This document shows, in pieces, positions 1 through 64,000 of a DNA stretch of 64,000 bases. This DNA is from Asanoa ferruginea (GTDB lineage: Bacteria; Actinomycetota; Actinomycetes; Mycobacteriales; Micromonosporaceae). The DNA lies in contig NZ_QUMQ01000001.1 of NCBI RefSeq assembly GCF_003387075.1, forward strand, positions 3,534,001 to 3,598,000. The letters run 5' to 3'. The notes under the pieces are model-generated. The model saw nothing but the letters and a program-made list of their open reading frames with translations, was not told the DNA's origin and did no database searches. Within the stretch, counting starts at the first letter, position 1; every line of letters starts with the position of its first letter. The position numbers were made by a program, and so were the translations under genes.

Positions 1-235
1 CACGCCGCCGGCCGTGCCGCCAACGGTTCCGCCGGCCGTGCCGACCGCCGGCGCGCCGCCCTCGATCGCTCCGGTGGCCGCGTCGCCGGCACCACCGGTC
101 GACCGGGCATCCGCGGTCACGCCGAGCGGTCCACTGGGGATGGCGCGCAATCTGCTGATCATCATCCTGTTGGTCGGGCTCGCCGGCGGGATCATCGGCC
201 CGATCCTCAAGCGGATCGGGGCCGGCCGGTCATGA
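1..235 (+). CDS. C-terminal fragment of a Pro/Ala-rich membrane-anchored protein
   Basis: The reading frame is already open at the left edge, so only the C-terminus is visible. It has a low-complexity Pro/Ala/Val linker of about 45 residues, one hydrophobic segment (LLIIILLVGLAGGIIG) and a short basic tail (KRIGAGRS), so it looks like a surface protein ending in a single C-terminal membrane anchor. No LPxTG motif precedes the hydrophobic segment. A GTG at position 14 is in frame but there is no reason to think it is the true start. The stop overlaps an ATG (ATGA) at 232, but that start would give the next protein an unconserved N-terminal extension and I do not use it. The gene probably belongs to the same surface/transport cluster; its function cannot be read from this fragment. 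Confidence 0.6.
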   Translation, partial: TPPAVPPTVPPAVPTAGAPPSIAPVAASPAPPVDRASAVTPSGPLGMARNLLIIILLVGLAGGIIGPILKRIGAGRS

Positions 236-260
236 ACGTCCACAGTGGCGTCAACGAACC

Positions 261-282
261 GGTCGGTCGGTGTTCATCCGGC
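261..282 (+). promoter_or_regulatory. Weak PHO-box-like direct repeat
   Basis: Two adjacent 11-bp units, GGTCGGTCGGT and GTTCATCCGGC, lie in the 188-bp gap before the PstS-like gene. The second unit fits the Streptomyces PhoP half-site (G[GT]TCAYYYR[GC]G) at ten of eleven positions; the first matches poorly. It would place the binding-protein gene under phosphate control, as for the better site before pit at 7955. The assignment is tentative because only one unit is convincing. Confidence 0.3.
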
Positions 283-423
283 CTACGTGTTGGCGGAACT
301 CAGGCGCGCGAAACGTTCGTCCGCGCGCGGTATCGGCGCCGGTCCGGCGCTCGCGACGATGACTGGGCCTCGTCCGTCAGCAGGGCGGCAACGAGCACCA
401 TGCCCCGCAGAAAGGGAGCACAC

Positions 424-1602
424 ATGAAGGTCAAGAACGTCGGCCGGGTGGGCGTCGTCCTCCTGGCCGCCGCGCTTGGGGCCGCCGCCATGGCCGGACC
501 GGCCATGGCGGACCCGAACCCGTCGACCGATTTCCGGACCCTCACGGGTGTCGGCTCGGACACCACGCAGGACGTGATGAACGGGTTCGGCAGCCTCGTC
601 ACCGACGGTGCCAACGCCAAGGTCATCGCGTCGTGGGACGCGCGCGGCAGCGTGCAGATCAAGACCAAGGCCGCCAACTGCACCTTCAACCGTCCCGACG
701 GTTCGGGTGCGGGTCGCCAGGCGCTGCGCGCCTCGCAGGGCGAGAACCTGGGCGGCACCAACGGCGGCGCCGGCTTCTTCCAGGGCGCCAACGTGGCCAA
801 CTGCGTCGACTTCGCGCGTTCCTCGTCCTACGGCGGCCCGACGCCGCCGACGACCGCGGGCAACTACACCTACATCCCGTTCGGTGTGGACGCCGTGGCG
901 CTGGCCCGCAACGCCAACGGCGACATCCCGGCGAACATCTCGTTCGCCCAGGTGCAGCGGGTCTACAAGTGCTTCGACACCGCGATCGCCGGCAACCCGG
1001 TGACCCCGCGGATGATCCAGGCCGCCTCTGGCACCTGGCAGTTCTGGGCCGGCAAGATGGGCATCACCGAAGCCGAGATCAACCTCGGTGACTACAGCTG
1101 CCTGGCCCGCGACACCGACAGCAACCCGGCCACGCCGGCAGCGCCCAACTTCGAGCGGGTGCAGGAGCACGACGGCACCGTTCTCAACGGCAACCTGAAC
1201 CAGATCGTGCCGTTCTCGGCCGGTCAGTTCATCGCGCAGGGCAACACGGCGGCCATCCAGGCCGCGACCGGCGTGACGGTGACCGACCGCCGCGGCCAGG
1301 CCGCGCTGACCGGCATGCGGCTTCCGGGTCAGGCGATCCAGCAGCCCGTTGTCGGCGGCATCCTCAACACTGCCTTCCCGCTCCGCCGCGACGTCTACAA
1401 CGTCGTCCCGACCGCCGACCTGGCGGACGCGGCGATCGTCAACGCCTTCGTCGGCGCCAACTCGAAGGTCTGCACCACGACCGTCAACGTCGGCGGCACC
1501 AACCGCAGCGTCATCGAGCTCTTCGGCTTCGGCAAGCGCACGAACGGCGTCGACCTGCTCAACGCCGCCTGCGGCGCGACCGACCTGAAGGCCAACGCCT
1601 AA
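424..1602 (+). CDS. PstS-like periplasmic binding protein, secreted without a lipobox
   Basis: A 392-residue protein with a Sec signal peptide ending near AMA-DPNP, followed by a type 2 periplasmic-binding fold of the PstS family. PstS-like loops are visible: GVGSDTT near the mature N-terminus, a FARSSS loop near residue 137, and YIPFGVDAVA near residue 155. The start is ATG 424, which has AAAGGGAG just upstream and begins directly with the signal peptide; an in-frame ATG at 232 would add 64 unconserved residues. Most PstS proteins are lipoproteins, but no Cys follows this signal peptide, so it is free or held by a partner protein. Several Cys residues could form disulfides. The downstream PstB-like ATPase supports a role in oxyanion import; phosphate is the likeliest ligand but is not proven. 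Confidence 0.8.
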   Translation: MKVKNVGRVGVVLLAAALGAAAMAGPAMADPNPSTDFRTLTGVGSDTTQDVMNGFGSLVTDGANAKVIASWDARGSVQIKTKAANCTFNRPDGSGAGRQALRASQGENLGGTNGGAGFFQGANVANCVDFARSSSYGGPTPPTTAGNYTYIPFGVDAVALARNANGDIPANISFAQVQRVYKCFDTAIAGNPVTPRMIQAASGTWQFWAGKMGITEAEINLGDYSCLARDTDSNPATPAAPNFERVQEHDGTVLNGNLNQIVPFSAGQFIAQGNTAAIQAATGVTVTDRRGQAALTGMRLPGQAIQQPVVGGILNTAFPLRRDVYNVVPTADLADAAIVNAFVGANSKVCTTTVNVGGTNRSVIELFGFGKRTNGVDLLNAACGATDLKANA

Positions 1603-1674
1603 CCAGCCCCACCACGCGGTCCGGGCGGCCCAGCAGGCCGCCCGGACCCGTCGAACTCGAAGGAGTCGCCAGCG

Positions 1675-3318
1675 ATGTCCCGGCGTCGTCGTCTGTCCCG
1701 GCTGATCGCGCGCGCCTGCGCGCTCGCGGCCGCCGTCATGAGCATCGCGGGCGGCACCCTGGTGATCGCGTCCAACGCCGCCAGCGCCGCCTCGCTCGGC
1801 GCTGTCACCCTGTCGCAGCAGGACGGCCTGGTCGACCAGACGCCCATGTTCGCGTCCGCGGTCAGCGCCCGGCCCTGCCCGACCGGCTTCGGTGAGAACG
1901 CCGCGCTGCGCGTCGGCCCGCCCGCCGGCCCCTACAGCAACCTGGCGGTCTCGCTCGGCGGCGGCGACTTCGACCTCGCGCCCGTCACGGTCAACGCCAA
2001 CCGGTCGTTCCAGACGGCCCTCGGCGGCGTCAAGCCGGCCGACGGCCAGTGGGTCGTGATCATCGAGTGCTACAGCCTCACCGAGGGGCGGCATCCTGAC
2101 GAGTTCCGGACGCCGATCATCGTCTGCGGCAACGCCTGGGCGGTCGGCAACACCTGTCCGCAGCCGAAGGAAGAGACCGAGACGGCGTTGACCGTCTCGC
2201 CGACCTGGTCGGTGGTGGCCACCGAAGAGGTGACGCTGACCGCGTCGGTGACTCCGGCGGCCGCGACCGGCGAGGTCGAGTTCTTCTACGACTCGCCCGA
2301 CGACGACAAGGGGCCGCAGTCTCTCGGCAAGGGTCCGGTGACCGGTGGCCAGGCGGTGTTGAAGACGACGACCATCCCGGCCAACCTCAAGGACAAGTTC
2401 CACGACCTCACCGCCGTGTTCACCGCGGCATCGACGGCGCCCTACCACGGTTCGACGTCGGCCAAGGTGCGGCTCAACGTGCGCAATCCCGGCGAGACGA
2501 TTCCCTCCGAGGTCACCGTCGCGGTCAGCCCCGCCGGCACGGCCAACCACGGTGCCGAGGTGACGATCACCGCCATGGTCTCGCCGCCCGAGGCGACCGG
2601 CAAGGTGGCCTTGCGCTATCGGCGCGGCACCTCGACCACGGTCGTCACGATCGCCGAAGTCGACGTGGTCGACCACGTGGCGAGCACGAAGACCACCGAC
2701 CTGCCCGGCGGCACGCTCAGCATCGACGCGGCCTTCACCTCGGCCACCTTCAGCGGGTCGGCGTCGACCCCGGTCACCTACGTGATCGTCGGCGGCGAGG
2801 ACGAGCCGGACAAGCGGCCGACCACGACCACGTTGACGGCGACGCCCGACGGCGAGCAGCCGCAGAACACGTCGATCATCCTGACCGCCACGGTGGCACC
2901 GACCGGCACGGCCGGCACGGTCACCTTCCGCGACGGCGCCAAGGTCCTCGGCACGCCGAAGCCGCTCAACCCCACCAGTTCGGCGGCCATCTCGGTCAAC
3001 GACCTGGCCATCGGCACCCACCGGATCACCGCCGAGTTCGTGCCGACCGACTCGACCACGTTCGCGGGATCGACGTCGGCGGCCAAGACCATCACCATCA
3101 CCGACGGGGACGACGACCCGGGAAGCGACGACCCCGGCTCGGACGACCCGGGCTCCGGTGACGGCGGAAGCCTGCCGCGCACCGGTGCGCCGATCGTCGG
3201 CGTGGCCATGGTCGGCGGGGGACTGGTCGGGATCGGCCTGCTGGCCGTGACCGCGGGCCGCCGGCGTCGGCTGCTTCCGTCGGTGCCGTGGTTGGACCGT
3301 GCTGATGACGGCGCCTGA
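1675..3318 (+). CDS. LPRTG-anchored Ig-repeat surface protein
   Basis: A 547-residue exported protein preceded by GAAGGAG. It has a signal peptide to about residue 38, then a domain of about 110 residues that is strongly repeated in the product at 5239 (shared stretches include GENAALRVG and ECYSLTEGRHPDEFRT). Three Ig-like/Big_3-type repeats follow (roughly residues 165-265, 275-365, 375-475), then a DDPGS-rich linker and a sorting signal LPRTG at residues 500-504 with a hydrophobic segment and an Arg-rich tail. It is therefore predicted to be covalently attached to the wall by a sortase. It overlaps the following sortase-like gene, implying co-translation. Role inferred: wall-anchored scaffold of the complex encoded here. 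Confidence 0.85.
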   Translation: MSRRRRLSRLIARACALAAAVMSIAGGTLVIASNAASAASLGAVTLSQQDGLVDQTPMFASAVSARPCPTGFGENAALRVGPPAGPYSNLAVSLGGGDFDLAPVTVNANRSFQTALGGVKPADGQWVVIIECYSLTEGRHPDEFRTPIIVCGNAWAVGNTCPQPKEETETALTVSPTWSVVATEEVTLTASVTPAAATGEVEFFYDSPDDDKGPQSLGKGPVTGGQAVLKTTTIPANLKDKFHDLTAVFTAASTAPYHGSTSAKVRLNVRNPGETIPSEVTVAVSPAGTANHGAEVTITAMVSPPEATGKVALRYRRGTSTTVVTIAEVDVVDHVASTKTTDLPGGTLSIDAAFTSATFSGSASTPVTYVIVGGEDEPDKRPTTTTLTATPDGEQPQNTSIILTATVAPTGTAGTVTFRDGAKVLGTPKPLNPTSSAAISVNDLAIGTHRITAEFVPTDSTTFAGSTSAAKTITITDGDDDPGSDDPGSDDPGSGDGGSLPRTGAPIVGVAMVGGGLVGIGLLAVTAGRRRRLLPSVPWLDRADDGA

Positions 3319-4258
3319 CCTCGCGCCGCCATCGGCGCCGCCGGCCCAACCAGGGCCGGCGGCGCCGCCGCGCCCACCCAACCTGTCGCTTCAGGTCGTC
3401 GGCACCGCGCTGACCATCGTCGCGGTGCTCGCCGTCGGCCTGATCGCGCACCTGACCGCGGTCTCCTGGCTGCAATACCAGCGCGACCAGCAGACCCTGT
3501 TCGCCGACTTCCGGGCCGAGCTCAAGCTCGGCACCGCGCCGGTCGGGCAATACCGGGTGAGCTACGACGCCAACGGGGCCCCGCTGCCCGAGCAACTCGT
3601 CGCACCGGGCAGCCCGGTCGCCGTGCTGCGGATCCCGTCGATCGGCATGAACTCGGTCGTGGTGGTCGAGGGCACCAGCGGTGACGTGCTCCGGGCTGGC
3701 CCCGGCCACCGGCGCGACACCGTCCTACCCGGACAGCGCGGCACCAGCGTCCTGATGGGACGCCAATCCGCTTACGGTGCGCCGTTCCGCGACCTTTCGA
3801 CCAAGCTGATTCCGGGTGACCCGGTCTACGCGACTACCGGGCAGGGCGAGTCCGAATACCGGGTGGCCGGCCTGCGCCGGCCCGGAGAGCCGGAACCGAA
3901 GCCGCTCGTGCCGGGCGCCGGCCGGCTGACCCTGATCACCGCGCACGGCCGGGCGTTCGACCCGGACGGCGTGGTCTATGTCGACGCCGACCTGATCTCG
4001 CCGGCCAAGCCGACGCCGGCCCGGCGCTTCGGCGAGTCGTCGCTGCCCGCCGCGGAACGGGTGATGGGCGTCGACTCCACCGGCTGGATCTGGGCCATGT
4101 TGTGGGGCCAGGGCCTGCTTCTCGGCGCGGTGGCGGTCACCTGGCTGCGCACCCGGATGAGCGGTTGGCACGCCTGGATCGTCGGCGTCCCGGTGCTCGC
4201 CTTCCTCGGCCTCGCCGTCGCCGACCAGGCCGCGCGCCTGTTGCCCAACCTGCTGTAG
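3305..4258 (+). CDS. Sortase-fold protein lacking catalytic His, Cys and Arg (pseudo-sortase)
   Basis: A 317-residue membrane protein: Pro-rich cytoplasmic start, one N-terminal membrane segment (about 32-52), a sortase-like beta-barrel (about 105-230) and two C-terminal membrane segments. The fold is clear from [16 protein letters not shown], the [12 protein letters not shown] loop and LTLIT. However, where active sortases have GH(R) this has GR (R153); where they have the TLxTC Cys it has Ala (LTLITAHG, A213); and no Arg stands in the following strand. Transpeptidase activity is therefore unlikely. The gene begins inside the end of the LPRTG-protein gene. ATG 3305 is chosen over GTG 3299. 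It may bind sorting signals or act as a structural partner of the transporter. Confidence 0.8.
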
Positions 4259-4281
4259 CCAGCTCGAGAGAAGAGAAGCAC

Positions 4282-5091
4282 GTGACGACGACGCAGACGC
4301 GGATCGCACCGCCCCTCGGTGGAACGCTGGACGCCCGGGCGATTTCGGCCTGGTTCGGCGACCACAAGGTGCTCGACCGGGTGTCGCTGGAAATGCCGGC
4401 CGGCAAGGTGACCGCGCTGATCGGGCCGTCCGGCTGCGGCAAGTCGACGTTCCTGCGGATCCTCAACCGGATGCACGAGTTGGTGCCAAGCGCGTCGCTG
4501 GCCGGCGAGGTGCTGCTCGACGACACCGACCTGTATTCGCCGGAGCGCCGGGTCACCGACGTGCGCCGCGAGGTCGGCATGGTGTTCCAGAAACCCAACC
4601 CGTTCCCGGCGATGTCCATTTTCGACAATGTGCTGGCGGGCCTGAAACTGACCGGCACCAGGGCCTCGCGCTCGACCCGCGACGACATCGTCGAGGAGAC
4701 GCTGACCAAGGCCGGGCTCTGGAAAGAGGTCCGCGACCGGCTCCGCTCGCCCGGCGGCGCGCTGTCCGGCGGACAGCAGCAACGGCTCTGCATCGCGCGC
4801 TCGCTGGCCGTACGCCCGCGGGTGTTGCTGATGGACGAACCGTGCTCAGCGCTGGACCCGACGTCGACGCGGCGGATCGAGGAGACCATCGCGGAGCTGG
4901 CGGGCGAGGTGACGATCGTGATCGTCACGCACAACATGCAGCAGGCGGCCCGGGTTTCCGACCTGTGCGCGTTCTTCCTGGCCGCGCACGGCACCCCCGG
5001 CGTGATCGTCGAACACGGCCCGACCGAGGCCATGTTCGGCTCTCCGCGCGACGAACGGACGAACGACTACGTCAATGGTCGGTTCGGCTGA
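4282..5091 (+). CDS. pstB: PstB-type phosphate ABC transporter ATPase
   Basis: A 269-residue ATPase with Walker [10 protein letters not shown] (about 48-56), the PstB-typical Q-loop [13 protein letters not shown], signature LSGGQQQR and Walker [12 protein letters not shown], and the switch His in [11 protein letters not shown] 4282 is used because AGAGAAGAG sits just upstream and the protein then has normal PstB length. It would power import of the oxyanion captured by the PstS-like protein. No PstC or PstA permease follows it, so these would have to lie left of the window or elsewhere. Its position after a surface protein and a pseudo-sortase is not the usual pstSCAB order. Confidence 0.85.
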
Positions 5092-5238
5092 GCGGAACGT
5101 ATGAGCCCCCAACACCAACTGTTCTCCTCGCGCACGTCCGGCGGAGAGATTGGCCTGATGACGGGGACACGGCCGGTGTAAAGCCTGATCGCGGCCGGAT
5201 CACCGGACCCGGCTTGAACTTCTGAGAGGAAGTGATCC

Positions 5239-6435
5239 ATGAGCAAGCGTGTGTTCGCTCGCGCGGCCGCGCTGCTGGGTGCGGCGTCGATCGCGGCCGG
5301 CGTCCTGGCTGGCATCGCCAGCCCGGCGCAGGCAGCGTCGCTCGGCGAGGTCACCCTGTCGCAGCAGAGCGGCAGTGTGAACGACACCCCGATCTTCGCG
5401 AGTGCCACCAGTCCCGCCTGCCCCACCGGGTATGGCGAGAACGCGGCACTTCGGGTCGGTCGCCCCGGCGGTCCCTACAACAACCTGGCTGTCGCGCTCG
5501 GCGGCGGCGGGTTCGACGAGGCGCCGGTCACGGTCAACTCGAACCGGTCCTTCACCACCGCGCTGGGCGGCGTCGCGCCGGCCGCCGGTGAGTGGTGGGT
5601 CATCATCGAGTGCTACTCCCTCACCGAGGGTCGGCACCCCGACGAGTTCCGCACCTCGATCGTCGTGACCGGCGACCAGTGGCGGATCCCGGTGGCGGAA
5701 GAGACCGGCACCGCGCTGTCGATCGCTCCTACCGGTGGCATCGAGCGGGGCCAGACGGCGACCTTCACGGCCAACGTCTCCCCGGCCACCGCCGCCGGCA
5801 CCGTCGAGTTCAAGCGGGGCACCTCCGTCATCGGCTCCGCGACGGTGACCAACGGTGTCGCCACCTTCGCCACGACCGCGCTGCCGGTCGGCACCTACCA
5901 GTTCACCGCTGCCTTCACGCCGGCCGACGCCACCGCGTTCAAGCCGTCCGTGTCGACCGCGTCGTCGTTCACCATCACGCCCGGCACCGCGCCTGGCCCG
6001 ACGGCTGACGTCGAGATCATCGCTCCGATCGACCCGGGTGCGTTCAGCCTGGCGGTCGCGGCGCCGACCACGTCCCTGACCGGCGGCACCGTCGGTGGCG
6101 TCGCCACCGGCACCCTGCCGCAGGCCACGGTCGTCGACCTGCGCGGCACCAACGTCGGCTGGTCGCTGACCGGCCAGCTCGAGGACTTCGCGCAGGGCAC
6201 CAACACCATCGCCAACAGCAACCTCGCCTGGACCCCGGCGGCCGCCAAGGTCTCCGGTTCCGGCGCGGTCACCGCGGGCGCGGCTGCCGACCTCGGCGAC
6301 ACCCGCACCCTCTGCTCGGCGGTTTCGGGCTCCAGCGCCGGCACGTTCACGTGCGATGCCGGCCTGAAGCTCAACATCCCGGACAGCGTCGCCCCGGGTG
6401 AGTACGCGGCGACCCTGACCCTGACGCTGGCCTGA
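5239..6435 (+). CDS. WxL-like domain surface protein, paralogous at its N-terminus to the LPRTG protein
   Basis: A 398-residue secreted protein with AGAGGAAG before the ATG. It has a signal peptide to about residue 33, the same N-terminal domain of about 110 residues found in the LPRTG protein at 1675, one Ig-like repeat (about 160-250) and a C-terminal domain (about 255-398) that resembles the WxL wall-binding domain: GWSLTGQL with W308 as the first W-x-L, a second conserved Trp in LAWTP, and an ending PGEYAATLTLTLA in which the second W-x-L has Leu for Trp. In Firmicutes WxL domains bind peptidoglycan non-covalently and work with DUF916 proteins, and a DUF916 gene follows here. No sorting signal is present. 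The WxL assignment is by motif only. Confidence 0.75.
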   Translation: MSKRVFARAAALLGAASIAAGVLAGIASPAQAASLGEVTLSQQSGSVNDTPIFASATSPACPTGYGENAALRVGRPGGPYNNLAVALGGGGFDEAPVTVNSNRSFTTALGGVAPAAGEWWVIIECYSLTEGRHPDEFRTSIVVTGDQWRIPVAEETGTALSIAPTGGIERGQTATFTANVSPATAAGTVEFKRGTSVIGSATVTNGVATFATTALPVGTYQFTAAFTPADATAFKPSVSTASSFTITPGTAPGPTADVEIIAPIDPGAFSLAVAAPTTSLTGGTVGGVATGTLPQATVVDLRGTNVGWSLTGQLEDFAQGTNTIANSNLAWTPAAAKVSGSGAVTAGAAADLGDTRTLCSAVSGSSAGTFTCDAGLKLNIPDSVAPGEYAATLTLTLA

Positions 6436-6451
6436 TCGGCCGGAGTCGTTT

Positions 6452-6484
6452 GGCGGAGGTGTCGCGCACAGCGACACCTCCGCC
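6452..6484 (+). terminator. Perfect 14-bp hairpin between the WxL-like and DUF916 genes
   Basis: GGCGGAGGTGTCGC (6452-6465) and its exact reverse complement (6471-6484) enclose a 5-nt loop. There is no T-tract, as is common for actinobacterial terminators. Since the genes on both sides run the same way and are functionally linked, it may be a partial terminator or an mRNA stabiliser rather than a full stop. Confidence 0.65.
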
Positions 6485-6519
6485 GTCCCGACGTTTCTCC
6501 ACCTCAACCGGAGCGGCAC

Positions 6520-7572
6520 ATGAACACCAGATCCGCCATCGGGCGCCGGCGTGCGGCCGTTTTCGTCGTTGTGGCGACGATGCTTCTCGCCACGGCACCC
6601 ACGCAGGTCTCGGCCGCCGCGCCGGCCGCACACCGCGACGACACACAGCGCTGGACGGTCGTGCCGTCGAGCCCGACGGGGCCCAGCGGGCGCAAGCAGT
6701 TCGACTACGAACTCAACGCCAAGGAAGCCATCACCGACTGGATCTCGGTGAGCAACCTCGGTGACAAGCCGCTGACCGTCGACCTCTACGCGACCGACGC
6801 GTTCACCGCGGCCGACGGCGGGTTCGCGCTGCTGCCCCGCGACCGCAAGCCCGACGGCGTCGGCTCATGGGTGAAGCTGCCGAAGGCGTCGACCACGCTG
6901 CCGGTCGGCAAGCGCTCCGACATGCCGTTCACCCTGAGCGTGCCGGCGGGCGCGGCGCCCGGTGACCACATCGGCGGCATCATCGCGTCGATCACCGAGG
7001 AGCAGGTCAACGAGAAGGGCCAGCGGGTCAACGTCGAACGCCGGGTCGCGGCGCGGATCTACCTGCGGGTCGCCGGCCCGCTCACGCCGCTCGCCGCGGT
7101 CACCGGGGTCGAGGTCGACTACGAGACGCCGATCGTGCCGTTGCCGGGCGGGAAGATGGCGGTCACCTACCGGGTCGCCAACCACGGCAATGTGCGCCTC
7201 TCCGGCACCGTGCGAGTCGGGGTCGACGGGCCGCTGGGCATCCGCCTGGCCGGCAGCGACACGATCAACGTCGCCGAGTTGCTGCCCGACTCGGAACTGC
7301 GGCTGCGCCAGGAGTTCTCGTCGGTCTTCCCGGCGGGCCGGCTCACCACCACGGTCGACTTCAACCCGTCGACCAACCGCGAGGCGCTGCCGTCGGTGTC
7401 CGGCACGGCCGGCACGACCGCCGTACCCTGGCTGATCCTCGCCCTGTTGTTGGCCGTTCTGGTGTTGGTCTGCTACCGGATCATGGTGTTGCGCGCCCGG
7501 CGCCGGCCCGCGCCGACGTTCCTCGACGAGCCCGGCACCGCGGCCGTGCCGGCCGCCCGGATGGCGCCGTGA
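6520..7572 (+). CDS. DUF916 (WxL-interacting) membrane-anchored protein
   Basis: A 350-residue protein with a signal peptide to about residue 35, a DUF916/WxIP-type domain (about 45-155; begins WTVVPSSP and includes a YELNAKEAITDWISVSNLGDK-type strand region and PGDHIGGIIASI), a second beta-rich region (about 170-290) matching the host-binding half of such proteins, one membrane segment (WLILALLLAVLVLVCY, about 304-320) and a basic cytoplasmic tail. In Firmicutes, WxL-interacting proteins of this type bridge peptidoglycan and WxL proteins. A GGAG-containing site lies before ATG 6520. The stop overlaps the next gene's GTG, so the two are likely co-translated. Confidence 0.8.
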   Translation: MNTRSAIGRRRAAVFVVVATMLLATAPTQVSAAAPAAHRDDTQRWTVVPSSPTGPSGRKQFDYELNAKEAITDWISVSNLGDKPLTVDLYATDAFTAADGGFALLPRDRKPDGVGSWVKLPKASTTLPVGKRSDMPFTLSVPAGAAPGDHIGGIIASITEEQVNEKGQRVNVERRVAARIYLRVAGPLTPLAAVTGVEVDYETPIVPLPGGKMAVTYRVANHGNVRLSGTVRVGVDGPLGIRLAGSDTINVAELLPDSELRLRQEFSSVFPAGRLTTTVDFNPSTNREALPSVSGTAGTTAVPWLILALLLAVLVLVCYRIMVLRARRRPAPTFLDEPGTAAVPAARMAP

Positions 7573-7940
7573 CCCGGCGGCGGGCGGCGCTGCTGGCCGC
7601 GGGTGCGGCGCTCGCCGCGGCGGTCGCGGTGCCCGCGGCGGCCGCGGCGGCGGAACCAACCCCCGGGCCCGACCGCGTCACCGTCGACCTGAGGGTGCGG
7701 ATCCTGCCCGACCCGAGCGCTACACCGACGCCGTCGCCGACCTCACCGCAGCCACACCCGACCACCACCCGGCCGCACCCGCCGGCCGGCGGCGGCGGCG
7801 GAACGACGCTGCCCCGCACCGGCGCCGCCATCGGGATGTTCGTGCTGGTCGGCGCCGCGCTCGTCGGCGGCGGCATCGTGCTGCGGCTCATGGCGCGCCG
7901 CCGGGTCGAGGCGGAGCGCTGGCTGGCCCGCTCGCGCTGA
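7569..7940 (+). CDS. Small LPRTG-anchored wall protein
   Basis: A 123-residue protein starting at GTG 7569 inside the upstream stop (GTGA). It consists of a signal peptide (about 1-28), a short region EPTPGPDRVTVDLRVRILPD, a Pro/Thr/His-rich stalk, and a sorting signal LPRTG at residues 81-85 followed by a hydrophobic segment and a basic tail. Firmicute WxL operons also encode a small LPxTG protein beside the WxL and DUF916 genes, so the three genes 5239-7940 reproduce that set. Predicted to be linked to peptidoglycan by a housekeeping sortase encoded outside the window, since the local sortase homologue appears inactive. Confidence 0.75.
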   Translation: MTRRRAALLAAGAALAAAVAVPAAAAAAEPTPGPDRVTVDLRVRILPDPSATPTPSPTSPQPHPTTTRPHPPAGGGGGTTLPRTGAAIGMFVLVGAALVGGGIVLRLMARRRVEAERWLARSR

Positions 7941-7954
7941 TCCCGTTCGGGGAT

Positions 7955-7976
7955 GTTCACCCAACGGTCATCTTCC
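7955..7976 (+). promoter_or_regulatory. PHO-box-like PhoP direct repeat upstream of pit
   Basis: Two contiguous 11-bp units, GTTCACCCAAC and GGTCATCTTCC, match the Streptomyces PhoP half-site G[GT]TCAYYYR[GC]G at 9 of 11 positions each, with the GKTCAYY core intact in both. The site ends 40 bp before the pit start codon. It predicts control of pit by phosphate limitation; the direction (activation or repression) cannot be told from sequence. Confidence 0.6.
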
Positions 7977-8016
7977 GACGCGATGGGCGCGAGCGACACT
8001 GGGGACATCCGATGGC

Positions 8017-9150
8017 ATGGACACCCTTGTCATCGTCGTGATCATCACGGCGCTCGCGTTCGACTTCACCAATGGGTTTCACGACACGGCCAACGCGATG
8101 GCCACCTCGATCGCCACCAAGGCGCTGCCGCCGCGGGTGGCGGTCGGCATCTCCGCGGTGCTCAACCTGGTCGGCGCGTTCCTGTCGGTCGAGGTGGCCA
8201 AGACCATCTCCAACGGGCTCGTCGACGACAGCAAGGTCACCCCGGCCGTCATCTTCGGCGGGCTGGTCGGCGCCATCCTGTGGAACCTGGTCACCTGGCT
8301 GCTCGGCCTGCCGTCGAGTTCGTCGCACGCGCTGTTCGGCGGCCTGATCGGGGCGACCTGGATCGCGGCGGGCGGCGACGCGGTCCACTTCGCCACCGTG
8401 CTGACCAAGGTGATCATTCCGGCGCTGGCGTCACCGCTGATCGCCGGGCTGGTGGCCGCGACCGGCACGTTCCTGGTCTACCTGATCACCAGGCGGGCGG
8501 CGCAACGCAACGTCCGCAGCGGGTTCCGGCACGGTCAGGTGATCTCCGCGTCGCTGGTCTCCCTGGCGCACGGTTCCAACGACGCGCAGAAGACCATGGG
8601 CGTGATCACCCTGGTGCTGATCACCGCCGGCAGCCTCGACTCCGGTAGCGGCCCGCCGCTCTGGGTGATCTTCTCCTCCGGGCTGGCCATCGCCCTGGGC
8701 ACCTATCTGGGTGGCTGGCGGATCATCCGCACCGTTGGCCACAAGCTGACCAGGATCGAGCCGCAGCAGGGCTTCGCGGCCGAGACCAGTTCGGCCACCG
8801 TCATCCTGGCCTCGTCACACCTGGGCTACCCGCTCTCGACCACTCAGGTCACGTCCGGTGCGGTGATCGGCTCCGGCATCGGCAAGCGGCTCTCCGAGGT
8901 CAAATGGGGCATCGCCGGCCGGATCGCCATCGCCTGGCTGCTCACCCTGCCCGCGGCCGCCGTCGTCGGCGCGCTCGCCGGCCGCCTCGCGATCAGCGGC
9001 ACCGCCGGGGTGCTGATCGTTGCCGTCGCGCTGGTCGGGCTGTCCGCGCTGTTCTACGTGCTGTCGCGGCGCGACAAGGTCGACCGGCACAACGTCAACG
9101 ACGAAACGCCCGCGCCGACCACCGCACCCCAGCCGACCTTCGCCAACTGA
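8017..9150 (+). CDS. pit: Low-affinity inorganic phosphate transporter, PiT family
   Basis: A 377-residue polytopic membrane protein with the two inverted PiT signatures: FTNGFHDTANAMA near the N-terminus and LAHGSNDAQKTMG near residue 190. About ten hydrophobic segments are visible and a hydrophilic tail ends the protein. It imports phosphate (often as a metal-phosphate complex) with protons. The next gene, for a small membrane protein, starts 20 bp downstream behind GAGAGGAG and probably shares its mRNA. A PHO-box-like repeat precedes the gene, and the Pst-like surface cluster lies directly upstream. Confidence 0.93.
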   Translation: MDTLVIVVIITALAFDFTNGFHDTANAMATSIATKALPPRVAVGISAVLNLVGAFLSVEVAKTISNGLVDDSKVTPAVIFGGLVGAILWNLVTWLLGLPSSSSHALFGGLIGATWIAAGGDAVHFATVLTKVIIPALASPLIAGLVAATGTFLVYLITRRAAQRNVRSGFRHGQVISASLVSLAHGSNDAQKTMGVITLVLITAGSLDSGSGPPLWVIFSSGLAIALGTYLGGWRIIRTVGHKLTRIEPQQGFAAETSSATVILASSHLGYPLSTTQVTSGAVIGSGIGKRLSEVKWGIAGRIAIAWLLTLPAAAVVGALAGRLAISGTAGVLIVAVALVGLSALFYVLSRRDKVDRHNVNDETPAPTTAPQPTFAN

Positions 9151-9170
9151 CACCGAGAGGAGATCGACCG

Positions 9171-9422
9171 ATGAACATCGACATCGCCTGGGGCGACCTG
9201 GGCCTGGTGACCGCGGTCGGGCTGGTCCTGGGCGCGGGCGTGACCGTGCTCTATGCGATCGGGATCCGGGTGCTCACCCCGGCGCCGGACCCGGCGCTGG
9301 GTGGTGACCCGCACGAGACCGAGTCGCACGTGCGGCCCACGCCGCTGCGGTTGGCCGCCACGATCCTCTGTTTCGCGGTCTGTGCCGCCGCGGTCGCTTA
9401 CGGTATCTTCACCCTCCTTTAG
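9171..9422 (+). CDS. Small membrane protein downstream of pit
   Basis: An 83-residue protein with two predicted membrane segments (about 9-32 and 62-82) joined by a hydrophilic loop that contains PDPALGGDPHETESH. GAGAGGAG lies at ideal distance from ATG 9171. It follows pit by 20 bp, so it may assist or regulate the transporter. I do not recognise a named family. Confidence 0.75.
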   Translation: MNIDIAWGDLGLVTAVGLVLGAGVTVLYAIGIRVLTPAPDPALGGDPHETESHVRPTPLRLAATILCFAVCAAAVAYGIFTLL

Positions 9423-9559
9423 GGCACGTCCAGGTAACGGCCGAGAGGTGAACGCCACACGGAATCCGGTGCAACGGTGGCGAACCGGTGGGTGGTGCCG
9501 TGGGCCGTGTCCCGATACCGTGAAGGCGCCGAAACAGCGGCCGACCCGGAGGTATCCCC

Positions 9560-9886
9560 GTGGGTACGGTGCTCGTCACGGAGCGCGACAACTTAGGCGT
9601 CGTCGTCATCGAAGTGACCGGCGACGTCGATCCTGCCGCCGCAGCGGAGCTGCGGTCGGCGCTGGTGCGCACCCTCCGCCCCACCGGCCCGACCAGGGTC
9701 GTCATCGACCTGCGGGCCGCGGGCAACATCGTTCCCGAGGGCATCGGCGCCGTGGTCGCCAGCGTCGATGTCGCCACCGACAACGGCATATCGATGACCG
9801 TTCGCTCGGCCGCGCCCGAAGTGGCCGAAGAGCTGCTCGTCGCCGGCCTCCCGCGCGGCTGCGTCACCCCCAGCGCCCGGGTCTGA
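9560..9886 (+). CDS. STAS-domain protein, atypical at the phosphorylation site
   Basis: A 108-residue single STAS domain of the anti-sigma factor antagonist type (SpoIIAA fold): an N-terminal VVIEVTGDVDPAAAAELRSAL segment, then VVIDLRAAGNIVPEGIGAVVAS. GGAGG is 7 nt before GTG 9560. In classical antagonists a DSSG Ser in this loop is phosphorylated by the anti-sigma kinase; here the loop reads NIVPEGIG, with no Ser or Thr at that place. It may be a non-switchable relative or have another partner. No anti-sigma kinase gene lies beside it. Confidence 0.7.
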   Translation: MGTVLVTERDNLGVVVIEVTGDVDPAAAAELRSALVRTLRPTGPTRVVIDLRAAGNIVPEGIGAVVASVDVATDNGISMTVRSAAPEVAEELLVAGLPRGCVTPSARV

Positions 9887-9924
9887 TCCGCATAGCGCCC
9901 GCGCTGTGGGGTAGGACTGTGGGT

Positions 9925-11403
9925 ATGCGGACGGTGGTGGAGCGCGAGCGCAAGTTCGAGAGCCCCGACGGTTTCCGGGTGCCCGATCTGGTCGGCGACG
10001 GCATCGCCGCGATCGACGAGCCGGCGCTGCTCACCCTCGACGCCACCTACTACGACACGCCCGAGCTGCGGCTGACCCGGGGCGCCCTCGCGCTGCGCCG
10101 CCGCACCGGTGGCACCGATGCCGGCTGGCACCTCAAGGTCGGCGCCGCCGGCGGCGCCCGCACCGAGCACCAGCGCGCCCTCACCGCCGGCACCACCCCG
10201 CCGCGCGACCTGATGCGGCTGGTCCGGGCGGCGGCACGCGGCGGGCCGGTCGAGCCGGTCGCCCGGATCGAGACCCGCCGCCGGGAGTGGCGGCTGCACG
10301 GCTCCGACGGCACGGTGCTGGCCACCCTCGCCGACGACGCGGTGGTCGGGCACGACCTGGTCGACGGTCGCCGGATCGCGTGGCACGAGATCGAGGTCGA
10401 GTTGGTCGACGGCGACGACGACCTGCTCGACAGCGTCGAGCGGCGGCTGCGCGCGGCCGGCGCCCGCACCGGCTCGCCGGCGAAGATCCATCGGGTGCTC
10501 GGCGAGCGGTTGCGATCGGTCACCGCGATCGACGCCGGCCCGGCGACGCCGGTGTTCGCCTACGCCGCCGCCACCCGTGACGACCTGGTGGCGCACGACC
10601 CGGCGGCGCGCGACGGCGACGTCGACGGCGTGCACGACATGCGGGTTGCCGTCCGGCGGCTGCGCGGCACGTTCCGCACTTTCCGCGGGCTCTGGGAGCC
10701 CGACCGCGTCGACGCCGTGCGGGCCGAGCTCAAATGGCTCGGCGAGCAGCTCGGCGGGGTCCGCGACGCGCAGGTGATGGGTCCGCGGCTGGCGAAGGCG
10801 GTCGGCCGGCAACCCGACGAACTGGTGCTGGGGCCAGTGGCGGCCGACCTCCGTGGTCATTTCGCCGCGGCCGAGGCGGCCGCGCTCGCCCGGTTGCGGC
10901 GGGCATTGGGCTCCGGCCGCTACGTCCAGCTCCTGTCCACACTGGACGATCTGGTCGAGGCGGCACCGGCGATCGAGGCGACGCCGCGCTGGGTCAACCG
11001 CCGGATCCACAAGGCGGTGCGGCGTGCCGACGGTCTGCTCGACACCGCGCTCGAACGGCAGGCCGAGGCCGGCGCCAGCGACGACGACCCGGCCCTGCAC
11101 GAGGCGCGCAAGGCCTACAAGCGGGCGCGTTACGCGGTCGAGGTGCGCAAGCTCGACGGTGCCAAGAAGGCCAAGCGGCTGGTCCACGGGCTCAAGGGCC
11201 TCCAGGACCTGCTCGGCGACCACCAGGACTCGGTCGTCACCCGGCAGGTGCTGCGCGACCTGGCGGTGCGGACCAAGCCCAACACGTTCACCTACGGCCT
11301 GCTCTACGGCGAGCAGGTCGGGCACGGTCGCGCGCTGGTGCGCAAGCTGCCGGCCGCACAGACCCGCGCCCGCCGCCGCAAACTGCGGCACTGGCTGCGC
11401 TAG
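9925..11403 (+). CDS. CYTH-CHAD domain protein
   Basis: A 492-residue protein with an N-terminal CYTH domain (about 1-200) carrying the ExExK signature as ERERK and the YYDTPELRL strand, and a C-terminal CHAD domain (about 215-490) with HDMRVAVRRLRGTFRTF and a second half HEARKAYKRARYAVE, both rich in His/Arg/Lys. CYTH domains bind triphosphates in a tunnel; CHAD helices bind inorganic polyphosphate. The protein therefore probably handles or senses polyphosphate, which fits the phosphate genes upstream. ATG 9925 is chosen; GTG 9919 is two codons earlier in the same frame. Confidence 0.88.
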   Translation: MRTVVERERKFESPDGFRVPDLVGDGIAAIDEPALLTLDATYYDTPELRLTRGALALRRRTGGTDAGWHLKVGAAGGARTEHQRALTAGTTPPRDLMRLVRAAARGGPVEPVARIETRRREWRLHGSDGTVLATLADDAVVGHDLVDGRRIAWHEIEVELVDGDDDLLDSVERRLRAAGARTGSPAKIHRVLGERLRSVTAIDAGPATPVFAYAAATRDDLVAHDPAARDGDVDGVHDMRVAVRRLRGTFRTFRGLWEPDRVDAVRAELKWLGEQLGGVRDAQVMGPRLAKAVGRQPDELVLGPVAADLRGHFAAAEAAALARLRRALGSGRYVQLLSTLDDLVEAAPAIEATPRWVNRRIHKAVRRADGLLDTALERQAEAGASDDDPALHEARKAYKRARYAVEVRKLDGAKKAKRLVHGLKGLQDLLGDHQDSVVTRQVLRDLAVRTKPNTFTYGLLYGEQVGHGRALVRKLPAAQTRARRRKLRHWLR

Positions 11404-11445
11404 GCGTAGTGCCGGTCATCCCTGGGCGCGCAAGGCGGCGGGGCC

Positions 11446-11461
11446 CGTCGCGGCCGCGACG
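11446..11461. terminator. Palindrome between convergent genes
   Basis: CGTCGCGG joins directly to its reverse complement CCGCGACG with no spacer. It sits in the 64-bp gap between the convergent CYTH-CHAD and methyltransferase genes. It may form a short bidirectional terminator once a few central bases open; no T-tract is visible. Confidence 0.3.
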
Positions 11462-11467
11462 AAGGGT

Positions 11468-12370
11468 TCAAACGTCCACGCGGGTGGCCAGGGCGAGGAA
11501 GCGGTCGGGCGGGTCGTCATAGCGGTCCAGCCGCCAACCGCTGGCGCTGGTCGAGGCGGCCAGCGGGCCCGGCGAGAGCGGCTCGTCGGCACGCACCGGG
11601 CGACCGTGCCGGGCAGCCAGCGCGGCCCGGCCAGACGGGTGGAAGATCACCAGGCGCCCGCCGGTGCGGGTGACCCGCGCCAACTCGCGCAGGCCGGCCA
11701 GCGGGTCGGGGAGATGGGCGATCAGCCCGGCCGCGAAGAGCGCGTCAGCGGAAGCGTCGGGGAGCGGCAGCCGGCGGGCGTCGGCGAGGAGTAGGCCAGC
11801 ACCCAGGGGTGCGGCCCGCCCGGCCGCGACGGCGAGCATCTCGGGTGTGATGTCGACACCCAGCACCCGGCCGGTCGGGCCGACCGCGGCGCGCAGCGCG
11901 GGCAGTGCCCGGCCGGTGCCGCAGCCGACGTCGACGGCGACCCCGCCAGCCGGCAGGGCGGCCTCGGCGACCGCGGCCGCGTACGCCGGGAGGTCGTCGC
12001 CGAATTTGATGTCCCAGGTCGCTGCCCGGACGGCGAAGAAGGCCCGGCTCTCCGGCAGGTACCACCGGACCCGGTCGGCCAACCGGTCGTCGACGTGGCG
12101 GATCACCGGCCACTCGGGGTTGTGCAGATCGATCACGACGTCGGCCTGCTCAGGATTGTCGCGCCCGTCGGCGCGCAGCCAGACGAGCACGTCGGGCCGG
12201 GATTCACGCCAGCACGGCCCGGCGGTCACCGTGACCCGCGGGTCGAGGGCGGCGGCCAGCCGGTCGGTCAACACGGCGTTGTGCGCGCCCGCGCCATCGA
12301 CGACCACAGTGGCCGGCGGCGCGGGGAGCAGATCGACCAGGTTGCCGACCATCTCGTCCCACCGGGTCAT
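11468..12370 (-). CDS. SAM-dependent methyltransferase with degenerate kinase-like N-terminus
   Basis: A 300-residue protein. Residues about 140-250 form a class I methyltransferase domain: motif I VDVGCGTGRALP, acidic VLGVDITPEML, and a later ADALFAAGLIAHL segment, as in Methyltransf_11. The first 100 residues do not belong to that fold. They begin WDEMVGNLVDLL then VVVDGAGAHNAVLTDRLAAAL and later ADVVIDLHNPEWPVI, an order seen in actinobacterial uridine-kinase-like P-loop proteins, but the GxxxxGK[ST] loop is missing. ATG 12370 is preferred over TTG 12385 because AGGATAGAG precedes it. Substrate unknown. The gene is divergent from modA. Confidence 0.75.
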   Translation of the reverse strand: MTRWDEMVGNLVDLLPAPPATVVVDGAGAHNAVLTDRLAAALDPRVTVTAGPCWRESRPDVLVWLRADGRDNPEQADVVIDLHNPEWPVIRHVDDRLADRVRWYLPESRAFFAVRAATWDIKFGDDLPAYAAAVAEAALPAGGVAVDVGCGTGRALPALRAAVGPTGRVLGVDITPEMLAVAAGRAAPLGAGLLLADARRLPLPDASADALFAAGLIAHLPDPLAGLRELARVTRTGGRLVIFHPSGRAALAARHGRPVRADEPLSPGPLAASTSASGWRLDRYDDPPDRFLALATRVDV

Positions 12371-12442
12371 TTCTCTATCCTGCAATTGCTAGCCTATTCT
12401 GGCCAGTACCTGGGGAGAATGCCATCCTGCTGCCTAGATTTA

Positions 12443-12458
12443 CATCGCACTTGCGATG
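12443..12458. promoter_or_regulatory. Perfect inverted repeat in the modA upstream region
   Basis: CATCGCA and TGCGATG are separated by CT. The site lies 22 bp upstream of the modA start and about 72 bp upstream of the divergent methyltransferase. Its position and symmetry suggest a repressor operator for modABC, but no ModE-like or other regulator gene is adjacent, so the binding protein is unknown. Confidence 0.45.
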
Positions 12459-12480
12459 CTTGAGATAAGGGGTTATGCCG

Positions 12481-13284
12481 GTGAGAGCACGTTGGATAAG
12501 TGTCGCCCTGGCCGCCGTCACCGCCGTCGCCCTCACCGCGTGTGGCAGCGACACCGCTGACACCGCGACGACCGCACCAACCGGCGGCAGCAGCAGCGCG
12601 GCCGGCGCGAGCGGCCCGATCACGGTCTTCGCCGCGGCCTCGCTCACCGGGGCGTTCACCCAGATCGGCAAGGACTTCGAGGCGGCCAACCCGGGCACCA
12701 CGGTGACGTTCAGCTTCGCCGGCAGTTCGGCGCTGGCCACCCAGATCAACCAGGGCGCGCCGGCCGACGTGTTCGCCTCGGCCGCCCCGGCAAACATGAA
12801 GACCGTCACCGACGCCGGCAACGCCGACGGCACGCCGCAAAACTTCGTGAAGAACCAACTCGTCATCGCCGTGCCGAAGGGCAACCCGAAAAACATCGCC
12901 ACGCTCGCCGACCTCGCCAAGCCCGGCGTGAAGGTCGCGCTCTGCGCACCGCAGGTGCCGTGCGGCGCCGCCGCGCAGAAGGCGCTCCAGTCGGCCAACG
13001 TGACGGTCACCCCGGTCACCCAGGAGCAAGACGTCAAGGCCGCGCTGTCGAAGGTGACGCTGGGCGAGGTCGACGCCGCGCTGGTCTACCGCACCGATGC
13101 CAAGGCCGCGGCCAGTGACGTCGAGGGGATCGAGTTCCCCGAGTCGGCCAACGCCATCAACGAATATCCGATCGTGGTGCTGAAGAACGGCCCCAACAAG
13201 GCCGGCGGCCAGGCGTTCGTCACCTACGTGCTGTCGGCGCCGGCGCAGAAGGTGCTCACCGACGCGGGCTTCCAGACGCCGTGA
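12481..13284 (+). CDS. modA: Molybdate-binding lipoprotein ModA
   Basis: A 267-residue lipoprotein (269 if ATG 12475 is used). It has a signal peptide with lipobox LTAC, a Ser/Thr/Gly-rich tether, then a ModA fold starting ITVFAAASLTGAFTQIG, with the ligand loop FAGSSALATQI and the segment GAPADVFASAAPANM. These are the usual Ser-containing molybdate/tungstate contacts. GTG 12481 is preferred because AAGGGG sits 8 nt before it but only 2 nt before ATG 12475. It is the first gene of modABC, linked to modB by a GTGA overlap. Confidence 0.92.
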   Translation: MRARWISVALAAVTAVALTACGSDTADTATTAPTGGSSSAAGASGPITVFAAASLTGAFTQIGKDFEAANPGTTVTFSFAGSSALATQINQGAPADVFASAAPANMKTVTDAGNADGTPQNFVKNQLVIAVPKGNPKNIATLADLAKPGVKVALCAPQVPCGAAAQKALQSANVTVTPVTQEQDVKAALSKVTLGEVDAALVYRTDAKAAASDVEGIEFPESANAINEYPIVVLKNGPNKAGGQAFVTYVLSAPAQKVLTDAGFQTP

Positions 13285-14062
13285 GATCACGCCGGGCACC
13301 GCTGGTTCTGCTCGTGCCAGCGCTGCTCGGGCTGCTGTTCCTGGTTCTTCCGCTGGTCGGGCTCCTCTACCGCGCGCCGTGGACGACGTTGCCCGAGCGG
13401 CTCACCGAGCCAGGCATCCTCAACGCGCTGAAGCTGTCGCTGCTGACCGCCACCCTCGCCACGGCCGGCTGCCTGGTCCTCGGCGTGCCGCTGGCGTGGC
13501 TGCTGGCCCGGGTGAAGTTCCCGGGCCGGCGGGTGGTGCGGGCGCTGGTGACGGTGCCGTTGGTGCTGCCACCGGTGGTCGGCGGCGTGGCCCTGCTGCT
13601 GGTCTTCGGCCGGCGCGGGCTGATCGGCGAGTGGCTCGACAGCGCCTTCGGCATCACGCTGCCGTTCACCACGGCCGGCGTCGTGCTCGCCGAGGCGTTC
13701 GTCGCGATGCCGTTCCTGATCATCGCGGTGGAGGGCGCGCTGCGCGGCGCTGACGCCCGCTACGAGGAGGCCGCCGCCACCCTGGGCGCCGGGCGGTGGA
13801 CCACGTTCACCCACGTCACGCTGCCGCTGGTGGCACCGGGTGTGGCGGCCGGCGCGGTGCTCTGCTGGGCCCGGGCACTGGGCGAGTTCGGGGCGACCAT
13901 CACGTTCGCCGGAAACTTCCCGGGCAAGACGCAGACCATGCCGCTCGCGGTCTACCTGGCGTTGGAGACCGACCTGCAAGCGGCGATCGTGCTCAGCCTG
14001 CTCCTGCTCTTCGTCTCGGTGGTCGTGCTGGCCAGCCTGCGCGACAAGTGGATCGCGAGCCC

Positions 14063-14066
<4 letters not shown>
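13281..14066 (+). CDS. modB: Molybdate ABC transporter permease ModB
   Basis: A 261-residue inner-membrane permease with five to six membrane segments and the EAA loop EEAAATLGAGRWTTFTHVTLP that contacts ModC. LGEFGATITFAGNFPGKTQT near residue 195 is typical of ModB. It starts at GTG 13281 within the modA stop and ends within the modC start (ATGA), so all three genes are translationally coupled. Confidence 0.93.
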
Positions 14067-15118
<1,052 letters not shown>

Positions 15119-16348
15119 GCACCAACGCCGGGCCGGCAGCCGGCGCGGCCGGCAGATTCCTGCTCTTGCGGATCGGTCCGATCAGGAGGATCAGGCCGGC
15201 GATCGCGGCACCGCACATGGTCAGGGCGATGGCCGGGCGCGGACCGAGCGTGGCACCGAGCGCGCCGCCGATCAGCGCGCCCAGGGGGATGGTGCCGTAG
15301 TTGAGCAGTTGCATGCTCACGGTCACCCGGCCGAGCAGGGCGCGCGGCACGTACGCCTGGCGGAAGCTGCCCTTGACCACGTTGCCGGCGGCCACCCCCG
15401 CGGCCAGCACGGTCAGCCCGGCGACCGCGAGTGCGAGCCGCGGCCCGCGCTCGGCGAACGGCAGCAACAGCCCGCACGGCGGCGTCAGGATCGCGGAGGC
15501 GAGCAGCACCCGGGCGCTGCCGAAGCGACGGGCCAGGCCGCTTCCGACGGCCGCACCGAGCACGCCGCCGAGGCTGGTGACGGTCAGCAGCCCGCCCAGC
15601 ACGCCGGGCGTGATGCCGATCTCGCGGACCAGGAAGACCACCAGCACCGACTGGTAGCCGATCAGCGTCAGGTTGCTCACCGCGCCCCACCCGGTCAGCA
15701 CGCGCAGGTAGGGGTCGCGCGCGACGAACCGTAATCCTTCGGCCACCTCGGCGGACAGCGAGCCGCGCTCTTCGCGCCGGCGCGGCTCCGGTGTGCGGAT
15801 CCGGGCCAGGCACAGCGCCGAGACGAGGAAGGTGACCGCGTCGACGAGCAGCCCGAGGACCGCGCCGGCGAGTTGGGTGACCACGCCGGCCACGCCCGGC
15901 CCGGCGACCTGGGCGGCCGCTTCGGTGCTCTGCAGCCGGGCGTTGCCGGCGGGCAGGTCGCGCGGTGCCAGCAGGGTGGCCACGAAGACCTGGTAGGCGG
16001 TCTCGAAGAAGACGGCGGCGGTGCCGGTGAGCAGGGCGGCGACGAACAGGTGCCCGAGGGTCAGCGCGCCCAGCCACCAGGCCACCGGGATGCTGACGAA
16101 GACCACCAGGCTGACCAGATCGCAGATGATCATCAGTGGGCGGCGGGGGAGCCGGTCGACCCAGGCGCCGGCCGGCAGGCCGATCAGCAGCCAGGGCAGC
16201 CAGGAGAACGCGGCCAGCAGGGCGACCTGGAACGTGCTGGCGTCCACGGTGGTCACCGCGACCAGCGGCAGGGCCACCGAGCTGACGCTGCTGCCCAGTT
16301 TCGAGGTGGTCTGGCCGAACCAGAACAGGCGGAAGTCGCGACTGGGCG

Positions 16349-16921
16349 TCATGGCGTCGCCGGCACGCCGTGCGCGAACACGAAGACCGGCCGGCGGTCG
16401 TCGCCCGGGCTCGTCGCGCGGGCGGACCAGCGGTCGAGCAGAGCGACGACGTCGCGGCTGAGCTCGGCCAGCTCTTCCGGCGTGAGGTGCAGCCAGCGGT
16501 CGGCGGAGAACGCGCTCTCACCCCAGACGGCCTGCTCGTCGTCGCCGGCGGCGTACCAGTCGCGGACCAGCGCCACCTGGCGGTCGAGGTTGAGCGACTC
16601 GGCGGCGCGCAGGACGGCGGCCTCGCCCGGGTCGTCGTCGAAGTCGCGCCCCGACCAGCGCAGCCCGGCCGAGACGGGCCGCCACCACCGCTCGCGCCGG
16701 TCGCGGGCCAACTCGGGCGCCTCCTCGACCAGGCCCGACTCGCGCAGCACCTTCATGTGGTGGCTGATGTTGGCCGGCGCCTGGCCGGTGCGCTCGGCGA
16801 GAGTGCCGACCGGCTGCGGCCCGTAGACGGCGAGCACATCGAGCAGGCGGCGCCGCAGCGGGTGGGACATCGCGGCGAGCACGCGGGAGTCGGTGACCTG
16901 GCGGACGTGACGTTCTGGCAT
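16349..16921 (-). CDS. ArsR-family (HTH_20) transcriptional regulator
   Basis: A 190-residue protein with an N-terminal winged helix-turn-helix (about 8-85): LAAMSHPLRRRLLDVLAVYG, then LAERTGQAPANISHHMKVLR as the recognition region. The C-terminal half is a likely effector/dimer domain. No Cys metal site is seen, so it is not a metal sensor. ATG 16921 is preferred over the upstream TTG 16942. It overlaps the MFS exporter gene by ATGA and very likely controls it and itself. Confidence 0.88.
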   Translation of the reverse strand: MPERHVRQVTDSRVLAAMSHPLRRRLLDVLAVYGPQPVGTLAERTGQAPANISHHMKVLRESGLVEEAPELARDRRERWWRPVSAGLRWSGRDFDDDPGEAAVLRAAESLNLDRQVALVRDWYAAGDDEQAVWGESAFSADRWLHLTPEELAELSRDVVALLDRWSARATSPGDDRRPVFVFAHGVPATP

Positions 16922-16938
16922 GCGTACACCGTCGCATG

Positions 16939-16966
16939 GCAAGAGATATTGCGCAACAGCTCTTGC
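16939..16966. promoter_or_regulatory. Candidate operator of the ArsR/MFS operon
   Basis: GCAAGA (16939) and TCTTGC (16961) form an inverted repeat around a perfect palindrome TTGCGCAA (16949-16956). The block lies immediately upstream of the ArsR-family start, where an autorepressor would bind, and just after the SDR gene's stop. Confidence 0.5.
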
Positions 16967-16972
16967 GGAACT

Positions 16973-17799
16973 CTAGTAGTCGGTCGAGCGGGACACCTCG
17001 GCCCAGGTCGCGGTCTCCTCGGCCAACTCGCGGTTGTGTTTCTCGGCGATCCCGAGCGCGTCGGAGCCGAGCAACAGGCGCTGCGGCGGGTCGTCGAGGC
17101 CGACGACGTCGACCAGCACCCGGCCCGCCTTCGCGGGATCGCCAGGCGCCTTACCCTCGCTGTCCCGCCGGTAGCGCGACATGACGCCGACCGACTCGGC
17201 GTAGTCGGGGCCGCCGTCGTCGATCCGCATCGAGGAGCCCGCCCAGTCGGTGCGGAACTGCCCGGCTCGACGATCGTCACCTTCACCCCGAACGGCTTGA
17301 GCTCCGCGGCCAGCACCAGCGAGAAGCCTTCGACGCCGAACTTCGCCGCCTGGTAGGGCGCGATGCCGGGGGTGCCGCCGACCCGGCCGCCGATCGACGA
17401 GAAGTTGAGGTAGTGGCCCGAGCGCTGGGCCCGGAAGTAGGGCAGGGCGGCCTTGGAGACGTGGATGACGCCGAGCAGGTTGGTCTCCAGCACGGCGCGG
17501 AACTCGTCGAGCGAGGTGTGTTCGATCGGCGCGCTGTTGGCGTTGCCGGCGTTGTTGACGACCACGTCGATCCGGCCGAACGCGTCGACGCCCGCACGGA
17601 CCGCCGCCTCGGCCGCCGCCGGGTCGCTGACGTCGAGCGCGATGGCGCGTACCCGATCGCCGTAGATCTCTTCCAGATCGTGCAACGCGGCCGGCCGGCG
17701 AGCGGTGGCCACCACGTTGTCGCCGTTGTCGAGCGCGGCGCGGCAGATCGCGTTTCCGATGCCGCGCGAGCTTCCGGTGACGAGCCAGGTCTTCGGCAT
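16973..17799 (-). pseudogene. Short-chain dehydrogenase with a -1 frameshift
   Basis: The first part (from ATG 17799, with GAGGGGGAT before it) reads as a classical SDR: TGSSRGIG cofactor loop, NNAG, and the catalytic YQAAK. After VTIVEPG near 17263 the frame breaks, and the normal continuation (FRTDWAG, then a 90-residue tail ending RSTDY) is found in the next frame and stops at 16973. One missing base restores a protein of about 275 residues of normal SDR length. The catalytic residues lie before the break. It is either a recent inactivating mutation or a sequence error; preserved codon use on both sides argues the lesion is very young or artefactual. Confidence 0.8.
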
Positions 17800-17844
17800 G
17801 GTGGATCCCCCTCGACCCACCATAGGCACGCTAACGTCGAGCGC

Positions 17845-19017
17845 ATGTTGTCGACGATGCGGTTGCGACGGCTGCGCGACGTGCTCACCGGCTATGTCGA
17901 TCGGGGCGATGTGCCGGGCGTGGTGGCACTGGTGAGCCGGCGCGGGCAGAGCCATATCGAGACCCTCGGATCGACGGCGTACGCCGGTGGGCGCCCCATG
18001 GCGGCCGACACCATCTTCCGGGTCAGCTCGATGACCAAACCGGTCACCGCGGCCGCGACGATGCTGCTGGTCGAGGAATGCCGGTTGCGGCTCGACGATC
18101 CGGTCGACGCCCTGCTGCCCGAACTCGCCGACCGGCAGGTGTTGCGCAGCATGGGCGCGGCGCTGCACGACACGGTGCCCGCCTTCCGTCCGATCACCGT
18201 GCGCGATCTGCTTACGTTTACGTGGGGCTTTGGTCAGGTGTACGCGCCGCCGGCCACCTACCCCGTGCTGAAAGCGGCCTGGGACCTGGGCATCGGCATG
18301 CAGGAGCCACGGCCGCGGGAAATGCCGGATCCTGACGAGTGGCTCAAGCGGCTCGGTTCGCTGCCGCTGATGGCGCAGCCGGGGGAACGCTGGTTCTATA
18401 ACACGGGGTCCGATGTGCTCGGTGTGCTGGTGGCCCGGGCGAGCGGGCGGTCCTTCGACGAGTTCCTGCGGGAGCGGGTGTTCGCGCCGCTGGGGATGGC
18501 CGACACCGGGTTCGCCGTGCCGCCTTCGTCGTCGCACCGGCTGGCGGCGGGCTACTGGGGCGAGCCACCGGTGCCGCTGGACACGCAGGAGGAGTGGACC
18601 ACCGTGCCGCCGTTCTTCTCCGGCGCGGGTGGGCTCGTGTCCACTGTGGAAGACTTCTTCGCGTTCGGCCGGATGATGCTGCGCGCCGGCGACGAGCGGC
18701 TGCTGTCCCGGCCGACCCTGGCGACCATGTTCGAAGATCACCTGACGCCGGCGCAGAAAGTGTTGCCGCATTGGGTGGTCAACGAGTTCGAGGGTTCCGG
18801 CTGGGGCTTCGGCGGCAAGGTGACCACCCGCCGGCTCGGCCTCGCCGACACACCCGGCAAATTTGGCTGGGACGGCGGCCTTGGCACCTCGTGGCGGGTC
18901 GACCCGGCCGAAGAGATGATCACCATCCTGATGACCCAGCGGGGCTGGCTCTCGCCCGAGCCACCGCCGATCCTGCGTGACTTCTGGGCTCTCGCCTACG
19001 CGGCGATCGACGACTAG
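17845..19017 (+). CDS. Serine hydrolase of the class C beta-lactamase/esterase family
   Basis: A 390-residue protein with the catalytic SxxK at S62-M-T-K65 in RVSSMTKPV and the YxN-type Tyr in FYNTGSDVLG near residue 189. No signal peptide is evident, so it is probably cytoplasmic and an esterase or peptidase rather than a true secreted beta-lactamase. It begins at ATG 17845, divergent from the SDR gene across a 45-bp gap, and its 3' end overlaps the convergent amidohydrolase gene by 4 bp. Confidence 0.87.
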   Translation: MLSTMRLRRLRDVLTGYVDRGDVPGVVALVSRRGQSHIETLGSTAYAGGRPMAADTIFRVSSMTKPVTAAATMLLVEECRLRLDDPVDALLPELADRQVLRSMGAALHDTVPAFRPITVRDLLTFTWGFGQVYAPPATYPVLKAAWDLGIGMQEPRPREMPDPDEWLKRLGSLPLMAQPGERWFYNTGSDVLGVLVARASGRSFDEFLRERVFAPLGMADTGFAVPPSSSHRLAAGYWGEPPVPLDTQEEWTTVPPFFSGAGGLVSTVEDFFAFGRMMLRAGDERLLSRPTLATMFEDHLTPAQKVLPHWVVNEFEGSGWGFGGKVTTRRLGLADTPGKFGWDGGLGTSWRVDPAEEMITILMTQRGWLSPEPPPILRDFWALAYAAIDD

Positions 19018-20048
19018 CGGACCCGCCTGCCGCGCAGGATCACCGCTCGCGGTGCGTCGAGTTGGGTTAGGTCGATGCGCGGGTCGTCGGCGTAGACCAC
19101 GGCGTCGGCGGGGGCGCCGGGTTGCAGGCCGGGTAGGCCCAGATAGCCGCGGGCCGCCCAGGATCCAGCGGCGAGCGCGTCGTGTGCCGGCACGCCGGCC
19201 GCGGCCAGCGCCCGGATCTCCTCGGCGACCCGGCCGTGCTTTTGCGGCGAGTCGGTGCCGGCCAGCACCACGACGCCCGCCTCGACGGCCGCTGCGGTCA
19301 GTGCCGGGTGGGCGGTGGCGCCGTCGACATACCAGCGGCTCGCCTGTTCCCTGCGGCGCGCGAGCGATCCGGTGATGCCCGAGAGCGTCGGGGTCAGCGC
19401 GGTGCCCTGCTGTGCCATCCGGTCGAGCAGCGCCGGATCGAGGCACATGCCGTGTTCGAGCGAGTCGACGCCGGCGGCGACGGCGATCGCACCGCCGGGC
19501 GCGGTCTGGGCGTGCACGGCGACCCGTCCGCCGGCGGCGTGGACACGCTCGACCACCGCGCGCACAACCGGCTCCGGGAACGGTTCGTCGTCTGGGCGCC
19601 AGTCGCCGATCAGCTTGACCCATCCGGTGGCCGCCGCCTGTTCGGCCGCGAGTGCGGGCAGGTCGGCGTGGGCGGGGCGGCGTCCCCAACCGTCGAAGAA
19701 CTGGCCTTGCTGCGCGAACCAGGGGCCGGCGTGCACCGCGCGGGGCAGGTCGGGGTCCACACCGAACCAGTCCGGCGGGTTCCCGGCCAGGCCCGGTGAC
19801 CGGATCAGCGTCACCCCGCTCTCCACATGGCGGCGCAGGTCGGCGCGGAGCACCTCGTCATCGAGCGGCTGGTCCATCTCCTCCGTGCCGGGATGGGTGT
19901 GTGCGTCGACCAGGCCGGGCAGCAGCCAGCCTTCGGCCACGAGTTCGGCGCCCGGCACCGGGTCGGTGGTCCACCGATCGCCGTCGGCGTAGAGGTCGAC
20001 ATCGTCACCGGTGGGCAGGGCCCGGCCGCGGATCCGCAGGACGCTCAT
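19014..20048 (-). CDS. Amidohydrolase (imidazolonepropionase/prolidase-like)
   Basis: A 344-residue metal-dependent hydrolase of the amidohydrolase superfamily: HxH at H50 and H52 in VDAHTHPG, a WVKLIGDW Lys that is usually the carboxylated metal bridge, His in VAVHAQT, His in LEHG, and the catalytic Asp in VLAGTDSP. The N- and C-terminal beta-sandwich ends (MSVLRIRGRAL, AVILRGRRVR) are typical. The product of the reaction is unknown. It is divergent from the small gene at 20115, with an inverted repeat between. Confidence 0.85.
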   Translation of the reverse strand: MSVLRIRGRALPTGDDVDLYADGDRWTTDPVPGAELVAEGWLLPGLVDAHTHPGTEEMDQPLDDEVLRADLRRHVESGVTLIRSPGLAGNPPDWFGVDPDLPRAVHAGPWFAQQGQFFDGWGRRPAHADLPALAAEQAAATGWVKLIGDWRPDDEPFPEPVVRAVVERVHAAGGRVAVHAQTAPGGAIAVAAGVDSLEHGMCLDPALLDRMAQQGTALTPTLSGITGSLARRREQASRWYVDGATAHPALTAAAVEAGVVVLAGTDSPQKHGRVAEEIRALAAAGVPAHDALAAGSWAARGYLGLPGLQPGAPADAVVYADDPRIDLTQLDAPRAVILRGRRVR

Positions 20049-20074
20049 GACTCATGAGGCTAGCTCTGACTTCG

Positions 20075-20091
20075 CTGACATGGGTTGTCAG
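20075..20091. promoter_or_regulatory. Inverted repeat between divergent genes
   Basis: CTGACA and TGTCAG are exact inverted copies separated by TGGGT. The site lies in the 66-bp gap between the amidohydrolase and the gene at 20115 and is well placed to control both. CTGACA-type arms are common in actinobacterial TetR or ArsR operators; no regulator gene is adjacent. Confidence 0.4.
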
Positions 20092-20114
20092 GGGAGTGCC
20101 ATTAACTTTCGCGC

Positions 20115-20573
20115 ATGAGCAATGACTTCAACTTCTTCGTGGGTACGTGGACCTCGGTGCAGCGCCGGCTGCGCGGGATTCTGGTCGGCAGCACCGACTG
20201 GTATGAGTTCGAGGGGATCACCCGCTGCTGGAGCGTCTTCGACGGCGCCGGCAACATCGACGAGGTGACCTTTCCCTCGCAGGGTTTCGCCGGCGTCACC
20301 TTGCGGCTGTATGACGCGGCGACCGACGAATGGTCGCTCTACTGGACGAGCAGCCGCACCGGGATCTCGCTGCCGCCGGTGGTCGGCCGGTTCGACGACT
20401 CCGGGGTCGGCGTGTTCACCGCCGAGGAAGACTACGAAGGCCGGCCGATCACCGTGCGCTTCAAGTGGTCCGACATCACCGCCAACACGTTGCGCTGGGA
20501 GCAGGCGTTCTCGGTCGACAAGGGTGAGACGTGGGAGACCAACTGGACGGCCGACTTCACGCGCACGGGCTGA
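20115..20573 (+). CDS. Calycin-like small protein (DUF1579-like)
   Basis: A 152-residue protein opening with DFNFFVGTWTSVQRRLRG, a pattern seen in small lipocalin-like beta-barrels (FxxGxW). It is rich in aromatic beta-strands and ends WETNWTADFTRTG. No signal peptide. Function is unknown; such barrels often bind small hydrophobic molecules. It is followed after 30 bp by a SnoaL-like gene, with which it may be co-transcribed. Confidence 0.7.
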   Translation: MSNDFNFFVGTWTSVQRRLRGILVGSTDWYEFEGITRCWSVFDGAGNIDEVTFPSQGFAGVTLRLYDAATDEWSLYWTSSRTGISLPPVVGRFDDSGVGVFTAEEDYEGRPITVRFKWSDITANTLRWEQAFSVDKGETWETNWTADFTRTG

Positions 20574-20603
20574 TTGTCATACCCCGCTGGGAGACTTCGG
20601 GGC

Positions 20604-20978
20604 ATGACGAACCCCACGGCGACCGCGCTCGCCTATTGGGCCGCCGCCGAGGCCCGCGAGTGGTCCGCCTTCGGTGCGCTGCTCGCCGACGACGTCGTCT
20701 ATGAGCTGCCGCAGACCCGGGAGCGCATCCGGGGCAAGGCGACCTACCTTCAGTTCAATGTGGAATATCCGGGTGACTGGCAGCTGACCGTGCACCGGGT
20801 CGTCGGCGAGCTGCGGCACGCCGCGACCTGGTGCCACTTCACCGCCGACGGCGACCCGGCTGAGGCGCTCACCTTCTTCGAGCTCGACGACGCCGGCCTC
20901 ATCAGCTCGATCACCGATTTCTGGCCGGAGGCCTATGAGCCGCCTGCGGGCCGCGCACACCTGGTGGAGCGTTATTGA
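20604..20978 (+). CDS. SnoaL/NTF2-like protein
   Basis: A 124-residue alpha+beta cone-fold protein: TALAYWAAAEAREWSAFGALLADDVVYELP, then a core with LTFFELDDAGLISSITDFWPE, which is characteristic of SnoaL-like proteins. ATG 20604 is used; a TTG ten codons earlier is unlikely. Members act as isomerases, cyclases or binding proteins; no substrate can be assigned. Confidence 0.8.
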   Translation: MTNPTATALAYWAAAEAREWSAFGALLADDVVYELPQTRERIRGKATYLQFNVEYPGDWQLTVHRVVGELRHAATWCHFTADGDPAEALTFFELDDAGLISSITDFWPEAYEPPAGRAHLVERY

Positions 20979-21021
20979 GGTGATCTATGTCTGCCGGTTT
21001 ACACGGCATTGATCGAAGACG

Positions 21022-22485
21022 ATGATTCCTGGAATGGGAGAAAACCGGGAAAGCCAGGAACGACCCACGGCCACCCGCCGGGCGTTCCTGTCCGCATCCG
21101 CTGTTACCGCCGCCGCTGCCGTTCCGCTGGTGGGCGCGCAACCCGCGCAGGCCGACGGCCGGTGGAGCGACCCGCCGGTTGTCGGTCCGGGTCGGCGACT
21201 GGGTGCACAACGTCCGAGTTCGGCGCTGCGCCGGGCGCTCGGTGAGGTCGACGCCGACCGCATCGAGGCCGACGTGCGCCGGTTGGCCGCGTTCGGCACC
21301 CGCCACACGCTCTCCACCCAGACCGACCCGGTGCGCGGCATCGGCGCGGCCCGCGACTGGCTGTTCGACCAGTTCAGCCGCATCGCCGCCAGGTCCGGCG
21401 GCCGGATGACGGTCGAGAAGCAGTCGTTCACCCAGCCGGTCTCGCCCCGGGTGCCGACCCCGACGGTGATCACCAACGTGATCGCCACGCTGCGCGGCAC
21501 CGTCACGCCCGAGCGGGTCTACGTGCTGACCGGGCACTACGACTCGCGGATCACCGACGTCATGAACTTCACCGACGACTCACCGGGTGCCGACGACGAC
21601 GCGTCCGGCGTCGCGGTCCTGCTGGAGCTGGCTCGCGTCCTGGCCGGCCGGCCGCTCGAGTCGACGGTGGTGCTGGGCGCGGTCGCGGGCGAGGAGCAGG
21701 GGCTCTACGGCTCGATCTTCATGGCCCAGACGATGAAAGACGCCGGCACCGACGTCCAGGGCATGTTCAGCAACGACATCGTCGGCGCGAGCCGGGCCGA
21801 CGACGGCACCCGCGAGCCGCGCGTGATCCGCCTGTTCGCCGAGGGCGTGCCCACCTCGGAGACGGCGGCGCAGGGCAACACCCGGCGCGCGGTCGGCGGC
21901 GAGAACGACTCGGCGACCCGGCAGTTGGCCCGCTTCGTCGACTCCGTGGCCGACAACGACGAGACCGGCATGCACGTGCGCGTCGTCTGGCGCCGCGACC
22001 GCTACCTGCGGGGCAGCGACCAGATCTCGTTCCTGGAGCGCGGCTACCCGGCGGGCCGCTTCACCGAGCCCAACGAGGATTACGCGCACCAGCACCAGGA
22101 CGTCCGCGTCGAAAACGGTGTCCAGTTCGGCGACCTGCCCGAGTTCTGCGACTTCGCCTTCATCGCGCGGGTCGCCCGGGTCAACCTGGCCACGGTCTGG
22201 TCGCTGGCCCAGGCTCCGGGCACCCCCAAGGGCGTCATCATCGTGACGACCAACCTGACCAACGACACCCAACTGCGCTGGCCCCGCGGCACCGAGCCCG
22301 ACCTGGCCGGCTACGAGATCGTCTGGCGCGAGACGCGCGAAGACAACTGGACCACGGTCATCGACGTCGGCGACGTCACCGAGGCGACCGTCAACCTGTC
22401 CAAGGACAGCGTCTTCTTCGGCGTCCGCGCCTACGACCGCGACGGCAACCGCAGCCCGGTCGCGTTCCCGGTGCCCGGCACGTGA
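21022..22485 (+). CDS. Tat-exported M28 zinc aminopeptidase with C-terminal Fn3-like domain
   Basis: A 487-residue protein with a twin-arginine signal (TRRAFLSASAVTAAAAVP). The M28 domain (about 80-390) shows the dinuclear zinc ligands in order: His in LTGHYDS, Asp in GADDDASG, Glu-Glu in AGEEQGLYGS, Asp in FSNDIVGAS and His in DYAHQHQD. A fibronectin III-like domain of about 85 residues closes the protein (TNLTNDTQLRWPRGTEPDLAG onward). It probably trims peptides outside the cell. An alternative ATG at 21034 would shorten the n-region only. A strong hairpin follows the stop. Confidence 0.87.
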   Translation: MIPGMGENRESQERPTATRRAFLSASAVTAAAAVPLVGAQPAQADGRWSDPPVVGPGRRLGAQRPSSALRRALGEVDADRIEADVRRLAAFGTRHTLSTQTDPVRGIGAARDWLFDQFSRIAARSGGRMTVEKQSFTQPVSPRVPTPTVITNVIATLRGTVTPERVYVLTGHYDSRITDVMNFTDDSPGADDDASGVAVLLELARVLAGRPLESTVVLGAVAGEEQGLYGSIFMAQTMKDAGTDVQGMFSNDIVGASRADDGTREPRVIRLFAEGVPTSETAAQGNTRRAVGGENDSATRQLARFVDSVADNDETGMHVRVVWRRDRYLRGSDQISFLERGYPAGRFTEPNEDYAHQHQDVRVENGVQFGDLPEFCDFAFIARVARVNLATVWSLAQAPGTPKGVIIVTTNLTNDTQLRWPRGTEPDLAGYEIVWRETREDNWTTVIDVGDVTEATVNLSKDSVFFGVRAYDRDGNRSPVAFPVPGT

Positions 22486-22494
22486 AGCACCGCC

Positions 22495-22529
22495 GCAAGC
22501 CGCGCCGCCATCCCGGTGGCGCGGCTTGC
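22495..22529 (+). terminator. 12-bp hairpin after the M28 peptidase gene
   Basis: GCAAGCCGCGCC (22495-22506) pairs exactly with 22518-22529 around an 11-nt loop, ten bases after the stop. It lacks a T-tract. It also argues against GTG 22516, inside the hairpin, as the start of the next gene. Confidence 0.7.
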
Positions 22530-22551
22530 GCGGGACGGCGACCCTGAGACA

Positions 22552-23205
22552 GTGACAGTGCTCGTCGTCTTCGCCTACGGGTTCGCGGTGCTGTTCACCG
22601 GCCTCACCTGGCGGGCCTGGCTACGCCGGCTGCGGATCGCGGGTCGACCGGTGCTGTCCATCGCGGAGGTCGCCGACGCCGAACCCGGCACGGCCGTGGT
22701 GGTTGCCGGCCGCACCGCCGGCGGGCCGCCCCTGCTCACAGGCCCGTGGTCTGGTGTCCGCTGCGTCTGGTGGGAAGACGAGGTCACCACGATGGTCCAC
22801 CACAGCTCCGAACGGTTCGAATACCTCACGACGAGCGAGCAGTCGGGCGATGCGAACCTCCACGACGCCGGCGCCCGGGTGGAGATCGCTCCGGCCCTCG
22901 GCCGCCGCTGGCTGCTCGGCGGGCACGAGCGGATGATGCGACAGGCGTTCTCTCGCGATTACTCAGCCGGCGGTGGCCGGACCGAATACGTCGTCGACGC
23001 CGACACGGCGGTCGTCGTAGCCGGCGTCGTCGAGATCGCCGCCCCCGCACCCGGCGGGCGGCGGCTCGGCCACGTCCACTGGGCGGACGGCACCGCGCGG
23101 GCGAGGCTCGACGAGATTACGGACCGGCTCATGCGTACCCAACGGTTGTTTCTGGTGTCGGCTCTGTCATTGACCCTCGTCGCCGTCGTGCTCACCGTGA
23201 CCTGA
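22552..23205 (+). CDS. GIDE-like two-helix membrane protein
   Basis: A 217-residue protein with one membrane segment at each end (about 2-22 and 194-216). The cytoplasmic middle resembles the GIDE domain first described in mitochondrial E3 ligases and common in bacteria without the RING finger: AEPGTAVVVAGRTAG, PLLTGPWSGVRCVWWEDEV and EIAPALGRRWLLGG. Function in bacteria is unknown. GTG 22552 is chosen because the other in-frame GTG (22516) lies inside the upstream hairpin; the start is uncertain. Confidence 0.65.
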   Translation: MTVLVVFAYGFAVLFTGLTWRAWLRRLRIAGRPVLSIAEVADAEPGTAVVVAGRTAGGPPLLTGPWSGVRCVWWEDEVTTMVHHSSERFEYLTTSEQSGDANLHDAGARVEIAPALGRRWLLGGHERMMRQAFSRDYSAGGGRTEYVVDADTAVVVAGVVEIAAPAPGGRRLGHVHWADGTARARLDEITDRLMRTQRLFLVSALSLTLVAVVLTVT

Positions 23206-23327
23206 CCTGACCGGATCGGGTGCGACGCGCATCACCATGATCGAGTGCGGGTCGCCGCGCTAAATGCGTTGAGCCTGCGGCGGATCCATCGCAGGCTGGA
23301 GGTTCGCCTACCCGGGGATGCGCGCCG

Positions 23328-26300
23328 ATGCCTCTGTTCCGCGACCTCTGGTCGACCTCACCGATCCGGACCACCGTCGTGGCCGTGCTCGTGTTGGTCA
23401 ACGCCGTCGGCCTCGCGCTGGCCGCGGCGCTGTCCGGGCCGGTGCTCGTCAACCACTCGATGCCGGCCTTCGTCGCGCTCGCCGCCGCGTTGGTCGCCGC
23501 CGTGCTCAGCGACACCGCCACCGGGCTGTTGATGGCCCGGCTCAGTGCCGACTGGACGGCCGACGTGCGGCGGCGGCTGTGCCGGGTCGCGCTCGGGCAG
23601 GAGTTGCCGCGGCTCGAGTCGACGCCGGTCGGCGAGCTGCTCGACCGGATCGATGGCGATGTCTACCAGATCGGCAGCGACCTGCGGGGCAGTGGCATCC
23701 GGGTGGTGCAGTCCGTGGTGAGCGGGCTGGTCTCCGTGATCACCGCGCTGGTGGTGTGGTGGCCGGCCGGCCTCGGCATGCTCGTGCTCGCCACGATCCT
23801 GGTGCTGTGGCTGGCCAAGCCGACCGGGCGGATCGCGCCGGCCCGGATGGCCGAGGAAGAGGCCTGGTCCGACCTGGCCGCCGTGATGGAAGAGTCCATC
23901 CACGGTCAAGACGACGTACGCACCTCGCTGGCCCGCCCCTACGTGCTGCGGCTGTTCGCCAACCGCTCGCGCGAGGTGCTGCGCCTGGCCCGCATCGTCT
24001 GGAGGCTCTCGGCCAAGGTCACCACCTGGGCCGTCGCCGTGATGCGGGTCGGTGTCGGTGTCGCCGTGCTCGGCGGGGTCTGGGCGCTGACCACCGGCCG
24101 CATCGACGGCGCCCGGCTCACCGCGATCTGGCTGCTGGTCATCGGGTTCGCCGCGATCGTCGAGCACATGAGCCGGATGGTCCCCGAGCTGCAGAACGCG
24201 CTCGGTGCCTGGGGCCGGGTGCTGCTGCTCAAGGCCTCCCAGCAGGAGCCGGTCGGTGGCAGCGAGCCACCCGACGCCGACATCGCCGTGCGCGGGCTGA
24301 CCTTCCGATACCCGGCGGCCGAGGCCACCGGGCGGCCCGCCGCGCTGCGCGACGTCACGCTCTCGTTCGTCCGCGGCCGGTCCTACGCGGTGGTCGGCCG
24401 CACCGGGTCGGGCAAGTCCACCCTGGCCAAGGTGCTCACCCGCTCGGTCGACGTGCCCCGCGGCACCGTCTTCCTCGGCGACACCGACCTGGTCGACATC
24501 GACCTCGATGGGCTGCGGCGCTGGGTGGCCATCGTGCCGCAGCGCACCGAGATCCTGGCCGGCACGCTCGCGGAAAACGTGGCGCTCTTCGACCCCGACC
24601 TGATCGACGGGGCCGGCGCGGCCCTCGACCAGCTCGGCCTGACGTCGTGGGTCGCCGAGCTGCCCAACGGGCTGGAGACCCGGCTCGGCGAGGGCGGCAA
24701 CGTGCTGTCCGCGGGGCAGGAGCAGCTTGTCGCGTTCGCCCGGATCCTGGTCCGCGACCCACACGTGGTGATCCTCGACGAGGCGACCGCGCGGCTCGAC
24801 CCGGTGACCGAGGGCCGGGTGCAGCAGGCCACCCAGCGGCTGCTCCGCGACCGCATCGGCATCGTGATCGCCCACCGGCTCTCCTCGGTGCGCCGCTGCG
24901 ACGAAGTGGTCGTGCTCGCCGACGGCGAGTTGCTCGAAGCCGGTCCGCTGCACGAGTCCGAGCGGTTCGCCGCTCTGATGGCGCGCAGCCGGGCCGCCAC
25001 CACCACGGCCGCGCCCGCCAGCGCCGGCGGCGTCGCCCTCGCCGACCGCCCCGAAGACGACGACTGGGTGGTCGGCGACGAAGCTCCGCAGCCGCCCCAA
25101 CCGGCCGCCGCCATGGTGGTGCCGCCGAAGGCCGACCCACCGCCGCTGACCGAGCCGGCCCGACCCGGCACGCTCCGCGAGATCCTGCGGCTGATGACCA
25201 ACGACCCGCGCTTCGGCCTCGCCGGCCTGGTCGTCTTCTGCGGCATGACGCTGCTGGGCCTCGACGGCTCGGTGCTGCCCTACCTGTTCGCCAACCTGGT
25301 CGACGGCACCGGCAGCCTGCTCTGGCCGTCGATCGGCATCATCGCCGGCCTGCTGATCTACCTCCCGATGCCTTATGTCAGCTCCGTCTGGTACCCGGAG
25401 TGGTGGGTCCGCCAGATGCTGCGGATCAGCCTGCGCCTGCTGCACGGCCAGACAGGTGCCCGCCGGGTCAGCAAATACACCCCGGCCGAGGTCGTCGCGC
25501 AGGCCGGCGACACCGAACGCGTCGTGTTGATGGCCGACCACCTCGTCGACCAGACCCTCTGCGTCTTCCTGCTGGTCTCGATGACCCTCGTCTCCGGGTC
25601 GCTGGTCCCGGCCGGCTTCTTCCTCGCCACCGTGCTGGTCTCGGGAGTCGTGGCGACGGCGTTCGGCGGCCGGCTGGAGAAACTGGCCCGCAGCACCGTC
25701 GCCGCCCGGGCCGCCTTCGCCACCGGGTTGGTCTCCTCGCTCTCAGCCGCCCGCACGGTCAAGCTGGCCGGCGCGACCCAACCGGTGCTGGCCCATCTGG
25801 CCCGTCTCGATCTGGTCCGCAGCGACCGGCAACGGCGCGAGATCTCCACGCAGGTGCTGGCCCGGTCGACGCCGTCGATGGTCAGTGGCCTGCTGCCGAT
25901 CGGCGCCTGGGCGCTCTACCTGTTCGGCGGCCTCTCCGGCGGCGCCACCCTGGTCGCCGTGGCCACGCTGGGTGCCGCCCGCTGGTTCGCCTGGACCACC
26001 GCGGCCCTGGTCTCGCAGCTCCCCTCGGCCCGGGTGTGGACCCGGCGCACGGCCGCGATGGCCGGCCGGGCCGACTATTCGGCCGAGGTGCCCGGTGTCG
26101 ACATCTCGCTCGGCAGCGCGCCGGCGCCGGTCACCGCGCCGCGCACCCCGTTGCGCGAGCTCGAGCTGCGCGGTTTCACCGCCATCCACGAAGACGGCAC
26201 GCTCGGCGTTCGCGACGTCGACCTGACCGTGGAGCGCGGCCAGCTCGTGCTGGTGGTCGGCCCGGTCGGCGCCGGCAAGTCGTCGCTGCTCCGGGCGATG

Positions 26301-26834
26301 GCCGGCATCGTGCACCACACCGGCGCGCTGCGCTGGAACGGCGAGCCGGTCACCGAGCCAGAGGTGTTCCTGCGCCCCAACCAGGTCGGCTACGTCGGCC
26401 AGCTACCGCGCGTGCTGTCCGGCACGGTCGCCGAGAACATCCAGCTCGGCCACCAGGTCGACGCGGAGAAGGCGGTCACCATCGCACAGCTCTCCCACGA
26501 CCTCGCGGCGGCCGGCGGCGGGCTCGGCCTGCTGATCGGCCACAAGGGCACGCGGCTCTCCGGCGGCCAGCTCCAGCGGCTCGCGCTGGCCCGCGCGCTC
26601 GCGCCACGGACCGAGCTGCTGATCGCCGACGACGTCTCGTCGGCGCTCGACGTGACGACCGAGCTCGACCTGTGGCACGCGCTGCGGGCGACCGGCGTCA
26701 CGGTGATCGGCTCGACCTCGAAGCAGGCCGCGCTCGCCCAGGCCGACCATGTGATCGTGCTCGTCGAAGGCACGGTCGCGGCCAGCGGCACGTGGCACGA
26801 CCTGGCGCGGCGGTGGAGTCACCTGGCCGGGTGA
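23328..26834 (+). CDS. Giant fused ABC exporter with one consensus and one degenerate ATP site
   Basis: A 1168-residue protein of arrangement TMD1-NBD1-linker-TMD2-NBD2, a full exporter in one chain. NBD1 has Walker A GRTGSGKST (about 357-365), Walker B VVILDEAT and switch His in IAHRLSS, but signature LSAGQ. NBD2 has Walker A GPVGAGKSS (about 977) and a canonical LSGGQLQR, but its Walker B ends ADD, with Asp for the catalytic Glu, and the switch His is lost (IGSTSKQA). In the head-to-tail dimer, NBD1's ATP pocket completed by NBD2's LSGGQ would be active and the other pocket would not. A Pro/Ala-rich linker (about 560-610) joins the halves. Substrate unknown. Confidence 0.88.
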   Translation: MPLFRDLWSTSPIRTTVVAVLVLVNAVGLALAAALSGPVLVNHSMPAFVALAAALVAAVLSDTATGLLMARLSADWTADVRRRLCRVALGQELPRLESTPVGELLDRIDGDVYQIGSDLRGSGIRVVQSVVSGLVSVITALVVWWPAGLGMLVLATILVLWLAKPTGRIAPARMAEEEAWSDLAAVMEESIHGQDDVRTSLARPYVLRLFANRSREVLRLARIVWRLSAKVTTWAVAVMRVGVGVAVLGGVWALTTGRIDGARLTAIWLLVIGFAAIVEHMSRMVPELQNALGAWGRVLLLKASQQEPVGGSEPPDADIAVRGLTFRYPAAEATGRPAALRDVTLSFVRGRSYAVVGRTGSGKSTLAKVLTRSVDVPRGTVFLGDTDLVDIDLDGLRRWVAIVPQRTEILAGTLAENVALFDPDLIDGAGAALDQLGLTSWVAELPNGLETRLGEGGNVLSAGQEQLVAFARILVRDPHVVILDEATARLDPVTEGRVQQATQRLLRDRIGIVIAHRLSSVRRCDEVVVLADGELLEAGPLHESERFAALMARSRAATTTAAPASAGGVALADRPEDDDWVVGDEAPQPPQPAAAMVVPPKADPPPLTEPARPGTLREILRLMTNDPRFGLAGLVVFCGMTLLGLDGSVLPYLFANLVDGTGSLLWPSIGIIAGLLIYLPMPYVSSVWYPEWWVRQMLRISLRLLHGQTGARRVSKYTPAEVVAQAGDTERVVLMADHLVDQTLCVFLLVSMTLVSGSLVPAGFFLATVLVSGVVATAFGGRLEKLARSTVAARAAFATGLVSSLSAARTVKLAGATQPVLAHLARLDLVRSDRQRREISTQVLARSTPSMVSGLLPIGAWALYLFGGLSGGATLVAVATLGAARWFAWTTAALVSQLPSARVWTRRTAAMAGRADYSAEVPGVDISLGSAPAPVTAPRTPLRELELRGFTAIHEDGTLGVRDVDLTVERGQLVLVVGPVGAGKSSLLRAMAGIVHHTGALRWNGEPVTEPEVFLRPNQVGYVGQLPRVLSGTVAENIQLGHQVDAEKAVTIAQLSHDLAAAGGGLGLLIGHKGTRLSGGQLQRLALARALAPRTELLIADDVSSALDVTTELDLWHALRATGVTVIGSTSKQAALAQADHVIVLVEGTVAASGTWHDLARRWSHLAG

Positions 26835-26904
26835 TGACGTCAGGGGCAACGTGCTTTGAACTACGTGGGCTATCTTCATGGCCGGCACGAGCACGGGGGT
26901 TTTG

Positions 26905-27345
26905 ATGGCAGAGCTGACGACGACCGCTCGCGCCACCCGGGTCATCGCCGCCGTCGTCGGCGTGGCCCTGCTGCTGGCCGGCACCGTCTGGGGACAGGAC
27001 GACAAGTTCCCATTCGGACCATTCAGCATGTACGCGGGCGTCAACGGCCCCAACGAGCCGGCACCCGACACCCGCGTCGAGGGCACCGACAGCACCGGCC
27101 GCGTGATCGTGCTGGCCGAGCGCAACGCCGGCGTACGCCGCGCCGAGATCGAGGGCCAGGAAGGCGCCTACGTCGACGACCCCTCGCGGCTGGCCCGGAT
27201 CGCCGACAGCTACCAGCGGCTCAACCCCGGCGCACCACCACTGGTCAAGGTCGCGCTGATCGTGCGCGAGCACGAGATTCACAACAGCAGCGCGACCGGC
27301 CGCTGGTGGGACGACGTCCGCGCGGTCTGGGACCGGCCCGCATGA
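26905..27345 (+). CDS. Membrane-anchored protein of the HTTM/DCC cluster
   Basis: A 146-residue protein with one N-terminal membrane segment or uncleaved signal (about 12-30: VIAAVVGVALLLAGTVWG) and an extracytoplasmic domain containing DKFPFGPFSMYAGV. CGGGGGT lies about 6 nt before ATG 26905; ATG 26878, nine codons earlier, has no ribosome site. It overlaps the HTTM gene by ATGA. I do not recognise the family, but the tight coupling suggests it works with the HTTM protein. Confidence 0.7.
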   Translation: MAELTTTARATRVIAAVVGVALLLAGTVWGQDDKFPFGPFSMYAGVNGPNEPAPDTRVEGTDSTGRVIVLAERNAGVRRAEIEGQEGAYVDDPSRLARIADSYQRLNPGAPPLVKVALIVREHEIHNSSATGRWWDDVRAVWDRPA

Positions 27346-28217
27346 GGTCCTGGCTGTTCGAGGCGGCACCGCGCGGCCGGGTAGCCGCGCTGCGCACGCT
27401 GACCTACCTGTTCATCGTCTTCGACCTGCTGGTCTACAGCTCCTGGGTGCGCACCCGCGGCGACGTGCCGACCGAGCTATACCAACCACTGTGGATCGGC
27501 CGGGTGCTGCACCTACCGGCGCCCGACGGCACGCTGGTCAACGTCGTCTTCTGGACCCTGCTGGTGCTCGCGCCGCTGGCCGCGACCGGCCGCTTCCCGC
27601 GGTTGCTGGGCTGGCTCGTCTGCGGGTTCTACCTGGAGTGGCTGATCATCGCGATGAGCTACGGCAAGGTCGACCACGACCGGTTCGCCTTCCTCATCGC
27701 GCTGGCCGTGCTGCCCACGGTGGGCCGCGCCCGGCACGGCGACCGCGAGCCGAGCGAGGCGGCCGGCTGGGCCCTGCGAATGATCCAGCTCGCGGTGGTA
27801 GCCACCTACTTCCTGGCGGCGTGGGCGAAGATCCGGTTCGGCGGCCTCGGCTGGATGACCGGCTCGGTGCTGGCCCGCGCCTTCATCCGCCGCGGCTCCG
27901 ACTTCGCCGACCTGATCGCCAGCGTCCCCTATCTGATGATCGCGGCCCAGATCGGCATGGTGACCTTCGAGGCCCTGAGCCCGCTAATCTTTGCCCTACG
28001 AGGCCGCAACCGCTACGCCGCGGTCGCCTTCTTCTACTCGTTCCACCTGCTGTCGTTCGCGACCATCTCCATCTCCTTCGCCCCCCACCTGGTAGCGCTC
28101 ACCTCTTTCCTGCCCCTGGAACGCATACGCCCGATCATCTGGCTCCGCCGCGCGGCGACCCGCCGCCAGGTCGTGGATACGCTAGAACCGGTGCCAGTCG
28201 AGTCAGGCGGAGGTTGA
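27342..28217 (+). CDS. HTTM (vitamin K-dependent gamma-carboxylase-like) membrane protein
   Basis: A 291-residue polytopic protein with about seven to eight membrane segments and the HTTM layout: an early RTLTYLFIVFDLLVY helix, a central GKVDHDRFAFLIALAVLP loop-helix, and YFLAAWAKIRFGGLGWMTG. Bacterial HTTM proteins are relatives of gamma-glutamyl carboxylase with unproven chemistry. It is coupled to the gene upstream (ATGA) and followed 4 bp later by a DCC thiol-oxidoreductase, a recurrent partnership. Confidence 0.8.
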   Translation: MRSWLFEAAPRGRVAALRTLTYLFIVFDLLVYSSWVRTRGDVPTELYQPLWIGRVLHLPAPDGTLVNVVFWTLLVLAPLAATGRFPRLLGWLVCGFYLEWLIIAMSYGKVDHDRFAFLIALAVLPTVGRARHGDREPSEAAGWALRMIQLAVVATYFLAAWAKIRFGGLGWMTGSVLARAFIRRGSDFADLIASVPYLMIAAQIGMVTFEALSPLIFALRGRNRYAAVAFFYSFHLLSFATISISFAPHLVALTSFLPLERIRPIIWLRRAATRRQVVDTLEPVPVESGGG

Positions 28218-28221
28218 AGGC

Positions 28222-28617
28222 ATGACCGACACATTCGTGTACGACGGTGACTGCGCCTTCTGCACCATGTGCGCCCGTTTCATCGAGCGCCGGATCAACA
28301 CCACCGCGACGGTCATCCCGTGGCAGTTCGCCAACCTCGACGCCCTGGGCCTGACCCGCGCGGAGTGCATCGAGGCGGTCCAGTGGGTGCCAGAACACGG
28401 CGAGCCCGCAGGCGGCCCGGTGGCGATCGCCCGCCTACTCCGCTCCAGCGGCCCGGTGTGGCGACTGGCCGGCCGGCTACTCGACCTGCGCCCGGTGACC
28501 GCGCTCGCCTGGCCCGCCTACCGCTGGGTCGCGCGCAACCGCCACCGCCTCCCGGGCGGCACCGCGGCCTGCGCGATCCCCGCCGACTCGCCCGCCCGCC
28601 AACACCCGACCGCCTAG
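28222..28617 (+). CDS. DCC-family (DUF393) thiol-disulfide oxidoreductase-like protein
   Basis: A 131-residue protein whose N-terminus FVYDGDCAFCTMCARFIERR carries the DCC signature YDGxCxxC. The remainder has the conserved Leu/Pro-rich helices (RPVTALAWPAYRWVARNRHRL). GGAGG precedes ATG 28222 and only 4 bp separate it from the HTTM stop. It is predicted to run a redox reaction with the HTTM protein; the substrate is unknown. Confidence 0.87.
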   Translation: MTDTFVYDGDCAFCTMCARFIERRINTTATVIPWQFANLDALGLTRAECIEAVQWVPEHGEPAGGPVAIARLLRSSGPVWRLAGRLLDLRPVTALAWPAYRWVARNRHRLPGGTAACAIPADSPARQHPTA

Positions 28618-28642
28618 CCCGCCGCGCCGCGACCGCCGGCCC

Positions 28643-29290
28643 GGTTCCCAGCGACCGCGACTGACCCGCCTGCGTGGCGGCGACCCGCCGCCTTGACCCC
28701 GCTGTGCGCGGGCCCCGGCGGCCTGGTTCCGCGGCGACCGCGACTGACCCGCCTGCGTGGCGGCGAGCCGCCCCTGCGCGGCGACGCGCAGCCTTGATCC
28801 GGCTGCGTGGTGGCGACCCGCTGCCTTGAGCCCGCTGCGCGTCGACCGGCGGCCTGGTTCCCTGGCGACCGCGACTGACCCGCCTGCGTGGCGGCGAGCC
28901 CACCCCTGCGCGGCGACGCGCAGCCTTGATCCCGCTGCGCGTCGACCGGCGGCCTGGTTCCCTGGCGACCGCGACTGACCCGCCTGCGTGGCGGCGAGCC
29001 GCCCCCTGCGCGGCGACGCGCAGCCTTGATCCCGCTGCGCGTCGACCGGCGGCCTGGTTCCCTGGCGACCGCGACTGACCCGGCTACGTGGCGGCGAGCC
29101 GCCGCCTTGACTCGGCTGCGTGGCGGCGACCCGCTGCCTTGACCCTGCTGCGCGTCGACCGGCGGCCTGGCTCCCCGGCGACCGCGACTGACCCGGCTGC
29201 GTGGCGGCGAGCCGCTGCCTTGACCCGCCTTCGCCGACGCGGCGACCCGCCGCCTTGACCCGCCTTCGCCGACGCGGCGACCAGCCCGCG
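28643..29290. repeat. Degenerate tandem minisatellite, about six units of 82-131 bp
   Basis: Units starting with GGTTCC or GGCTCC and continuing with GCGACCGCGACTGACCC begin at 28643, 28725, 28856, 28956, 29056 and 29169. The two units from 28856 to 29055 are exactly 100 bp each and nearly identical. The last unit ends in a doubled CGCCTTCGCCGACGCGGCGACC-type subrepeat. Open frames run through it on both strands, but they have no ribosome sites and simply restate the repeat, so I treat the region as non-coding. It fills most of the 902-bp gap between the DCC gene and alr. Confidence 0.85.
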
Positions 29291-29396
29291 CGGCAGCGCC
29301 GGTGCCCTCCGGCGCGTTGTCCGCCGGGCGGCGACGGGACAGGCCGCAACGCGTCCGGCGCGAGCCGCGGTCCGCGGGCAGGTGACTTTCGGCCCG

Positions 29397-29434
29397 TACA
29401 TGTTTTGGTATGTAGGCACATGCCAAAACATGTA
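29397..29434. repeat. 38-bp dyad of four CATG-type half-sites, copy 1
   Basis: The element reads TACATG-(6)-TATGTA-(2)-CACATG-(6)-CATGTA, an almost perfect inverted repeat with each arm itself a partial palindrome. It is AT-rich against the surrounding GC-rich sequence and flanked by CCCG and GCCCG. A second copy with the same spacing is at 63194-63231. It lies 86 bp upstream of alr. Operator, transcription terminator or mobile repeat are all possible. Confidence 0.8.
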
Positions 29435-29519
29435 GCCCGAAAAGAGCCACCCGGACCCGGGCCGACACGCTCGGCAACCTCCTGACCTCTGGCTATTACG
29501 GGTTCGTGACATTCCGGGG

Positions 29520-30854
29520 ATGGCACCCGGACATCGCGCTGGCACCGTCGGCCGCGTGATCACCCATCCGACTGCCGCGCCCCGCGCGGCGCTGGCTGAA
29601 GCCGGGGCTACGGAACCGCTCGCCATCGCCGAGATCGACCTCGGCGCGATCGCCGCCAACGTCCGGACGGTCGCCGCGGTCGCCGGCACCGACGTGATGG
29701 CCGTCGTGAAGGCCGACGGCTTCGGGCACGGCGCCGTGCCGGTCGCCCGGGCGGCGCTCGCCGCCGGCGCGACCTGGCTCGGCGTCACCTCGTCGGCCGA
29801 GGCGCTGGCGCTGCGGGCCGCAGGCATCACCGCGCCCGTGCTGAGCTGGCTGCACCGCCCCGACGAAGACTTCGGCCCGGTGCTGGCCGCCGGCATCGAC
29901 GTCGGTGTCTCCACGATTCCGCACCTGCGTGCGGTGGCCGCGGCGGCCGCCCGCCGTGGCCAGCCCGCGATGGTGCAGCTCAAGGTCGACACCGGGCTGT
30001 CCCGCAACGGCGCCCGCGGCAGCGACTGGGCCGATCTCGTTGCGCTGTCCCGCGCCTACGAGTCGGCCGGCAGCGTGCGGGTCCGCGGCATCTGGTCGCA
30101 TCTCGCGGACGCCGACCGGCCTGGCTCGGCGCTCGTCCGGCGCCAGGTGACCGCGTTCCGGACCGCGGTGCGGGTCGCCCGCAGCGCTGGGCTCGACCCC
30201 GTGTTGCTGCACCTCGCCAACTCCGCCGCCGCGCTCACTCAACCCGCGACGCGGTTCGACATCTGCCGCATCGGCCTCGCGCTCTACGGCGTCGACCCGT
30301 TCGACGGCCCCGACCAGGCTGCTCCGCTGCCGTCGGCCGAGGCCGGGTCAACGCCGACCAACGCCAGCGCTGGACACGTGCCGATCGCGGCAGGCGCCCG
30401 GCAAACGCGGATCACCGTCAATGGCCGCCAGACGCCGATCGGAGCGATGCTGCGGCCGGCGATGACGTTGCGCTCCATTGTGGTCAACCTCAAGCGGGTG
30501 CCGGCCGGCACCGCGGTTTCCTATGGCGGCGACCACGTTACCGCCGTGGCCACCACGCTTGCCCTGGTGCCGGTGGGGTTTGCCGATGGGCTTCCCCGGT
30601 CGGTCGAGGGGCGGGCTTCGGTCTGGGTGGGTGGCGCGCGTTGCCCGGTTGTCGGGCGGATCGCGATGGATCAGTGCGTTGTCGATGTCGGGGACCGGGC
30701 GGTGCGGCTCGGTGATCCGGTCACGCTCTTCGGCCCTGGGCCGGATGAGCCGACCGTCGCCGACTGGGCCCGGTGGGCCGGGACGAATCCCAACGAGGTG
30801 TTGACCGGCATCGGCGCCCGCGTGGTTCGCCGTTTCAAGGGGGTGGCGGCGTGA
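29520..30854 (+). CDS. alr: Alanine racemase
   Basis: A 444-residue PLP enzyme that makes D-alanine for peptidoglycan. The PLP Lys is in VMAVVKADGFGHGA, the TIM barrel continues through VQLKVDTGLSRNG and HLANSAAAL, and the catalytic Tyr of the beta domain is in AVSYGGDHV before VPVGFADGLPRS. About 45 residues rich in Ala, Pro, Ser and Thr are inserted between LALYGVDPFDGP and LRPAMTLRS, where most Alr proteins are continuous. ATG 29520 is used; GTG 29556 is a possible shorter start. The stop overlaps ddl by GTGA. Confidence 0.92.
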   Translation: MAPGHRAGTVGRVITHPTAAPRAALAEAGATEPLAIAEIDLGAIAANVRTVAAVAGTDVMAVVKADGFGHGAVPVARAALAAGATWLGVTSSAEALALRAAGITAPVLSWLHRPDEDFGPVLAAGIDVGVSTIPHLRAVAAAAARRGQPAMVQLKVDTGLSRNGARGSDWADLVALSRAYESAGSVRVRGIWSHLADADRPGSALVRRQVTAFRTAVRVARSAGLDPVLLHLANSAAALTQPATRFDICRIGLALYGVDPFDGPDQAAPLPSAEAGSTPTNASAGHVPIAAGARQTRITVNGRQTPIGAMLRPAMTLRSIVVNLKRVPAGTAVSYGGDHVTAVATTLALVPVGFADGLPRSVEGRASVWVGGARCPVVGRIAMDQCVVDVGDRAVRLGDPVTLFGPGPDEPTVADWARWAGTNPNEVLTGIGARVVRRFKGVAA

Positions 30855-31840
30855 GGATCGCGGTGCTTTTTGGTGGGCGGAGCGGCGAGCATGAGGTTTC
30901 CCGCAAGTCGGCGGCCAGCATCCTGGCCAACCTTGGGCCGGCCTATCGGGTCACCGAGGTGTTGATCGGGCGGGATGGGCAGTGGCACGTCGACGGCGTT
31001 CCGGTGCGGTTCGCGGACGCGCTCGATGTTCTCGCCGATCAGAATGTGGTCTTTCCGGCCCTGCACGGGCCCTATGGCGAGGACGGCACCGTCCAGGCCG
31101 TGCTGGAGTGGATCGGCGTTCCCTATGTGGGCAACGGGGTGTTGGCCAGCGCTGCCGGGATGGACAAGGCGGTCACCAAGACGTTGCTCGCCGCCGATGG
31201 GCTGCGCATTGCCGCGGGGGTCACCCTACGGACAGGCGAGCATCCGACGCCGGCCGACCAGGAGCGGCTGGGGCTGCCCGTGTTCGTCAAGCCCGCGCGG
31301 GCCGGGTCGAGCCTTGGCGTGTCCCGCGTCGACGCGTGGTGGCAGCTTCCCGAGGCGCTTTCCGTCGCCCGGATGTTCGACAGCAAGGTGCTGATCGAGC
31401 CTGCGGTGAACGGGCGCGAGGTTGACGTCGCGGTGTTGGAACACCCCGATGGGCGGGTCGAGGCCGGGCCGCCGCTGGAGATCACCGTGACTGGTGCGGG
31501 GTTTTTCGACTACGACGCCAAGTATGGCGGCGGCGCGCGTTTTCAGATCCCGGCGGACCTGCCGGCGAGCACCACCGAGGCGTTGCAGGACCGGGCGATC
31601 CGGGCGTTCCACGCGCTCGGCTGCCGCGGGCTGATCCGAGTCGATTTCTTTTTGCCGGACGGCGGCGAACCAGTCGTCAACGAGGTCAACACGTTCCCGG
31701 GCTTCACGAGCGCGTCGCAGTATCCGCAGATCTGGGAGCGGGCCGGGATCGGCTATGCGGAACTGCTCGACATCCTGATCGCCGGCGCGGTCAAGGGTAG
31801 GTCGGGCAGGTCAGCGGTCCCCGGCGGTGTGCCACGCTGA
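30851..31840 (+). CDS. ddl: D-alanine-D-alanine ligase
   Basis: A 329-residue ATP-grasp ligase that joins two D-alanines for the peptidoglycan stem peptide. Seen: VLFGGRSGEHEVS at the N-terminus, ALHGPYGEDGTVQ, the VFVKPARAGSSLGVSRV ATP-grasp segment, the omega loop GFFDYDAKY, and VNEVNTFPGFT. The Tyr-containing omega loop is of the D-Ala-D-Ala type, not the D-lactate type of VanA/B. It begins at GTG 30851 inside the alr stop. Its last 50 bp overlap the convergent lipoprotein gene. Confidence 0.93.
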   Translation: MRIAVLFGGRSGEHEVSRKSAASILANLGPAYRVTEVLIGRDGQWHVDGVPVRFADALDVLADQNVVFPALHGPYGEDGTVQAVLEWIGVPYVGNGVLASAAGMDKAVTKTLLAADGLRIAAGVTLRTGEHPTPADQERLGLPVFVKPARAGSSLGVSRVDAWWQLPEALSVARMFDSKVLIEPAVNGREVDVAVLEHPDGRVEAGPPLEITVTGAGFFDYDAKYGGGARFQIPADLPASTTEALQDRAIRAFHALGCRGLIRVDFFLPDGGEPVVNEVNTFPGFTSASQYPQIWERAGIGYAELLDILIAGAVKGRSGRSAVPGGVPR

Positions 31841-32255
31841 CCAGCGTCACCGGGCCGTCGGCGACCGAGGCCTGCACGGTGCAGACGATCTGGTTGACCG
31901 CGAGCACCGACAGAGTGGCGACGTCGGTCGAGAGCCCGACGGACGTGGTCGTGCCGTCGTTGGACACCTTCGCCGGTGCGATGCCGGCCGGCACCTCGCT
32001 GGTGAAACCGGCGTCGCGCTCGGTCGCGGTCGGGCCCGCGGCGAGCAGGTCGACGATGTCGGCCGGCTGCTGCAACGGTTTGAGCGCCCGCGCGACCAGG
32101 GTGGGCTGGCCGTCGGAGATGAGGTAGAGGCGTACGCCGCTGATCGTGTTCGCTGGAGCCGGGCCGCCGCTGATCACCTCGCTGGGCCGGACGCCGCAAC
32201 CGGCCAGCACGAACGTGACGAGCAGCGCGGCCATCGCGATTGGTCGCCGGTTCAT
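31791..32255 (-). CDS. Lipoprotein with GerMN/LpqB-like domain, third gene of a two-component operon
   Basis: A 154-residue lipoprotein: signal peptide with lipobox LAGC followed by GVRPSEVISGG, then a single GerMN-like domain (about 42-150) with ISGVRLYLISDGQPTLVARAL and VDLLAAGPTATERDAGFTSEVP. ATG 32255 overlaps the histidine kinase stop, so response regulator, kinase and lipoprotein are translationally coupled. A lipoprotein that tunes an envelope sensor kinase is known from the Streptomyces CseABC system; an analogous role is inferred here. The gene overlaps ddl tail-to-tail by 50 bp. Confidence 0.82.
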   Translation of the reverse strand: MNRRPIAMAALLVTFVLAGCGVRPSEVISGGPAPANTISGVRLYLISDGQPTLVARALKPLQQPADIVDLLAAGPTATERDAGFTSEVPAGIAPAKVSNDGTTTSVGLSTDVATLSVLAVNQIVCTVQASVADGPVTLVSVAHRRGPLTCPTYP

Positions 32256-33661
32256 CGGACACCGTCCTGGGGCAGGCGCAGGGTGAAGGTGGCGCCGTGC
32301 GGCGCGCGGTTGCCGGCCACCAGGTTGCCGCCGTGCAGGCGGGCGTTCTCCAGGGCGATGGCCAGCCCCAGCCCGGCGCCGTCGGAGCGGGCGCGGGCGC
32401 TGTCGGCCTTGTAGAACCGGTCGAAGACGTGCGCGAGCACGTCCGGCGCGAGGCCGGGGCCCTCGTCGGCGACCGTCACCACCACCCAGCCGCGGTCGGC
32501 TCGCAGGTCGATGGTCACCGGGGGAGCGCCGTGCCGCAGTGCGTTGCCGACCATGTTGGCCACCACGACGTCGAGCCGGCGTGGGTCGAGCCGGGCCGAG
32601 ACGCCGTCCGGGAGGTTGGCCACCACCTGGTCGGTCCAGCCGCGGGAGCGCAGGGTGGCCCGCACCGCGGCGGCCATGTCGAGGTCGTCGACCGACAGCG
32701 CCGCCGTGCCGGCGTCGAACCGGCTGATCTCGATCAGGTCCTCGACGAGCTGGGCCAGGTTCTGCGTCTCCTGGCTGACCAGGCGCGCGGCCTTGCCCGC
32801 GTCGCCGGGCAGCTTCGCCGACTCCTCGTCGAGCAGGTCGGTCACCGCGGTCATCGCGGCCAGCGGGGTGCGCAACTCGTGCGAGACGTCGGCCACGAAG
32901 CGCCGGGCGTCGGCCTCCATCCGGCGCAGCTCGCCCACCTGCCGCTCCAGCCGTTCGGCGGTCTGGTTGAAGATCTGTGCCACCCCGGCCAACTCGTCGC
33001 CGCCGCGCACAGCCGCGCGGGTCTTCAGGTCTCCCTCGCCGAGGCGGCGGGCGGCCCGGCCCAACTCGCTCACCGGCCGCAGCACGCCGCGCGCCGCGAG
33101 CAGGGCGAGCAGCACCGCCAGCAGCAGCGACGCCGCGCCCGTCGACCAGGCCAGCGCGGCCAGCTGGTCGATGCTGTGCCGTTCCTCGGCGAGCGGGTGC
33201 GCGCGGTAGATCTCGATCCCGGTCGGCTCGGTGCCGCCGCCGGGCTGGTTGGCCATCAGTTCGGTGCCGATGGCCAGGACCGGCATGCCGTTGACCGAGA
33301 TGCGTTGCCAGACCACCCGGCCGTCGCCGACCGCACTGCTCAGCTTCGGCGGGATGTCGGAGATCGTGAGCCCGCTGCCCGCGGACAGGTCGCGGTAGCG
33401 CACCAGCGCCGGGTCCGGGCCCGACGAGACGATGTTGGCGATCGACTCGAGCTCGGCCTGGCTGGGCGGCAGTTCGCGCACCGGGACCAGCCGGCTGACC
33501 TCGTCGACCAGCGACTCCACGGCCGCGTCCTGCGCCTTCTGGAGGATCACCGTGCGGGCCTGCCAGTAGCTGACCCCGGCGACCAGCGCGGTGGTGGTCA
33601 GGCCGAGCACCGCGAACGCGAGCAGCAGCCGCCCGCGCAACCCGAGCGCCCAACCGGTCAC
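32252..33661 (-). CDS. Envelope sensor histidine kinase
   Basis: A 469-residue membrane kinase. Two membrane segments (about 11-33 and 168-190) flank an extracytoplasmic sensor of about 135 residues, then HAMP (about 190-245), HisKA with the phosphorylated H261 in ADVSHELRTPLAAM, and HATPase_c with N-box NMVGNALRHG, G1 DEGPGLAPD and G2 GAGLGLAIA. GTG 33661 overlaps the response-regulator stop (GTGA). The layout is like MtrB/CseC sensors of cell-envelope stress. The stimulus is unknown; the neighbouring alr and ddl suggest wall status. Confidence 0.92.
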   Translation of the reverse strand: MTGWALGLRGRLLLAFAVLGLTTTALVAGVSYWQARTVILQKAQDAAVESLVDEVSRLVPVRELPPSQAELESIANIVSSGPDPALVRYRDLSAGSGLTISDIPPKLSSAVGDGRVVWQRISVNGMPVLAIGTELMANQPGGGTEPTGIEIYRAHPLAEERHSIDQLAALAWSTGAASLLLAVLLALLAARGVLRPVSELGRAARRLGEGDLKTRAAVRGGDELAGVAQIFNQTAERLERQVGELRRMEADARRFVADVSHELRTPLAAMTAVTDLLDEESAKLPGDAGKAARLVSQETQNLAQLVEDLIEISRFDAGTAALSVDDLDMAAAVRATLRSRGWTDQVVANLPDGVSARLDPRRLDVVVANMVGNALRHGAPPVTIDLRADRGWVVVTVADEGPGLAPDVLAHVFDRFYKADSARARSDGAGLGLAIALENARLHGGNLVAGNRAPHGATFTLRLPQDGVR

Positions 33662-34353
33662 CGCGGAACCACGGGGCCGAAGCGGTAGCCGAAGCCGCGC
33701 ACCGTCTGCACGTACACCGGCGCGGTGGTGTCTTTTTCGATCTTTGCCCGGAGGCGCTGCACACACGCGTCGACCAGCCGCGAGTCGCCGAGGTAGCCCT
33801 GTTCCCAGACCGCTTCGAGGAGCTGCTGGCGGCTGAGCACCCGGCCCGGAGTCGCGGAGAGCTCCAGCAGCAACCGCAGCTCGGTCGGTGCCAGGCTGAC
33901 CAACTCCCCGGACAGCCGGACCACGAGCGCGGCCCGGTCGATGGTCAGGTCGCCGTGCCGCTCTTCGGCCGTGTGCTCCGAAGCGGCGCGACCGCTGCTG
34001 CGCCGCAGCACCGCGCGGATCCGGGCCTCGAGCACCCGGGCCTGCACCGGCTTGACCACGTAGTCGTCGGCACCCGCCTCGAGCCCGGCGACCACGTCCA
34101 TGTCGTCGTCGCGGGCGGTGAGCATGATGATGGGCAGGTCCTGGCTCGCCCGGATCCGGCGGCAGACCTCGAAACCATCCATCCCGGGCAACATCAGATC
34201 GAGTACGACGACGTCGGCGCTCGCGGACGAGAGGTGGGCCAGGCCCCGCTCGCCACTGTCGAACGCGTCGACCGAGTGCCCCTGGCGCGTGAGCGCGATC
34301 CGCAGACCTTCCCGCACGGTGTGATGGTCTTCGATCAGCAGCACCCGGGACAT
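33658..34353 (-). CDS. OmpR-family response regulator
   Basis: A 231-residue regulator: receiver domain with acidic pocket IEDHH, phosphoacceptor D52 in VVVLDLMLPGMDG, Thr in IIMLTARDDD and Lys in YVVKPV, followed by a winged-helix DNA-binding domain (about 130-228) with SLAPTELRLLLELS and the wing VYVQTVRGFGYRFG. It heads the operon with the kinase and lipoprotein, all joined by 4-bp overlaps. Closest in layout to CseB/MtrA-type envelope regulators. Confidence 0.93.
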   Translation of the reverse strand: MSRVLLIEDHHTVREGLRIALTRQGHSVDAFDSGERGLAHLSSASADVVVLDLMLPGMDGFEVCRRIRASQDLPIIMLTARDDDMDVVAGLEAGADDYVVKPVQARVLEARIRAVLRRSSGRAASEHTAEERHGDLTIDRAALVVRLSGELVSLAPTELRLLLELSATPGRVLSRQQLLEAVWEQGYLGDSRLVDACVQRLRAKIEKDTTAPVYVQTVRGFGYRFGPVVPR

Positions 34354-34447
34354 GGAACAACTATCGCATTACGCGCCGAGACGACTCGCGCGCGTGTTCG
34401 CCGTTTACCCACGCCACAGGGCTACCAACGCGTAGCGTGACGTGGCG

Positions 34448-35806
34448 ATGACCGAGATCTTGGCGCAGGATTATCTGCTCGAAGCGCGCCAGATGCAGGC
34501 ACTCTCGTTCGTGGTGCACATCCCGCTGGTCTGCATCGGCATCGCGTTCCCCGCGCTGGTGCTGTTCGTCGAGTGGCGTTATCTGCGCACCGGTGACGAG
34601 CTCTACCGCACGCTGGCCCGCCGCTGGTCGAAAGTGCTGGTCGCGCTGTTCGCGGCCGGCGTGGTGACCGGCACCATCCTCAGCTTCGAGCTCGGCCTGC
34701 TCTGGCCGAATTTCACCGCGACGTTCGGCGGCGTCTTCGGCCTGGGCTTCGCGATCGAAGGCTTCTCCTTCTTCCTGGAAGCCATTTTCATCGGCATTTA
34801 CGTGTACGGGTGGAACCGCCTCTCGCCGCGCGCCCATTTCCTGTCCGGTTTGCCGATCGCGGTCGCCGGTGTGATCGGGTCGTTCATGGTGATCTCGGTC
34901 AACGGTTGGATGAACCACCCCGGCCATTTCACGTTCGAGAACGGCCGGGTCGTCTCGTCGAACTCGGCCAAGGCGCTATTCGCCAACTCGTTCTTCTGGC
35001 ACGAATTCGTCCACATGTACGTCGCCGGCTTCATCGTCACCGGGTTCCTGGTCGCCGGTGCGTACGCGGTGTACGCGCTGCGCGGTAAGTGGGGCCGCTA
35101 CGAGCGGACCGCGTTCACCGTGCCGATGACGGCCGCCGCGGTCGCTTCGCCGGTGCAGATCCTGATCGGCGACTGGGCGGCCCGCGAGGTGGCGAAGAAC
35201 CAGCCGATCAAGTTGGCCGCGATGGAGGGGCTGGGCCAGACCACCAAGGGCGCGGCGCTGCACATCCTCGGCTGGTATCAGAACGGCGAGGTGATCTGGG
35301 GTCTCGGCATCCCGAAGCTGCTCTCGCTGCTGGCCTTCCACAACATCAACGCCACCGTGCAGGGCCTGGACACCGTGCCGCTGGAGGACCAGCCGCCGGT
35401 CAACGTCGTCCGCTATTCGTTCCAGAGCATGGTCTTCGCCGGCACGTTCCTGGCGTTGGTCGCCGTGGTCTTCCTGTTCTACCGCTGGTGGCGGCACCGG
35501 CTGCCGGTCACGCCGTGGTTCTACCGGGCCGTCGTGCTCTGCGCGCCGCTCTCGATCGTCGCGCTGCTCGCCGGCTGGATCACCACCGAGGTCGGTCGGC
35601 AACCCTGGGTGGTGTACGGGTACATGCGCACCGAGGAGGCGGTCACCGGCGCCTCCGGCGTACCCGTCGGCTATGGGGTGTTGGCCGCGGTCTATCTCGC
35701 ACTGGTCATCGCGGTCATCTGGATCCTGGTCCGGCTGGCCCGCTCGCCGATGCCCTCGACACCGGAGGACACCGACGCCCTGTATCCGCTCAGCCGCACC
35801 GAGTAA
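34448..35806 (+). CDS. cydA: Cytochrome bd-type oxidase subunit I
   Basis: A 452-residue membrane protein with about nine helices. Haem-ligand His residues lie in LSFVVHIPLV near the N-terminus and in FFWHEFVHMYVAG in the middle; GWMNHPGHF and GRQPWVVYGYMRTEEAVT are signature segments. The Q-loop is of the short, CIO-like form. It oxidises quinol and reduces oxygen with high affinity. ATG 34448 is chosen over GTG 34442. The divergent neighbour is the response-regulator operon. cydB follows after 5 bp. Confidence 0.93.
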   Translation: MTEILAQDYLLEARQMQALSFVVHIPLVCIGIAFPALVLFVEWRYLRTGDELYRTLARRWSKVLVALFAAGVVTGTILSFELGLLWPNFTATFGGVFGLGFAIEGFSFFLEAIFIGIYVYGWNRLSPRAHFLSGLPIAVAGVIGSFMVISVNGWMNHPGHFTFENGRVVSSNSAKALFANSFFWHEFVHMYVAGFIVTGFLVAGAYAVYALRGKWGRYERTAFTVPMTAAAVASPVQILIGDWAAREVAKNQPIKLAAMEGLGQTTKGAALHILGWYQNGEVIWGLGIPKLLSLLAFHNINATVQGLDTVPLEDQPPVNVVRYSFQSMVFAGTFLALVAVVFLFYRWWRHRLPVTPWFYRAVVLCAPLSIVALLAGWITTEVGRQPWVVYGYMRTEEAVTGASGVPVGYGVLAAVYLALVIAVIWILVRLARSPMPSTPEDTDALYPLSRTE

Positions 35807-35811
35807 CGCCG

Positions 35812-37080
35812 ATGGCGCTACAGATCATCCCCGCGGTCGTCGTCGTGATCGGCCTGATCCTCTACACGCTGCTGGCCGGGGCGGACTTCGGCGCCGGGGT
35901 CTGGCAACTCTCCGCCGGCCGGGGCGAGCGCGGCGGCCAGATCCGCGACCACGCGCACCATGCCAACGCGCCGGTCTGGGAGGCCAACCACGTCTGGCTG
36001 ATCCTGGTGATCACGGTGCTCTGGACGGCGTACCCGGAAGTGTTCGGGGCGATCTTCTCCACGCTGGCCATCCCGATCTTCCTGGCGGCGCTCGGCATCA
36101 TCCTGCGCGGGATGTCCTATGCCTTGCAGAACGCGGCCAACGCCCGGCAGCGGCGCTATATCGACCTGTCGTTCGCGGCCGCGTCGATCCTGACGCCCTA
36201 CATGCTCGGCACCGTGGTGGGCGCGATCGCCAGCGGGCGGGTGCCGCCCGGCAACGCGCTCGGCGCCGAGGTCGGCAGCTGGACCGGCCCGACGTCGATC
36301 CTGGCCGGGTTCCTGGCCGTGACGACCGGCGCGTTCCTGGCCGCGGTCTTCCTCGCCGCCGACGCGGAGCGGTTGCACGAGCCGGACCTGGTCGAGTCGT
36401 TCCGCGCTCGCGCCCTGATCGCCGGTGTGGTGGCCGGCGGGCTCGCGCTGGGCGGGCTGTTCGTGGTGCGCTCCGACGCGCCCCGGCTCTACGACGGGCT
36501 GACCTCGGGCTGGGGGCTCGTCCCGGTGGTGGTCAGCGGCGTCGCCGGCCTGGTGGCGATGGGCCTGGTCGTGCTGCGCCGGTTCACCGCCGCCCGGTTG
36601 AGCGCCGCCCTGGCGGTGGCCGCGGTCATCGTGGGCTGGGCGGTGGCGCAGCGGCCCTACCTGTTGCCGACGACACTCACGGTCGAGGCCGCGGCGGCGT
36701 CGGACACCACGCTGATCGCGCTGATCGTCTCGCTGGCGGTCGGTGCGGTGGTGCTCTTCCCGAGCCTGGTGCTGCTCTTCCGGCTCACGCTGGCCGGCCG
36801 CTTCGACCCGACCGCGCAGGGCCCGCCGCCGGCCGCGGGTGGGTCGGTGTCCCGCGAGCGGCGCAAGCACGCGGCGCAGACCGGGATCGGGTTCTTCATC
36901 GCCGGTTTCGTGCTGCTGACGATCGCCGAGCCAACTGTGGCGCATATCTTTGGTCTCATTTTCCTGGGAGTCGCGATGCTCACCGGTTTCCGCGCGGTCG
37001 GCCCGGTCGAGCTGGCGCAACGCTCGTCGGCGGAGGTGTCGGGCCGCTCGCTGCGCGAGTTACTGCGCCGTCCTCATTGA
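35812..37080 (+). CDS. cydB: Cytochrome bd-type oxidase subunit II
   Basis: A 422-residue membrane protein of the CydB family starting YTLLAGADFGAGVWQLSAG, followed by HHANAPVWEANHVWLILVITVLWTAYPEVF, the standard CydB N-terminal region. About nine helices. It is longer than the usual 340-380 residues; the surplus is a C-terminal extension with two or three more hydrophobic segments after about residue 340. No cydCD assembly genes follow, so maturation factors must lie elsewhere. Confidence 0.9.
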   Translation: MALQIIPAVVVVIGLILYTLLAGADFGAGVWQLSAGRGERGGQIRDHAHHANAPVWEANHVWLILVITVLWTAYPEVFGAIFSTLAIPIFLAALGIILRGMSYALQNAANARQRRYIDLSFAAASILTPYMLGTVVGAIASGRVPPGNALGAEVGSWTGPTSILAGFLAVTTGAFLAAVFLAADAERLHEPDLVESFRARALIAGVVAGGLALGGLFVVRSDAPRLYDGLTSGWGLVPVVVSGVAGLVAMGLVVLRRFTAARLSAALAVAAVIVGWAVAQRPYLLPTTLTVEAAAASDTTLIALIVSLAVGAVVLFPSLVLLFRLTLAGRFDPTAQGPPPAAGGSVSRERRKHAAQTGIGFFIAGFVLLTIAEPTVAHIFGLIFLGVAMLTGFRAVGPVELAQRSSAEVSGRSLRELLRRPH

Positions 37081-37177
37081 CACTTCGGATATTTCCGACT
37101 TGGGTGGTCTGTGCCTTGGGCGGAAGTCCGGCTCCCAGCCTTAGATTCGCAGGTCAGAGCCTTGTACGCTGCCCTCC

Positions 37178-37309
37178 ATGGACATCGGCAAGGAGACCCA
37201 CGAGTACGAGTTCGCCCCGCTCACGGGCGACCCGTTCGCGCCCCCCGTCGAACCCGCCATCCCCGCTCCGGTCGAGCCGGCGCCAGTCAAGGAGCCGGCA
37301 ACCACGTGA
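37178..37309 (+). CDS. 43-residue acidic, Pro-rich peptide coupled to the next gene
   Basis: ATG 37178 opens a short frame coding MDIGKETHEYEFAPLTGDPF followed by a Pro/Glu/Val/Ala tail ending KEPATT. Its stop TGA (37307-37309) overlaps the GTG start of the next gene at 37306, the same coupling seen across this genome. It has no Cys or Ser, so it is not an obvious lanthipeptide or similar precursor. Function unknown; the product or its translation may control the downstream gene. Confidence 0.55.
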   Translation: MDIGKETHEYEFAPLTGDPFAPPVEPAIPAPVEPAPVKEPATT

Positions 37310-37932
37310 CCCGCTCGCCCTTCCAGGATCAGTTCAGCTCTGACCGGCCGACGACCCTGGTGGCCGGCACCGTGCGCGGCTACCGGCAGTGGGAAGTCAC
37401 TGTCGACATGAAGCTCAAGTCGGTGACCCAGAACCACGTCTGGCACTCGCCGATGCGCGCGATCTGTCGGGACCCCGCGACCAACCACGCGGCACCGCAC
37501 AGCGACTGTGCCTGCGGCATCTACGCCTGCCACCGGCCCGACGACGAGCAACTCGCCGCGTCGTCGGTGCTGCACCCCGGTTGCATCGTCACCGGCGTGG
37601 TCGAGGCCTGGGGCCGGGTGGAGATGGGCGAGCGCGGTTTCCGGGCGCAATATTCGGAGATCAAGGCGCTCGAGTACGCCATGCCTACTCAGGCCAACCT
37701 CGTGAACGCGCTGGGTGAGTCGCGCTACATCTTCGACGAGCGGCGGCGCACCGAGTTGCCCGACGGCCGCGTGGTGAAGACCGTCGAGCTGGTGCTCTAC
37801 CTCGGCAGCCCGAGCAAGTGGCAGCAGACCCTCGCCCAGCGCTTCCCGTCGGCCCGGCTCTTCACCAACCGCGCGTCGATGGTCGCCGCCTACCCGCCGG
37901 TCGACGTCTCGGGCCTGCTGCCCGCTAGCTGA
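37306..37932 (+). CDS. Conserved protein of unknown function with a CxCGIYAC motif
   Basis: A 208-residue soluble protein. Centrally it has [16 protein letters not shown], and about 30 residues later [33 protein letters not shown] in outline; the pairing of a CxCGIYA motif with a GxVxxWGRVxxxxxGxRAxxA strand recurs in actinobacterial and phage proteins of unknown role. Closely spaced Cys and His residues could bind a metal. It is coupled to the 43-residue peptide gene and overlaps the convergent sigma factor gene by 8 bp. Confidence 0.7.
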
Positions 37933-39148
37933 GTTCGGTCCGCCGGCGTTCCAGGAAGCGGCGTTCGGCGGCGTTGCCGGTGCGGGCGATCGCCTCGTCG
38001 TAGGCCCGGGCCGCCTCGGCGTCGCGGCCCAGCCGGCGCAGCAGGTCGGCGTGCACCGAGTGGTAGAGGTGGTAGCGGTCGAGGTCGAGCCCGGCCACGA
38101 TCGCCAGGGCCGCCTCGGCGCCGTCGACCTCGGCCACCGCCACCGCGCGGTGCAACTCGGTGACCGGGCTCGGCGCGATCGCCAGCAACTGGTCGTAGAG
38201 CGCCACGATCTGGCGCCAGTCGGTGCCGCCCTCGTCGGTGTGCACGGCGCTGATCGCGGCCTGGAGCTGGTAGGGCCCCGGCCGGTTGCCGGCCAGGCAG
38301 GCCCGCACGATCGCCCGGCCCTCGGCGACCAAATCGGCGTCCCAGCGGCCGCGGTCCTGGTCGGCCAGCAGCACCAGGTCGCCCTCCGGCGTGGTGCGAG
38401 CCGCCCGCCGGGCGTCGGTGAGCAGCATGAGCGCCAACAGGCCGGCCACCTCGGGCTCGTCGGGGAGCAGCGACGCGAGCAGCCGGCCCAGCCGGATCGC
38501 CTCGGCGCTGAGCGGTTCGCGGGTCAACTCGTCGCCGGACGTCGCCGTGTAGCCCTCGTTGAAGACCAGGTAGACCACCGCGAGCACCGACCGCAGCCGG
38601 TCGGGCAGGTCGGCGGCGCTGGGCACCCGGTAGGGGATGCCGGCGTCGCGGATCTTGCCCTTGGCCCGCACCAGCCGCTGCGCCATCGTCGGCTCCGGGA
38701 CCAGGAACGCCCGCGCGATCTCGGCGGTGGTCAGCCCACCGAGCAGCCGCAGCGTCAGCGCGACCCGGGCCGGCAGTGCCAGCGCGGGATGGCAACAGGT
38801 GAAGATCAACCGCAGTCGGTCGTCGCCGACGGGGTCCGGGTCGGCGAGCTCGAGGCCGGGGTCCGCGCCGGGCGCGGGCTCGCCGAACAGCCGCGCGGCC
38901 TCGACGTAGCGGGACTCGCGGGTCGCCTCCCGGCGGGCCTGGTCGATCGCGCGGTTGCGGGCGGTCGTGATGATCCAGCCGGCGGGGCCGGGCGGCAGGC
39001 CGGTCGACGGCCATCGGCGCACGGCGGCGGCGAACGCGTCCTGGACGGCGTCTTCGGCCGTGTCGATGTCGCCGAACACGCGGACCAGGACGGCGACGGC
39101 GCGGCCGTACTCCGCGCGGAAGACCTGGTCGATCTCAGCCGGGGTCAC
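37925..39148 (-). CDS. ECF42-type RNA polymerase sigma factor
   Basis: A 407-residue sigma factor. Region 2 (about 5-75) includes [23 protein letters not shown]; region 4 (about 115-165) includes [34 protein letters not shown] long C-terminal TPR-like extension (about 175-407, with [13 protein letters not shown]) is the hallmark of the ECF42 group, which lacks a normal anti-sigma factor and pairs with DGPF/YCII proteins; such a gene lies 25 bp upstream. GTG 39148 is chosen; GTG 39151 is adjacent. Confidence 0.88.
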
Positions 39149-39173
39149 CACATCCGCATCATGCCAGCGCGGT

Positions 39174-39536
39174 TCAGTCCAGATGCCCGCCCGGCTCCTG
39201 GAACGGGCGGACCTCGATCGGCAGCCGGGTGGCGCGAGCGTATTTGCGGCCCCATTCGAGCGCTTCGTCGAGGTCGGCGGCGGTGAGGATGGCCAGCCCA
39301 CCGACATGCTCCTTGCCCTCCACGTAGGGGCCGTCGGTGATCACCAGCTCGTCGCCGTCGGGCCGCACCACGGTCGCGGTGCTCGGCGGGTGCAGGCCGC
39401 CCACGAAGACCCAGGCCCCGGCCGCGCGCATCTCCTCGTCGACGGCCTTGACGTCTCTGGTGATCGGCTCGAGCTGGTCGGGCGGCAGCGGGGTGCCGTC
39501 GCCGGGCTGCTGGACGCTGAGCAGGTAGTGCTTCAT
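39174..39536 (-). CDS. DGPF/YCII-domain protein, partner of the ECF42 sigma factor
   Basis: A 120-residue protein with the YCII-related fold and the DGPF-type motif [17 protein letters not shown] (F replaced by Y). It opens [18 protein letters not shown] proteins are always encoded beside ECF42 sigma factors and are thought to be their targets or signal partners. The gene precedes the sigma factor on the same strand with a 25-bp gap and is probably in the same operon. Confidence 0.88.
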
Positions 39537-39615
39537 CCGGGTTTCCCTCCGATCCGTTACTGCCTACACGAACGCGGGCGGGCCGGGATCGACACCCGGT
39601 GCGAGAATTTCCACC

Positions 39616-39993
39616 GTGATCGAGTTTTCGCTGCCGAACCCCAATGGCTACAGCCAGGTGGCCAGCGTGCCCGCCGGAAGCCGGCTGGTCTGGACCAGCG
39701 GGCAGGTGCCAGTCGACGCGAGCGGGTCGGTCGTCGCCGGCGACTGGGCGGCGCAGACCCGCCAGGTGATGCGCAACGTGGGCGCCGCGCTCGCGGCCGG
39801 CGGCGCGGCCTGGACCGACGTCTTCAAGCTGACGATCTACGTCACCGACACGGCCGAGCTGGCGACGGTCCGCGCGGTCCGCGACGAGTTCGTCGACCTG
39901 GCCCGGCCCCCGACGAGCTCGCTGGTGCGGGTGGCCGGGCTGGTCCGCCCGGACTTCCTGATCGAGATCGAGGCGGTGGCGGCGGTGATCTAA
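39616..39993 (+). CDS. RidA-family (YjgF) deaminase
   Basis: A 125-residue RidA fold: NGYSQVASVPAGSRLVWTSGQVPVD, QTRQVMRNVGAALAAGG, VFKLTIYVTD and the C-terminal active-site Arg in SSLVRVAGLVRPDFLIEIEAVA. RidA proteins hydrolyse reactive enamine/imine intermediates from PLP enzymes. The start is GTG 39616. Its 3' end overlaps the convergent membrane gene by 4 bp. Confidence 0.85.
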   Translation: MIEFSLPNPNGYSQVASVPAGSRLVWTSGQVPVDASGSVVAGDWAAQTRQVMRNVGAALAAGGAAWTDVFKLTIYVTDTAELATVRAVRDEFVDLARPPTSSLVRVAGLVRPDFLIEIEAVAAVI

Positions 39994-40646
39994 GACGCCA
40001 CCGGCGTCGGCTTCTCGGTCCGGGTCCGGGTGCGGTTCACCGCCACGGCGCGGTAGAGCAGCACGATGCCGACGATCTGGGCCAGGTGGTAGATCGAGTC
40101 GCTGTCCAGGTTGACGAAGCCGGTGACGTCGGACGACAGCGCCTTGGCACCGGCGGCGGCGGCGCTGGCCACGATCGCCACCAGCACCGGCAGCCCCAGC
40201 GGATGTCGGTGCCGGGCGGCCCAGGCCCAGAGCCCGATGATGAACGCGAAGGTGATCGACTCGCAGGCCACGAGGGCGCCGATGCCGGCCCCGGTGGTGA
40301 TCACCAATCCGAGGTACGCGCCGAGCCCGGCCGCCCGCAGCACCCAGAAGACCCGTCGGTGGCCCGGGCCGAGCACCTCCTCCACCGTGGCGGCGAGCAG
40401 GCACGAGACGCCGAGCACGATCGCGATGCTGATCAGTGTCCAGCTCACCGTGGCGACCGTCGGCCACCGGACAAGCCAACCGTGGTGGACGAAACCGCCC
40501 AGCGCGGACAGGGAGATCCAGGCGAGGGCGTACTCCCAGTAACGGTGCGTCGGACGCACCCGGCGCCGGAAGAGCGCGATGGCCAGCGCCAGCACGACCA
40601 GGCCGAGCAGCAGGTCGGTGAGGGCTTGCGCGGGCTGCGCCAACAT
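39990..40646 (-). CDS. Seven-helix membrane protein of unknown function
   Basis: A 218-residue protein with about seven membrane segments and short loops. Recognisable features are RRRVRPTHRYWEYALAWISL after the first helix and SDVTGFVNLDSDSIYHLAQIVGIVLL near the end; the last His-containing segment is typical of DUF6962-like integral membrane proteins, though I hold that loosely. ATG 40646 is preferred to GTG 40649. Divergent from the glycosyltransferase at 40734. Confidence 0.7.
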   Translation of the reverse strand: MLAQPAQALTDLLLGLVVLALAIALFRRRVRPTHRYWEYALAWISLSALGGFVHHGWLVRWPTVATVSWTLISIAIVLGVSCLLAATVEEVLGPGHRRVFWVLRAAGLGAYLGLVITTGAGIGALVACESITFAFIIGLWAWAARHRHPLGLPVLVAIVASAAAAGAKALSSDVTGFVNLDSDSIYHLAQIVGIVLLYRAVAVNRTRTRTEKPTPVAS

Positions 40647-40733
40647 CACTCAACGCTACGCGCCGCTCGCTGGACACCCGCCGACCATGTCGACTTCACC
40701 TCCCGGTCCTTCAGCCTCGCTACTTTCCGCTGC

Positions 40734-41738
40734 ATGTCGGCTTTCCCTGACGTCAGCGTGGTCATACCCACGCACTCGCGGCCGGCGCTGGTGACCCGGG
40801 CCGTCCGTGGCGCGCTCGCGCAGACCTTCGACAACATCGAGGTCATCGTCGTGGTCGACGGCCCCGACGACGAGACCGTGGACGCGCTCGGCGCGATTCG
40901 GGACCGGCGGCTGCGCACGATCGTGCTGCCCGGCCAGGGCGGTGCCCCGAACGCGCGCAACACCGGCGTGCGCGCCGCGCAGGGGCAGTGGACCGCGTTC
41001 CTCGACGACGACGACGAGTGGCTGCCGGAGAAGCTGGCGGTCCAACTCGAGCTGGCGAAGTCGGCCGCTGTCCCGCTGCCGATCATCACGAGCCGATTGA
41101 TCAACCGTACGCCGAGGGCGGATTTCGTCATGCCCCGCCGGCTGCCGGAGCCGGGCGAGCCGCGCAGCGAATACCTGACGGTCCGGCACGGCCTCTTCCA
41201 CGGCGACGGCTTCGTGCAGACCTCGACGATCATGGCGCCGACCGAGCTGCTGCGTCGGGTGCCGTTCGCCGTCGGCCTGCCCCGCCTCCAGGAGCTCGAC
41301 TGGACGCTGCGCGCCCTGGCCCAAGACGGCGTCGACCTGCTGGTGTCGCCGGAGCCCCTGGTCGTCTGGCACACCGACGAAGACCGACCGCGGCTGAGCC
41401 TGGCCTCGCCGTGGGAGCAGATGTTCGACTGGTCGCGGTGCAGCCGGTCACTGTTCACCCCGCGGGCCTACGCGGCCGTGACGCTGAGCGTGATCAGCTC
41501 GATGGCCGCGTCGAGCGGCAGCTTCCGGGTCTTCCGAGCGCTGCTCCAGGAGGCCCGCGCGTTCGGCCGGCCCGGCGCCCTCGACTACCTGACGTTCCTA
41601 CAGGTCTGGCTGGTGCCGCCAGCCCTCCGCGCGAAGCTGCGCGACAGCGTGCTGCGCCGCCGCCGCGCCGCGGAACCCGCACCTATGTCGGTGCCAGCCC
41701 CGGGTCTAGCGGCGGCCGAGCCGGGACTTCAGCTCTAG
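40734..41738 (+). CDS. GT2 family glycosyltransferase (A)
   Basis: A 334-residue GT-A fold enzyme. It starts VSVVIPTHSRPALVTRAVRGA and has the nucleotide-sugar Asp in VVVDGPDD, a GAPNARNTGVRAAQGQW helix and a metal-binding acidic run FLDDDDEWL near residue 93. The acceptor region contains GDGFVQTSTIMAP and ELDWTLRALA. No membrane segments. Probably acts in exopolysaccharide or wall glycan synthesis with the convergent GT2 gene. Its last residues merge into the 28-bp repeat array. Confidence 0.87.
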   Translation: MSAFPDVSVVIPTHSRPALVTRAVRGALAQTFDNIEVIVVVDGPDDETVDALGAIRDRRLRTIVLPGQGGAPNARNTGVRAAQGQWTAFLDDDDEWLPEKLAVQLELAKSAAVPLPIITSRLINRTPRADFVMPRRLPEPGEPRSEYLTVRHGLFHGDGFVQTSTIMAPTELLRRVPFAVGLPRLQELDWTLRALAQDGVDLLVSPEPLVVWHTDEDRPRLSLASPWEQMFDWSRCSRSLFTPRAYAAVTLSVISSMAASSGSFRVFRALLQEARAFGRPGALDYLTFLQVWLVPPALRAKLRDSVLRRRRAAEPAPMSVPAPGLAAAEPGLQL

Positions 41739-41960
41739 CGCCGGCCAAGCCGGACTCGGCCGAGTGGCGGCCTGAAGCCGGGCTCGGCTCCAGCGCCGGC
41801 CAACGCCGGGCTTGGTTTCAGTGCCGGCCAAGGCCGGGCTTGGTTTCAGTGCCGGCCAAGGCCGGGCTCGGCTCAAGCGCCGGCCAACGCCGGGCTCGGC
41901 TCAAGCGCCGGCCAACGCCGGGCTTGGTTTCAGCGCCGGCCGAGGTCGGGCTCGGCTTAG
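41738..41960. repeat. 28-bp tandem repeats between convergent glycosyltransferase genes
   Basis: Units of exactly 28 bp start at 41793, 41821, 41849, 41877, 41905 and 41933, preceded by degenerate copies from 41738. Each has the core GCCGGCCAA[CG]GCCGGGCT and a TTGGTTTCAG or TCGGCTCAAG end. The core CCGGCCAAGGCCGG is a small palindrome, so every unit can form a hairpin. There are no unique spacers, so it is not CRISPR. The array fills the whole space between the two stops and may act as a multi-hairpin terminator. Confidence 0.85.
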
Positions 41961-43489
41961 CGCCGGCCGAAGCGGGACTTCAACCGGCGGCCCGTCAGTG
42001 ACGCGACCATCAGGGCCGCCTGGGCCAGGGAGCGTACCCCGCCTACCTCCATGGTGGACGGCATCGGTCGGGAGCGTCCGCCGGCGTCCGCCGGGCCGCC
42101 GTCGGCGGTGACGCCCACGGCCGCGGCCGGCTCGGTCCGGCTGCCGTGCACCGCGGCGACCGCGTCCTCCCGCGACTCGCCCGGTGCCCGCACCAGCTCG
42201 GCCCGGCGCAGCGCGGCCGTGCGCCAGAGCAGCACCGGCTCATCGGTGGCCACCCGGATCAGGCCGACCCGGTGATGGTCGGCCAGCTCGACCAGGTGCC
42301 GCAGGCTGTCCGGCGCGAGCCGGTAGGCCGGCGGCAGCTCCAGCAGGTAGGGCGCCGGGAACGCGGACACCGGCTCGGTGACCAGGCGGACCCGGGGCTC
42401 GCCGCGGTAGGTCGCCGCGATCAGCCGGCGGTCCAGGTCGGGGTCGCCCAGCGGCGACACCCGGCCGTCGTCGAGCTTGTCCCACGCGCCGAGCAGGTTG
42501 ACCCGCACGTCGAGGTCGGTGCCGTGCAGAACCGAGTCGACCGCGCCGCGGACGCGTTCCAGTGACTCGTCGCCCACCGGGATGACCACTTCGGCGAGCG
42601 GCACGGTCCAGACCGTCCCGCCGGCCTTGCGGGTGTGTCGGGGATAGGGGATCCGGTCGGCGAAGAACGCCGCGTTGTAGCGGGCCACCTGCTCGCGGGC
42701 CCGCATCACCTGGGTGCGGCCGAGGTGCCAGCTCCGCGCCGCCGGCTCGGGCACGAACACCGCGCCGGCCTGGGCCAGCCGGTAGCCGAACTCGGTGTCC
42801 TCGCCGAGCCGCAGTTCCGTGTCGAAACCGCCGGCGGCCTCGTAAAGCGAACGGGTCAAGGCCGCGGTGGCACCGACGTGGATCCGGAACGCCAGGTGGT
42901 CTGCGGTGCGGAGCTGGTCGGTCTGCGTGATGTAGCGCTCGACGTAGCTGTGCGGCTCTCCCGCGGCACCACCGAACAGGTCGGCCGCGGCACCGCGCCG
43001 CCATGTGTCCAGCACGACTGAAGGCGACGGCCATGGGCCGTGGGTCTCCGGGTCGACGAAGCGCTTGTAGCCGAGCGTGACCGCGTAGGGCAGCACGTGC
43101 TGCCAGCGGGCCTGCGCCGCGACGTGCTCCGGGTAGGCCACCATGTCGGCGTCGAGCCAGTGCAGGATCTCGCCGCTGCTGTGCTGGGCACCCCAGGCCA
43201 GCGCGTTGGCCCGGCCCCAGCCGTCGCCGACCCGCAGCAGCGTGGTGTGCGCGGGCCGGATCGCGGGCAGCTCGATGGCCGGCTCGGAGCCGTCGTCGAC
43301 GACGACCACCTCGAGCAGGTCGGCCGGGTAGGTCTGTGCGCTCAGCGAGGCCAGCGTGAGGTCGAGCGTCGCCTGGCTGCGGAACGCCGGAATGATCACG
43401 CTGACGGTCTTCGTGGGCTGCCAGCCGGCCAGGTCGGGCACGGCCACCGTCGACCAGTCGTTGCGGAGCACCCGCGGAATGGCGTTCAT
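41957..43489 (-). CDS. GT2 family glycosyltransferase (B), long form
   Basis: A 510-residue enzyme. The GT-A domain (about 25-290) shows VSVIIPAFRSQATLDLTLASL, VVVDDGS, WLDADMVAYPE as the metal-binding motif near residue 115, and GGFDTELRLGEDTEFGYRLAQAG in the acceptor site. A further region of about 150 residues (VVIPVGDESLERVRGAVDSVL onward) looks like a second, shortened glycosyltransferase fold. ATG 43489 with AAGGGTTGG upstream is preferred over TTG 43495. It converges on GT2 (A) across the 28-bp repeats. Confidence 0.85.
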   Translation of the reverse strand: MNAIPRVLRNDWSTVAVPDLAGWQPTKTVSVIIPAFRSQATLDLTLASLSAQTYPADLLEVVVVDDGSEPAIELPAIRPAHTTLLRVGDGWGRANALAWGAQHSSGEILHWLDADMVAYPEHVAAQARWQHVLPYAVTLGYKRFVDPETHGPWPSPSVVLDTWRRGAAADLFGGAAGEPHSYVERYITQTDQLRTADHLAFRIHVGATAALTRSLYEAAGGFDTELRLGEDTEFGYRLAQAGAVFVPEPAARSWHLGRTQVMRAREQVARYNAAFFADRIPYPRHTRKAGGTVWTVPLAEVVIPVGDESLERVRGAVDSVLHGTDLDVRVNLLGAWDKLDDGRVSPLGDPDLDRRLIAATYRGEPRVRLVTEPVSAFPAPYLLELPPAYRLAPDSLRHLVELADHHRVGLIRVATDEPVLLWRTAALRRAELVRAPGESREDAVAAVHGSRTEPAAAVGVTADGGPADAGGRSRPMPSTMEVGGVRSLAQAALMVASLTGRRLKSRFGRR

Positions 43490-43575
43490 GACCAACCCTT
43501 CAGCGCCGCCGCCCGTACGGGCGCGAAGGATAGCCGGTCCGTATTACGGGCCGGTGGACGCGGGGTGGACCGCGG

Positions 43576-44190
43576 TCAGCGGGACACCCGGCGCCGGCGG
43601 GCCCGGAGCAGTTCGACGCCGATCGGGATCAACGACACCACTACCACGCCGATCAGGATCAACTCGATGTGCGCGTGGACGAACGCGATCTGGCCGAGGA
43701 AGTAGCCCAGGATCGTCACGCCGCTGCCCCAGAGGACGCCGCCCAGGATGTTGAACCAGACGAAGGTGCGGTAGGGCATCCGGCTGGCGCCGGCCACGAT
43801 CGGCGTGAACGTGCGGACGACCGGCACGAACCGGGCGAGCACGATCGAGCGGGCGCCGTGCCGGCGGAAGAACTCCGCCGCGCGCTCCAGGTTCTGCTGC
43901 TTGAACAGTCGCGAGTCCGGTCGGGAGAACAACCGCGGGCCGACCCGCCGACCGAAGAGATAGCCGACCTGGTCACCGGCCACAGCGGCCGCGGAGATCA
44001 GCAGGCAGGCCAGCCACAGCGGCAGGTGCAGGTAATGGCCGTCGGCGATCAGCAGCCCGACGGTGAACAGCAGCGAGTCGCCGGGCAGGAAGAAGCCGAT
44101 CAGCAGCCCGGACTCGGCGAACACCGCGACCAGGATGCCCAGCATCCCGAACGTGGAGATCAGCCATTCCGGGTCGAGGAAAGATGGCAC
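43576..44190 (-). CDS. DedA-family membrane protein
   Basis: A 204-residue protein of the DedA/SNARE-associated family: GLLIGFFLPGDSLLF, then ERAAEFFRRHGARSIVLARFVPVVRTFTPIVAG, which includes the conserved Arg-containing FxRFxPxxR segment, and FVWFNILGGVLWG. Several DedA proteins recycle undecaprenyl phosphate across the membrane. It starts 1 bp after the PAP2 phosphatase stop, which gives the pair a shared likely role in lipid-carrier recycling. Confidence 0.92.
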   Translation of the reverse strand: MPSFLDPEWLISTFGMLGILVAVFAESGLLIGFFLPGDSLLFTVGLLIADGHYLHLPLWLACLLISAAAVAGDQVGYLFGRRVGPRLFSRPDSRLFKQQNLERAAEFFRRHGARSIVLARFVPVVRTFTPIVAGASRMPYRTFVWFNILGGVLWGSGVTILGYFLGQIAFVHAHIELILIGVVVVSLIPIGVELLRARRRRVSR

Positions 44191-44191
44191 G

Positions 44192-44728
44192 TCAGCGCCG
44201 TTCCGCGACGGCCGGCAACCCCCGGGGCAGCCGCCGGGCGAGGAGGACGAGGCCGACCGCGGCGAGGGCGATGACCAGGCTGGCCAGGATGTCGGCCGGG
44301 TAGTGCACCCCGACCCAGATCCGGGCCAATCCGATCAGGGCGGCGGCGACCAGCAGCGCGATGCCCCAGCCGCGGTGCAGGAAGGCGGCGACCGCCAGCG
44401 CGACGGCGAACGCCGCGGTGGCGTGGTCGCTCGGCAGGGACGTGCCGGGCGCGTGGGTGATCAACTGGTGCACGCGATGCGTCTGGAACGGCCGCTGCTC
44501 GAGGCCGAGCGCGGCGACCCCGAGCCCAGCCAGGAACGCGACCGCGAGCGTGGCGCCGACCTCTACCACCGGCCGGAAGCGGCGCCGCAGCAGCGCGTGC
44601 ACACATAGGCCGGCGGCCACCGCGAACGCCGCGAAGATCAGCCACACCGCGACGAACTCGATCGGGTCGTCGACCCCGTCGACCCGCCCGGCCAGCGCGT
44701 TTATCGCCTCGAACACGCGGTAGTTCAC
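44192..44728 (-). CDS. PAP2-family phosphatase, likely undecaprenyl-pyrophosphatase-like
   Basis: A 178-residue membrane phosphatase with about five helices and the PAP2 motifs: ALGLEQRPFQTHRV (first motif, though its usual Lys is not obvious), SLPSDHATAAFA, and RIWVGVHYPADIL with the catalytic His. BcrC-type members dephosphorylate undecaprenyl pyrophosphate and raise bacitracin resistance. A BlaI-type operator lies 12 bp upstream of its ATG, so it and the dedA gene are probably regulated by the BlaI protein at 45599. Confidence 0.88.
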   Translation of the reverse strand: MNYRVFEAINALAGRVDGVDDPIEFVAVWLIFAAFAVAAGLCVHALLRRRFRPVVEVGATLAVAFLAGLGVAALGLEQRPFQTHRVHQLITHAPGTSLPSDHATAAFAVALAVAAFLHRGWGIALLVAAALIGLARIWVGVHYPADILASLVIALAAVGLVLLARRLPRGLPAVAERR

Positions 44729-44739
44729 CAGCCAAAGCT

Positions 44740-44754
44740 CCTACAAGTTGTAGG
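44740..44754. promoter_or_regulatory. BlaI-type operator upstream of the PAP2-dedA operon
   Basis: CCTACA-AGT-TGTAGG, a 15-bp inverted repeat, sits 12 bp before the PAP2 gene start and covers the last codons and stop of the methyltransferase gene. A near-identical site is at 45517. Both match the TACA(N2-3)TGTA core of BlaI/MecI operators, and a BlaI-family gene is adjacent. Confidence 0.75.
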
Positions 44755-45493
44755 TGCTGTCAAATCGACGCGCGATGTAGACCACGGTCGTCGCCACCGC
44801 CGCGTGCGGAATCTGGCCCGCGAGGGCGTCCACCGCGCGGGCCAGCGGACGCGACCAGCCCCACCGGTAACTGCCCGCCGGCGCCACCCCGAAACCGTGC
44901 CGGCCCACGATGCGGAAACCGTGCCCGGCCAGCAGGTCGGCCACCCGGCGGTGGGAAAGCTCGGCGAACCAGCGGTCGGCCCGGTGCCGGTGCCGACCGA
45001 GACCGCGCAGCGAACCGCTCGGCCCGTGGTTCTCCACCAGCAAATATCCCGCGTCCGCGTCGGGCAGCGCCCGCGCCGCGAAGGCCAGCGCCGCCGCGCG
45101 CCCCTCCGGCGGCGCGTTGAGCAGAAACCGGAACAGCGTCACGAGTACGGGTGATCCGCTCGCCACCGGTTCGGCCGGCCCACCTTCGGAGATCAGATGC
45201 AGTTCACCGGGTACGGGTCGCGCGCGGGCCCGGGCCAGCATGGTCGCCGAGGTGTCGTAGCCGTGCGCGCCGGCCACCAGGCCGTCGAACATCGTGAGTA
45301 CCCGGCCGGTGCCGCAGGCGAAGTCGTGCTGCACCGGGCGGGTGCCGGCCGGGAACGCGCCCCGGAGCCAGCGCCGCAGCCGCACCCGTTGCCGGCGGTC
45401 GACCGCCGCCGCCCAGCCGCCCGGCGCGTAGACCTCTTCGTCGTAGCGGGCCGCCGCGGCGGCATCCTGGAACACGTCCGCGTAGTCGCGCAT
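44741..45493 (-). CDS. SAM-dependent methyltransferase, BlaI-linked
   Basis: A 250-residue class I methyltransferase-like protein: motif I HDFACGTGRVLTMF, followed by VAGAHGYDTSATMLARA and VTLFRFLLNAPPEGR, with a C-terminal cap. AAAGGGG precedes ATG 45493. It is divergent from blaI, with an operator between, and its own stop lies inside a second operator. The substrate is unknown; the neighbourhood suggests a wall or lipid target. Confidence 0.8.
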   Translation of the reverse strand: MRDYADVFQDAAAAARYDEEVYAPGGWAAAVDRRQRVRLRRWLRGAFPAGTRPVQHDFACGTGRVLTMFDGLVAGAHGYDTSATMLARARARPVPGELHLISEGGPAEPVASGSPVLVTLFRFLLNAPPEGRAAALAFAARALPDADAGYLLVENHGPSGSLRGLGRHRHRADRWFAELSHRRVADLLAGHGFRIVGRHGFGVAPAGSYRWGWSRPLARAVDALAGQIPHAAVATTVVYIARRFDSTYNL

Positions 45494-45516
45494 GGTCACC
45501 CCTTTCGGTATCAGCT

Positions 45517-45531
45517 CCTACAACGTGTAGG
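45517..45531. promoter_or_regulatory. BlaI-type operator between the methyltransferase and blaI genes
   Basis: CCTACA-ACG-TGTAGG lies 24 bp upstream of the methyltransferase start and 68 bp upstream of blaI, so one bound BlaI dimer could repress both divergent transcripts. The arms are identical to those of the site at 44740; only the three central bases differ. Confidence 0.78.
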
Positions 45532-45598
45532 TGCTAGCTTCGTTACGGACCGAGCGCTACCAGCGTTGGGCGTTAGGGTGAAAGACGGAGGTGGATCG

Positions 45599-45979
45599 AT
45601 GGCCGTGAACGCGGGTGCTGGCCGCCGGCCGCATGGCGCGCTCGAGGCGGAGATCCTGGCGACGCTCGCCGCCGCCGACGGGCCGCTCAGCCCGACCGAG
45701 GTGCAGCGGGCGCTGGGCCACGACCTGGCTTACAACACCGTGCAGACGATCCTCATCCGGCTGCTGGAGAAAGACGCCGTGCAGCGGCGGGCCCAGGGCC
45801 GCGGTCACGTCTACTGGGTCAAGCACGAAGAGGCGTCCGAAGCGGCTCGGCGGATGCGCGCCACGCTGGCGGGCCGCCCCGACCGCTCGGCGGTGCTCCA
45901 GCGGTTCGCCGCCGAGCTTGACGACGACGACGCGCGCACCCTGCGCGCCTTGCTGGCCGAGCCGCCGGAGGCACCGTGA
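45599..45979 (+). CDS. blaI: BlaI/MecI/CopY-family repressor
   Basis: A 126-residue winged-helix repressor: ALEAEILATLAAADGPLSPTEVQRAL, then LAYNTVQTILIRLLEKDAVQRR as the recognition helix with the YNTVxTxLxRL signature, and a C-terminal dimer region. GGAGGTGG precedes ATG 45599. It overlaps the M56 protease gene by GTGA, the normal blaI-blaR1 arrangement. Targets inferred from the two CCTACA-type operators are itself, the methyltransferase and the PAP2-dedA operon. Confidence 0.9.
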   Translation: MAVNAGAGRRPHGALEAEILATLAAADGPLSPTEVQRALGHDLAYNTVQTILIRLLEKDAVQRRAQGRGHVYWVKHEEASEAARRMRATLAGRPDRSAVLQRFAAELDDDDARTLRALLAEPPEAP

Positions 45980-46848
45980 CCCTCGCCGTCTACCTGCCCG
46001 CGCTGCTTTCGCTGCTGCTGGTGGCCGTGTCGCGGGTCGCCGTCCGACACGCGCCGCCGGCCGTCGCGACCCGGGGGCTGGCCCTGGCGGCGGCGGGCGC
46101 CGCGGCGGCGTACACCTGCTGTCTCGGTTTTCTGGCCCTGACCCTGCTCGACGACGTGCCGCCGCTCTCCGCGCTCGACCACCTGCCCGGGCTGCCCAAG
46201 CCGGTGCCCGGCCCGGTCGCGCTGGTCGCCGCCGCGCTGCTCGGCTGGGGCGCCGTGCGGCTGGTCCGCGACCTGCGGCTGCGCCGCGACACCACCCGGC
46301 GGCTGCGCGCGGCCGGCACACCACAGGCCGACGGGCTGGTGGTGGCCGACTGGGCGGCGCCGCACGCGATCGCCGTGCCCGGCCGCCCGGGCCACGTGCT
46401 GGTCACCACTGGTCTCTTGCGCGCCCTCGACGGCCGGGAGCGGCGGGTGGTGCTGGCACACGAACGCGCCCACCTCCGGCACCGGCACGACCGCCTGGTC
46501 TCGGTCGCGGCGGCCGCGGCGGCCGTCAACCCCTTGCTGGTGCCGCTCCGCGACGCGGTCGCCTACCAGGCCGAACGCTGGGCCGACGAGGAGGCCGCCG
46601 CCCAGATCGGCGACCGCGGCCTGGTCGCCCGCTGCGTCGCCAAGGCGGCGCTGGCGGCCAGCCCCGTGCTCGCCCTCGGCGGCGGGAGTGTGGTCGCGCG
46701 GGTGCACGCTCTGCGCCGCCCGGCACCACGCGGCCGCTGGACCCGACTCCTGGTCCCCGGCGCGGTCGTCGCCGGCATCGGCCTGGTCACCCTGGTGGCC
46801 GCCGCGGAGTTCGCCGCCCTCGCCGCCGCCTGGCTCGGCGCCGCGTAG
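45976..46848 (+). CDS. M56 (BlaR1-like) membrane metalloprotease without sensor domain
   Basis: A 290-residue protein with three to four membrane segments and the zinc site HERAH (H162-H166) followed by AERWADEEAAA, where the third ligand Glu is expected. In BlaR1 this cytoplasmic-facing protease cleaves or inactivates BlaI. BlaR1's large C-terminal penicillin-binding sensor is absent here, so the inducing signal must be sensed through the membrane part. Coupled to blaI by GTGA. Confidence 0.88.
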   Translation: MTLAVYLPALLSLLLVAVSRVAVRHAPPAVATRGLALAAAGAAAAYTCCLGFLALTLLDDVPPLSALDHLPGLPKPVPGPVALVAAALLGWGAVRLVRDLRLRRDTTRRLRAAGTPQADGLVVADWAAPHAIAVPGRPGHVLVTTGLLRALDGRERRVVLAHERAHLRHRHDRLVSVAAAAAAVNPLLVPLRDAVAYQAERWADEEAAAQIGDRGLVARCVAKAALAASPVLALGGGSVVARVHALRRPAPRGRWTRLLVPGAVVAGIGLVTLVAAAEFAALAAAWLGAA

Positions 46849-46912
46849 GTCCGTTTGGCCCTGGTTCGAGCGGGTAGGCGACGGTCTCCTGCCGCGAACA
46901 AAGGGGAGTCAC

Positions 46913-47353
46913 GTGTTGCTCATGCGAGACCTCGCACACCAACTGCCGCTCCGGCTCGCGACGGGCGCGTTCGTGCTCAACTCCGGGTTGACCAAGCGCG
47001 GCGCCGACGACGTGGCGGCGAAGGGCATGCACGGCTTCGCCTCGACCGCCTACCCGTTCCTGGGCGAGATGGAGCCGCAGAAGTTCGCGCGGCTGCTGTC
47101 CACGGCGGAGATCGCGGTCGGCGCGGTGCTGTTGTTCCCGCTGGTGCCCGAAGGCCTGGCGGGGCTGACCCTGACCGGGTTCTCGGCCGGACTGGTCGGC
47201 CTTTACCTGCGGACACCAGGCATGCGCCTCGACGGGAGCCTGCGCCCGACCGAACAGGGCACGCCGCTGGCCAAGGACACCTGGCTGCTGGGCATCGGCC
47301 TGTCCCTGCTGGTCGACGACGTGGTGCGGACGTACTACCGCTGGCGTGGCTGA
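46913..47353 (+). CDS. DoxX-like small membrane protein
   Basis: A 146-residue membrane protein with about four hydrophobic segments (LPLRLATGAFVLNSGLTK, IAVGAVLLFPLVPEGLAGL and two more), a DoxX-like profile. AAGGGGAG lies 4 nt before GTG 46913. Its 3' end overlaps the FUSC gene by 8 bp, so the two are probably co-expressed. Function unknown. Confidence 0.7.
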   Translation: MLLMRDLAHQLPLRLATGAFVLNSGLTKRGADDVAAKGMHGFASTAYPFLGEMEPQKFARLLSTAEIAVGAVLLFPLVPEGLAGLTLTGFSAGLVGLYLRTPGMRLDGSLRPTEQGTPLAKDTWLLGIGLSLLVDDVVRTYYRWRG

Positions 47354-48431
47354 CGGCTGGCTCAAGCCGCGGCTGGTCGCCACCTGGGCCGACCGCTGGA
47401 TCGTGCTCCAGATCGGCGCGGCCGCCGGGCTCGCGTGGTTCATCGCCGGCGCGGTGCTCGGCCAAGCCAACGCGTTCTTCGCTCCCGCTGCCGCCGTGCT
47501 GGTGGTCAGCGGCTCGATCGGCAAGCAGGTCCGGCAGACCGCCGAACTGATCGTCGGCGTCGCGGTGGGGCTGATCCTCGCCGATGGCCTGGTCCGGCTC
47601 ATCGGGCGTGGGCCCCTGCAACTCGCCCTGGTGGTGATCCTCGCGGCGAGCCTCGCGCTGGTGGTCAGCGGCGGCCGGATGGTGCTCAACCAGGCGACCA
47701 CCACCGCGGTCCTGATCCTCGCCCTCTATCCGCACGCGGGCGGCGGGATCTTCTGGGAGCGCTGGATCGACGCGCTGATCGGCGCTGGGGTGGCCCTCGT
47801 CATCCGCGCGGTCGTCGAACCTCGCCAGCCGCTGCGGGCCGTCCGCCGCGCGGCGGACGCGGTGCACGACCGGCTGGGCGAGGCGTTCGAGGGTGGTACG
47901 GCGGCCGTGCGGAACGCCGACCCGGCGGCGACGCTGGCCGCCGCTGAGCGGCTGCACCCGGCGGAGGCCGCGCTGAAGGTGCTGAGCGAGGAGACCACCC
48001 GGGCCGCCCACCTGGTCTCGATAGGCCTGCTGCACCACCGGACGCGGCTGACCCTGGCCCGGGTGGACGCGGCCGCGCCACACCTGCGCCGGGCGATCGA
48101 CAACCTGCACCAGGCGCTCCGCCACGAGTCGGCGGCGCTGGGCGTGCCGCTGGCGCCCGGCCTGCTCGATGCGATGGCGGCGCTCGACCGGGCCAGCGAC
48201 GATTTGCTGCGCGACCTGGTGAACCCCGCCGGCACCTGGCACGGTGCGCAGGCGGCCCGGCAGGCGCAGGCGTGGGCCGGCCGCGCCGAGCGTGCGGCCC
48301 CGCCGACGGCCACGACAGCCGTCGCCGGCCACCTGCACGCCGCCGCGGGCCAACTGCTCCTGGCCGGCCGCCATGGGCCGTTTGCCGAAAACGCTCCGAC
48401 CGGGCCTACCGCTGGATGTAATGACTCATAA
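47346..48431 (+). CDS. FUSC-family (aromatic acid exporter-like) membrane protein
   Basis: A 361-residue protein with five to six N-terminal membrane segments (about 18-165: RWIVLQIGAAAGLAWFIAGAV, FFAPAAAVLVVSGSIGKQV), then a long soluble alpha-helical domain. This is one half of the FUSC duplication that forms aromatic-acid exporters, typical for short actinobacterial forms that act as dimers. It starts at GTG 47346. Substrate not assignable. Confidence 0.83.
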   Translation: MADGWLKPRLVATWADRWIVLQIGAAAGLAWFIAGAVLGQANAFFAPAAAVLVVSGSIGKQVRQTAELIVGVAVGLILADGLVRLIGRGPLQLALVVILAASLALVVSGGRMVLNQATTTAVLILALYPHAGGGIFWERWIDALIGAGVALVIRAVVEPRQPLRAVRRAADAVHDRLGEAFEGGTAAVRNADPAATLAAAERLHPAEAALKVLSEETTRAAHLVSIGLLHHRTRLTLARVDAAAPHLRRAIDNLHQALRHESAALGVPLAPGLLDAMAALDRASDDLLRDLVNPAGTWHGAQAARQAQAWAGRAERAAPPTATTAVAGHLHAAAGQLLLAGRHGPFAENAPTGPTAGCNDS

Positions 48432-48460
48432 GCGTGGGTCGGCGGCCTGAGGGGTGATCG

Positions 48461-49444
48461 ATGCGGGTAGCGGCGGTTGGGGGAAGCCGGCTACTCAGCG
48501 TCGGTGCGTACCGCCCGGCCCGGGTGGTGTCCAACGCCGAGATCTGCGCTCAGATCGACTCCACCGACGAGTGGATCAAGCGACGCTCCGGCATCGCCAG
48601 CCGCCGGTTCGCCGACGACACCGAAACCGTGGTCAGCATGGCGGCCGCCGCCGGCCGGCAGGCGGTCGAGCGCGCCGGTCTCGAGCCGGGCGACGTCGAC
48701 GCGGTCCTGCTGGCCAGCATGTCCCGGGTGCAGCAGACGCCGCCCGCCGCGCCGCAGGTCGCACAGCAGGTCGGCGCGGCCACCGCGGCGGCTCTCGACC
48801 TCGGCGCCGCCTGCGCCGGCTTCTGCCACGCGATCGCGGTCGCCGACGGGCTGATCTGGGCCGGCAGCGCCCGGCACGTGCTGGTGGTCGGCTCGGAACG
48901 GATGACCGACATCATCGACCCGACCGACCGGTCGCTGGCCTTCCTGTTCGCCGACGGCGCCGGTGCGGTGCTGGTCGGCCCGGCACCGGAGCCCTCGGTC
49001 GGCCCGGTGGTCTGGGGATCCGACGGCTCGCGGGCGGGGTTGATCGGCCACCAGGAGCCGTGGACCAGCATGCGCGAGAAGCCCGACTTCTGGCCGACCA
49101 TGACGATGGCCGGGCCGGAGGTGTTCCGCTGGGCCGTGCAGGAGGTCACGGCCACCGCCCGCGCGGCGCTCACCGTGGCCGGCCTGGATCCGGCGTCGCT
49201 GGCGGCGTTCGTGCCCCATCAGGCCAATGCCCGGATCACCGACCGGATGGCCGCCGACCTGGGCCTGCCACCGTCGTGTGTGGTCGCCGCCGACATCGAG
49301 ACGGCCGGCAACACCTCGGCCGCCTCGATCCCACTCGCGCTGGACGCGCTGCTCGCCGCGCCCGACGCCCCGCACGGCGCCGCCCTCCTGGTGGGCTTCG
49401 GTGCGGGGCTGTCGTACTCGGCGATGGTGGTTGATCTGCCTTAG
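48461..49444 (+). CDS. 3-oxoacyl-ACP synthase III (KAS III, FabH-type)
   Basis: A 327-residue thiolase-fold condensing enzyme with the full Cys-His-Asn triad: C118 in [10 protein letters not shown]253 in [11 protein letters not shown] and N284 in [21 protein letters not shown] and [12 protein letters not shown] are standard FabH segments. GAGGGGTG lies before ATG 48461. No other fatty-acid genes are adjacent, so it may start fatty-acid synthesis or act in a specialised pathway. Its stop overlaps the convergent glyA by 4 bp. Confidence 0.92.
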
Positions 49445-50994
49445 GCTGCGGCGCCCCGGTGCTCGAACGCCTTCAGGCCGAAGTCGGCCGGGTGCACGTG
49501 GTCGAGGTCGAGGTTGGGGTAGAGCACGTGCTGGGAGAGCAGGGCGTGCACCCGCTTGCCGGCCTCGTGGACGGCGTCGGGCGTGGTGCTGAACTTGGCC
49601 TTGCTGGCCGGCTTGCCGCCCTCACCCTGCGCCGGCGACGTGGCCGCCAGCACCCGGGAGATGATGTCGGCGATCTCGTCCATCTCGCCGGGACCCATGC
49701 CGAGCGTGGTCAGCGCCGGCGTGCCCAGCCGCAGGCCGCTGGTATACCAGGCGCCGTTGGGGTCGCCCGGCAGGCTGTTGCGGTTGAGCGTCATGCCGCA
49801 GTCGCGCAGTGCCTGCTCAGCTTGCCGGCCGGTGAGCCCGAAGCCCTCTTCGACGTCGACCAGCAGCAGGTGGTTGTCGGTGCCGCCGGTGAGCACCGGA
49901 ACGCCGCGCTTGAGCAGCCCGTCGGCGAGCGCCTGCGCGTTGCTGACGATCCGGGCGGCGTAGCCGGCGAACTCGGGCTTCGACGCCTCGCGCAGCGCGA
50001 CCGCCTTCGCGGCCATCACGTGCGAGAGCGGGCCACCGAGGATCGCCGGGCAGCCCTTGTCGACCGCCTCGGCGTATTCGCCGGTGCACAGCACCATGCC
50101 GCCGCGCGGGCCGCGCAGGGTCTTGTGGGTGGTCGTGGTGACCACGTGCGCGTGGGCGACCGGGTCGTAGTCGCCGGTGAACACCTTGCCCGCGACCAGA
50201 CCGGCGAAGTGGGCCATGTCGACCATCAGCGTCGCGCCGACCTCTTCGGCGATCGACCGCAACTCCGCGAAATTAATCTTCCGGGAGTAGGCCGAGTAGC
50301 CGGCGAGCAGGATCAGCGGCCGCACCTCGCGGGCCTTGTCGCGCACCGCGGCCAGGTCGAGCAGCTTGGTCTGCGGGTCGACGGCGTAGGAGTGCGCCTC
50401 GAACATCCGGCTGGAGATGTTGAACCGGTAGCCGTGGGTGAGGTGCCCGCCGGAGTAGTAGTCCATCGCGAGCAGCCGCTGGTTGTTGAGCTCGGTGCGC
50501 AGCTTGGCGAACTGCTCGGCGTCGAGCTGCGGCAGCCGGGCCGGCGCGTCGGGGCCGCCGAGCTTGGCCAGCACGTCGGCCTCGACCCGGGTGGCCAGGA
50601 TCGCCAGGAACGCGACCAGGTTGGCGTCGGCACCGGAGTGCGGCTGCACGTAGGCGTGCTCGGCGCCGAACAGGCCGGTGGCCAGCTTGGCCGCGGTTGC
50701 CTCGATCGTGTCGACGTTGTCGCAGCCGGCGTAGAACCGGTGGCCCGGAAAGCCTTCCGCGTATTTGTCGGTGAGCAGCGAGCCCTGCGCCGCCTGCACG
50801 GCCAGCGAGCTGAAGTTTTCCGACGCGATCAACTTGAGGTGGGACCGCTGGTCGAGCAGTTCCTGCACGGTCGCCGCGGCGATGCCGGGGTCGACGGCCC
50901 GCACCGCGTCGAGCATCGCGTAGAACCCGATCGCGGACGGGTCGAGCTGTCCGCGGTCGACCGCATCCAGATATCTGCTGACGATCGTTTCCAC
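49441..50994 (-). CDS. glyA: Serine hydroxymethyltransferase
   Basis: A 517-residue PLP enzyme that converts serine and tetrahydrofolate to glycine and methylene-tetrahydrofolate. Seen: [48 protein letters not shown], and the PLP Lys K291 in [16 protein letters not shown]. It is longer than the usual 415-430 residues, with insertions after about residue 140 and near the C-terminus. GGAGG lies 5 nt before GTG 50994. Confidence 0.93.
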
Positions 50995-51113
50995 GCGCGC
51001 CTCCACACCGAGCCGAGTTGACCGCAACCATTCTCCGACAGCCGGCCCCGCGCCTGGCCAGGGGGTGTCCGAAAGAAGGGAGAACGTCGGACCCTGGTCG
51101 TACGGTGGGACGC

Positions 51114-51503
51114 ATGAGTGATCTCCCCGCCGACGTGGTCGGCCTGCTCGACGAGCCGTGCACCGCACACATCGCGACGCTGCTACCGGACGGTTCGCCG
51201 CACAGCGTGCCGGTCTGGGTCGGCCGCGAGGGCGGCTACGTCGCCTTCCTCACCTCACCCAACTCGCGCAAGGGCCGCAACATCGAGCGCGACCCGCGGG
51301 TGGCCATCTCGCTGACCCGGCGCGACCGCCCGACCGACAGCGCCTACCTCCGCGGCCGGGTCGTCGAGGTCGTCGACGGCGACCGCGGGTGGGAGATCAT
51401 CGACCGGCTGTCCCAGAAATACCTCGGCGGTCCCTACCCGATGCGCACCGACCGCGCGGCCTACCTCGTGGAGGTCGACCGCGCGGGGGCACAGAGCTTC
51501 TGA
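51114..51503 (+). CDS. PPOX-class (F420-dependent) split-barrel flavoprotein
   Basis: A 129-residue split-barrel protein: [26 protein letters not shown], then [26 protein letters not shown], as in F420-binding PPOX proteins. It ends [15 protein letters not shown]. Actinobacterial members reduce small quinone-like or ketone substrates with F420H2; the substrate is unknown. Followed 10 bp later by a strong hairpin. Confidence 0.87.
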
Positions 51504-51513
51504 GGCTTCCAGA

Positions 51514-51548
51514 GTGGAGGGCCCCCGGCCGAGCCAAGGGCCCTCCAC
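51514..51548 (+). terminator. 11-bp hairpin after the PPOX gene
   Basis: GTGGAGGGCCC (51514-51524) pairs exactly with 51538-51548 around a 13-nt loop, ten bases after the stop. It separates the PPOX gene from the restriction endonuclease gene. Confidence 0.75.
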
Positions 51549-51605
51549 CGCCTGTTCAAGGTGTACCCGCTCGATTACTCTGCGATACAACGTGGAGGGG
51601 CGGAG

Positions 51606-53129
51606 ATGACGTCGAGCAATATTCAACGGCAGATCGCCGCACAGCGGAGGGCTGCGGAGCAAGCAGCGAAGCAAGCGGTGCGCGAGCAGGTCAAGGCATA
51701 CGAGCAGGGGCGCATCGCGCAGGCTGCCGGCATGACGGGTGCGACCGATCAGCGTGTTCGCGAACTGACCGGTTTGCTCGCGACGGCGTTGGCGTCCCCC
51801 GCTGCCGGCGTCAACTTCGATGCCTTGAAGCGGCGTCCGCCCATCATCCCTATCGAACTTGGTGCCGACTCGCAGCCACTCCCACCGCCGAGGTGGGAGA
51901 ATTTCGAGCCTCCGCCGCCCGGCGTTGTCGGCCGACTGCTCGGTGGAGAAGCACGACACCTACGTGAGCGAGCCGCCGCCGAAAGCGCATTCGCCGCAGC
52001 GGTTGAGAGACACCGGACCGACGAGATCGCACGCCAACAACGCGCGACTGAGGCGCGACGCGTCCAGAGCCAGCATCAGTCGACGGCCAATGAGGAAGCC
52101 GCTAGACATAATGCCTCAGTAGACAGATTTGCTGCAGCGGTGCAGGCGACGGACCGGCACGCGGTAAGCCACTACTTCCAACTCGTGATCGACCAGGTGC
52201 GCGACCCTCAGGGATTTCCCAGAAAGCGTCTCGCCGGCTACGTCCCTGAGTCGACGCTGTTGGCGGTCGAGTGGCGATTGCCGCCGACCACCATCGTGCC
52301 GTCGGAAAAGTCATACAAATGGATCAAGTCCCGCGACGAGATTGATGGGGTCGCGCGGCCGATTACAGAGATCCGGAAGATCTACCAAACCCTGGTCGCC
52401 CAGATTGCCTTGCGAGCGCTGACCGCGGTGTTCACCGCCGATCGCTTCTCGCTGGTCACGACCGTCGTCTTCAACGGCATAGTGGATGCGATTGATCCGA
52501 GCACCGGCCAGGCGATCGAGCCCTGCCTGATCACGCTGAGGGCGACCCGGGAGCAGTTCGCACCGCTGGTGCTGCGGCAGCTCGATCCGGTCGCTTGCGT
52601 CCGTAAGTATTTCGCCGCCGATGTGTCTCCACATCCTGACGAGCTGCAGGCGGTGCCGCCGGTGATGGAATTCAAGATGGCCGACCCGCGCATCATCGAC
52701 CCGGTTGACGTCATCAGCAATCTGGACAAGCGACCCAACCTCTTGGAGCTCTCGCCCAAAGAGTTCGAGCATTTCGTGCACAACTTGTTTGACCGCATGG
52801 GCTTCGACACCAAGATTTTCAGGGCAGATGGCGACGGTGGCGTCGACTGTGTCGCCTACGATCCAACCCCTATCCGGGGCGGGAAGTACGTCATCCAGGC
52901 GAAGCTCTATAACAAGACCGTGCCTCCGACGGCCGTCCGCGACCTATTTGGAACGATGCAGCATGAAGGTGCGAAGAGCGGCATCCTGATAACCACGAGC
53001 GGCTTCGGCCCGAGCAGTTACCAGTTCGCCAACGGCAAGCCCTTGCAGCTCATCGATGGCAGTGGCCTGCTGGCGCTTTGCCAGGATTACAACATCCCCG
53101 CGCGCATCGTCCACGTCCCAAAGAAGTGA
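51606..53129 (+). CDS. Mrr-like PD-(D/E)xK restriction endonuclease
   Basis: A 507-residue protein. The C-terminal Mrr_cat domain (about 380-500) shows LSPKEFEHFVHNLFDRMGF, then the nuclease core D414 in GDGGVDC, Q431-x-K433 in VIQAKLY, and GILITTSGFGPSSYQFA. N-terminal residues 1-190 are rich in Ala, Glu, Gln and Arg and likely helical or coiled-coil. A middle domain of about 190 residues is unrecognised. GGAGGGGCGGAG precedes ATG 51606. No methylase, helicase or other defence gene is adjacent. Codon use is less GC-biased than in its neighbours, so it may be an acquired, solitary type IV-like defence gene that attacks modified DNA. Confidence 0.85.
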   Translation: MTSSNIQRQIAAQRRAAEQAAKQAVREQVKAYEQGRIAQAAGMTGATDQRVRELTGLLATALASPAAGVNFDALKRRPPIIPIELGADSQPLPPPRWENFEPPPPGVVGRLLGGEARHLRERAAAESAFAAAVERHRTDEIARQQRATEARRVQSQHQSTANEEAARHNASVDRFAAAVQATDRHAVSHYFQLVIDQVRDPQGFPRKRLAGYVPESTLLAVEWRLPPTTIVPSEKSYKWIKSRDEIDGVARPITEIRKIYQTLVAQIALRALTAVFTADRFSLVTTVVFNGIVDAIDPSTGQAIEPCLITLRATREQFAPLVLRQLDPVACVRKYFAADVSPHPDELQAVPPVMEFKMADPRIIDPVDVISNLDKRPNLLELSPKEFEHFVHNLFDRMGFDTKIFRADGDGGVDCVAYDPTPIRGGKYVIQAKLYNKTVPPTAVRDLFGTMQHEGAKSGILITTSGFGPSSYQFANGKPLQLIDGSGLLALCQDYNIPARIVHVPKK

Positions 53130-53145
53130 GCTGACCCGTTCGGCA

Positions 53146-53177
53146 GGAAGGGCCCCTGGCGAACCAGGGGCCCTTCC
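53146..53177. terminator. 14-bp bidirectional terminator hairpin
   Basis: GGAAGGGCCCCTGG (53146-53159) pairs exactly with 53164-53177 around a CGAA tetraloop. It sits between the convergent endonuclease and M36 peptidase genes and could end transcripts from both sides. Confidence 0.85.
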
Positions 53178-53194
53178 TCATCGGCTCTGGCTGA

Positions 53195-56134
53195 TCAGGC
53201 CAGGAAGGCCTGGAACTCGGCGGCGCGGACGTTGTCGTCCTGGATGCTGCCCGCGGCGCAGTCGGTGGTGAACTGGGGGTCCTGATCCTGCTCACCGGCA
53301 TAGTCGGGCGCGCCGGTGCACTGGTTGCTGACCACCTCGAAGCGCAGGTGGGTGGCCAGGGTCAGCGGGATCCGGAAGTCGCGCGCGATCAACTCGGGTG
53401 CGCGCGGCCGGGGTGCGACAGACGGGAACGCGTCTTTCGGGCTGGTGTAGACGGCCCGGAAGTCGGCCGGGTTGGTGCACGTGACCGTGCCCCGCGCCGT
53501 GCACGCGGAGACCTTGAACTGGCGCAGCGCGCTGAACCTGTTCTGCGTGCCCGTGTCCGCGTCGCCGGCGAGCGGTGTGCGGAGCATCGCGCTGACCTGC
53601 ACCCGGCTGACCAGTTGGGCGCCGCCGGCCAGGTCGACCGTCACCTGCTTGCCCGCGATCGGGCTGCCCAGTGAGGCCCAGTTGGTCGTCTCGTCGTCGT
53701 CGATCAGCATGGCCTGGTTGACGCCGTCGCCGGTGGCGGTGGCGCCGGCCGAGCCCGACGCGAGATTCTGCAGCATGATCACCGGCAGCGGCACGGTCTG
53801 CCCGGCCTTGACGGTGATCGGGCCGACCCGCTGGAGGCCCCGGCCCGGCGCCTGCGCGACGAACTCGTAGGTGCCCGGCACCAGCGCCACCTCGCTGCCC
53901 AGCGGGGTCGCGGCGTCGGTGTCGGCCACCGGCATCGCGCGGGCCTGGTAGCGGCCCACGTACAGCTTGGCGTTGGCCAGCGCGCCGGTGCCGCCGCCGA
54001 GGGCGATCGGCTTGAAGAGCACGCGTGCCTCGGTCGCGAGCGGCGACGCGAAGCTCGGCACCGGGTTGACGTCGGCCGGGCCGGCGCTGGTCGCGCCCTC
54101 GCCCAGGCCGCGCTTGGCGAACGCGTTCCAGAGCAGATCCTGGTTGGCGCCGCCGAAGCGGATCTGGTCGGCGGCCAGCAACGCGTCGCGCGAGTCGACC
54201 ATGCTGACCCCGCTGACGGCCATCAGCAGGTAGGAGTCGAAGACGAGTTGCATCCAGCGCCGGTTGCCCGGGCAGTCGGTGACCGCCCGCTCGCCGTTGG
54301 CGCAGGCCTTCTGGATCTTCGCGTTGCCGGACCCGTAGCGCTTCATCATCGCGGCCCGGATGTCGAAGTTGGTCGCCGTCCACACCTCACCTGAGGCGTG
54401 CACCTGGAGCCCGACGAAGTCGTAGTCGACCGAGCTGTAGTTGAGCGGGCTCTGGCTCATGTTGTAGTTGCGGATGCCGGCGATCGGGTCCGAGGTCACG
54501 TATTGCCCGATCGTGTAACCGCGGGTCCCGGACGGCGCGTAGCCGTGCTCGAAGAGGTATTCCATCGCGAGCTGGTCGGACCAGCTCTCGCTCATGCCCT
54601 GCGGGCTCGACAGGCCCATGTTGGGGCCGGCGATCATGCGGCCGGTGATGGCGTGACCGTATTCGTGCGCGATCACGGACATGTCGTAGTCGCCGTCGAC
54701 GCACGGCGCGTAGAAGCTGCCGGGGATCGACTGCCAGAGATACATGTTGGTGATCGGCGCGGTGCCGTCCGGCGGCGTGATCTGGTTGGCGTTGTCGCGG
54801 GCGGCGAAGCTGGGGAACCCACCGGCGATGCCGCCGGCCTGGGCGTTGCCCTGCTCGAAGTCGGCGCCGAGGCCACCCTTGCCGAAGTTGTCGCCCTGCA
54901 TGTTCCAGGCGGCTTCGGTGAAGCCCAGATGGTAGGACCAGTCGTGCATCCGGTTGTGCATCCCGAAGAGGTTGGCCCGCGCCGCGTCGATGTCGTTGCG
55001 CTCCGGCGAGGTGAAGGTCGCCGGGTTACAGCCCTGCTCGTACCACTGGTTGGTCCAAGGGTATTGGTAGTCGCGGTTTGGCCGGGCCGTCGCGGTCTCG
55101 TTGCCGACGGTGAACGGGTCGGCGCTGTTCCAGTTGTGCACGGCGATCGCGTTGTTGCCGCGGGTCGTGTTGGTGGACAGGCCGGTCGCCGGGTCGACGT
55201 CCCAGGCCAGCGGAGAGGCCGAGGTGCCGACCGTCTCGTCGCAGCCGGCGGCCTTGGCCCAGCACCAGTCGACGCGGCTGTCGGTCGAGCTGTAGTCGAC
55301 CCGCGGCGAGCTCGGGAAGACGTCCCACTCGGGGTTGTCGGAGTCGTGGTCGACCAGGTCCTCACGGACCAGCACGCCGCTGTCGCGAGCGTCCACATAG
55401 GTCGAATAGCCGACCGGCTCGGCGCCGTTGGCGACGACGACCACCTGGTAGGCGGCCCGGACGCCGCGGTCGGCGGTCGGCACCGCGACGAGGTCGCTGC
55501 GCAGGGCGCGGGCACCCGGGGCGGCGGCGTCGGCGATCGCGATCCGCTCCGCGTCGGCCGAGGAGATCGTCGCGGGCTCCGGTGCCGCACCGTCACGGGC
55601 CAGGGAAGAGCTGACATAAAGGATCGAACCGGCGCGTACGCCCACGGACAGGATGCCGTCTCGCCCGGCGGGCAGGTCACCGAAGCGCTGCCGCATGATC
55701 ACCGCGGCGCCTTCGCCCATCGGCCGCACCGTGAGCACCTCGAGCGCGGCGGCACCGGACTCGGTGAGACCCAGCAGGTCGCGGTTGGCGGCCACGTAGT
55801 CGCGGGCGGCCTGGGCCGGATCTTTGGACAGCCCGGTGGCCAGCGCCTGGTTGGTCGGCGCCGCCGTCGCGACGGTGCCGAGGTTGTTGAAGCTCACCCG
55901 AGCCGGCGTGCGGCTGGCCCGGCTACGTTGCTCACCGGTCGGCGCGATCGCACCGCGGCGGTTGTCTTTGTCGCGGGATCCGGCGTGGTCACCCTGCACC
56001 ACCACGCCGTCGCCCGGCCCACGCTGCTGCGTAGCCGGCCGGGCGGCGCCACCGGCCGCACCGGACGCGAGAACCAACACCGCTGCGGTCAGCAGCACGG
56101 TGGACCCTCGCGAGCCAAGAAGTCGTCTTTGCAC
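53195..56134 (-). CDS. M36 (fungalysin) secreted zinc metallopeptidase
   Basis: A 979-residue extracellular protease with an N-terminal signal peptide, an FTP/PepSY-like inhibitory propeptide (about 80-250), and the M36 catalytic domain. The zinc site HEYGH (near residue 490, in SVIAHEYGHAITGRM) and the following GMSESWSDQLAMEY with the third ligand Glu are intact. After about residue 690 there is a carboxypeptidase-regulatory-like beta domain and a C-terminal discoidin-like region. Fungalysins break down structural proteins. It is released after autoprocessing of the prodomain. Confidence 0.92.
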   Translation of the reverse strand: MQRRLLGSRGSTVLLTAAVLVLASGAAGGAARPATQQRGPGDGVVVQGDHAGSRDKDNRRGAIAPTGEQRSRASRTPARVSFNNLGTVATAAPTNQALATGLSKDPAQAARDYVAANRDLLGLTESGAAALEVLTVRPMGEGAAVIMRQRFGDLPAGRDGILSVGVRAGSILYVSSSLARDGAAPEPATISSADAERIAIADAAAPGARALRSDLVAVPTADRGVRAAYQVVVVANGAEPVGYSTYVDARDSGVLVREDLVDHDSDNPEWDVFPSSPRVDYSSTDSRVDWCWAKAAGCDETVGTSASPLAWDVDPATGLSTNTTRGNNAIAVHNWNSADPFTVGNETATARPNRDYQYPWTNQWYEQGCNPATFTSPERNDIDAARANLFGMHNRMHDWSYHLGFTEAAWNMQGDNFGKGGLGADFEQGNAQAGGIAGGFPSFAARDNANQITPPDGTAPITNMYLWQSIPGSFYAPCVDGDYDMSVIAHEYGHAITGRMIAGPNMGLSSPQGMSESWSDQLAMEYLFEHGYAPSGTRGYTIGQYVTSDPIAGIRNYNMSQSPLNYSSVDYDFVGLQVHASGEVWTATNFDIRAAMMKRYGSGNAKIQKACANGERAVTDCPGNRRWMQLVFDSYLLMAVSGVSMVDSRDALLAADQIRFGGANQDLLWNAFAKRGLGEGATSAGPADVNPVPSFASPLATEARVLFKPIALGGGTGALANAKLYVGRYQARAMPVADTDAATPLGSEVALVPGTYEFVAQAPGRGLQRVGPITVKAGQTVPLPVIMLQNLASGSAGATATGDGVNQAMLIDDDETTNWASLGSPIAGKQVTVDLAGGAQLVSRVQVSAMLRTPLAGDADTGTQNRFSALRQFKVSACTARGTVTCTNPADFRAVYTSPKDAFPSVAPRPRAPELIARDFRIPLTLATHLRFEVVSNQCTGAPDYAGEQDQDPQFTTDCAAGSIQDDNVRAAEFQAFLA

Positions 56135-56185
56135 GGCCCCTCCTCTCGGACGGCAGCGTTGCCGTCGGAGAGAAATTTACGGGCG

Positions 56186-57163
56186 TCACTGACCCAGCAC
56201 ATCCCCTGGATGGACGTGAGTCGATCCATAAGCCCGGGCCCGGTGTTTCGCGTACGCCTTTTCCGGGCGGGCCAGAACGGTGTCGTAGGTCCACGGGTAT
56301 TCGGTGACCCGGTCGCCGAGGGCGGCGAAACAGGTCGCCGCGGCCTGGCGGTCGCCGCTCATCGAGAACGCGTAGGCGAACAGGTTCATCGCCCAGACCC
56401 AACCCAGCCGCTTCGGGTACGAGGGATGGAAAACCGACCGCGCGGCGGCGGCGTGCAGTTCGTCGCGGACCGCGGTGGAGGTCCAGTAGCCGGCGCCCGG
56501 CCGTTCCATCGAGCGCTCCACGTGTGCGTCCGGGATCAGCGCGCCGAGCAGGCTGCCCTCCGGCGCGGCCGCCGACGCCTCCCGGGCGAACGCGAACATC
56601 TCCTCGTCGCTGCCGAACCACTTGTGGCACAGGTATTGCAGCCGGTGCTCGTGCGCGAACCGGTGGTGCGGGTAGCGGTCGACCACCGCCGCGAAGCGGG
56701 CCTCCGCCTCCTCCTTCGGCACCTGCCGGCCCCGGGCCGAGAGCACCAGGAAACTGCGCGCGGTGACGTCTTCGGGGTCCAGCGCGATCGCCGCCGCCAG
56801 GTCGTCTTCGGCCAGCAGGAGTCGGCGGAAGAACTCCTGGAACCGTTCCCTGGTGACATATTTCGCCCGGGCCGCGGTGCGGGCTTCCCAGGCCCAACCA
56901 ATGGCGTACGCGCCGCGGACGGTCAACGGCAACGGGTCGCCGGGCGCCGCGGCCACCCAGGAGCCCAGCGCGGGCCACAGGTCGGGCACCGCGCTGGTCA
57001 GGTCGAGCACGTAGGCGCGGTCGTCCGCGTCGGGTGTCCCGCGAAGCAGCGTCTCGGCGGCCGCCCAGTCGTGCCGGGCGAGCGACTCGACCAGGGCACG
57101 CGCGGTCGGGTCGCCCTCGGTCGGGTCGACCGTGAGGCGGGACGAGATCGAAAACGGCCACAT
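56186..57163 (-). CDS. Tetratricopeptide-like protein (DUF4034-like)
   Basis: A 325-residue all-helical cytoplasmic protein with paired helices (DPTARALVESLARHDWAAAETLL, and later FFRRLLLAEDDLAAAIALDPEDVTARSFL) of TPR/DUF4034 type. It ends near RPEKAYAKHRARAYGS. Many His, Trp and Arg residues are conserved in appearance, but I cannot assign a reaction. It lies upstream of, and in line with, the M36 peptidase gene with a 52-bp gap. Confidence 0.65.
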   Translation of the reverse strand: MWPFSISSRLTVDPTEGDPTARALVESLARHDWAAAETLLRGTPDADDRAYVLDLTSAVPDLWPALGSWVAAAPGDPLPLTVRGAYAIGWAWEARTAARAKYVTRERFQEFFRRLLLAEDDLAAAIALDPEDVTARSFLVLSARGRQVPKEEAEARFAAVVDRYPHHRFAHEHRLQYLCHKWFGSDEEMFAFAREASAAAPEGSLLGALIPDAHVERSMERPGAGYWTSTAVRDELHAAAARSVFHPSYPKRLGWVWAMNLFAYAFSMSGDRQAAATCFAALGDRVTEYPWTYDTVLARPEKAYAKHRARAYGSTHVHPGDVLGQ

Positions 57164-57248
57164 GGCCGCCGATCGTAAGGGTGGTGATCTTCGATCGGAA
57201 GGGGTCCTGCCCGATAAAGATCACCGGGGTTGCGACTTTGGCGGATAA

Positions 57249-57264
57249 TCTGCTACGGACCTAT
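57249..57264. promoter_or_regulatory. Candidate MarR operator, copy 1
   Basis: TCTGCTACGGACCTAT matches the copy at 57769 at 14 of 16 positions (TCTGCNACGGANCTAT). It ends 9 bp before the marR start codon, in the right place for autorepression. Confidence 0.55.
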
Positions 57265-57273
57265 GCTGGTGGC

Positions 57274-57753
57274 ATGACCGCCATGGCCCCCCGGCGCGGC
57301 AGCCCTGACCTGTCGTTCCTGCTCGACCACACCAGTCACGTGCTGCGCACCCGGATGGCCGCCGCACTCGGCGAGATCGGGCTCACCATCCGGATGCACT
57401 GCGTGCTGGTGCACGCCCTCGAAGAGGAGCGCACCCAGATCCAGCTCGCCGAGCTCGGTGACATGGACAAGACCACGATGGTCGTCACCGTCGACGCCCT
57501 GGAAGAGGCCGGTCTGGCCGAGCGGCGGCCGTCGAGCACCGACCGGCGGGCCCGGATCATCGCGGTCACCCCGGAGGGTGCCCGGGTGGCCCACCGCAGC
57601 CAGGAGATCGTCGACCGGGTGCACGAGGAGGCGCTCGGCGCGCTGCCCGCGACCGAGCGCAAGACCTTCCTGCGAGCCATGGAACGCCTGGTCGGCGACC
57701 ACCTGGCCGAGCCGGTGGAGAACCCGCGCCCGGTCCGGCGCGCCCGCAACTAG
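57274..57753 (+). CDS. MarR-family transcriptional regulator
   Basis: A 159-residue winged-helix dimer: LDHTSHVLRTRMAAALGEIGL, recognition region QLAELGDMDKTTMVVTVDALEEAGLAERRPSSTDRRARII with the DxRxR wing, and a C-terminal dimer helix. The start is ATG 57274. It lies 68 bp upstream of, and in line with, a DHA2 drug exporter gene. A shared 16-bp motif before each gene suggests it represses both. Confidence 0.9.
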   Translation: MTAMAPRRGSPDLSFLLDHTSHVLRTRMAAALGEIGLTIRMHCVLVHALEEERTQIQLAELGDMDKTTMVVTVDALEEAGLAERRPSSTDRRARIIAVTPEGARVAHRSQEIVDRVHEEALGALPATERKTFLRAMERLVGDHLAEPVENPRPVRRARN

Positions 57754-57768
57754 TCAACTTAGAGATTG

Positions 57769-57784
57769 TCTGCAACGGAACTAT
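57769..57784. promoter_or_regulatory. Candidate MarR operator, copy 2
   Basis: TCTGCAACGGAACTAT lies 37 bp before the DHA2 exporter start, in direct orientation with the copy at 57249. The motif is not a simple palindrome; GCGGATA near copy 1 reappears inverted as TATCCGC beside copy 2. Confidence 0.55.
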
Positions 57785-57821
57785 CCGCTACGGTCCTTCC
57801 TATCGGCTTTAGGAGGACCGC

Positions 57822-59246
57822 ATGTCTGCCCGTGTCCGTTGGATCGCCCTTGGCGTGATCGCCACCGGCTCGTTGATGACCGTCCTCGACGGCAGCATCG
57901 TCACCGTCGCGATGCCCGCCATCCAAGACGACCTCGGCTTCTCACCCGCCGCCCTGAGCTGGGTGGTCAACGCCTACCTGATCGCGTTCGGCAGCCTGCT
58001 GCTGCTCGCCGGCCGGCTCGGCGACCTGATCGGTCGCAAACGGATGTTCGTCGCGGGAACCCTGGTGTTCACCGCGGCCTCGCTGCTGGCCGGCGTCGCG
58101 ACCGGCCCCGCGATGCTGATCGGCGCCCGCTTCCTGCAAGGCGTCGGCAGCGCGATGGCCACCGCGGTCAGCCTCGGCATCCTGGTCACCCTCTTCGCCA
58201 CCCCGGGCGAGCGCGGCCGGGCCATCGCGGTCTTCAGCTTCACCGGCGCCGCGGGCGCGGCCATCGGTCAGGTGCTCGGCGGCGTACTCACCGATGCCTT
58301 GAACTGGCACTGGATTTTCTTCATCAACCTGCCCATCGGCCTGGCCACGGTCCTGCTCGCCCAGCGCACGCTGCCGGCCGACCGCCGGCTGGGCCCCGCG
58401 TCCGGTGCCGACGTCATCGGCGCAGCACTGGTCACCGCCGGCCTCGTGACGGCCATTTACACAGTCGTCAAAATCGAGTCGTACGGGTGGGCCTCGGCCC
58501 GCACGCTCGGCGGCCTGGGCGTCGCGCTCGCGCTGCTGGTCGCCTTCGCCATCCGGCAGGGCACCGCGCGCGACCCGCTGCTGCCGCCGCGGGTGCTCCG
58601 GGCGCCCGGGGTCTCGGCGGCCAACCTGGTCCAGGTGCTCACCCTCGCCGCCTGCTTCGCGTTCCAGGTCATCGTGACGCTCTACCTCCAGCGCGTCCTC
58701 GGCTACGACGCCCTGCGCACCGGCCTCGCGATGCTCCCCGCCGCCGTGGCCATCGGTGCGGTGTCGCTGGGGCTGTCGGCCCGGCTCAACGCCCGCTTCG
58801 GCGAACGCCGGATGCTGCTGCTCGGCCTGGTGCTGCTCGGCGCCACCCTCGGTCTGCTGGCCCGGCTGCCGGTGCACGCCAACTACGTGACCGACCTGCT
58901 GCCGACGATGCTGCTGGCTTCGGGTTTCGGGCTCGCGCTGCCGGCGTTGGCGACGCTGGCCATGTCCGGTGCGCGCCCCGACGATGCCGGACTCGTCTCC
59001 GGCCTGTTCAACACCACGCAGCAGATCGGGATGGCCATGGGCGTCGCGGTGCTGTCCACATTGGCCGCTTCCCGCACCGCGCGGCTAGTGGGGCTCGGCC
59101 ACGGCTCGGCCGAAGCGCTGACCAGTGGCTACCGGTTGGCGTTCGGGGTCGGCGCCGGCCTCGTCGTGGTCGCGTTCGTGGTCGCGTTCGCGCTGCTGCG
59201 GCCGGCCCCGCGCCCGGCGCCGGTGGCCGAAACCGTGAGCGTCTGA
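57822..59246 (+). CDS. DHA2-family MFS drug exporter (14 helices)
   Basis: A 474-residue transporter with fourteen predicted helices. DHA2 motifs are visible: LDGSIVTVAMPAIQDDLG in helix 1 (motif D), GRLGDLIGRKRMF (motif A), and LGGVLTDALNWHWIFFINLP (motif C/D). AGGAGGA precedes ATG 57822. Probably a proton-coupled multidrug exporter controlled by the MarR protein upstream. A terminator hairpin follows. Confidence 0.92.
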   Translation: MSARVRWIALGVIATGSLMTVLDGSIVTVAMPAIQDDLGFSPAALSWVVNAYLIAFGSLLLLAGRLGDLIGRKRMFVAGTLVFTAASLLAGVATGPAMLIGARFLQGVGSAMATAVSLGILVTLFATPGERGRAIAVFSFTGAAGAAIGQVLGGVLTDALNWHWIFFINLPIGLATVLLAQRTLPADRRLGPASGADVIGAALVTAGLVTAIYTVVKIESYGWASARTLGGLGVALALLVAFAIRQGTARDPLLPPRVLRAPGVSAANLVQVLTLAACFAFQVIVTLYLQRVLGYDALRTGLAMLPAAVAIGAVSLGLSARLNARFGERRMLLLGLVLLGATLGLLARLPVHANYVTDLLPTMLLASGFGLALPALATLAMSGARPDDAGLVSGLFNTTQQIGMAMGVAVLSTLAASRTARLVGLGHGSAEALTSGYRLAFGVGAGLVVVAFVVAFALLRPAPRPAPVAETVSV

Positions 59247-59289
59247 CGCTTGATGACGACGACGCCCGACGTCGTCGCCACACTCAGCG

Positions 59290-59318
59290 GCACCCCGCAG
59301 GCCCACGCTGCGGGGTGC
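59290..59318. terminator. 11-bp hairpin between the exporter and MBL genes
   Basis: GCACCCCGCAG (59290-59300) pairs exactly with 59308-59318 around a 7-nt loop. It lies between convergent genes and probably terminates both. Confidence 0.75.
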
Positions 59319-59331
59319 GCGCGACGCTACA

Positions 59332-59976
59332 TTAGACAGTGAGCGATGTGCCGAGCGGGATGCGTTCATACGCCGTGCCGCCCTTCTCGGTCAGCCAACC
59401 GTCGAAGTTGTCGTAGCCGACGTCGGCGGAGAGCATCCGGTCGTGAATCGGCACGGCCCGCTGCGGCGCGATCGCGCGGGTGAAGTCGAGCGCCTCGCGG
59501 AGCTTGAACCATGGGCCGCTGGCCGGCACCAGCAGCGTGGCCACCGGCTCCGCCGGCACGAAGAACGAGTCGCCCGGGTGGTAGACGCCGTCGACGATGA
59601 ACCCGATGTTGGCGCACCGCGGCAGCCCGTCGTAGGTCTCCGCGTGCTTGCCGCCAACGGCGGTGACCGCGAACCCGGCGGCCGTGAACGTCTCGCCGAC
59701 CGCCACGGCCTGGATCGCCTCGGCCACCGCGGGTGCGTTCTCCTCGATGGCCACCGCCCGCAACGACTCGTGGCCGTAGATCCGCAGCTCCGGCGAGGAG
59801 GCCAGCAGCGCCGCGATCGGCTCGACGGCGAAATGGTCGGCGTGTTCGTGCGTGACCAGGATGTCGGTCACGCCGTCGAAGGCTTCCGGCTCGGTCCAGA
59901 TTCCCGGGTCGAGCAGCAACCGGCGGTCGCCGTCGTCGACACGTACGCAGGCGTGCGTGTACTTGGTGAGCAACAT
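59332..59976 (-). CDS. Metallo-beta-lactamase-fold hydrolase (UPF0173-like)
   Basis: A 214-residue MBL-fold enzyme with the zinc motif HxHxDH in VTHEHADHF, further ligands in GGKHAETYDG and YHPGDSFFV, and a final His in AVPIHDRML. The start is MLLTKYTHACVRVDDG, typical of small cytoplasmic MBL hydrolases acting on unknown phosphodiesters or lactones. It precedes the BNR-repeat gene's end by 9 bp on the same strand. Confidence 0.85.
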   Translation of the reverse strand: MLLTKYTHACVRVDDGDRRLLLDPGIWTEPEAFDGVTDILVTHEHADHFAVEPIAALLASSPELRIYGHESLRAVAIEENAPAVAEAIQAVAVGETFTAAGFAVTAVGGKHAETYDGLPRCANIGFIVDGVYHPGDSFFVPAEPVATLLVPASGPWFKLREALDFTRAIAPQRAVPIHDRMLSADVGYDNFDGWLTEKGGTAYERIPLGTSLTV

Positions 59977-59985
59977 GATCGAACT

Positions 59986-61224
59986 CTACGACGGAGGCAC
60001 CCGGACCAGGGTGCGGGTCCAGTTGAGGCCGTCGGCCGACCGGTAGACGGCGTCTCGGTCGAACGCCACGTAGACACCCGGCGCCGTGACCCGCACCAGC
60101 GCCGGCGCCGGCGGGAGGCGGTCGCTGAGGCCCTTGAGCTCGACCGGGTGATAGCCGCTCGCATCGCCGGCGTACCAGAGCCAGGGCGGATCCGCGCTAC
60201 CCAGCACGATGTGCGTGCCATCGGCGGCGACGAAGCTGTCCGCGACACGCGGCGGACTGCCCGGGTCCGGTTGCCAGTTGCGGCCGCCGTCGGTGCTGCG
60301 GAAGACCGAGGGCTTCGACCCCGAGATCACGGTGTACGCCGTGTCGCCGTCGACACTGAACGGCACCGCGTCCAGGTAGGTGGAGAGCAGTTCCTCCCGC
60401 CCGAAAACGTGCGTCTCCCAGGTGCGGCCGCGGTCATGGCTCACGGCCACCGCGGGGCGGGAGCGGTCGGTCGGGTCATGGCCGGTGACCCACAGTCCGG
60501 CCGAGGTCGGCACGTGAGCCGGTGCTTCGATCGTCAGCGCGGGCTGGCTGGCCAAGCGGGCCGCCACGGCCGTGGTGGGGTCGACCGCCAGGAGCGAGCA
60601 CGTCTGGGCTGTCGGGTGGGCTGTTGGCTGGGCGCACTGCAGCCAGCCGCCCGACGGGACCTCGGCCAACGGCTCACCGCTCAGCCGCAGCTCCCGCCAG
60701 GTCCGCCCGCCGTCGGTGCTGATCCGGTGTTGATAGGAGATCTTGGCGACCGGCGACCTGACGCTTTCGATGGTCCGCAGCAGCACACCCGGGGCGGGCG
60801 CGGTCACCTGCCCGTCACCGAATTCGGTCTGGCGGACCGTCCAGGTGCGCCCGGCATCGTCGGACCCGACCAGCCGGGTCGTGCAGTGCCGGACCTGATC
60901 CTGCCCTGGGCAGGAGGCAACCCCGGCGTAGAGATGCGTGGCGTCGGTGGCGGCGGCCGAGATGATCGTGCCGTCCCTGGTCTCGGCGGGCCAACCGTCG
61001 GCGCTCTGCGCGGGATGCGGAGCGGTGACCGGGTCCGGCGTCGCCAGTGTGGTCACGCCCATCGCGCCGACCAGCACGACACCCACCACGCCGCCGGCCG
61101 CCCACGCGGTCGCCCGCCGGTGCCGCCGGCGGAACGCCTCGGCGTAGACCTCGTCGGCGGACAGCCGGCTCGGCGGCCCGTCGCTGCCGGCCACGTCCCG
61201 CAATCGGCGCTTCAGCTCACTCAC
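59986..61224 (-). CDS. Membrane-tethered BNR/Asp-box repeat protein, partner of an ECF sigma factor
   Basis: A 412-residue type II membrane protein: a basic cytoplasmic start of about 35 residues, one membrane segment (AWAAGGVVGVVLVGAMGV), and an extracytoplasmic beta-propeller with repeated Asp-boxes (SDDAGRTW, STDGGRTW, SHDRGRTW, STDGGRNW, SADGLNW). GTG 61224 is chosen because AAGGTGGG sits 8 nt upstream. It overlaps the sigma factor gene by 8 bp. In this position an anti-sigma factor is usual; the short cytoplasmic segment lacks the ZAS zinc motif, so if it restrains sigma it does so in another way. Confidence 0.82.
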   Translation of the reverse strand: MSELKRRLRDVAGSDGPPSRLSADEVYAEAFRRRHRRATAWAAGGVVGVVLVGAMGVTTLATPDPVTAPHPAQSADGWPAETRDGTIISAAATDATHLYAGVASCPGQDQVRHCTTRLVGSDDAGRTWTVRQTEFGDGQVTAPAPGVLLRTIESVRSPVAKISYQHRISTDGGRTWRELRLSGEPLAEVPSGGWLQCAQPTAHPTAQTCSLLAVDPTTAVAARLASQPALTIEAPAHVPTSAGLWVTGHDPTDRSRPAVAVSHDRGRTWETHVFGREELLSTYLDAVPFSVDGDTAYTVISGSKPSVFRSTDGGRNWQPDPGSPPRVADSFVAADGTHIVLGSADPPWLWYAGDASGYHPVELKGLSDRLPPAPALVRVTAPGVYVAFDRDAVYRSADGLNWTRTLVRVPPS

Positions 61225-61726
61225 TGGACGCACCCACCTTTTCGCGGAGCAGTTCGCGCAGCTTCGCCAGCCCGCGCGCGGCCTGGCTCTTGACCGTCCC
61301 TTGTGAACACCCGAGGACGGCAGCGGTCTCGGCGACGTCGAGGTCCTGGTAGTAGCGGCAGACCAGGACCGCCCGCTGCCGCGGCGGGAGTTGGCGCAAC
61401 GCCGCGACGAACTCCATCCGCTGCGTCGGGTTGATCTCGGTGGATCCTTCGGGCGGCTCGGCGACCGATCGCTCCCGGCGCCGCCAGACCCGGCGGACGT
61501 CGGCGAGGTAGGCGCGGACGAGGCAGGTGCGCAGGAAGGCGTCGAGCGCCTCGCGGTCGCGCACCTTCCGCCAGCTCACCGCCAGCCGCATGAAGGCGCT
61601 CTGGGTCAGGTCGTCGGCCCAATGCCAGTCACCGCACAGCACGTACGCGGTCCGGCGGACCGCATCGCGCCGTGCCGTGAAGTATTCCCGGAACTGCCGT
61701 TGATCATCGGTCTCGCCGCGCGGCAT
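61217..61726 (-). CDS. SigE-family ECF RNA polymerase sigma factor
   Basis: A 169-residue ECF sigma factor: region 2 (about 12-80) with RRTAYVLCGDWHWADDLTQSAFMRL and RTCLVRAYLADVRRVWRRR, region 4 (about 110-160) with LPPRQRAVLVCRYYQDLDVAETAAVLGCSQGTVKSQAARGL in outline. This is the abundant actinobacterial SigE-family (SigE70-type) group. GAGGAGG precedes ATG 61726. It overlaps the BNR membrane gene, its probable regulator. Confidence 0.92.
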   Translation of the reverse strand: MPRGETDDQRQFREYFTARRDAVRRTAYVLCGDWHWADDLTQSAFMRLAVSWRKVRDREALDAFLRTCLVRAYLADVRRVWRRRERSVAEPPEGSTEINPTQRMEFVAALRQLPPRQRAVLVCRYYQDLDVAETAAVLGCSQGTVKSQAARGLAKLRELLREKVGASSE

Positions 61727-61828
61727 GACACCTCCTCGGTTAAAGGTGCGCCGCGGCCAGCCAATCGGTTGCACGGGTGTGTAGTCCACTTGACATCGTG
61801 CCGGGCTCAACGGCGGGACACTGCCGGG

Positions 61829-63043
61829 GTGACAGTCACCGCGACCCCGCGCCAGCGGCTCACGGCCGTCCGAGCCGCCGCGCTCTTCGACGGGACCGGC
61901 GACGCGCTGACCCCCAACCCGGTCGTCACCGTCGACCCGGGCACGGGCCTGATCGTCTCGGTGGGCACGGCACCGCCCGACGGCGCCGACGTCGTCGACC
62001 TCGGCTCGGCGACGCTGCTGCCGGGCCTGGTCGACGGGCACGTCCACCTGGCGTTCGACGCCTCCCTCGACCCGGTGGCGGCGCTGGCCGACCGCGACGA
62101 CGAGTCCGCGTACGCCGCGATGATCGAGGCCGCCCGCCGCACGACCGCCGGTGGCGTGACCACCGTGCGTGACCTCGGCGACCGCGGCTACCTGGCACTG
62201 CGGTTGCGGGAGGCCGCGCGCACCGACCGCACCCTGCTGACGATCGTCGCGTCGGGCCCGCCGATCACCACCCCCGGCGGCCACTGCCACTACCTGGGCG
62301 GCGCCGCGGCCGGCATCGACGGCTTGCGCGCCGCGGTCCGCGACCACGCCGAACGCGGCGCCGACCTTATCAAGATCATGGCGAGCGGCGGCAACATCAC
62401 GCCCGGCAGCCGGCCCGAGTTGTCGCAGTTCAGCGCCGCCGAGTTGCGCGCCGCCGTCGACGAGGCGCACGCGTGCGGCCTGCCGATCGTTGCCCACGCG
62501 CACGGCCTCCAGACGGTGCGCGACGCCCTCGCCGCCGGCGTCGACGGCCTCGAACACGTCACCCTGATGACCGCCGACGGCATCGACCCGATGCCCGACG
62601 ACCTGGTCGCCGCCCTCGCCGCGGCGCCGGTCACCGTCGGCCTCACGCTCGGCATGGTCATCCGCCCCGGCGACCCGCCGCCCCCGAACGGCATAAGGGA
62701 GCGGATCCCCTCGATCATCATCAACATCCGCAAGATGTACGCCGCCGGCGTCGACCTGATCGCCGGCACCGACGCGGGCCTCGGCCCCGGCAAGCCGGCT
62801 GACGTGCTGCGCTCGGCGGTCGGCATGCTGACGGCGTGGGTAGGCATGACGCCCGCGGAGGCGCTGCGGGCCAGCACCTCCCGCGCCGCCACGGTGATCG
62901 GCCTGGGGGAGCGCAAGGGCCGGATCGCACCGGGCTACGACGCCGACCTGCTGGCCATCGACGGCGACCCCCTGACCGACCCGACCGCGCTAGACCGGAT
63001 CAAGGCCGTCTACGTCCGCGGCGAGCCGCTCGCCACCCGGTAA
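61829..63043 (+). CDS. Amidohydrolase (Xaa-Pro/imidazolonepropionase-like)
   Basis: A 404-residue metal-dependent hydrolase: HxH at H71 and H73 in LVDGHVHLAF, carboxylated-Lys candidate in ADLIKIMASGG, His ligands in IVAHAHG and LEHVTL, and Asp in LIAGTDAGLGPG. The C-terminus ends with GLGERKGRIAPGYDADLLAIDGDPL in outline, normal for this family. No signal peptide. It is a second, more typical relative of the amidohydrolase at 19014. GTG 61829 is the chosen start. Confidence 0.87.
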   Translation: MTVTATPRQRLTAVRAAALFDGTGDALTPNPVVTVDPGTGLIVSVGTAPPDGADVVDLGSATLLPGLVDGHVHLAFDASLDPVAALADRDDESAYAAMIEAARRTTAGGVTTVRDLGDRGYLALRLREAARTDRTLLTIVASGPPITTPGGHCHYLGGAAAGIDGLRAAVRDHAERGADLIKIMASGGNITPGSRPELSQFSAAELRAAVDEAHACGLPIVAHAHGLQTVRDALAAGVDGLEHVTLMTADGIDPMPDDLVAALAAAPVTVGLTLGMVIRPGDPPPPNGIRERIPSIIINIRKMYAAGVDLIAGTDAGLGPGKPADVLRSAVGMLTAWVGMTPAEALRASTSRAATVIGLGERKGRIAPGYDADLLAIDGDPLTDPTALDRIKAVYVRGEPLATR

Positions 63044-63109
63044 CTGTTTTCCGTCACCGTCCAGGATGGACGGCAGTGCGGCGCAGTCCAGCGGCACCGC
63101 CCCCGACCC

Positions 63110-63126
63110 GCTTGCAGCGTGCAAGC
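63110..63126. repeat. Short perfect inverted repeat
   Basis: GCTTGCA and TGCAAGC flank GCG in the gap after the amidohydrolase gene, followed by a smaller CCCCG-CTGT-CGGGG hairpin. Possibly a terminator; CTTGCA arms also occur in actinobacterial operators. Confidence 0.4.
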
Positions 63127-63193
63127 TAGCCCCCGCTGTCGGGGCCCGCTCCTGACGGCTTCATCGGTTGCCGGACTCCTGGTTTTGCCGGCG

Positions 63194-63231
63194 TACATGT
63201 TCTTTCATGTACCTACATGAAAGAACATGTA
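63194..63231. repeat. 38-bp dyad of four CATG-type half-sites, copy 2 (perfect)
   Basis: TACATG-(6)-CATGTA-(2)-TACATG-(6)-CATGTA, with spacers TTCTTT, CC and AAAGAA. Including the flanking GGCG and CGCC the arms are perfect over 22 bp with a 2-nt centre. Spacing is the same as in the copy at 29397. It lies 64 bp beyond the end of the LuxR gene, between convergent genes. Confidence 0.85.
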
Positions 63232-63294
63232 CGCCGCGAGAACATCCGTCGGGGCTGCCCGACACGCCCGATCTGCCGCCAACCGCACTCCGGG

Positions 63295-64000
63295 TCAGCG
63301 GAGGCTTGCCGCGAGGTCGGTTCGGGTTGTTACGCCCAGTTTGGCGTAGACGTGGGTGAGGTGGGTTTCGACCGTGCGGCGCGTGACGAACAGGCGCTGC
63401 GCGATCTCCGGATTGCTGTGTCCCTCGGCCGCGAGGCTGGCCACCCGCAGCTCGGCCGAGGTCAGCGCGTCCACCCCGGTCACCGCCGCGCGGCGGGGAC
63501 GGGCACCGGCCGCCGAGAGTTCCTGCCGCGCCCGCCGCGCGAGCAACCGCATGCCACCTCCATCTGCAACCGTCAGGGCCAGGCGGAGCGGTTCGCGGGC
63601 GGCCTCGCGGTGGTTGCCGCGCCGGAGTGCCGCGCCCAGGTCGACCAGCGCGCGGGCATATTCGAGGCGTTCCGGGGAGTCGGCCAGCACGGCGACCGCT
63701 TCTTCGAGAAGGTCGACGGCCTTCCGCCCGGACGTGCGGGCCAGTGCCCGCAGGCCGGCGCCGCGCGGGCCGGGCAGGTCGACCCGGGCCGCGAGGTCGA
63801 GATGCTCCTCCGCTAGCCGGCGCGCCTCCGCCCGGTCGCCGAGTGCCACCAGTGCCTCGGCGTCGTCCACGCGCCAGCACGCCAGGCCGGGGTGCACCGC
63901 TCCGAAGCGCCGCCAATGGTCCGCGGCGGCGACCAGGTCGGCGTGGGCCTGCGCCGGTTGGTGTTGGGCCAGCCGCAGCCGGGCACGGGTCTCCAACAGG
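63295..64000 (-). CDS. LuxR-family regulator, C-terminal part (cut by window end)
   Basis: The frame runs off the right edge, so the N-terminus is missing. The visible 235 residues comprise TPR-like helices (AEEHLDLAARVDLPGPRGAGLRAL and neighbours in outline) and a terminal LuxR helix-turn-helix (about the last 60 residues: LTSAELRVASLAAEGHSN, then VTRRTVETHLTHVYAKLGV). This is the C-terminal layout of large LAL-type ATPase regulators; the ATPase part would lie beyond 64000. An internal ATG at 63996 is unlikely to be the start. Confidence 0.87.
   Translation of the reverse strand, partial: LLETRARLRLAQHQPAQAHADLVAAADHWRRFGAVHPGLACWRVDDAEALVALGDRAEARRLAEEHLDLAARVDLPGPRGAGLRALARTSGRKAVDLLEEAVAVLADSPERLEYARALVDLGAALRRGNHREAAREPLRLALTVADGGGMRLLARRARQELSAAGARPRRAAVTGVDALTSAELRVASLAAEGHSNPEIAQRLFVTRRTVETHLTHVYAKLGVTTRTDLAASLR

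Follow-up and report, generated by a model that had tools for sequence, protein, structure and literature searches.

Among class E sortases, SrtE is LAxTG-specific, and several PstS paralogues occur in one organism in M. tuberculosis (PstS1-3). The available part of PMC9772566 describes Csc/WxL clusters that carry both small and large WxL proteins, and gives a Firmicutes origin for more than 91% of 938 WxL sequences. Among the papers listed by our literature searches, no description of a system that combines Pst components, sortase substrates and WxL proteins came up, in agreement with the preliminary description of the locus analyzed here, which knew of none.

The window comprises 64,000 nt from Asanoa ferruginea (contig NZ_QUMQ01000001.1, positions 3,534,001–3,598,000). 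A PstS-like protein, two LPRTG proteins, a pseudo-sortase, PstB, a WxL-like protein, a DUF916 protein, a PHO-box-like site and pit had been described in a single run near its start, and ORFs and profile matches confirmed all of them, with the genes tightly arranged on the + strand (Table 1). The cluster starts around 6.3 kb upstream of the window, and its first four genes lie wholly or mostly outside it; the full order is pstC, pstA, the PstS gene, the genes for PstS-like proteins of 865 and 392 aa, and those for a wall protein, the pseudo-sortase, PstB, the WxL-like protein, the WxLIP (DUF916) protein and small LPRTG proteins. Core genes overlap or adjoin closely, the largest core gap being 189 bp.

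Table 1. Features of the Asanoa ferruginea gene run within the window.
Feature	Coordinates	Strand	Evidence
865-aa PstS-like protein, 3′ end	1..235	+	ORF; start at window -2362
392-aa PstS-like binding protein, secreted	424..1602	+	PF12849 E 8.9e-4, 19.5 bits, below cut-off
LPRTG wall protein	1675..3318	+	PF16640 104.5 bits, 3 stretches; translation
Pseudo-sortase	3305..4258	+	PF04203 48.7 bits, cut-off 26.6
PstB ATPase	4282..5091	+	TIGR00972 341.6 bits, just below cut-off 343.2
WxL-like wall protein	5239..6435	+	PF13731 20.2 bits, below cut-off 25; PF16640 56.6 bits
WxLIP (DUF916) protein	6520..7572	+	PF06030 38.2 bits, cut-off 27.3
Small LPRTG wall-anchored protein	7569..7940	+	PF00746 15.6 bits, below cut-off 20; LPRTG in translation
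PHO-box-like site, two 11-nt units, before pit	7955..7976	+	12/14 to GTTCACC x2, 11-nt spacing
Pit-type phosphate transporter (pit)	8017..9150	+	PF01384 314.9 bits

The genes of the cluster co-occur far beyond chance. In all 16 family regions fetched, pstC, pstA, pstS, the 865-aa and 392-aa genes, the pseudo-sortase gene and pstB are found together. Other loci were the best 80 of 331 hits from a search with a single peptide pattern, and therefore lean towards close relatives; 11 of the 80, L142 among them, had less than 9 kb of flank and were left out of the tally. The remaining 69 loci (from the best 80 of 331) contained the 865-aa gene and pstB in every case, PstS in 67 and the 392-aa gene in 65, as well as PstA in 62 and PstC in 44, the shortfall of these two being most likely due to the edge of the 10-kb flank. 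Across loci, PstS and the 865-aa protein were labeled by single-sequence phmmer, and the N-domain, the WxL domain and part of the WxLIP labels were profile-based. Gene pstB adjoins the pseudo-sortase gene in 29 of 29 family loci and in 79 of the 80 other loci (best 80 of 331); it was not found near the pseudo-sortase in L142, where 10 kb downstream were covered.

Among 296 genomes of the phylum, the pseudo-sortase and the 865-aa protein occurred in the same nine, with one match ambiguous (G001). At 1e-10, the 865-aa profile matched 14 of the 296 genomes: the nine matches counted were all at 3.1e-23 or better, and five others (4.1e-18 to 1.8e-11), limited to the PstS-like part, were left out. 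Seven of the nine are long and one (G016) is in two pieces; the match in G001 spans only positions 573–793 of 819 and its ORF also matches the cluster PstS, so it may be a plain PstS relative. Pseudo-sortases were separated from other sortases by catalytic residues and neighborhood; in E-value, the weakest one counted (8.0e-51) lies only a small gap away from the highest-scoring of the remaining sortases (G274, 7.7e-48). No PstC, PstA, PstS or 865-aa genes were found in the neighborhoods of 20 other presumed sortases taken as controls; in five of six Asanoa ferruginea regions, nothing matched the pseudo-sortase at 1e-5. The distribution of the cluster is patchy: it was found in 40 of 150 family genomes and is absent from two genomes of the same genus. 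Together, these counts bear out the earlier proposal that Pst components, the pseudo-sortase and anchored surface proteins belong to one conserved unit, and clearly contradict the alternative that their homologues do not occur together in other genomes.

Both permeases scored above the cut-offs of their equivalog models (PstC, TIGR02138, 245.4 bits against 196.45; PstA, TIGR00974, 197.8 bits against 193.45), and the cluster PstS fell just below its own (TIGR00975, 201.6 bits, cut-off 205). The motor motifs of PstB are intact in the translation of the Asanoa ferruginea protein; among 79 relatives, Walker A was found in 79, and LSGGQ, DEP and VTHN in 78 each. With pstC, pstA and a PstS that keeps most of its binding site lying upstream, the importer gene set is complete, and what had been proposed as a receptor or importer resolves towards a predicted importer. 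The cluster PstS carries a membrane helix at its C-terminus, and inspection by eye showed no lipobox. Its R-x-D-G-S-G and G-x-G-S motifs and S84 are invariant in 36 of 36 members, and the key Asp is replaced by Glu in 33 of them and retained in three. In the available part of PMC7866108 this Asp is linked to selectivity for phosphate versus arsenate; given the Glu in its place, the ligand may not be phosphate. The genome carries two other pstB genes above the family cut-off, which makes the cluster an accessory system.

The 865-aa protein is composed of an extra N-terminal domain, a PstS fold in its C-terminal half, a proline-rich linker and a C-terminal membrane helix. Profile-profile comparison matched it to PstS (prob 98.1, E 6.7e-14), and the predicted fold of its orthologue from locus L088 matched PstS-3 (E 1.5e-9); despite this fold, the phosphate loops are not conserved. 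A single-sequence search of the PDB with the 392-aa protein gave no match, and the profile of its family matched chains of the phosphate-binding type (best E 1.1e-7). Its four anion-loop motifs are altered yet conserved, with Arg90, Arg132 and Ser134 invariant (44/44), and no anchor was seen in its sequence.

The pseudo-sortase combines a class-E-like sortase fold with long helices, one N-terminal and two C-terminal, and its predicted model matched sortases with a best E of 1.1e-9. The position of the catalytic His is occupied by Arg153 in 44 of 44 aligned members, and that of the catalytic Cys by Ala (Ala213) in 41 and by Gly in three; the active-site Arg is also replaced, and no His at the first position or Cys at the second was found among the 44. 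This uniformity in the alignment indicates that the former catalytic sites are fixed rather than decayed. In a tree, 82 pseudo-sortase sequences, some of them entered twice under two loci, formed one group that included none of the 31 other sortase-family sequences; node support for the group was 0.145 after re-rooting, and 0.996 at a node within it. On this basis a single origin is likely, if not proven.

The wall protein encoded before the pseudo-sortase contains a cluster-specific N-domain, for which there was no Pfam match, three Big_3_5 Ig-like domains, an LPRTG sorting signal and a membrane helix. The WxL-like protein consists of an N-domain, an Ig-like domain and a C-terminal WxL domain with a single W-x-L (WSL) and TLTL in place of the second motif; one W-x-[LV] was found in 39 of 44 WxL domains, two in one and none in four, a departure from the two W-x-L motifs expected in a WxL/Csc surface complex. 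The WxLIP protein has a C-terminal membrane helix, and no second WxLIP domain was found among its matches up to E 0.1. The small LPRTG protein, which from its position and size we take to be CscD-like, gave single-sequence matches in three of the 16 family regions, all three from the same genus. Genes for WxL and WxLIP proteins occupy two alternative positions within clusters and were present in 33 and 36, respectively, of the 69 loci with at least 9 kb of flank (from the best 80 of 331 pattern matches); the WxL and DUF916 proteins thus hold their place in the system as frequent add-ons, not as its core. A second WxL-like/WxLIP-like pair lies around 7 kb from pstC in the Asanoa ferruginea genome. 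Some clusters, such as that of locus L110, lack WxL, WxLIP or any sorting motif; by one count, 12 of 80 pseudo-sortase neighbors (best 80 of 331), chosen by a simple rule that may be wrong for single loci, had neither a sorting motif nor a membrane helix.

Gene pit and the site preceding it, also included in the preliminary description, proved to be local: pit was present in two of the 69 loci (from the best 80 of 331) and was rejected as part of the conserved unit. The two-unit site scores 12/14, and a score of at least 12 was reached in 0.2% of shuffles and in 0.9% of control stretches; the latter measured up to 370 bp, whereas the scan before pit covered a shorter stretch of 86 bp. Upstream of pstC, scores of at least 11/14 were found in five of 29 regions (4.0% of shuffles, 3.6% of control stretches) and of at least 12/14 in three of 29 (0.2 and 0.9%, respectively), and the Asanoa ferruginea region scored 10/14, which 26.7% of shuffles reached or passed. 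Because this enrichment is weak, we do not claim phosphate control through PHO boxes. A PHP/DUF3604 phosphoesterase gene lying upstream (positions 7064–8275 in L006) was also discarded as local, being found in three same-genus regions and in none of the 13 other family regions. In a separate observation, 14 of 34 upstream regions contained GGAAGTT, which was followed by CTCGTTCA in 12 of these 14; the records that the 14 came from were all titled Streptomyces.

On balance, and with modest confidence, we favor the view that the cluster encodes a distinct form of the Pst ABC importer that is widespread in actinobacteria, linked to the wall and with two dead paralogues as scaffolds. Its gene content, conservation and co-occurrence, the lost catalytic and binding residues, the predicted folds and the intact ATPase motifs are observed; from them we infer import, ligand, complex and scaffolding as follows. 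PstC, PstA and PstB would form an ATP-driven pump, to which the membrane-helix PstS would dock as a binding protein, passing on phosphate or a close oxyanion, and the secreted 392-aa protein, a second binding protein and a free one, would scavenge within the wall. The 865-aa pseudo-PstS and the pseudo-sortase, both anchored in the membrane, would be formerly functional proteins turned scaffolds, keeping the wall proteins (N-domain, LPxTG/LAxTG and often WxL plus WxLIP) beside the pump. More tentatively, the pseudo-sortase might be a non-catalytic receptor for sorting signals and form, with the pseudo-PstS, a membrane-to-wall anion conduit, a kind of importer not previously described; its sortase groove, with an invariant Arg for the His, would clamp the uncleaved LPxTG/LAxTG tail of a neighbor beside the ABC importer.

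Conceivably, although we consider it unlikely, a divergent Pst importer is co-transcribed with a distinct wall module, both being needed in the same condition, and forms no complex with it, the pseudo-sortase serving the wall proteins only. The variable WxL and WxLIP genes with their two cluster positions, the free-standing WxL modules of Firmicutes (available part of PMC9772566), the second WxL-like/WxLIP-like pair at around 7 kb from pstC and the one locus (L142, of the best 80 of 331) with no pstB found near the pseudo-sortase would all fit such an arrangement, but it leaves unexplained why the pseudo-sortase sits beside pstB in 29/29 family and 79/80 other loci (best 80 of 331), shares its nine of 296 genomes with the 865-aa protein (one match ambiguous) and is kept where, as in L110, no protein with an N-domain or sorting motif was found. 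That the pseudo-sortase is instead an active sortase with an unusual site is hardly credible: the class E fold and groove motifs are retained, but Cys, His and Arg are all replaced and neither His nor Cys appears at those positions in the 44 aligned members.

The same architecture might also import a different anion, with arsenate-tolerant phosphate, phosphite and phosphate esters as candidates, a distinctly unlikely proposal that overlaps the favored importer and differs from it in the ligand alone. The change of the key PstS Asp to Glu in 33/36 members and the invariant Arg90, Arg132 and Ser134 of the 392-aa protein (44/44) point in this direction, whereas the remaining PstS ligand residues are unchanged and the Asp is kept in 3/36. 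Quite improbable is a sensor or force-transmitting device that imports nothing, in which binding and ATP hydrolysis would alter or report on a wall complex; two degenerate parts, three binding-type proteins per pump and the two other pstB genes above cut-off in the genome are consistent with it, but PstS retains most anion-site residues, the PstB motifs are intact and the permeases score above the PstC and PstA equivalog cut-offs.

A wall-linked importer, if true, would account for the connection between nutrient pump and outer wall in thick-walled actinobacteria, and would give sortase folds a non-enzymatic role. It would also separate one family of Pst genes, which at present either pass as ordinary phosphate transporters in family models or receive no name. 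Two questions become testable at once, namely the ligand of a conserved dead sortase and the selectivity of a PstS with Glu for Asp.

Compared with known systems, the Asanoa run shares with Firmicutes Csc/WxL clusters adjoining genes for WxL-like, WxLIP and small LPxTG proteins, but has one W-x-[LV] in 39/44 domains, no second WxLIP domain found among matches up to E 0.1, and an adjacent Pst importer. The pseudo-sortase resembles class E sortases in its fold, its GPGH motif and neighbor proteins with LAxTG or LPxTG signals, and differs from them in the loss of the three catalytic residues, in its two C-terminal helices and in being bound to a pst locus. Like PstSCAB, the cluster encodes PstC, PstA and PstB, together with a PstS that carries the R-x-D-G-S-G loop, both permeases lying above the NCBIfam equivalog cut-offs and PstS and PstB just below. 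It differs from PstSCAB in the C-terminal membrane helix of its PstS, which showed no lipobox by eye and has Glu for the key Asp, in two extra PstS-like proteins (one degenerate), and in the pseudo-sortase and wall proteins encoded between pstS and pstB. Finally, systems with PstS paralogues, such as PstS1-3 of M. tuberculosis, also have several PstS relatives per organism, whereas the cluster described here brings three kinds of PstS relative into one operon-like run.

The genes named in the preliminary description of the window, from a 392-aa PstS-like protein through an LPRTG wall protein, a pseudo-sortase (a sortase fold with the catalytic residues replaced), pstB, a WxL-like protein and a WxLIP (DUF916) protein to a small LPRTG protein, and then pit, were all found there on the plus strand. 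The window spans positions 3,534,001-3,598,000 of a single-contig genome of 9.07 Mb, and the run starts upstream of it, in neighbourhood region L006, with pstC, pstA, pstS and a gene for an 865-aa protein (window position = L006 position - 16000). Neighbouring genes overlap by a few bases at pstC/pstA, pstA/pstS, pstS/865, wall protein/pseudo-sortase and WxLIP/small LPRTG, and the remaining gaps are of about 23 to 189 bp; a terminator scan of window positions 1-9600 returned a single, intragenic site, where shuffles predict 3.3.

Coordinates of the cluster and of nearby genes
Feature	L006	Window	Strand
Second WxL-like and WxLIP-like gene pair	981-2589	-15019 to -13411	
PHP/DUF3604-type phosphoesterase	7064-8275	-8936 to -7725	
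Third N-domain protein	8361-9060	-7639 to -6940	
pstC	9741-10793		
pstA	10790 (likely start) to 12049		
PstS of the cluster	12046-13641		
865-aa protein	13638-16235	ends at 235	
392-aa protein to small LPRTG protein		424-7940	+
CYTH-CHAD protein		9925-11403	
Molybdate-type ABC transporter		12475-15118	

Among 296 genomes of the phylum, nine besides the own genome showed a pseudo-sortase match at E < 1e-23; we examined the neighbourhoods of all nine, plus three weaker ones, and a pst cluster surrounded the match in eight of the nine, the ninth (G274) retaining GH and TC and lying outside any pst cluster. In profile searches, the nine of the 296 genomes with the 865-aa protein (E up to 3.1e-23) were the same nine that had the pseudo-sortase (E up to 8.0e-51), own included, with thresholds chosen post hoc and with 865-aa matches that were long in seven genomes, in two pieces in G016 and ambiguous in G001. 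Within the family, 40 of 150 genomes contained the pseudo-sortase at 1e-20, including the own and three others of the genus, and two further genomes of the genus had no match at this threshold. The gene pstB adjoins it in all 29 other family loci examined, and in 20-kb regions covering 16 of the remaining 39 family genomes with a pseudo-sortase we found pstC, pstA, pstS, 865, 392, pseudo-sortase and pstB in 16/16 and WxLIP in 15/16.

A single peptide pattern retrieved 331 relatives from genome contigs; the best 80 of these came from Asanoa, Micromonospora, Plantactinospora, Actinoplanes, Dactylosporangium, Streptomyces, Jiangella, Amycolatopsis, Cryobacterium, Microbacterium, Motilibacter, a Propionibacteriaceae bacterium and others, and 79 of the 80 had pstB, which was not found in the DNA examined around the pseudo-sortase of L142. 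The 69 of these loci with at least 9 kb upstream contained 865 (69/69), pstB (69/69), PstS (67/69), 392 (65/69), PstA (62/69) and PstC (44/69), the last two tallies being most likely lowered by the 10-kb flank of the regions; the N-domain, a cluster-specific domain of the wall proteins without Pfam match, was present in 52/69, an LPxTG-type motif in 46/69, WxLIP in 36/69, a WxL domain in 33/69 and pit in 2/69. As a control, 20 neighbourhoods of other sortases, six from the own genome, contained PstC, PstA, PstS and 865 in 0/20 at 1e-5, and in seven (L182-L185, L194, L197, L201) an ABC ATPase of ordinary type matched PstB at 7e-16 to 7e-13. Region L058, which includes that of L182, has a PstB-related ABC ATPase gene next to the sortase gene and divergent from it.

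The nearest sortase type to the pseudo-sortase is class E (NF033747, 65.2 bits, under the cut-off of 160), and its named best matches among the best 80 of 331 relatives are from three Asanoa species (81-82% identity), which makes the own genome probably that of an Asanoa. The predicted model is confident (pLDDT 92.3, pTM 0.84) and resembles sortases (best E 1.1e-9). The catalytic His is replaced by Arg153 in 44/44 aligned sequences, window member included, and the catalytic Cys by Ala (41/44) or Gly (3/44); a separate set gave Arg in 26/26, and Ala in 25/26 and Val in 1/26. The active-site Arg is likewise lost. The farthest members examined carry Lys and Thr (L013), Arg and Ser (L014) and Arg and Ser (L015) in the His and Cys places, and in L015 an Arg is still present close to where the active-site Arg would be. 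Fixed in this way, the replaced residues appear to be under selection for a new role rather than decaying. Nine other sortases of the own genome retain GH and TC and can therefore anchor the LPRTG proteins. A separate sortase-like group (family f45; L017, L018, L021) has Phe/Tyr in the His place and Thr in the Cys place, and pst genes were absent from the single neighbourhood examined (L057).

The gene directly 5' of the pseudo-sortase ends in a sorting-type motif plus membrane helix in 48/80 loci, a helix without motif in 12/80, a motif without helix in 2/80 and neither in 12/80, with no gene found in 6/80; in Streptomyces it often ends in LASTG or MASTG, then a helix and a basic tail. Because these neighbours end in such a motif and helix, a bold reading is that the groove of the pseudo-sortase might hold the tail of its neighbour uncut.

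PstC and PstA exceeded the NCBIfam equivalog cut-offs, and PstB (341.6 vs 343.2 bits) and PstS (201.6 vs 205 bits) fell slightly under them. Two more pstB genes elsewhere in the own genome are above the cut-off, and the cluster is thus a third, diverged Pst system. Across 36 relatives of the cluster PstS no variation was seen in the loops G-x-G-S, G-S, S84 or R173-x-D175-G-S-G, but the counterpart of the key PstS Asp, a residue that forms the low-barrier bond underlying phosphate selectivity (PMC7866108), is Glu in 33 of them and Asp in the other 3. By eye, this PstS has a signal peptide without lipobox and a C-terminal membrane helix.

The 392-aa protein matched PF12849 weakly and nothing in PDB in a single-sequence search, and its family profile matched phosphate-binding-type chains in PDB (best E 1.1e-7) and aligned with the PstS family (probability 88.3, E 2.9e-6); S45-D46-T47, Arg90, S94, Arg132, S134 and S202-G203 are invariant in 44 aligned sequences, window member included. 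The 865-aa protein had no match in Pfam or NCBIfam, and its family aligned with PstS over residues of about 349-789 (probability 98.1, E 6.7e-14), but no such alignment was obtained with the 392-aa family (probability 1.6). The L088 orthologue, modelled with AlphaFold2 (mean pLDDT 83.6, pTM 0.83), resembles PstS-3 of M. tuberculosis (E 1.5e-9; TM 0.73, by target length). Position 380 is Asp or Glu in 46/47 members, and the consensus lacks R-x-D-G-S-G. Since the columns aligned with the phosphate loops are variable or different, we call this protein a pseudo-PstS.

Two-unit PHO-type sites, scored with a unit taken from PMC6754071 and PMC7244524, occurred 5' of pstC at 11 of 14 or more in 5/29 loci vs 4.0% of shuffles, and at 12 of 14 or more in 3/29 loci vs 0.2%; in the own genome the scores were 10 upstream of pstC and 12 before pit. 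The motif GGAAGTT lies about 59-113 bp 5' of the pstC match start in 14/34 regions, all titled Streptomyces (e.g., L118, L131, L135, L143), and is directly followed by CTCGTTCA in 12 of the 14; this is possibly a promoter element.

Upstream of pstC, a gene for a third N-domain protein with a C-terminal membrane helix has a similar counterpart preceding pstC in 10/16 family regions. The phosphoesterase, with a twin-arginine-like start by eye, is encoded directly 5' of the cluster and was found in all three same-genus regions examined and in 0/13 of the remaining family regions; about 7 kb of other genes separate the second WxL-like pair from pstC. A CYTH-CHAD protein is encoded 3' of pit; polyphosphate binding is ascribed to CHAD domains, and the phosphate theme may therefore extend beyond pit. 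The molybdate-type transporter, labelled by family resemblance, comprises a binding protein, a permease and an ATPase with a TOBE domain.

Among the papers listed by full-text searches, which leave out most subscription papers, there was no description of the cluster or of a Pst-tied pseudo-sortase. By word search, a review of Streptomyces phosphate transport (PMC7866108) lacks the word sortase, and a WxL survey (PMC9772566) lacks phosphate, transporter and Actinobacteria. An importer function is suggested by the intact pump genes. The cluster is a real, conserved variant of the Pst importer, apparently undescribed, which includes two dead paralogues and a part that faces the wall.
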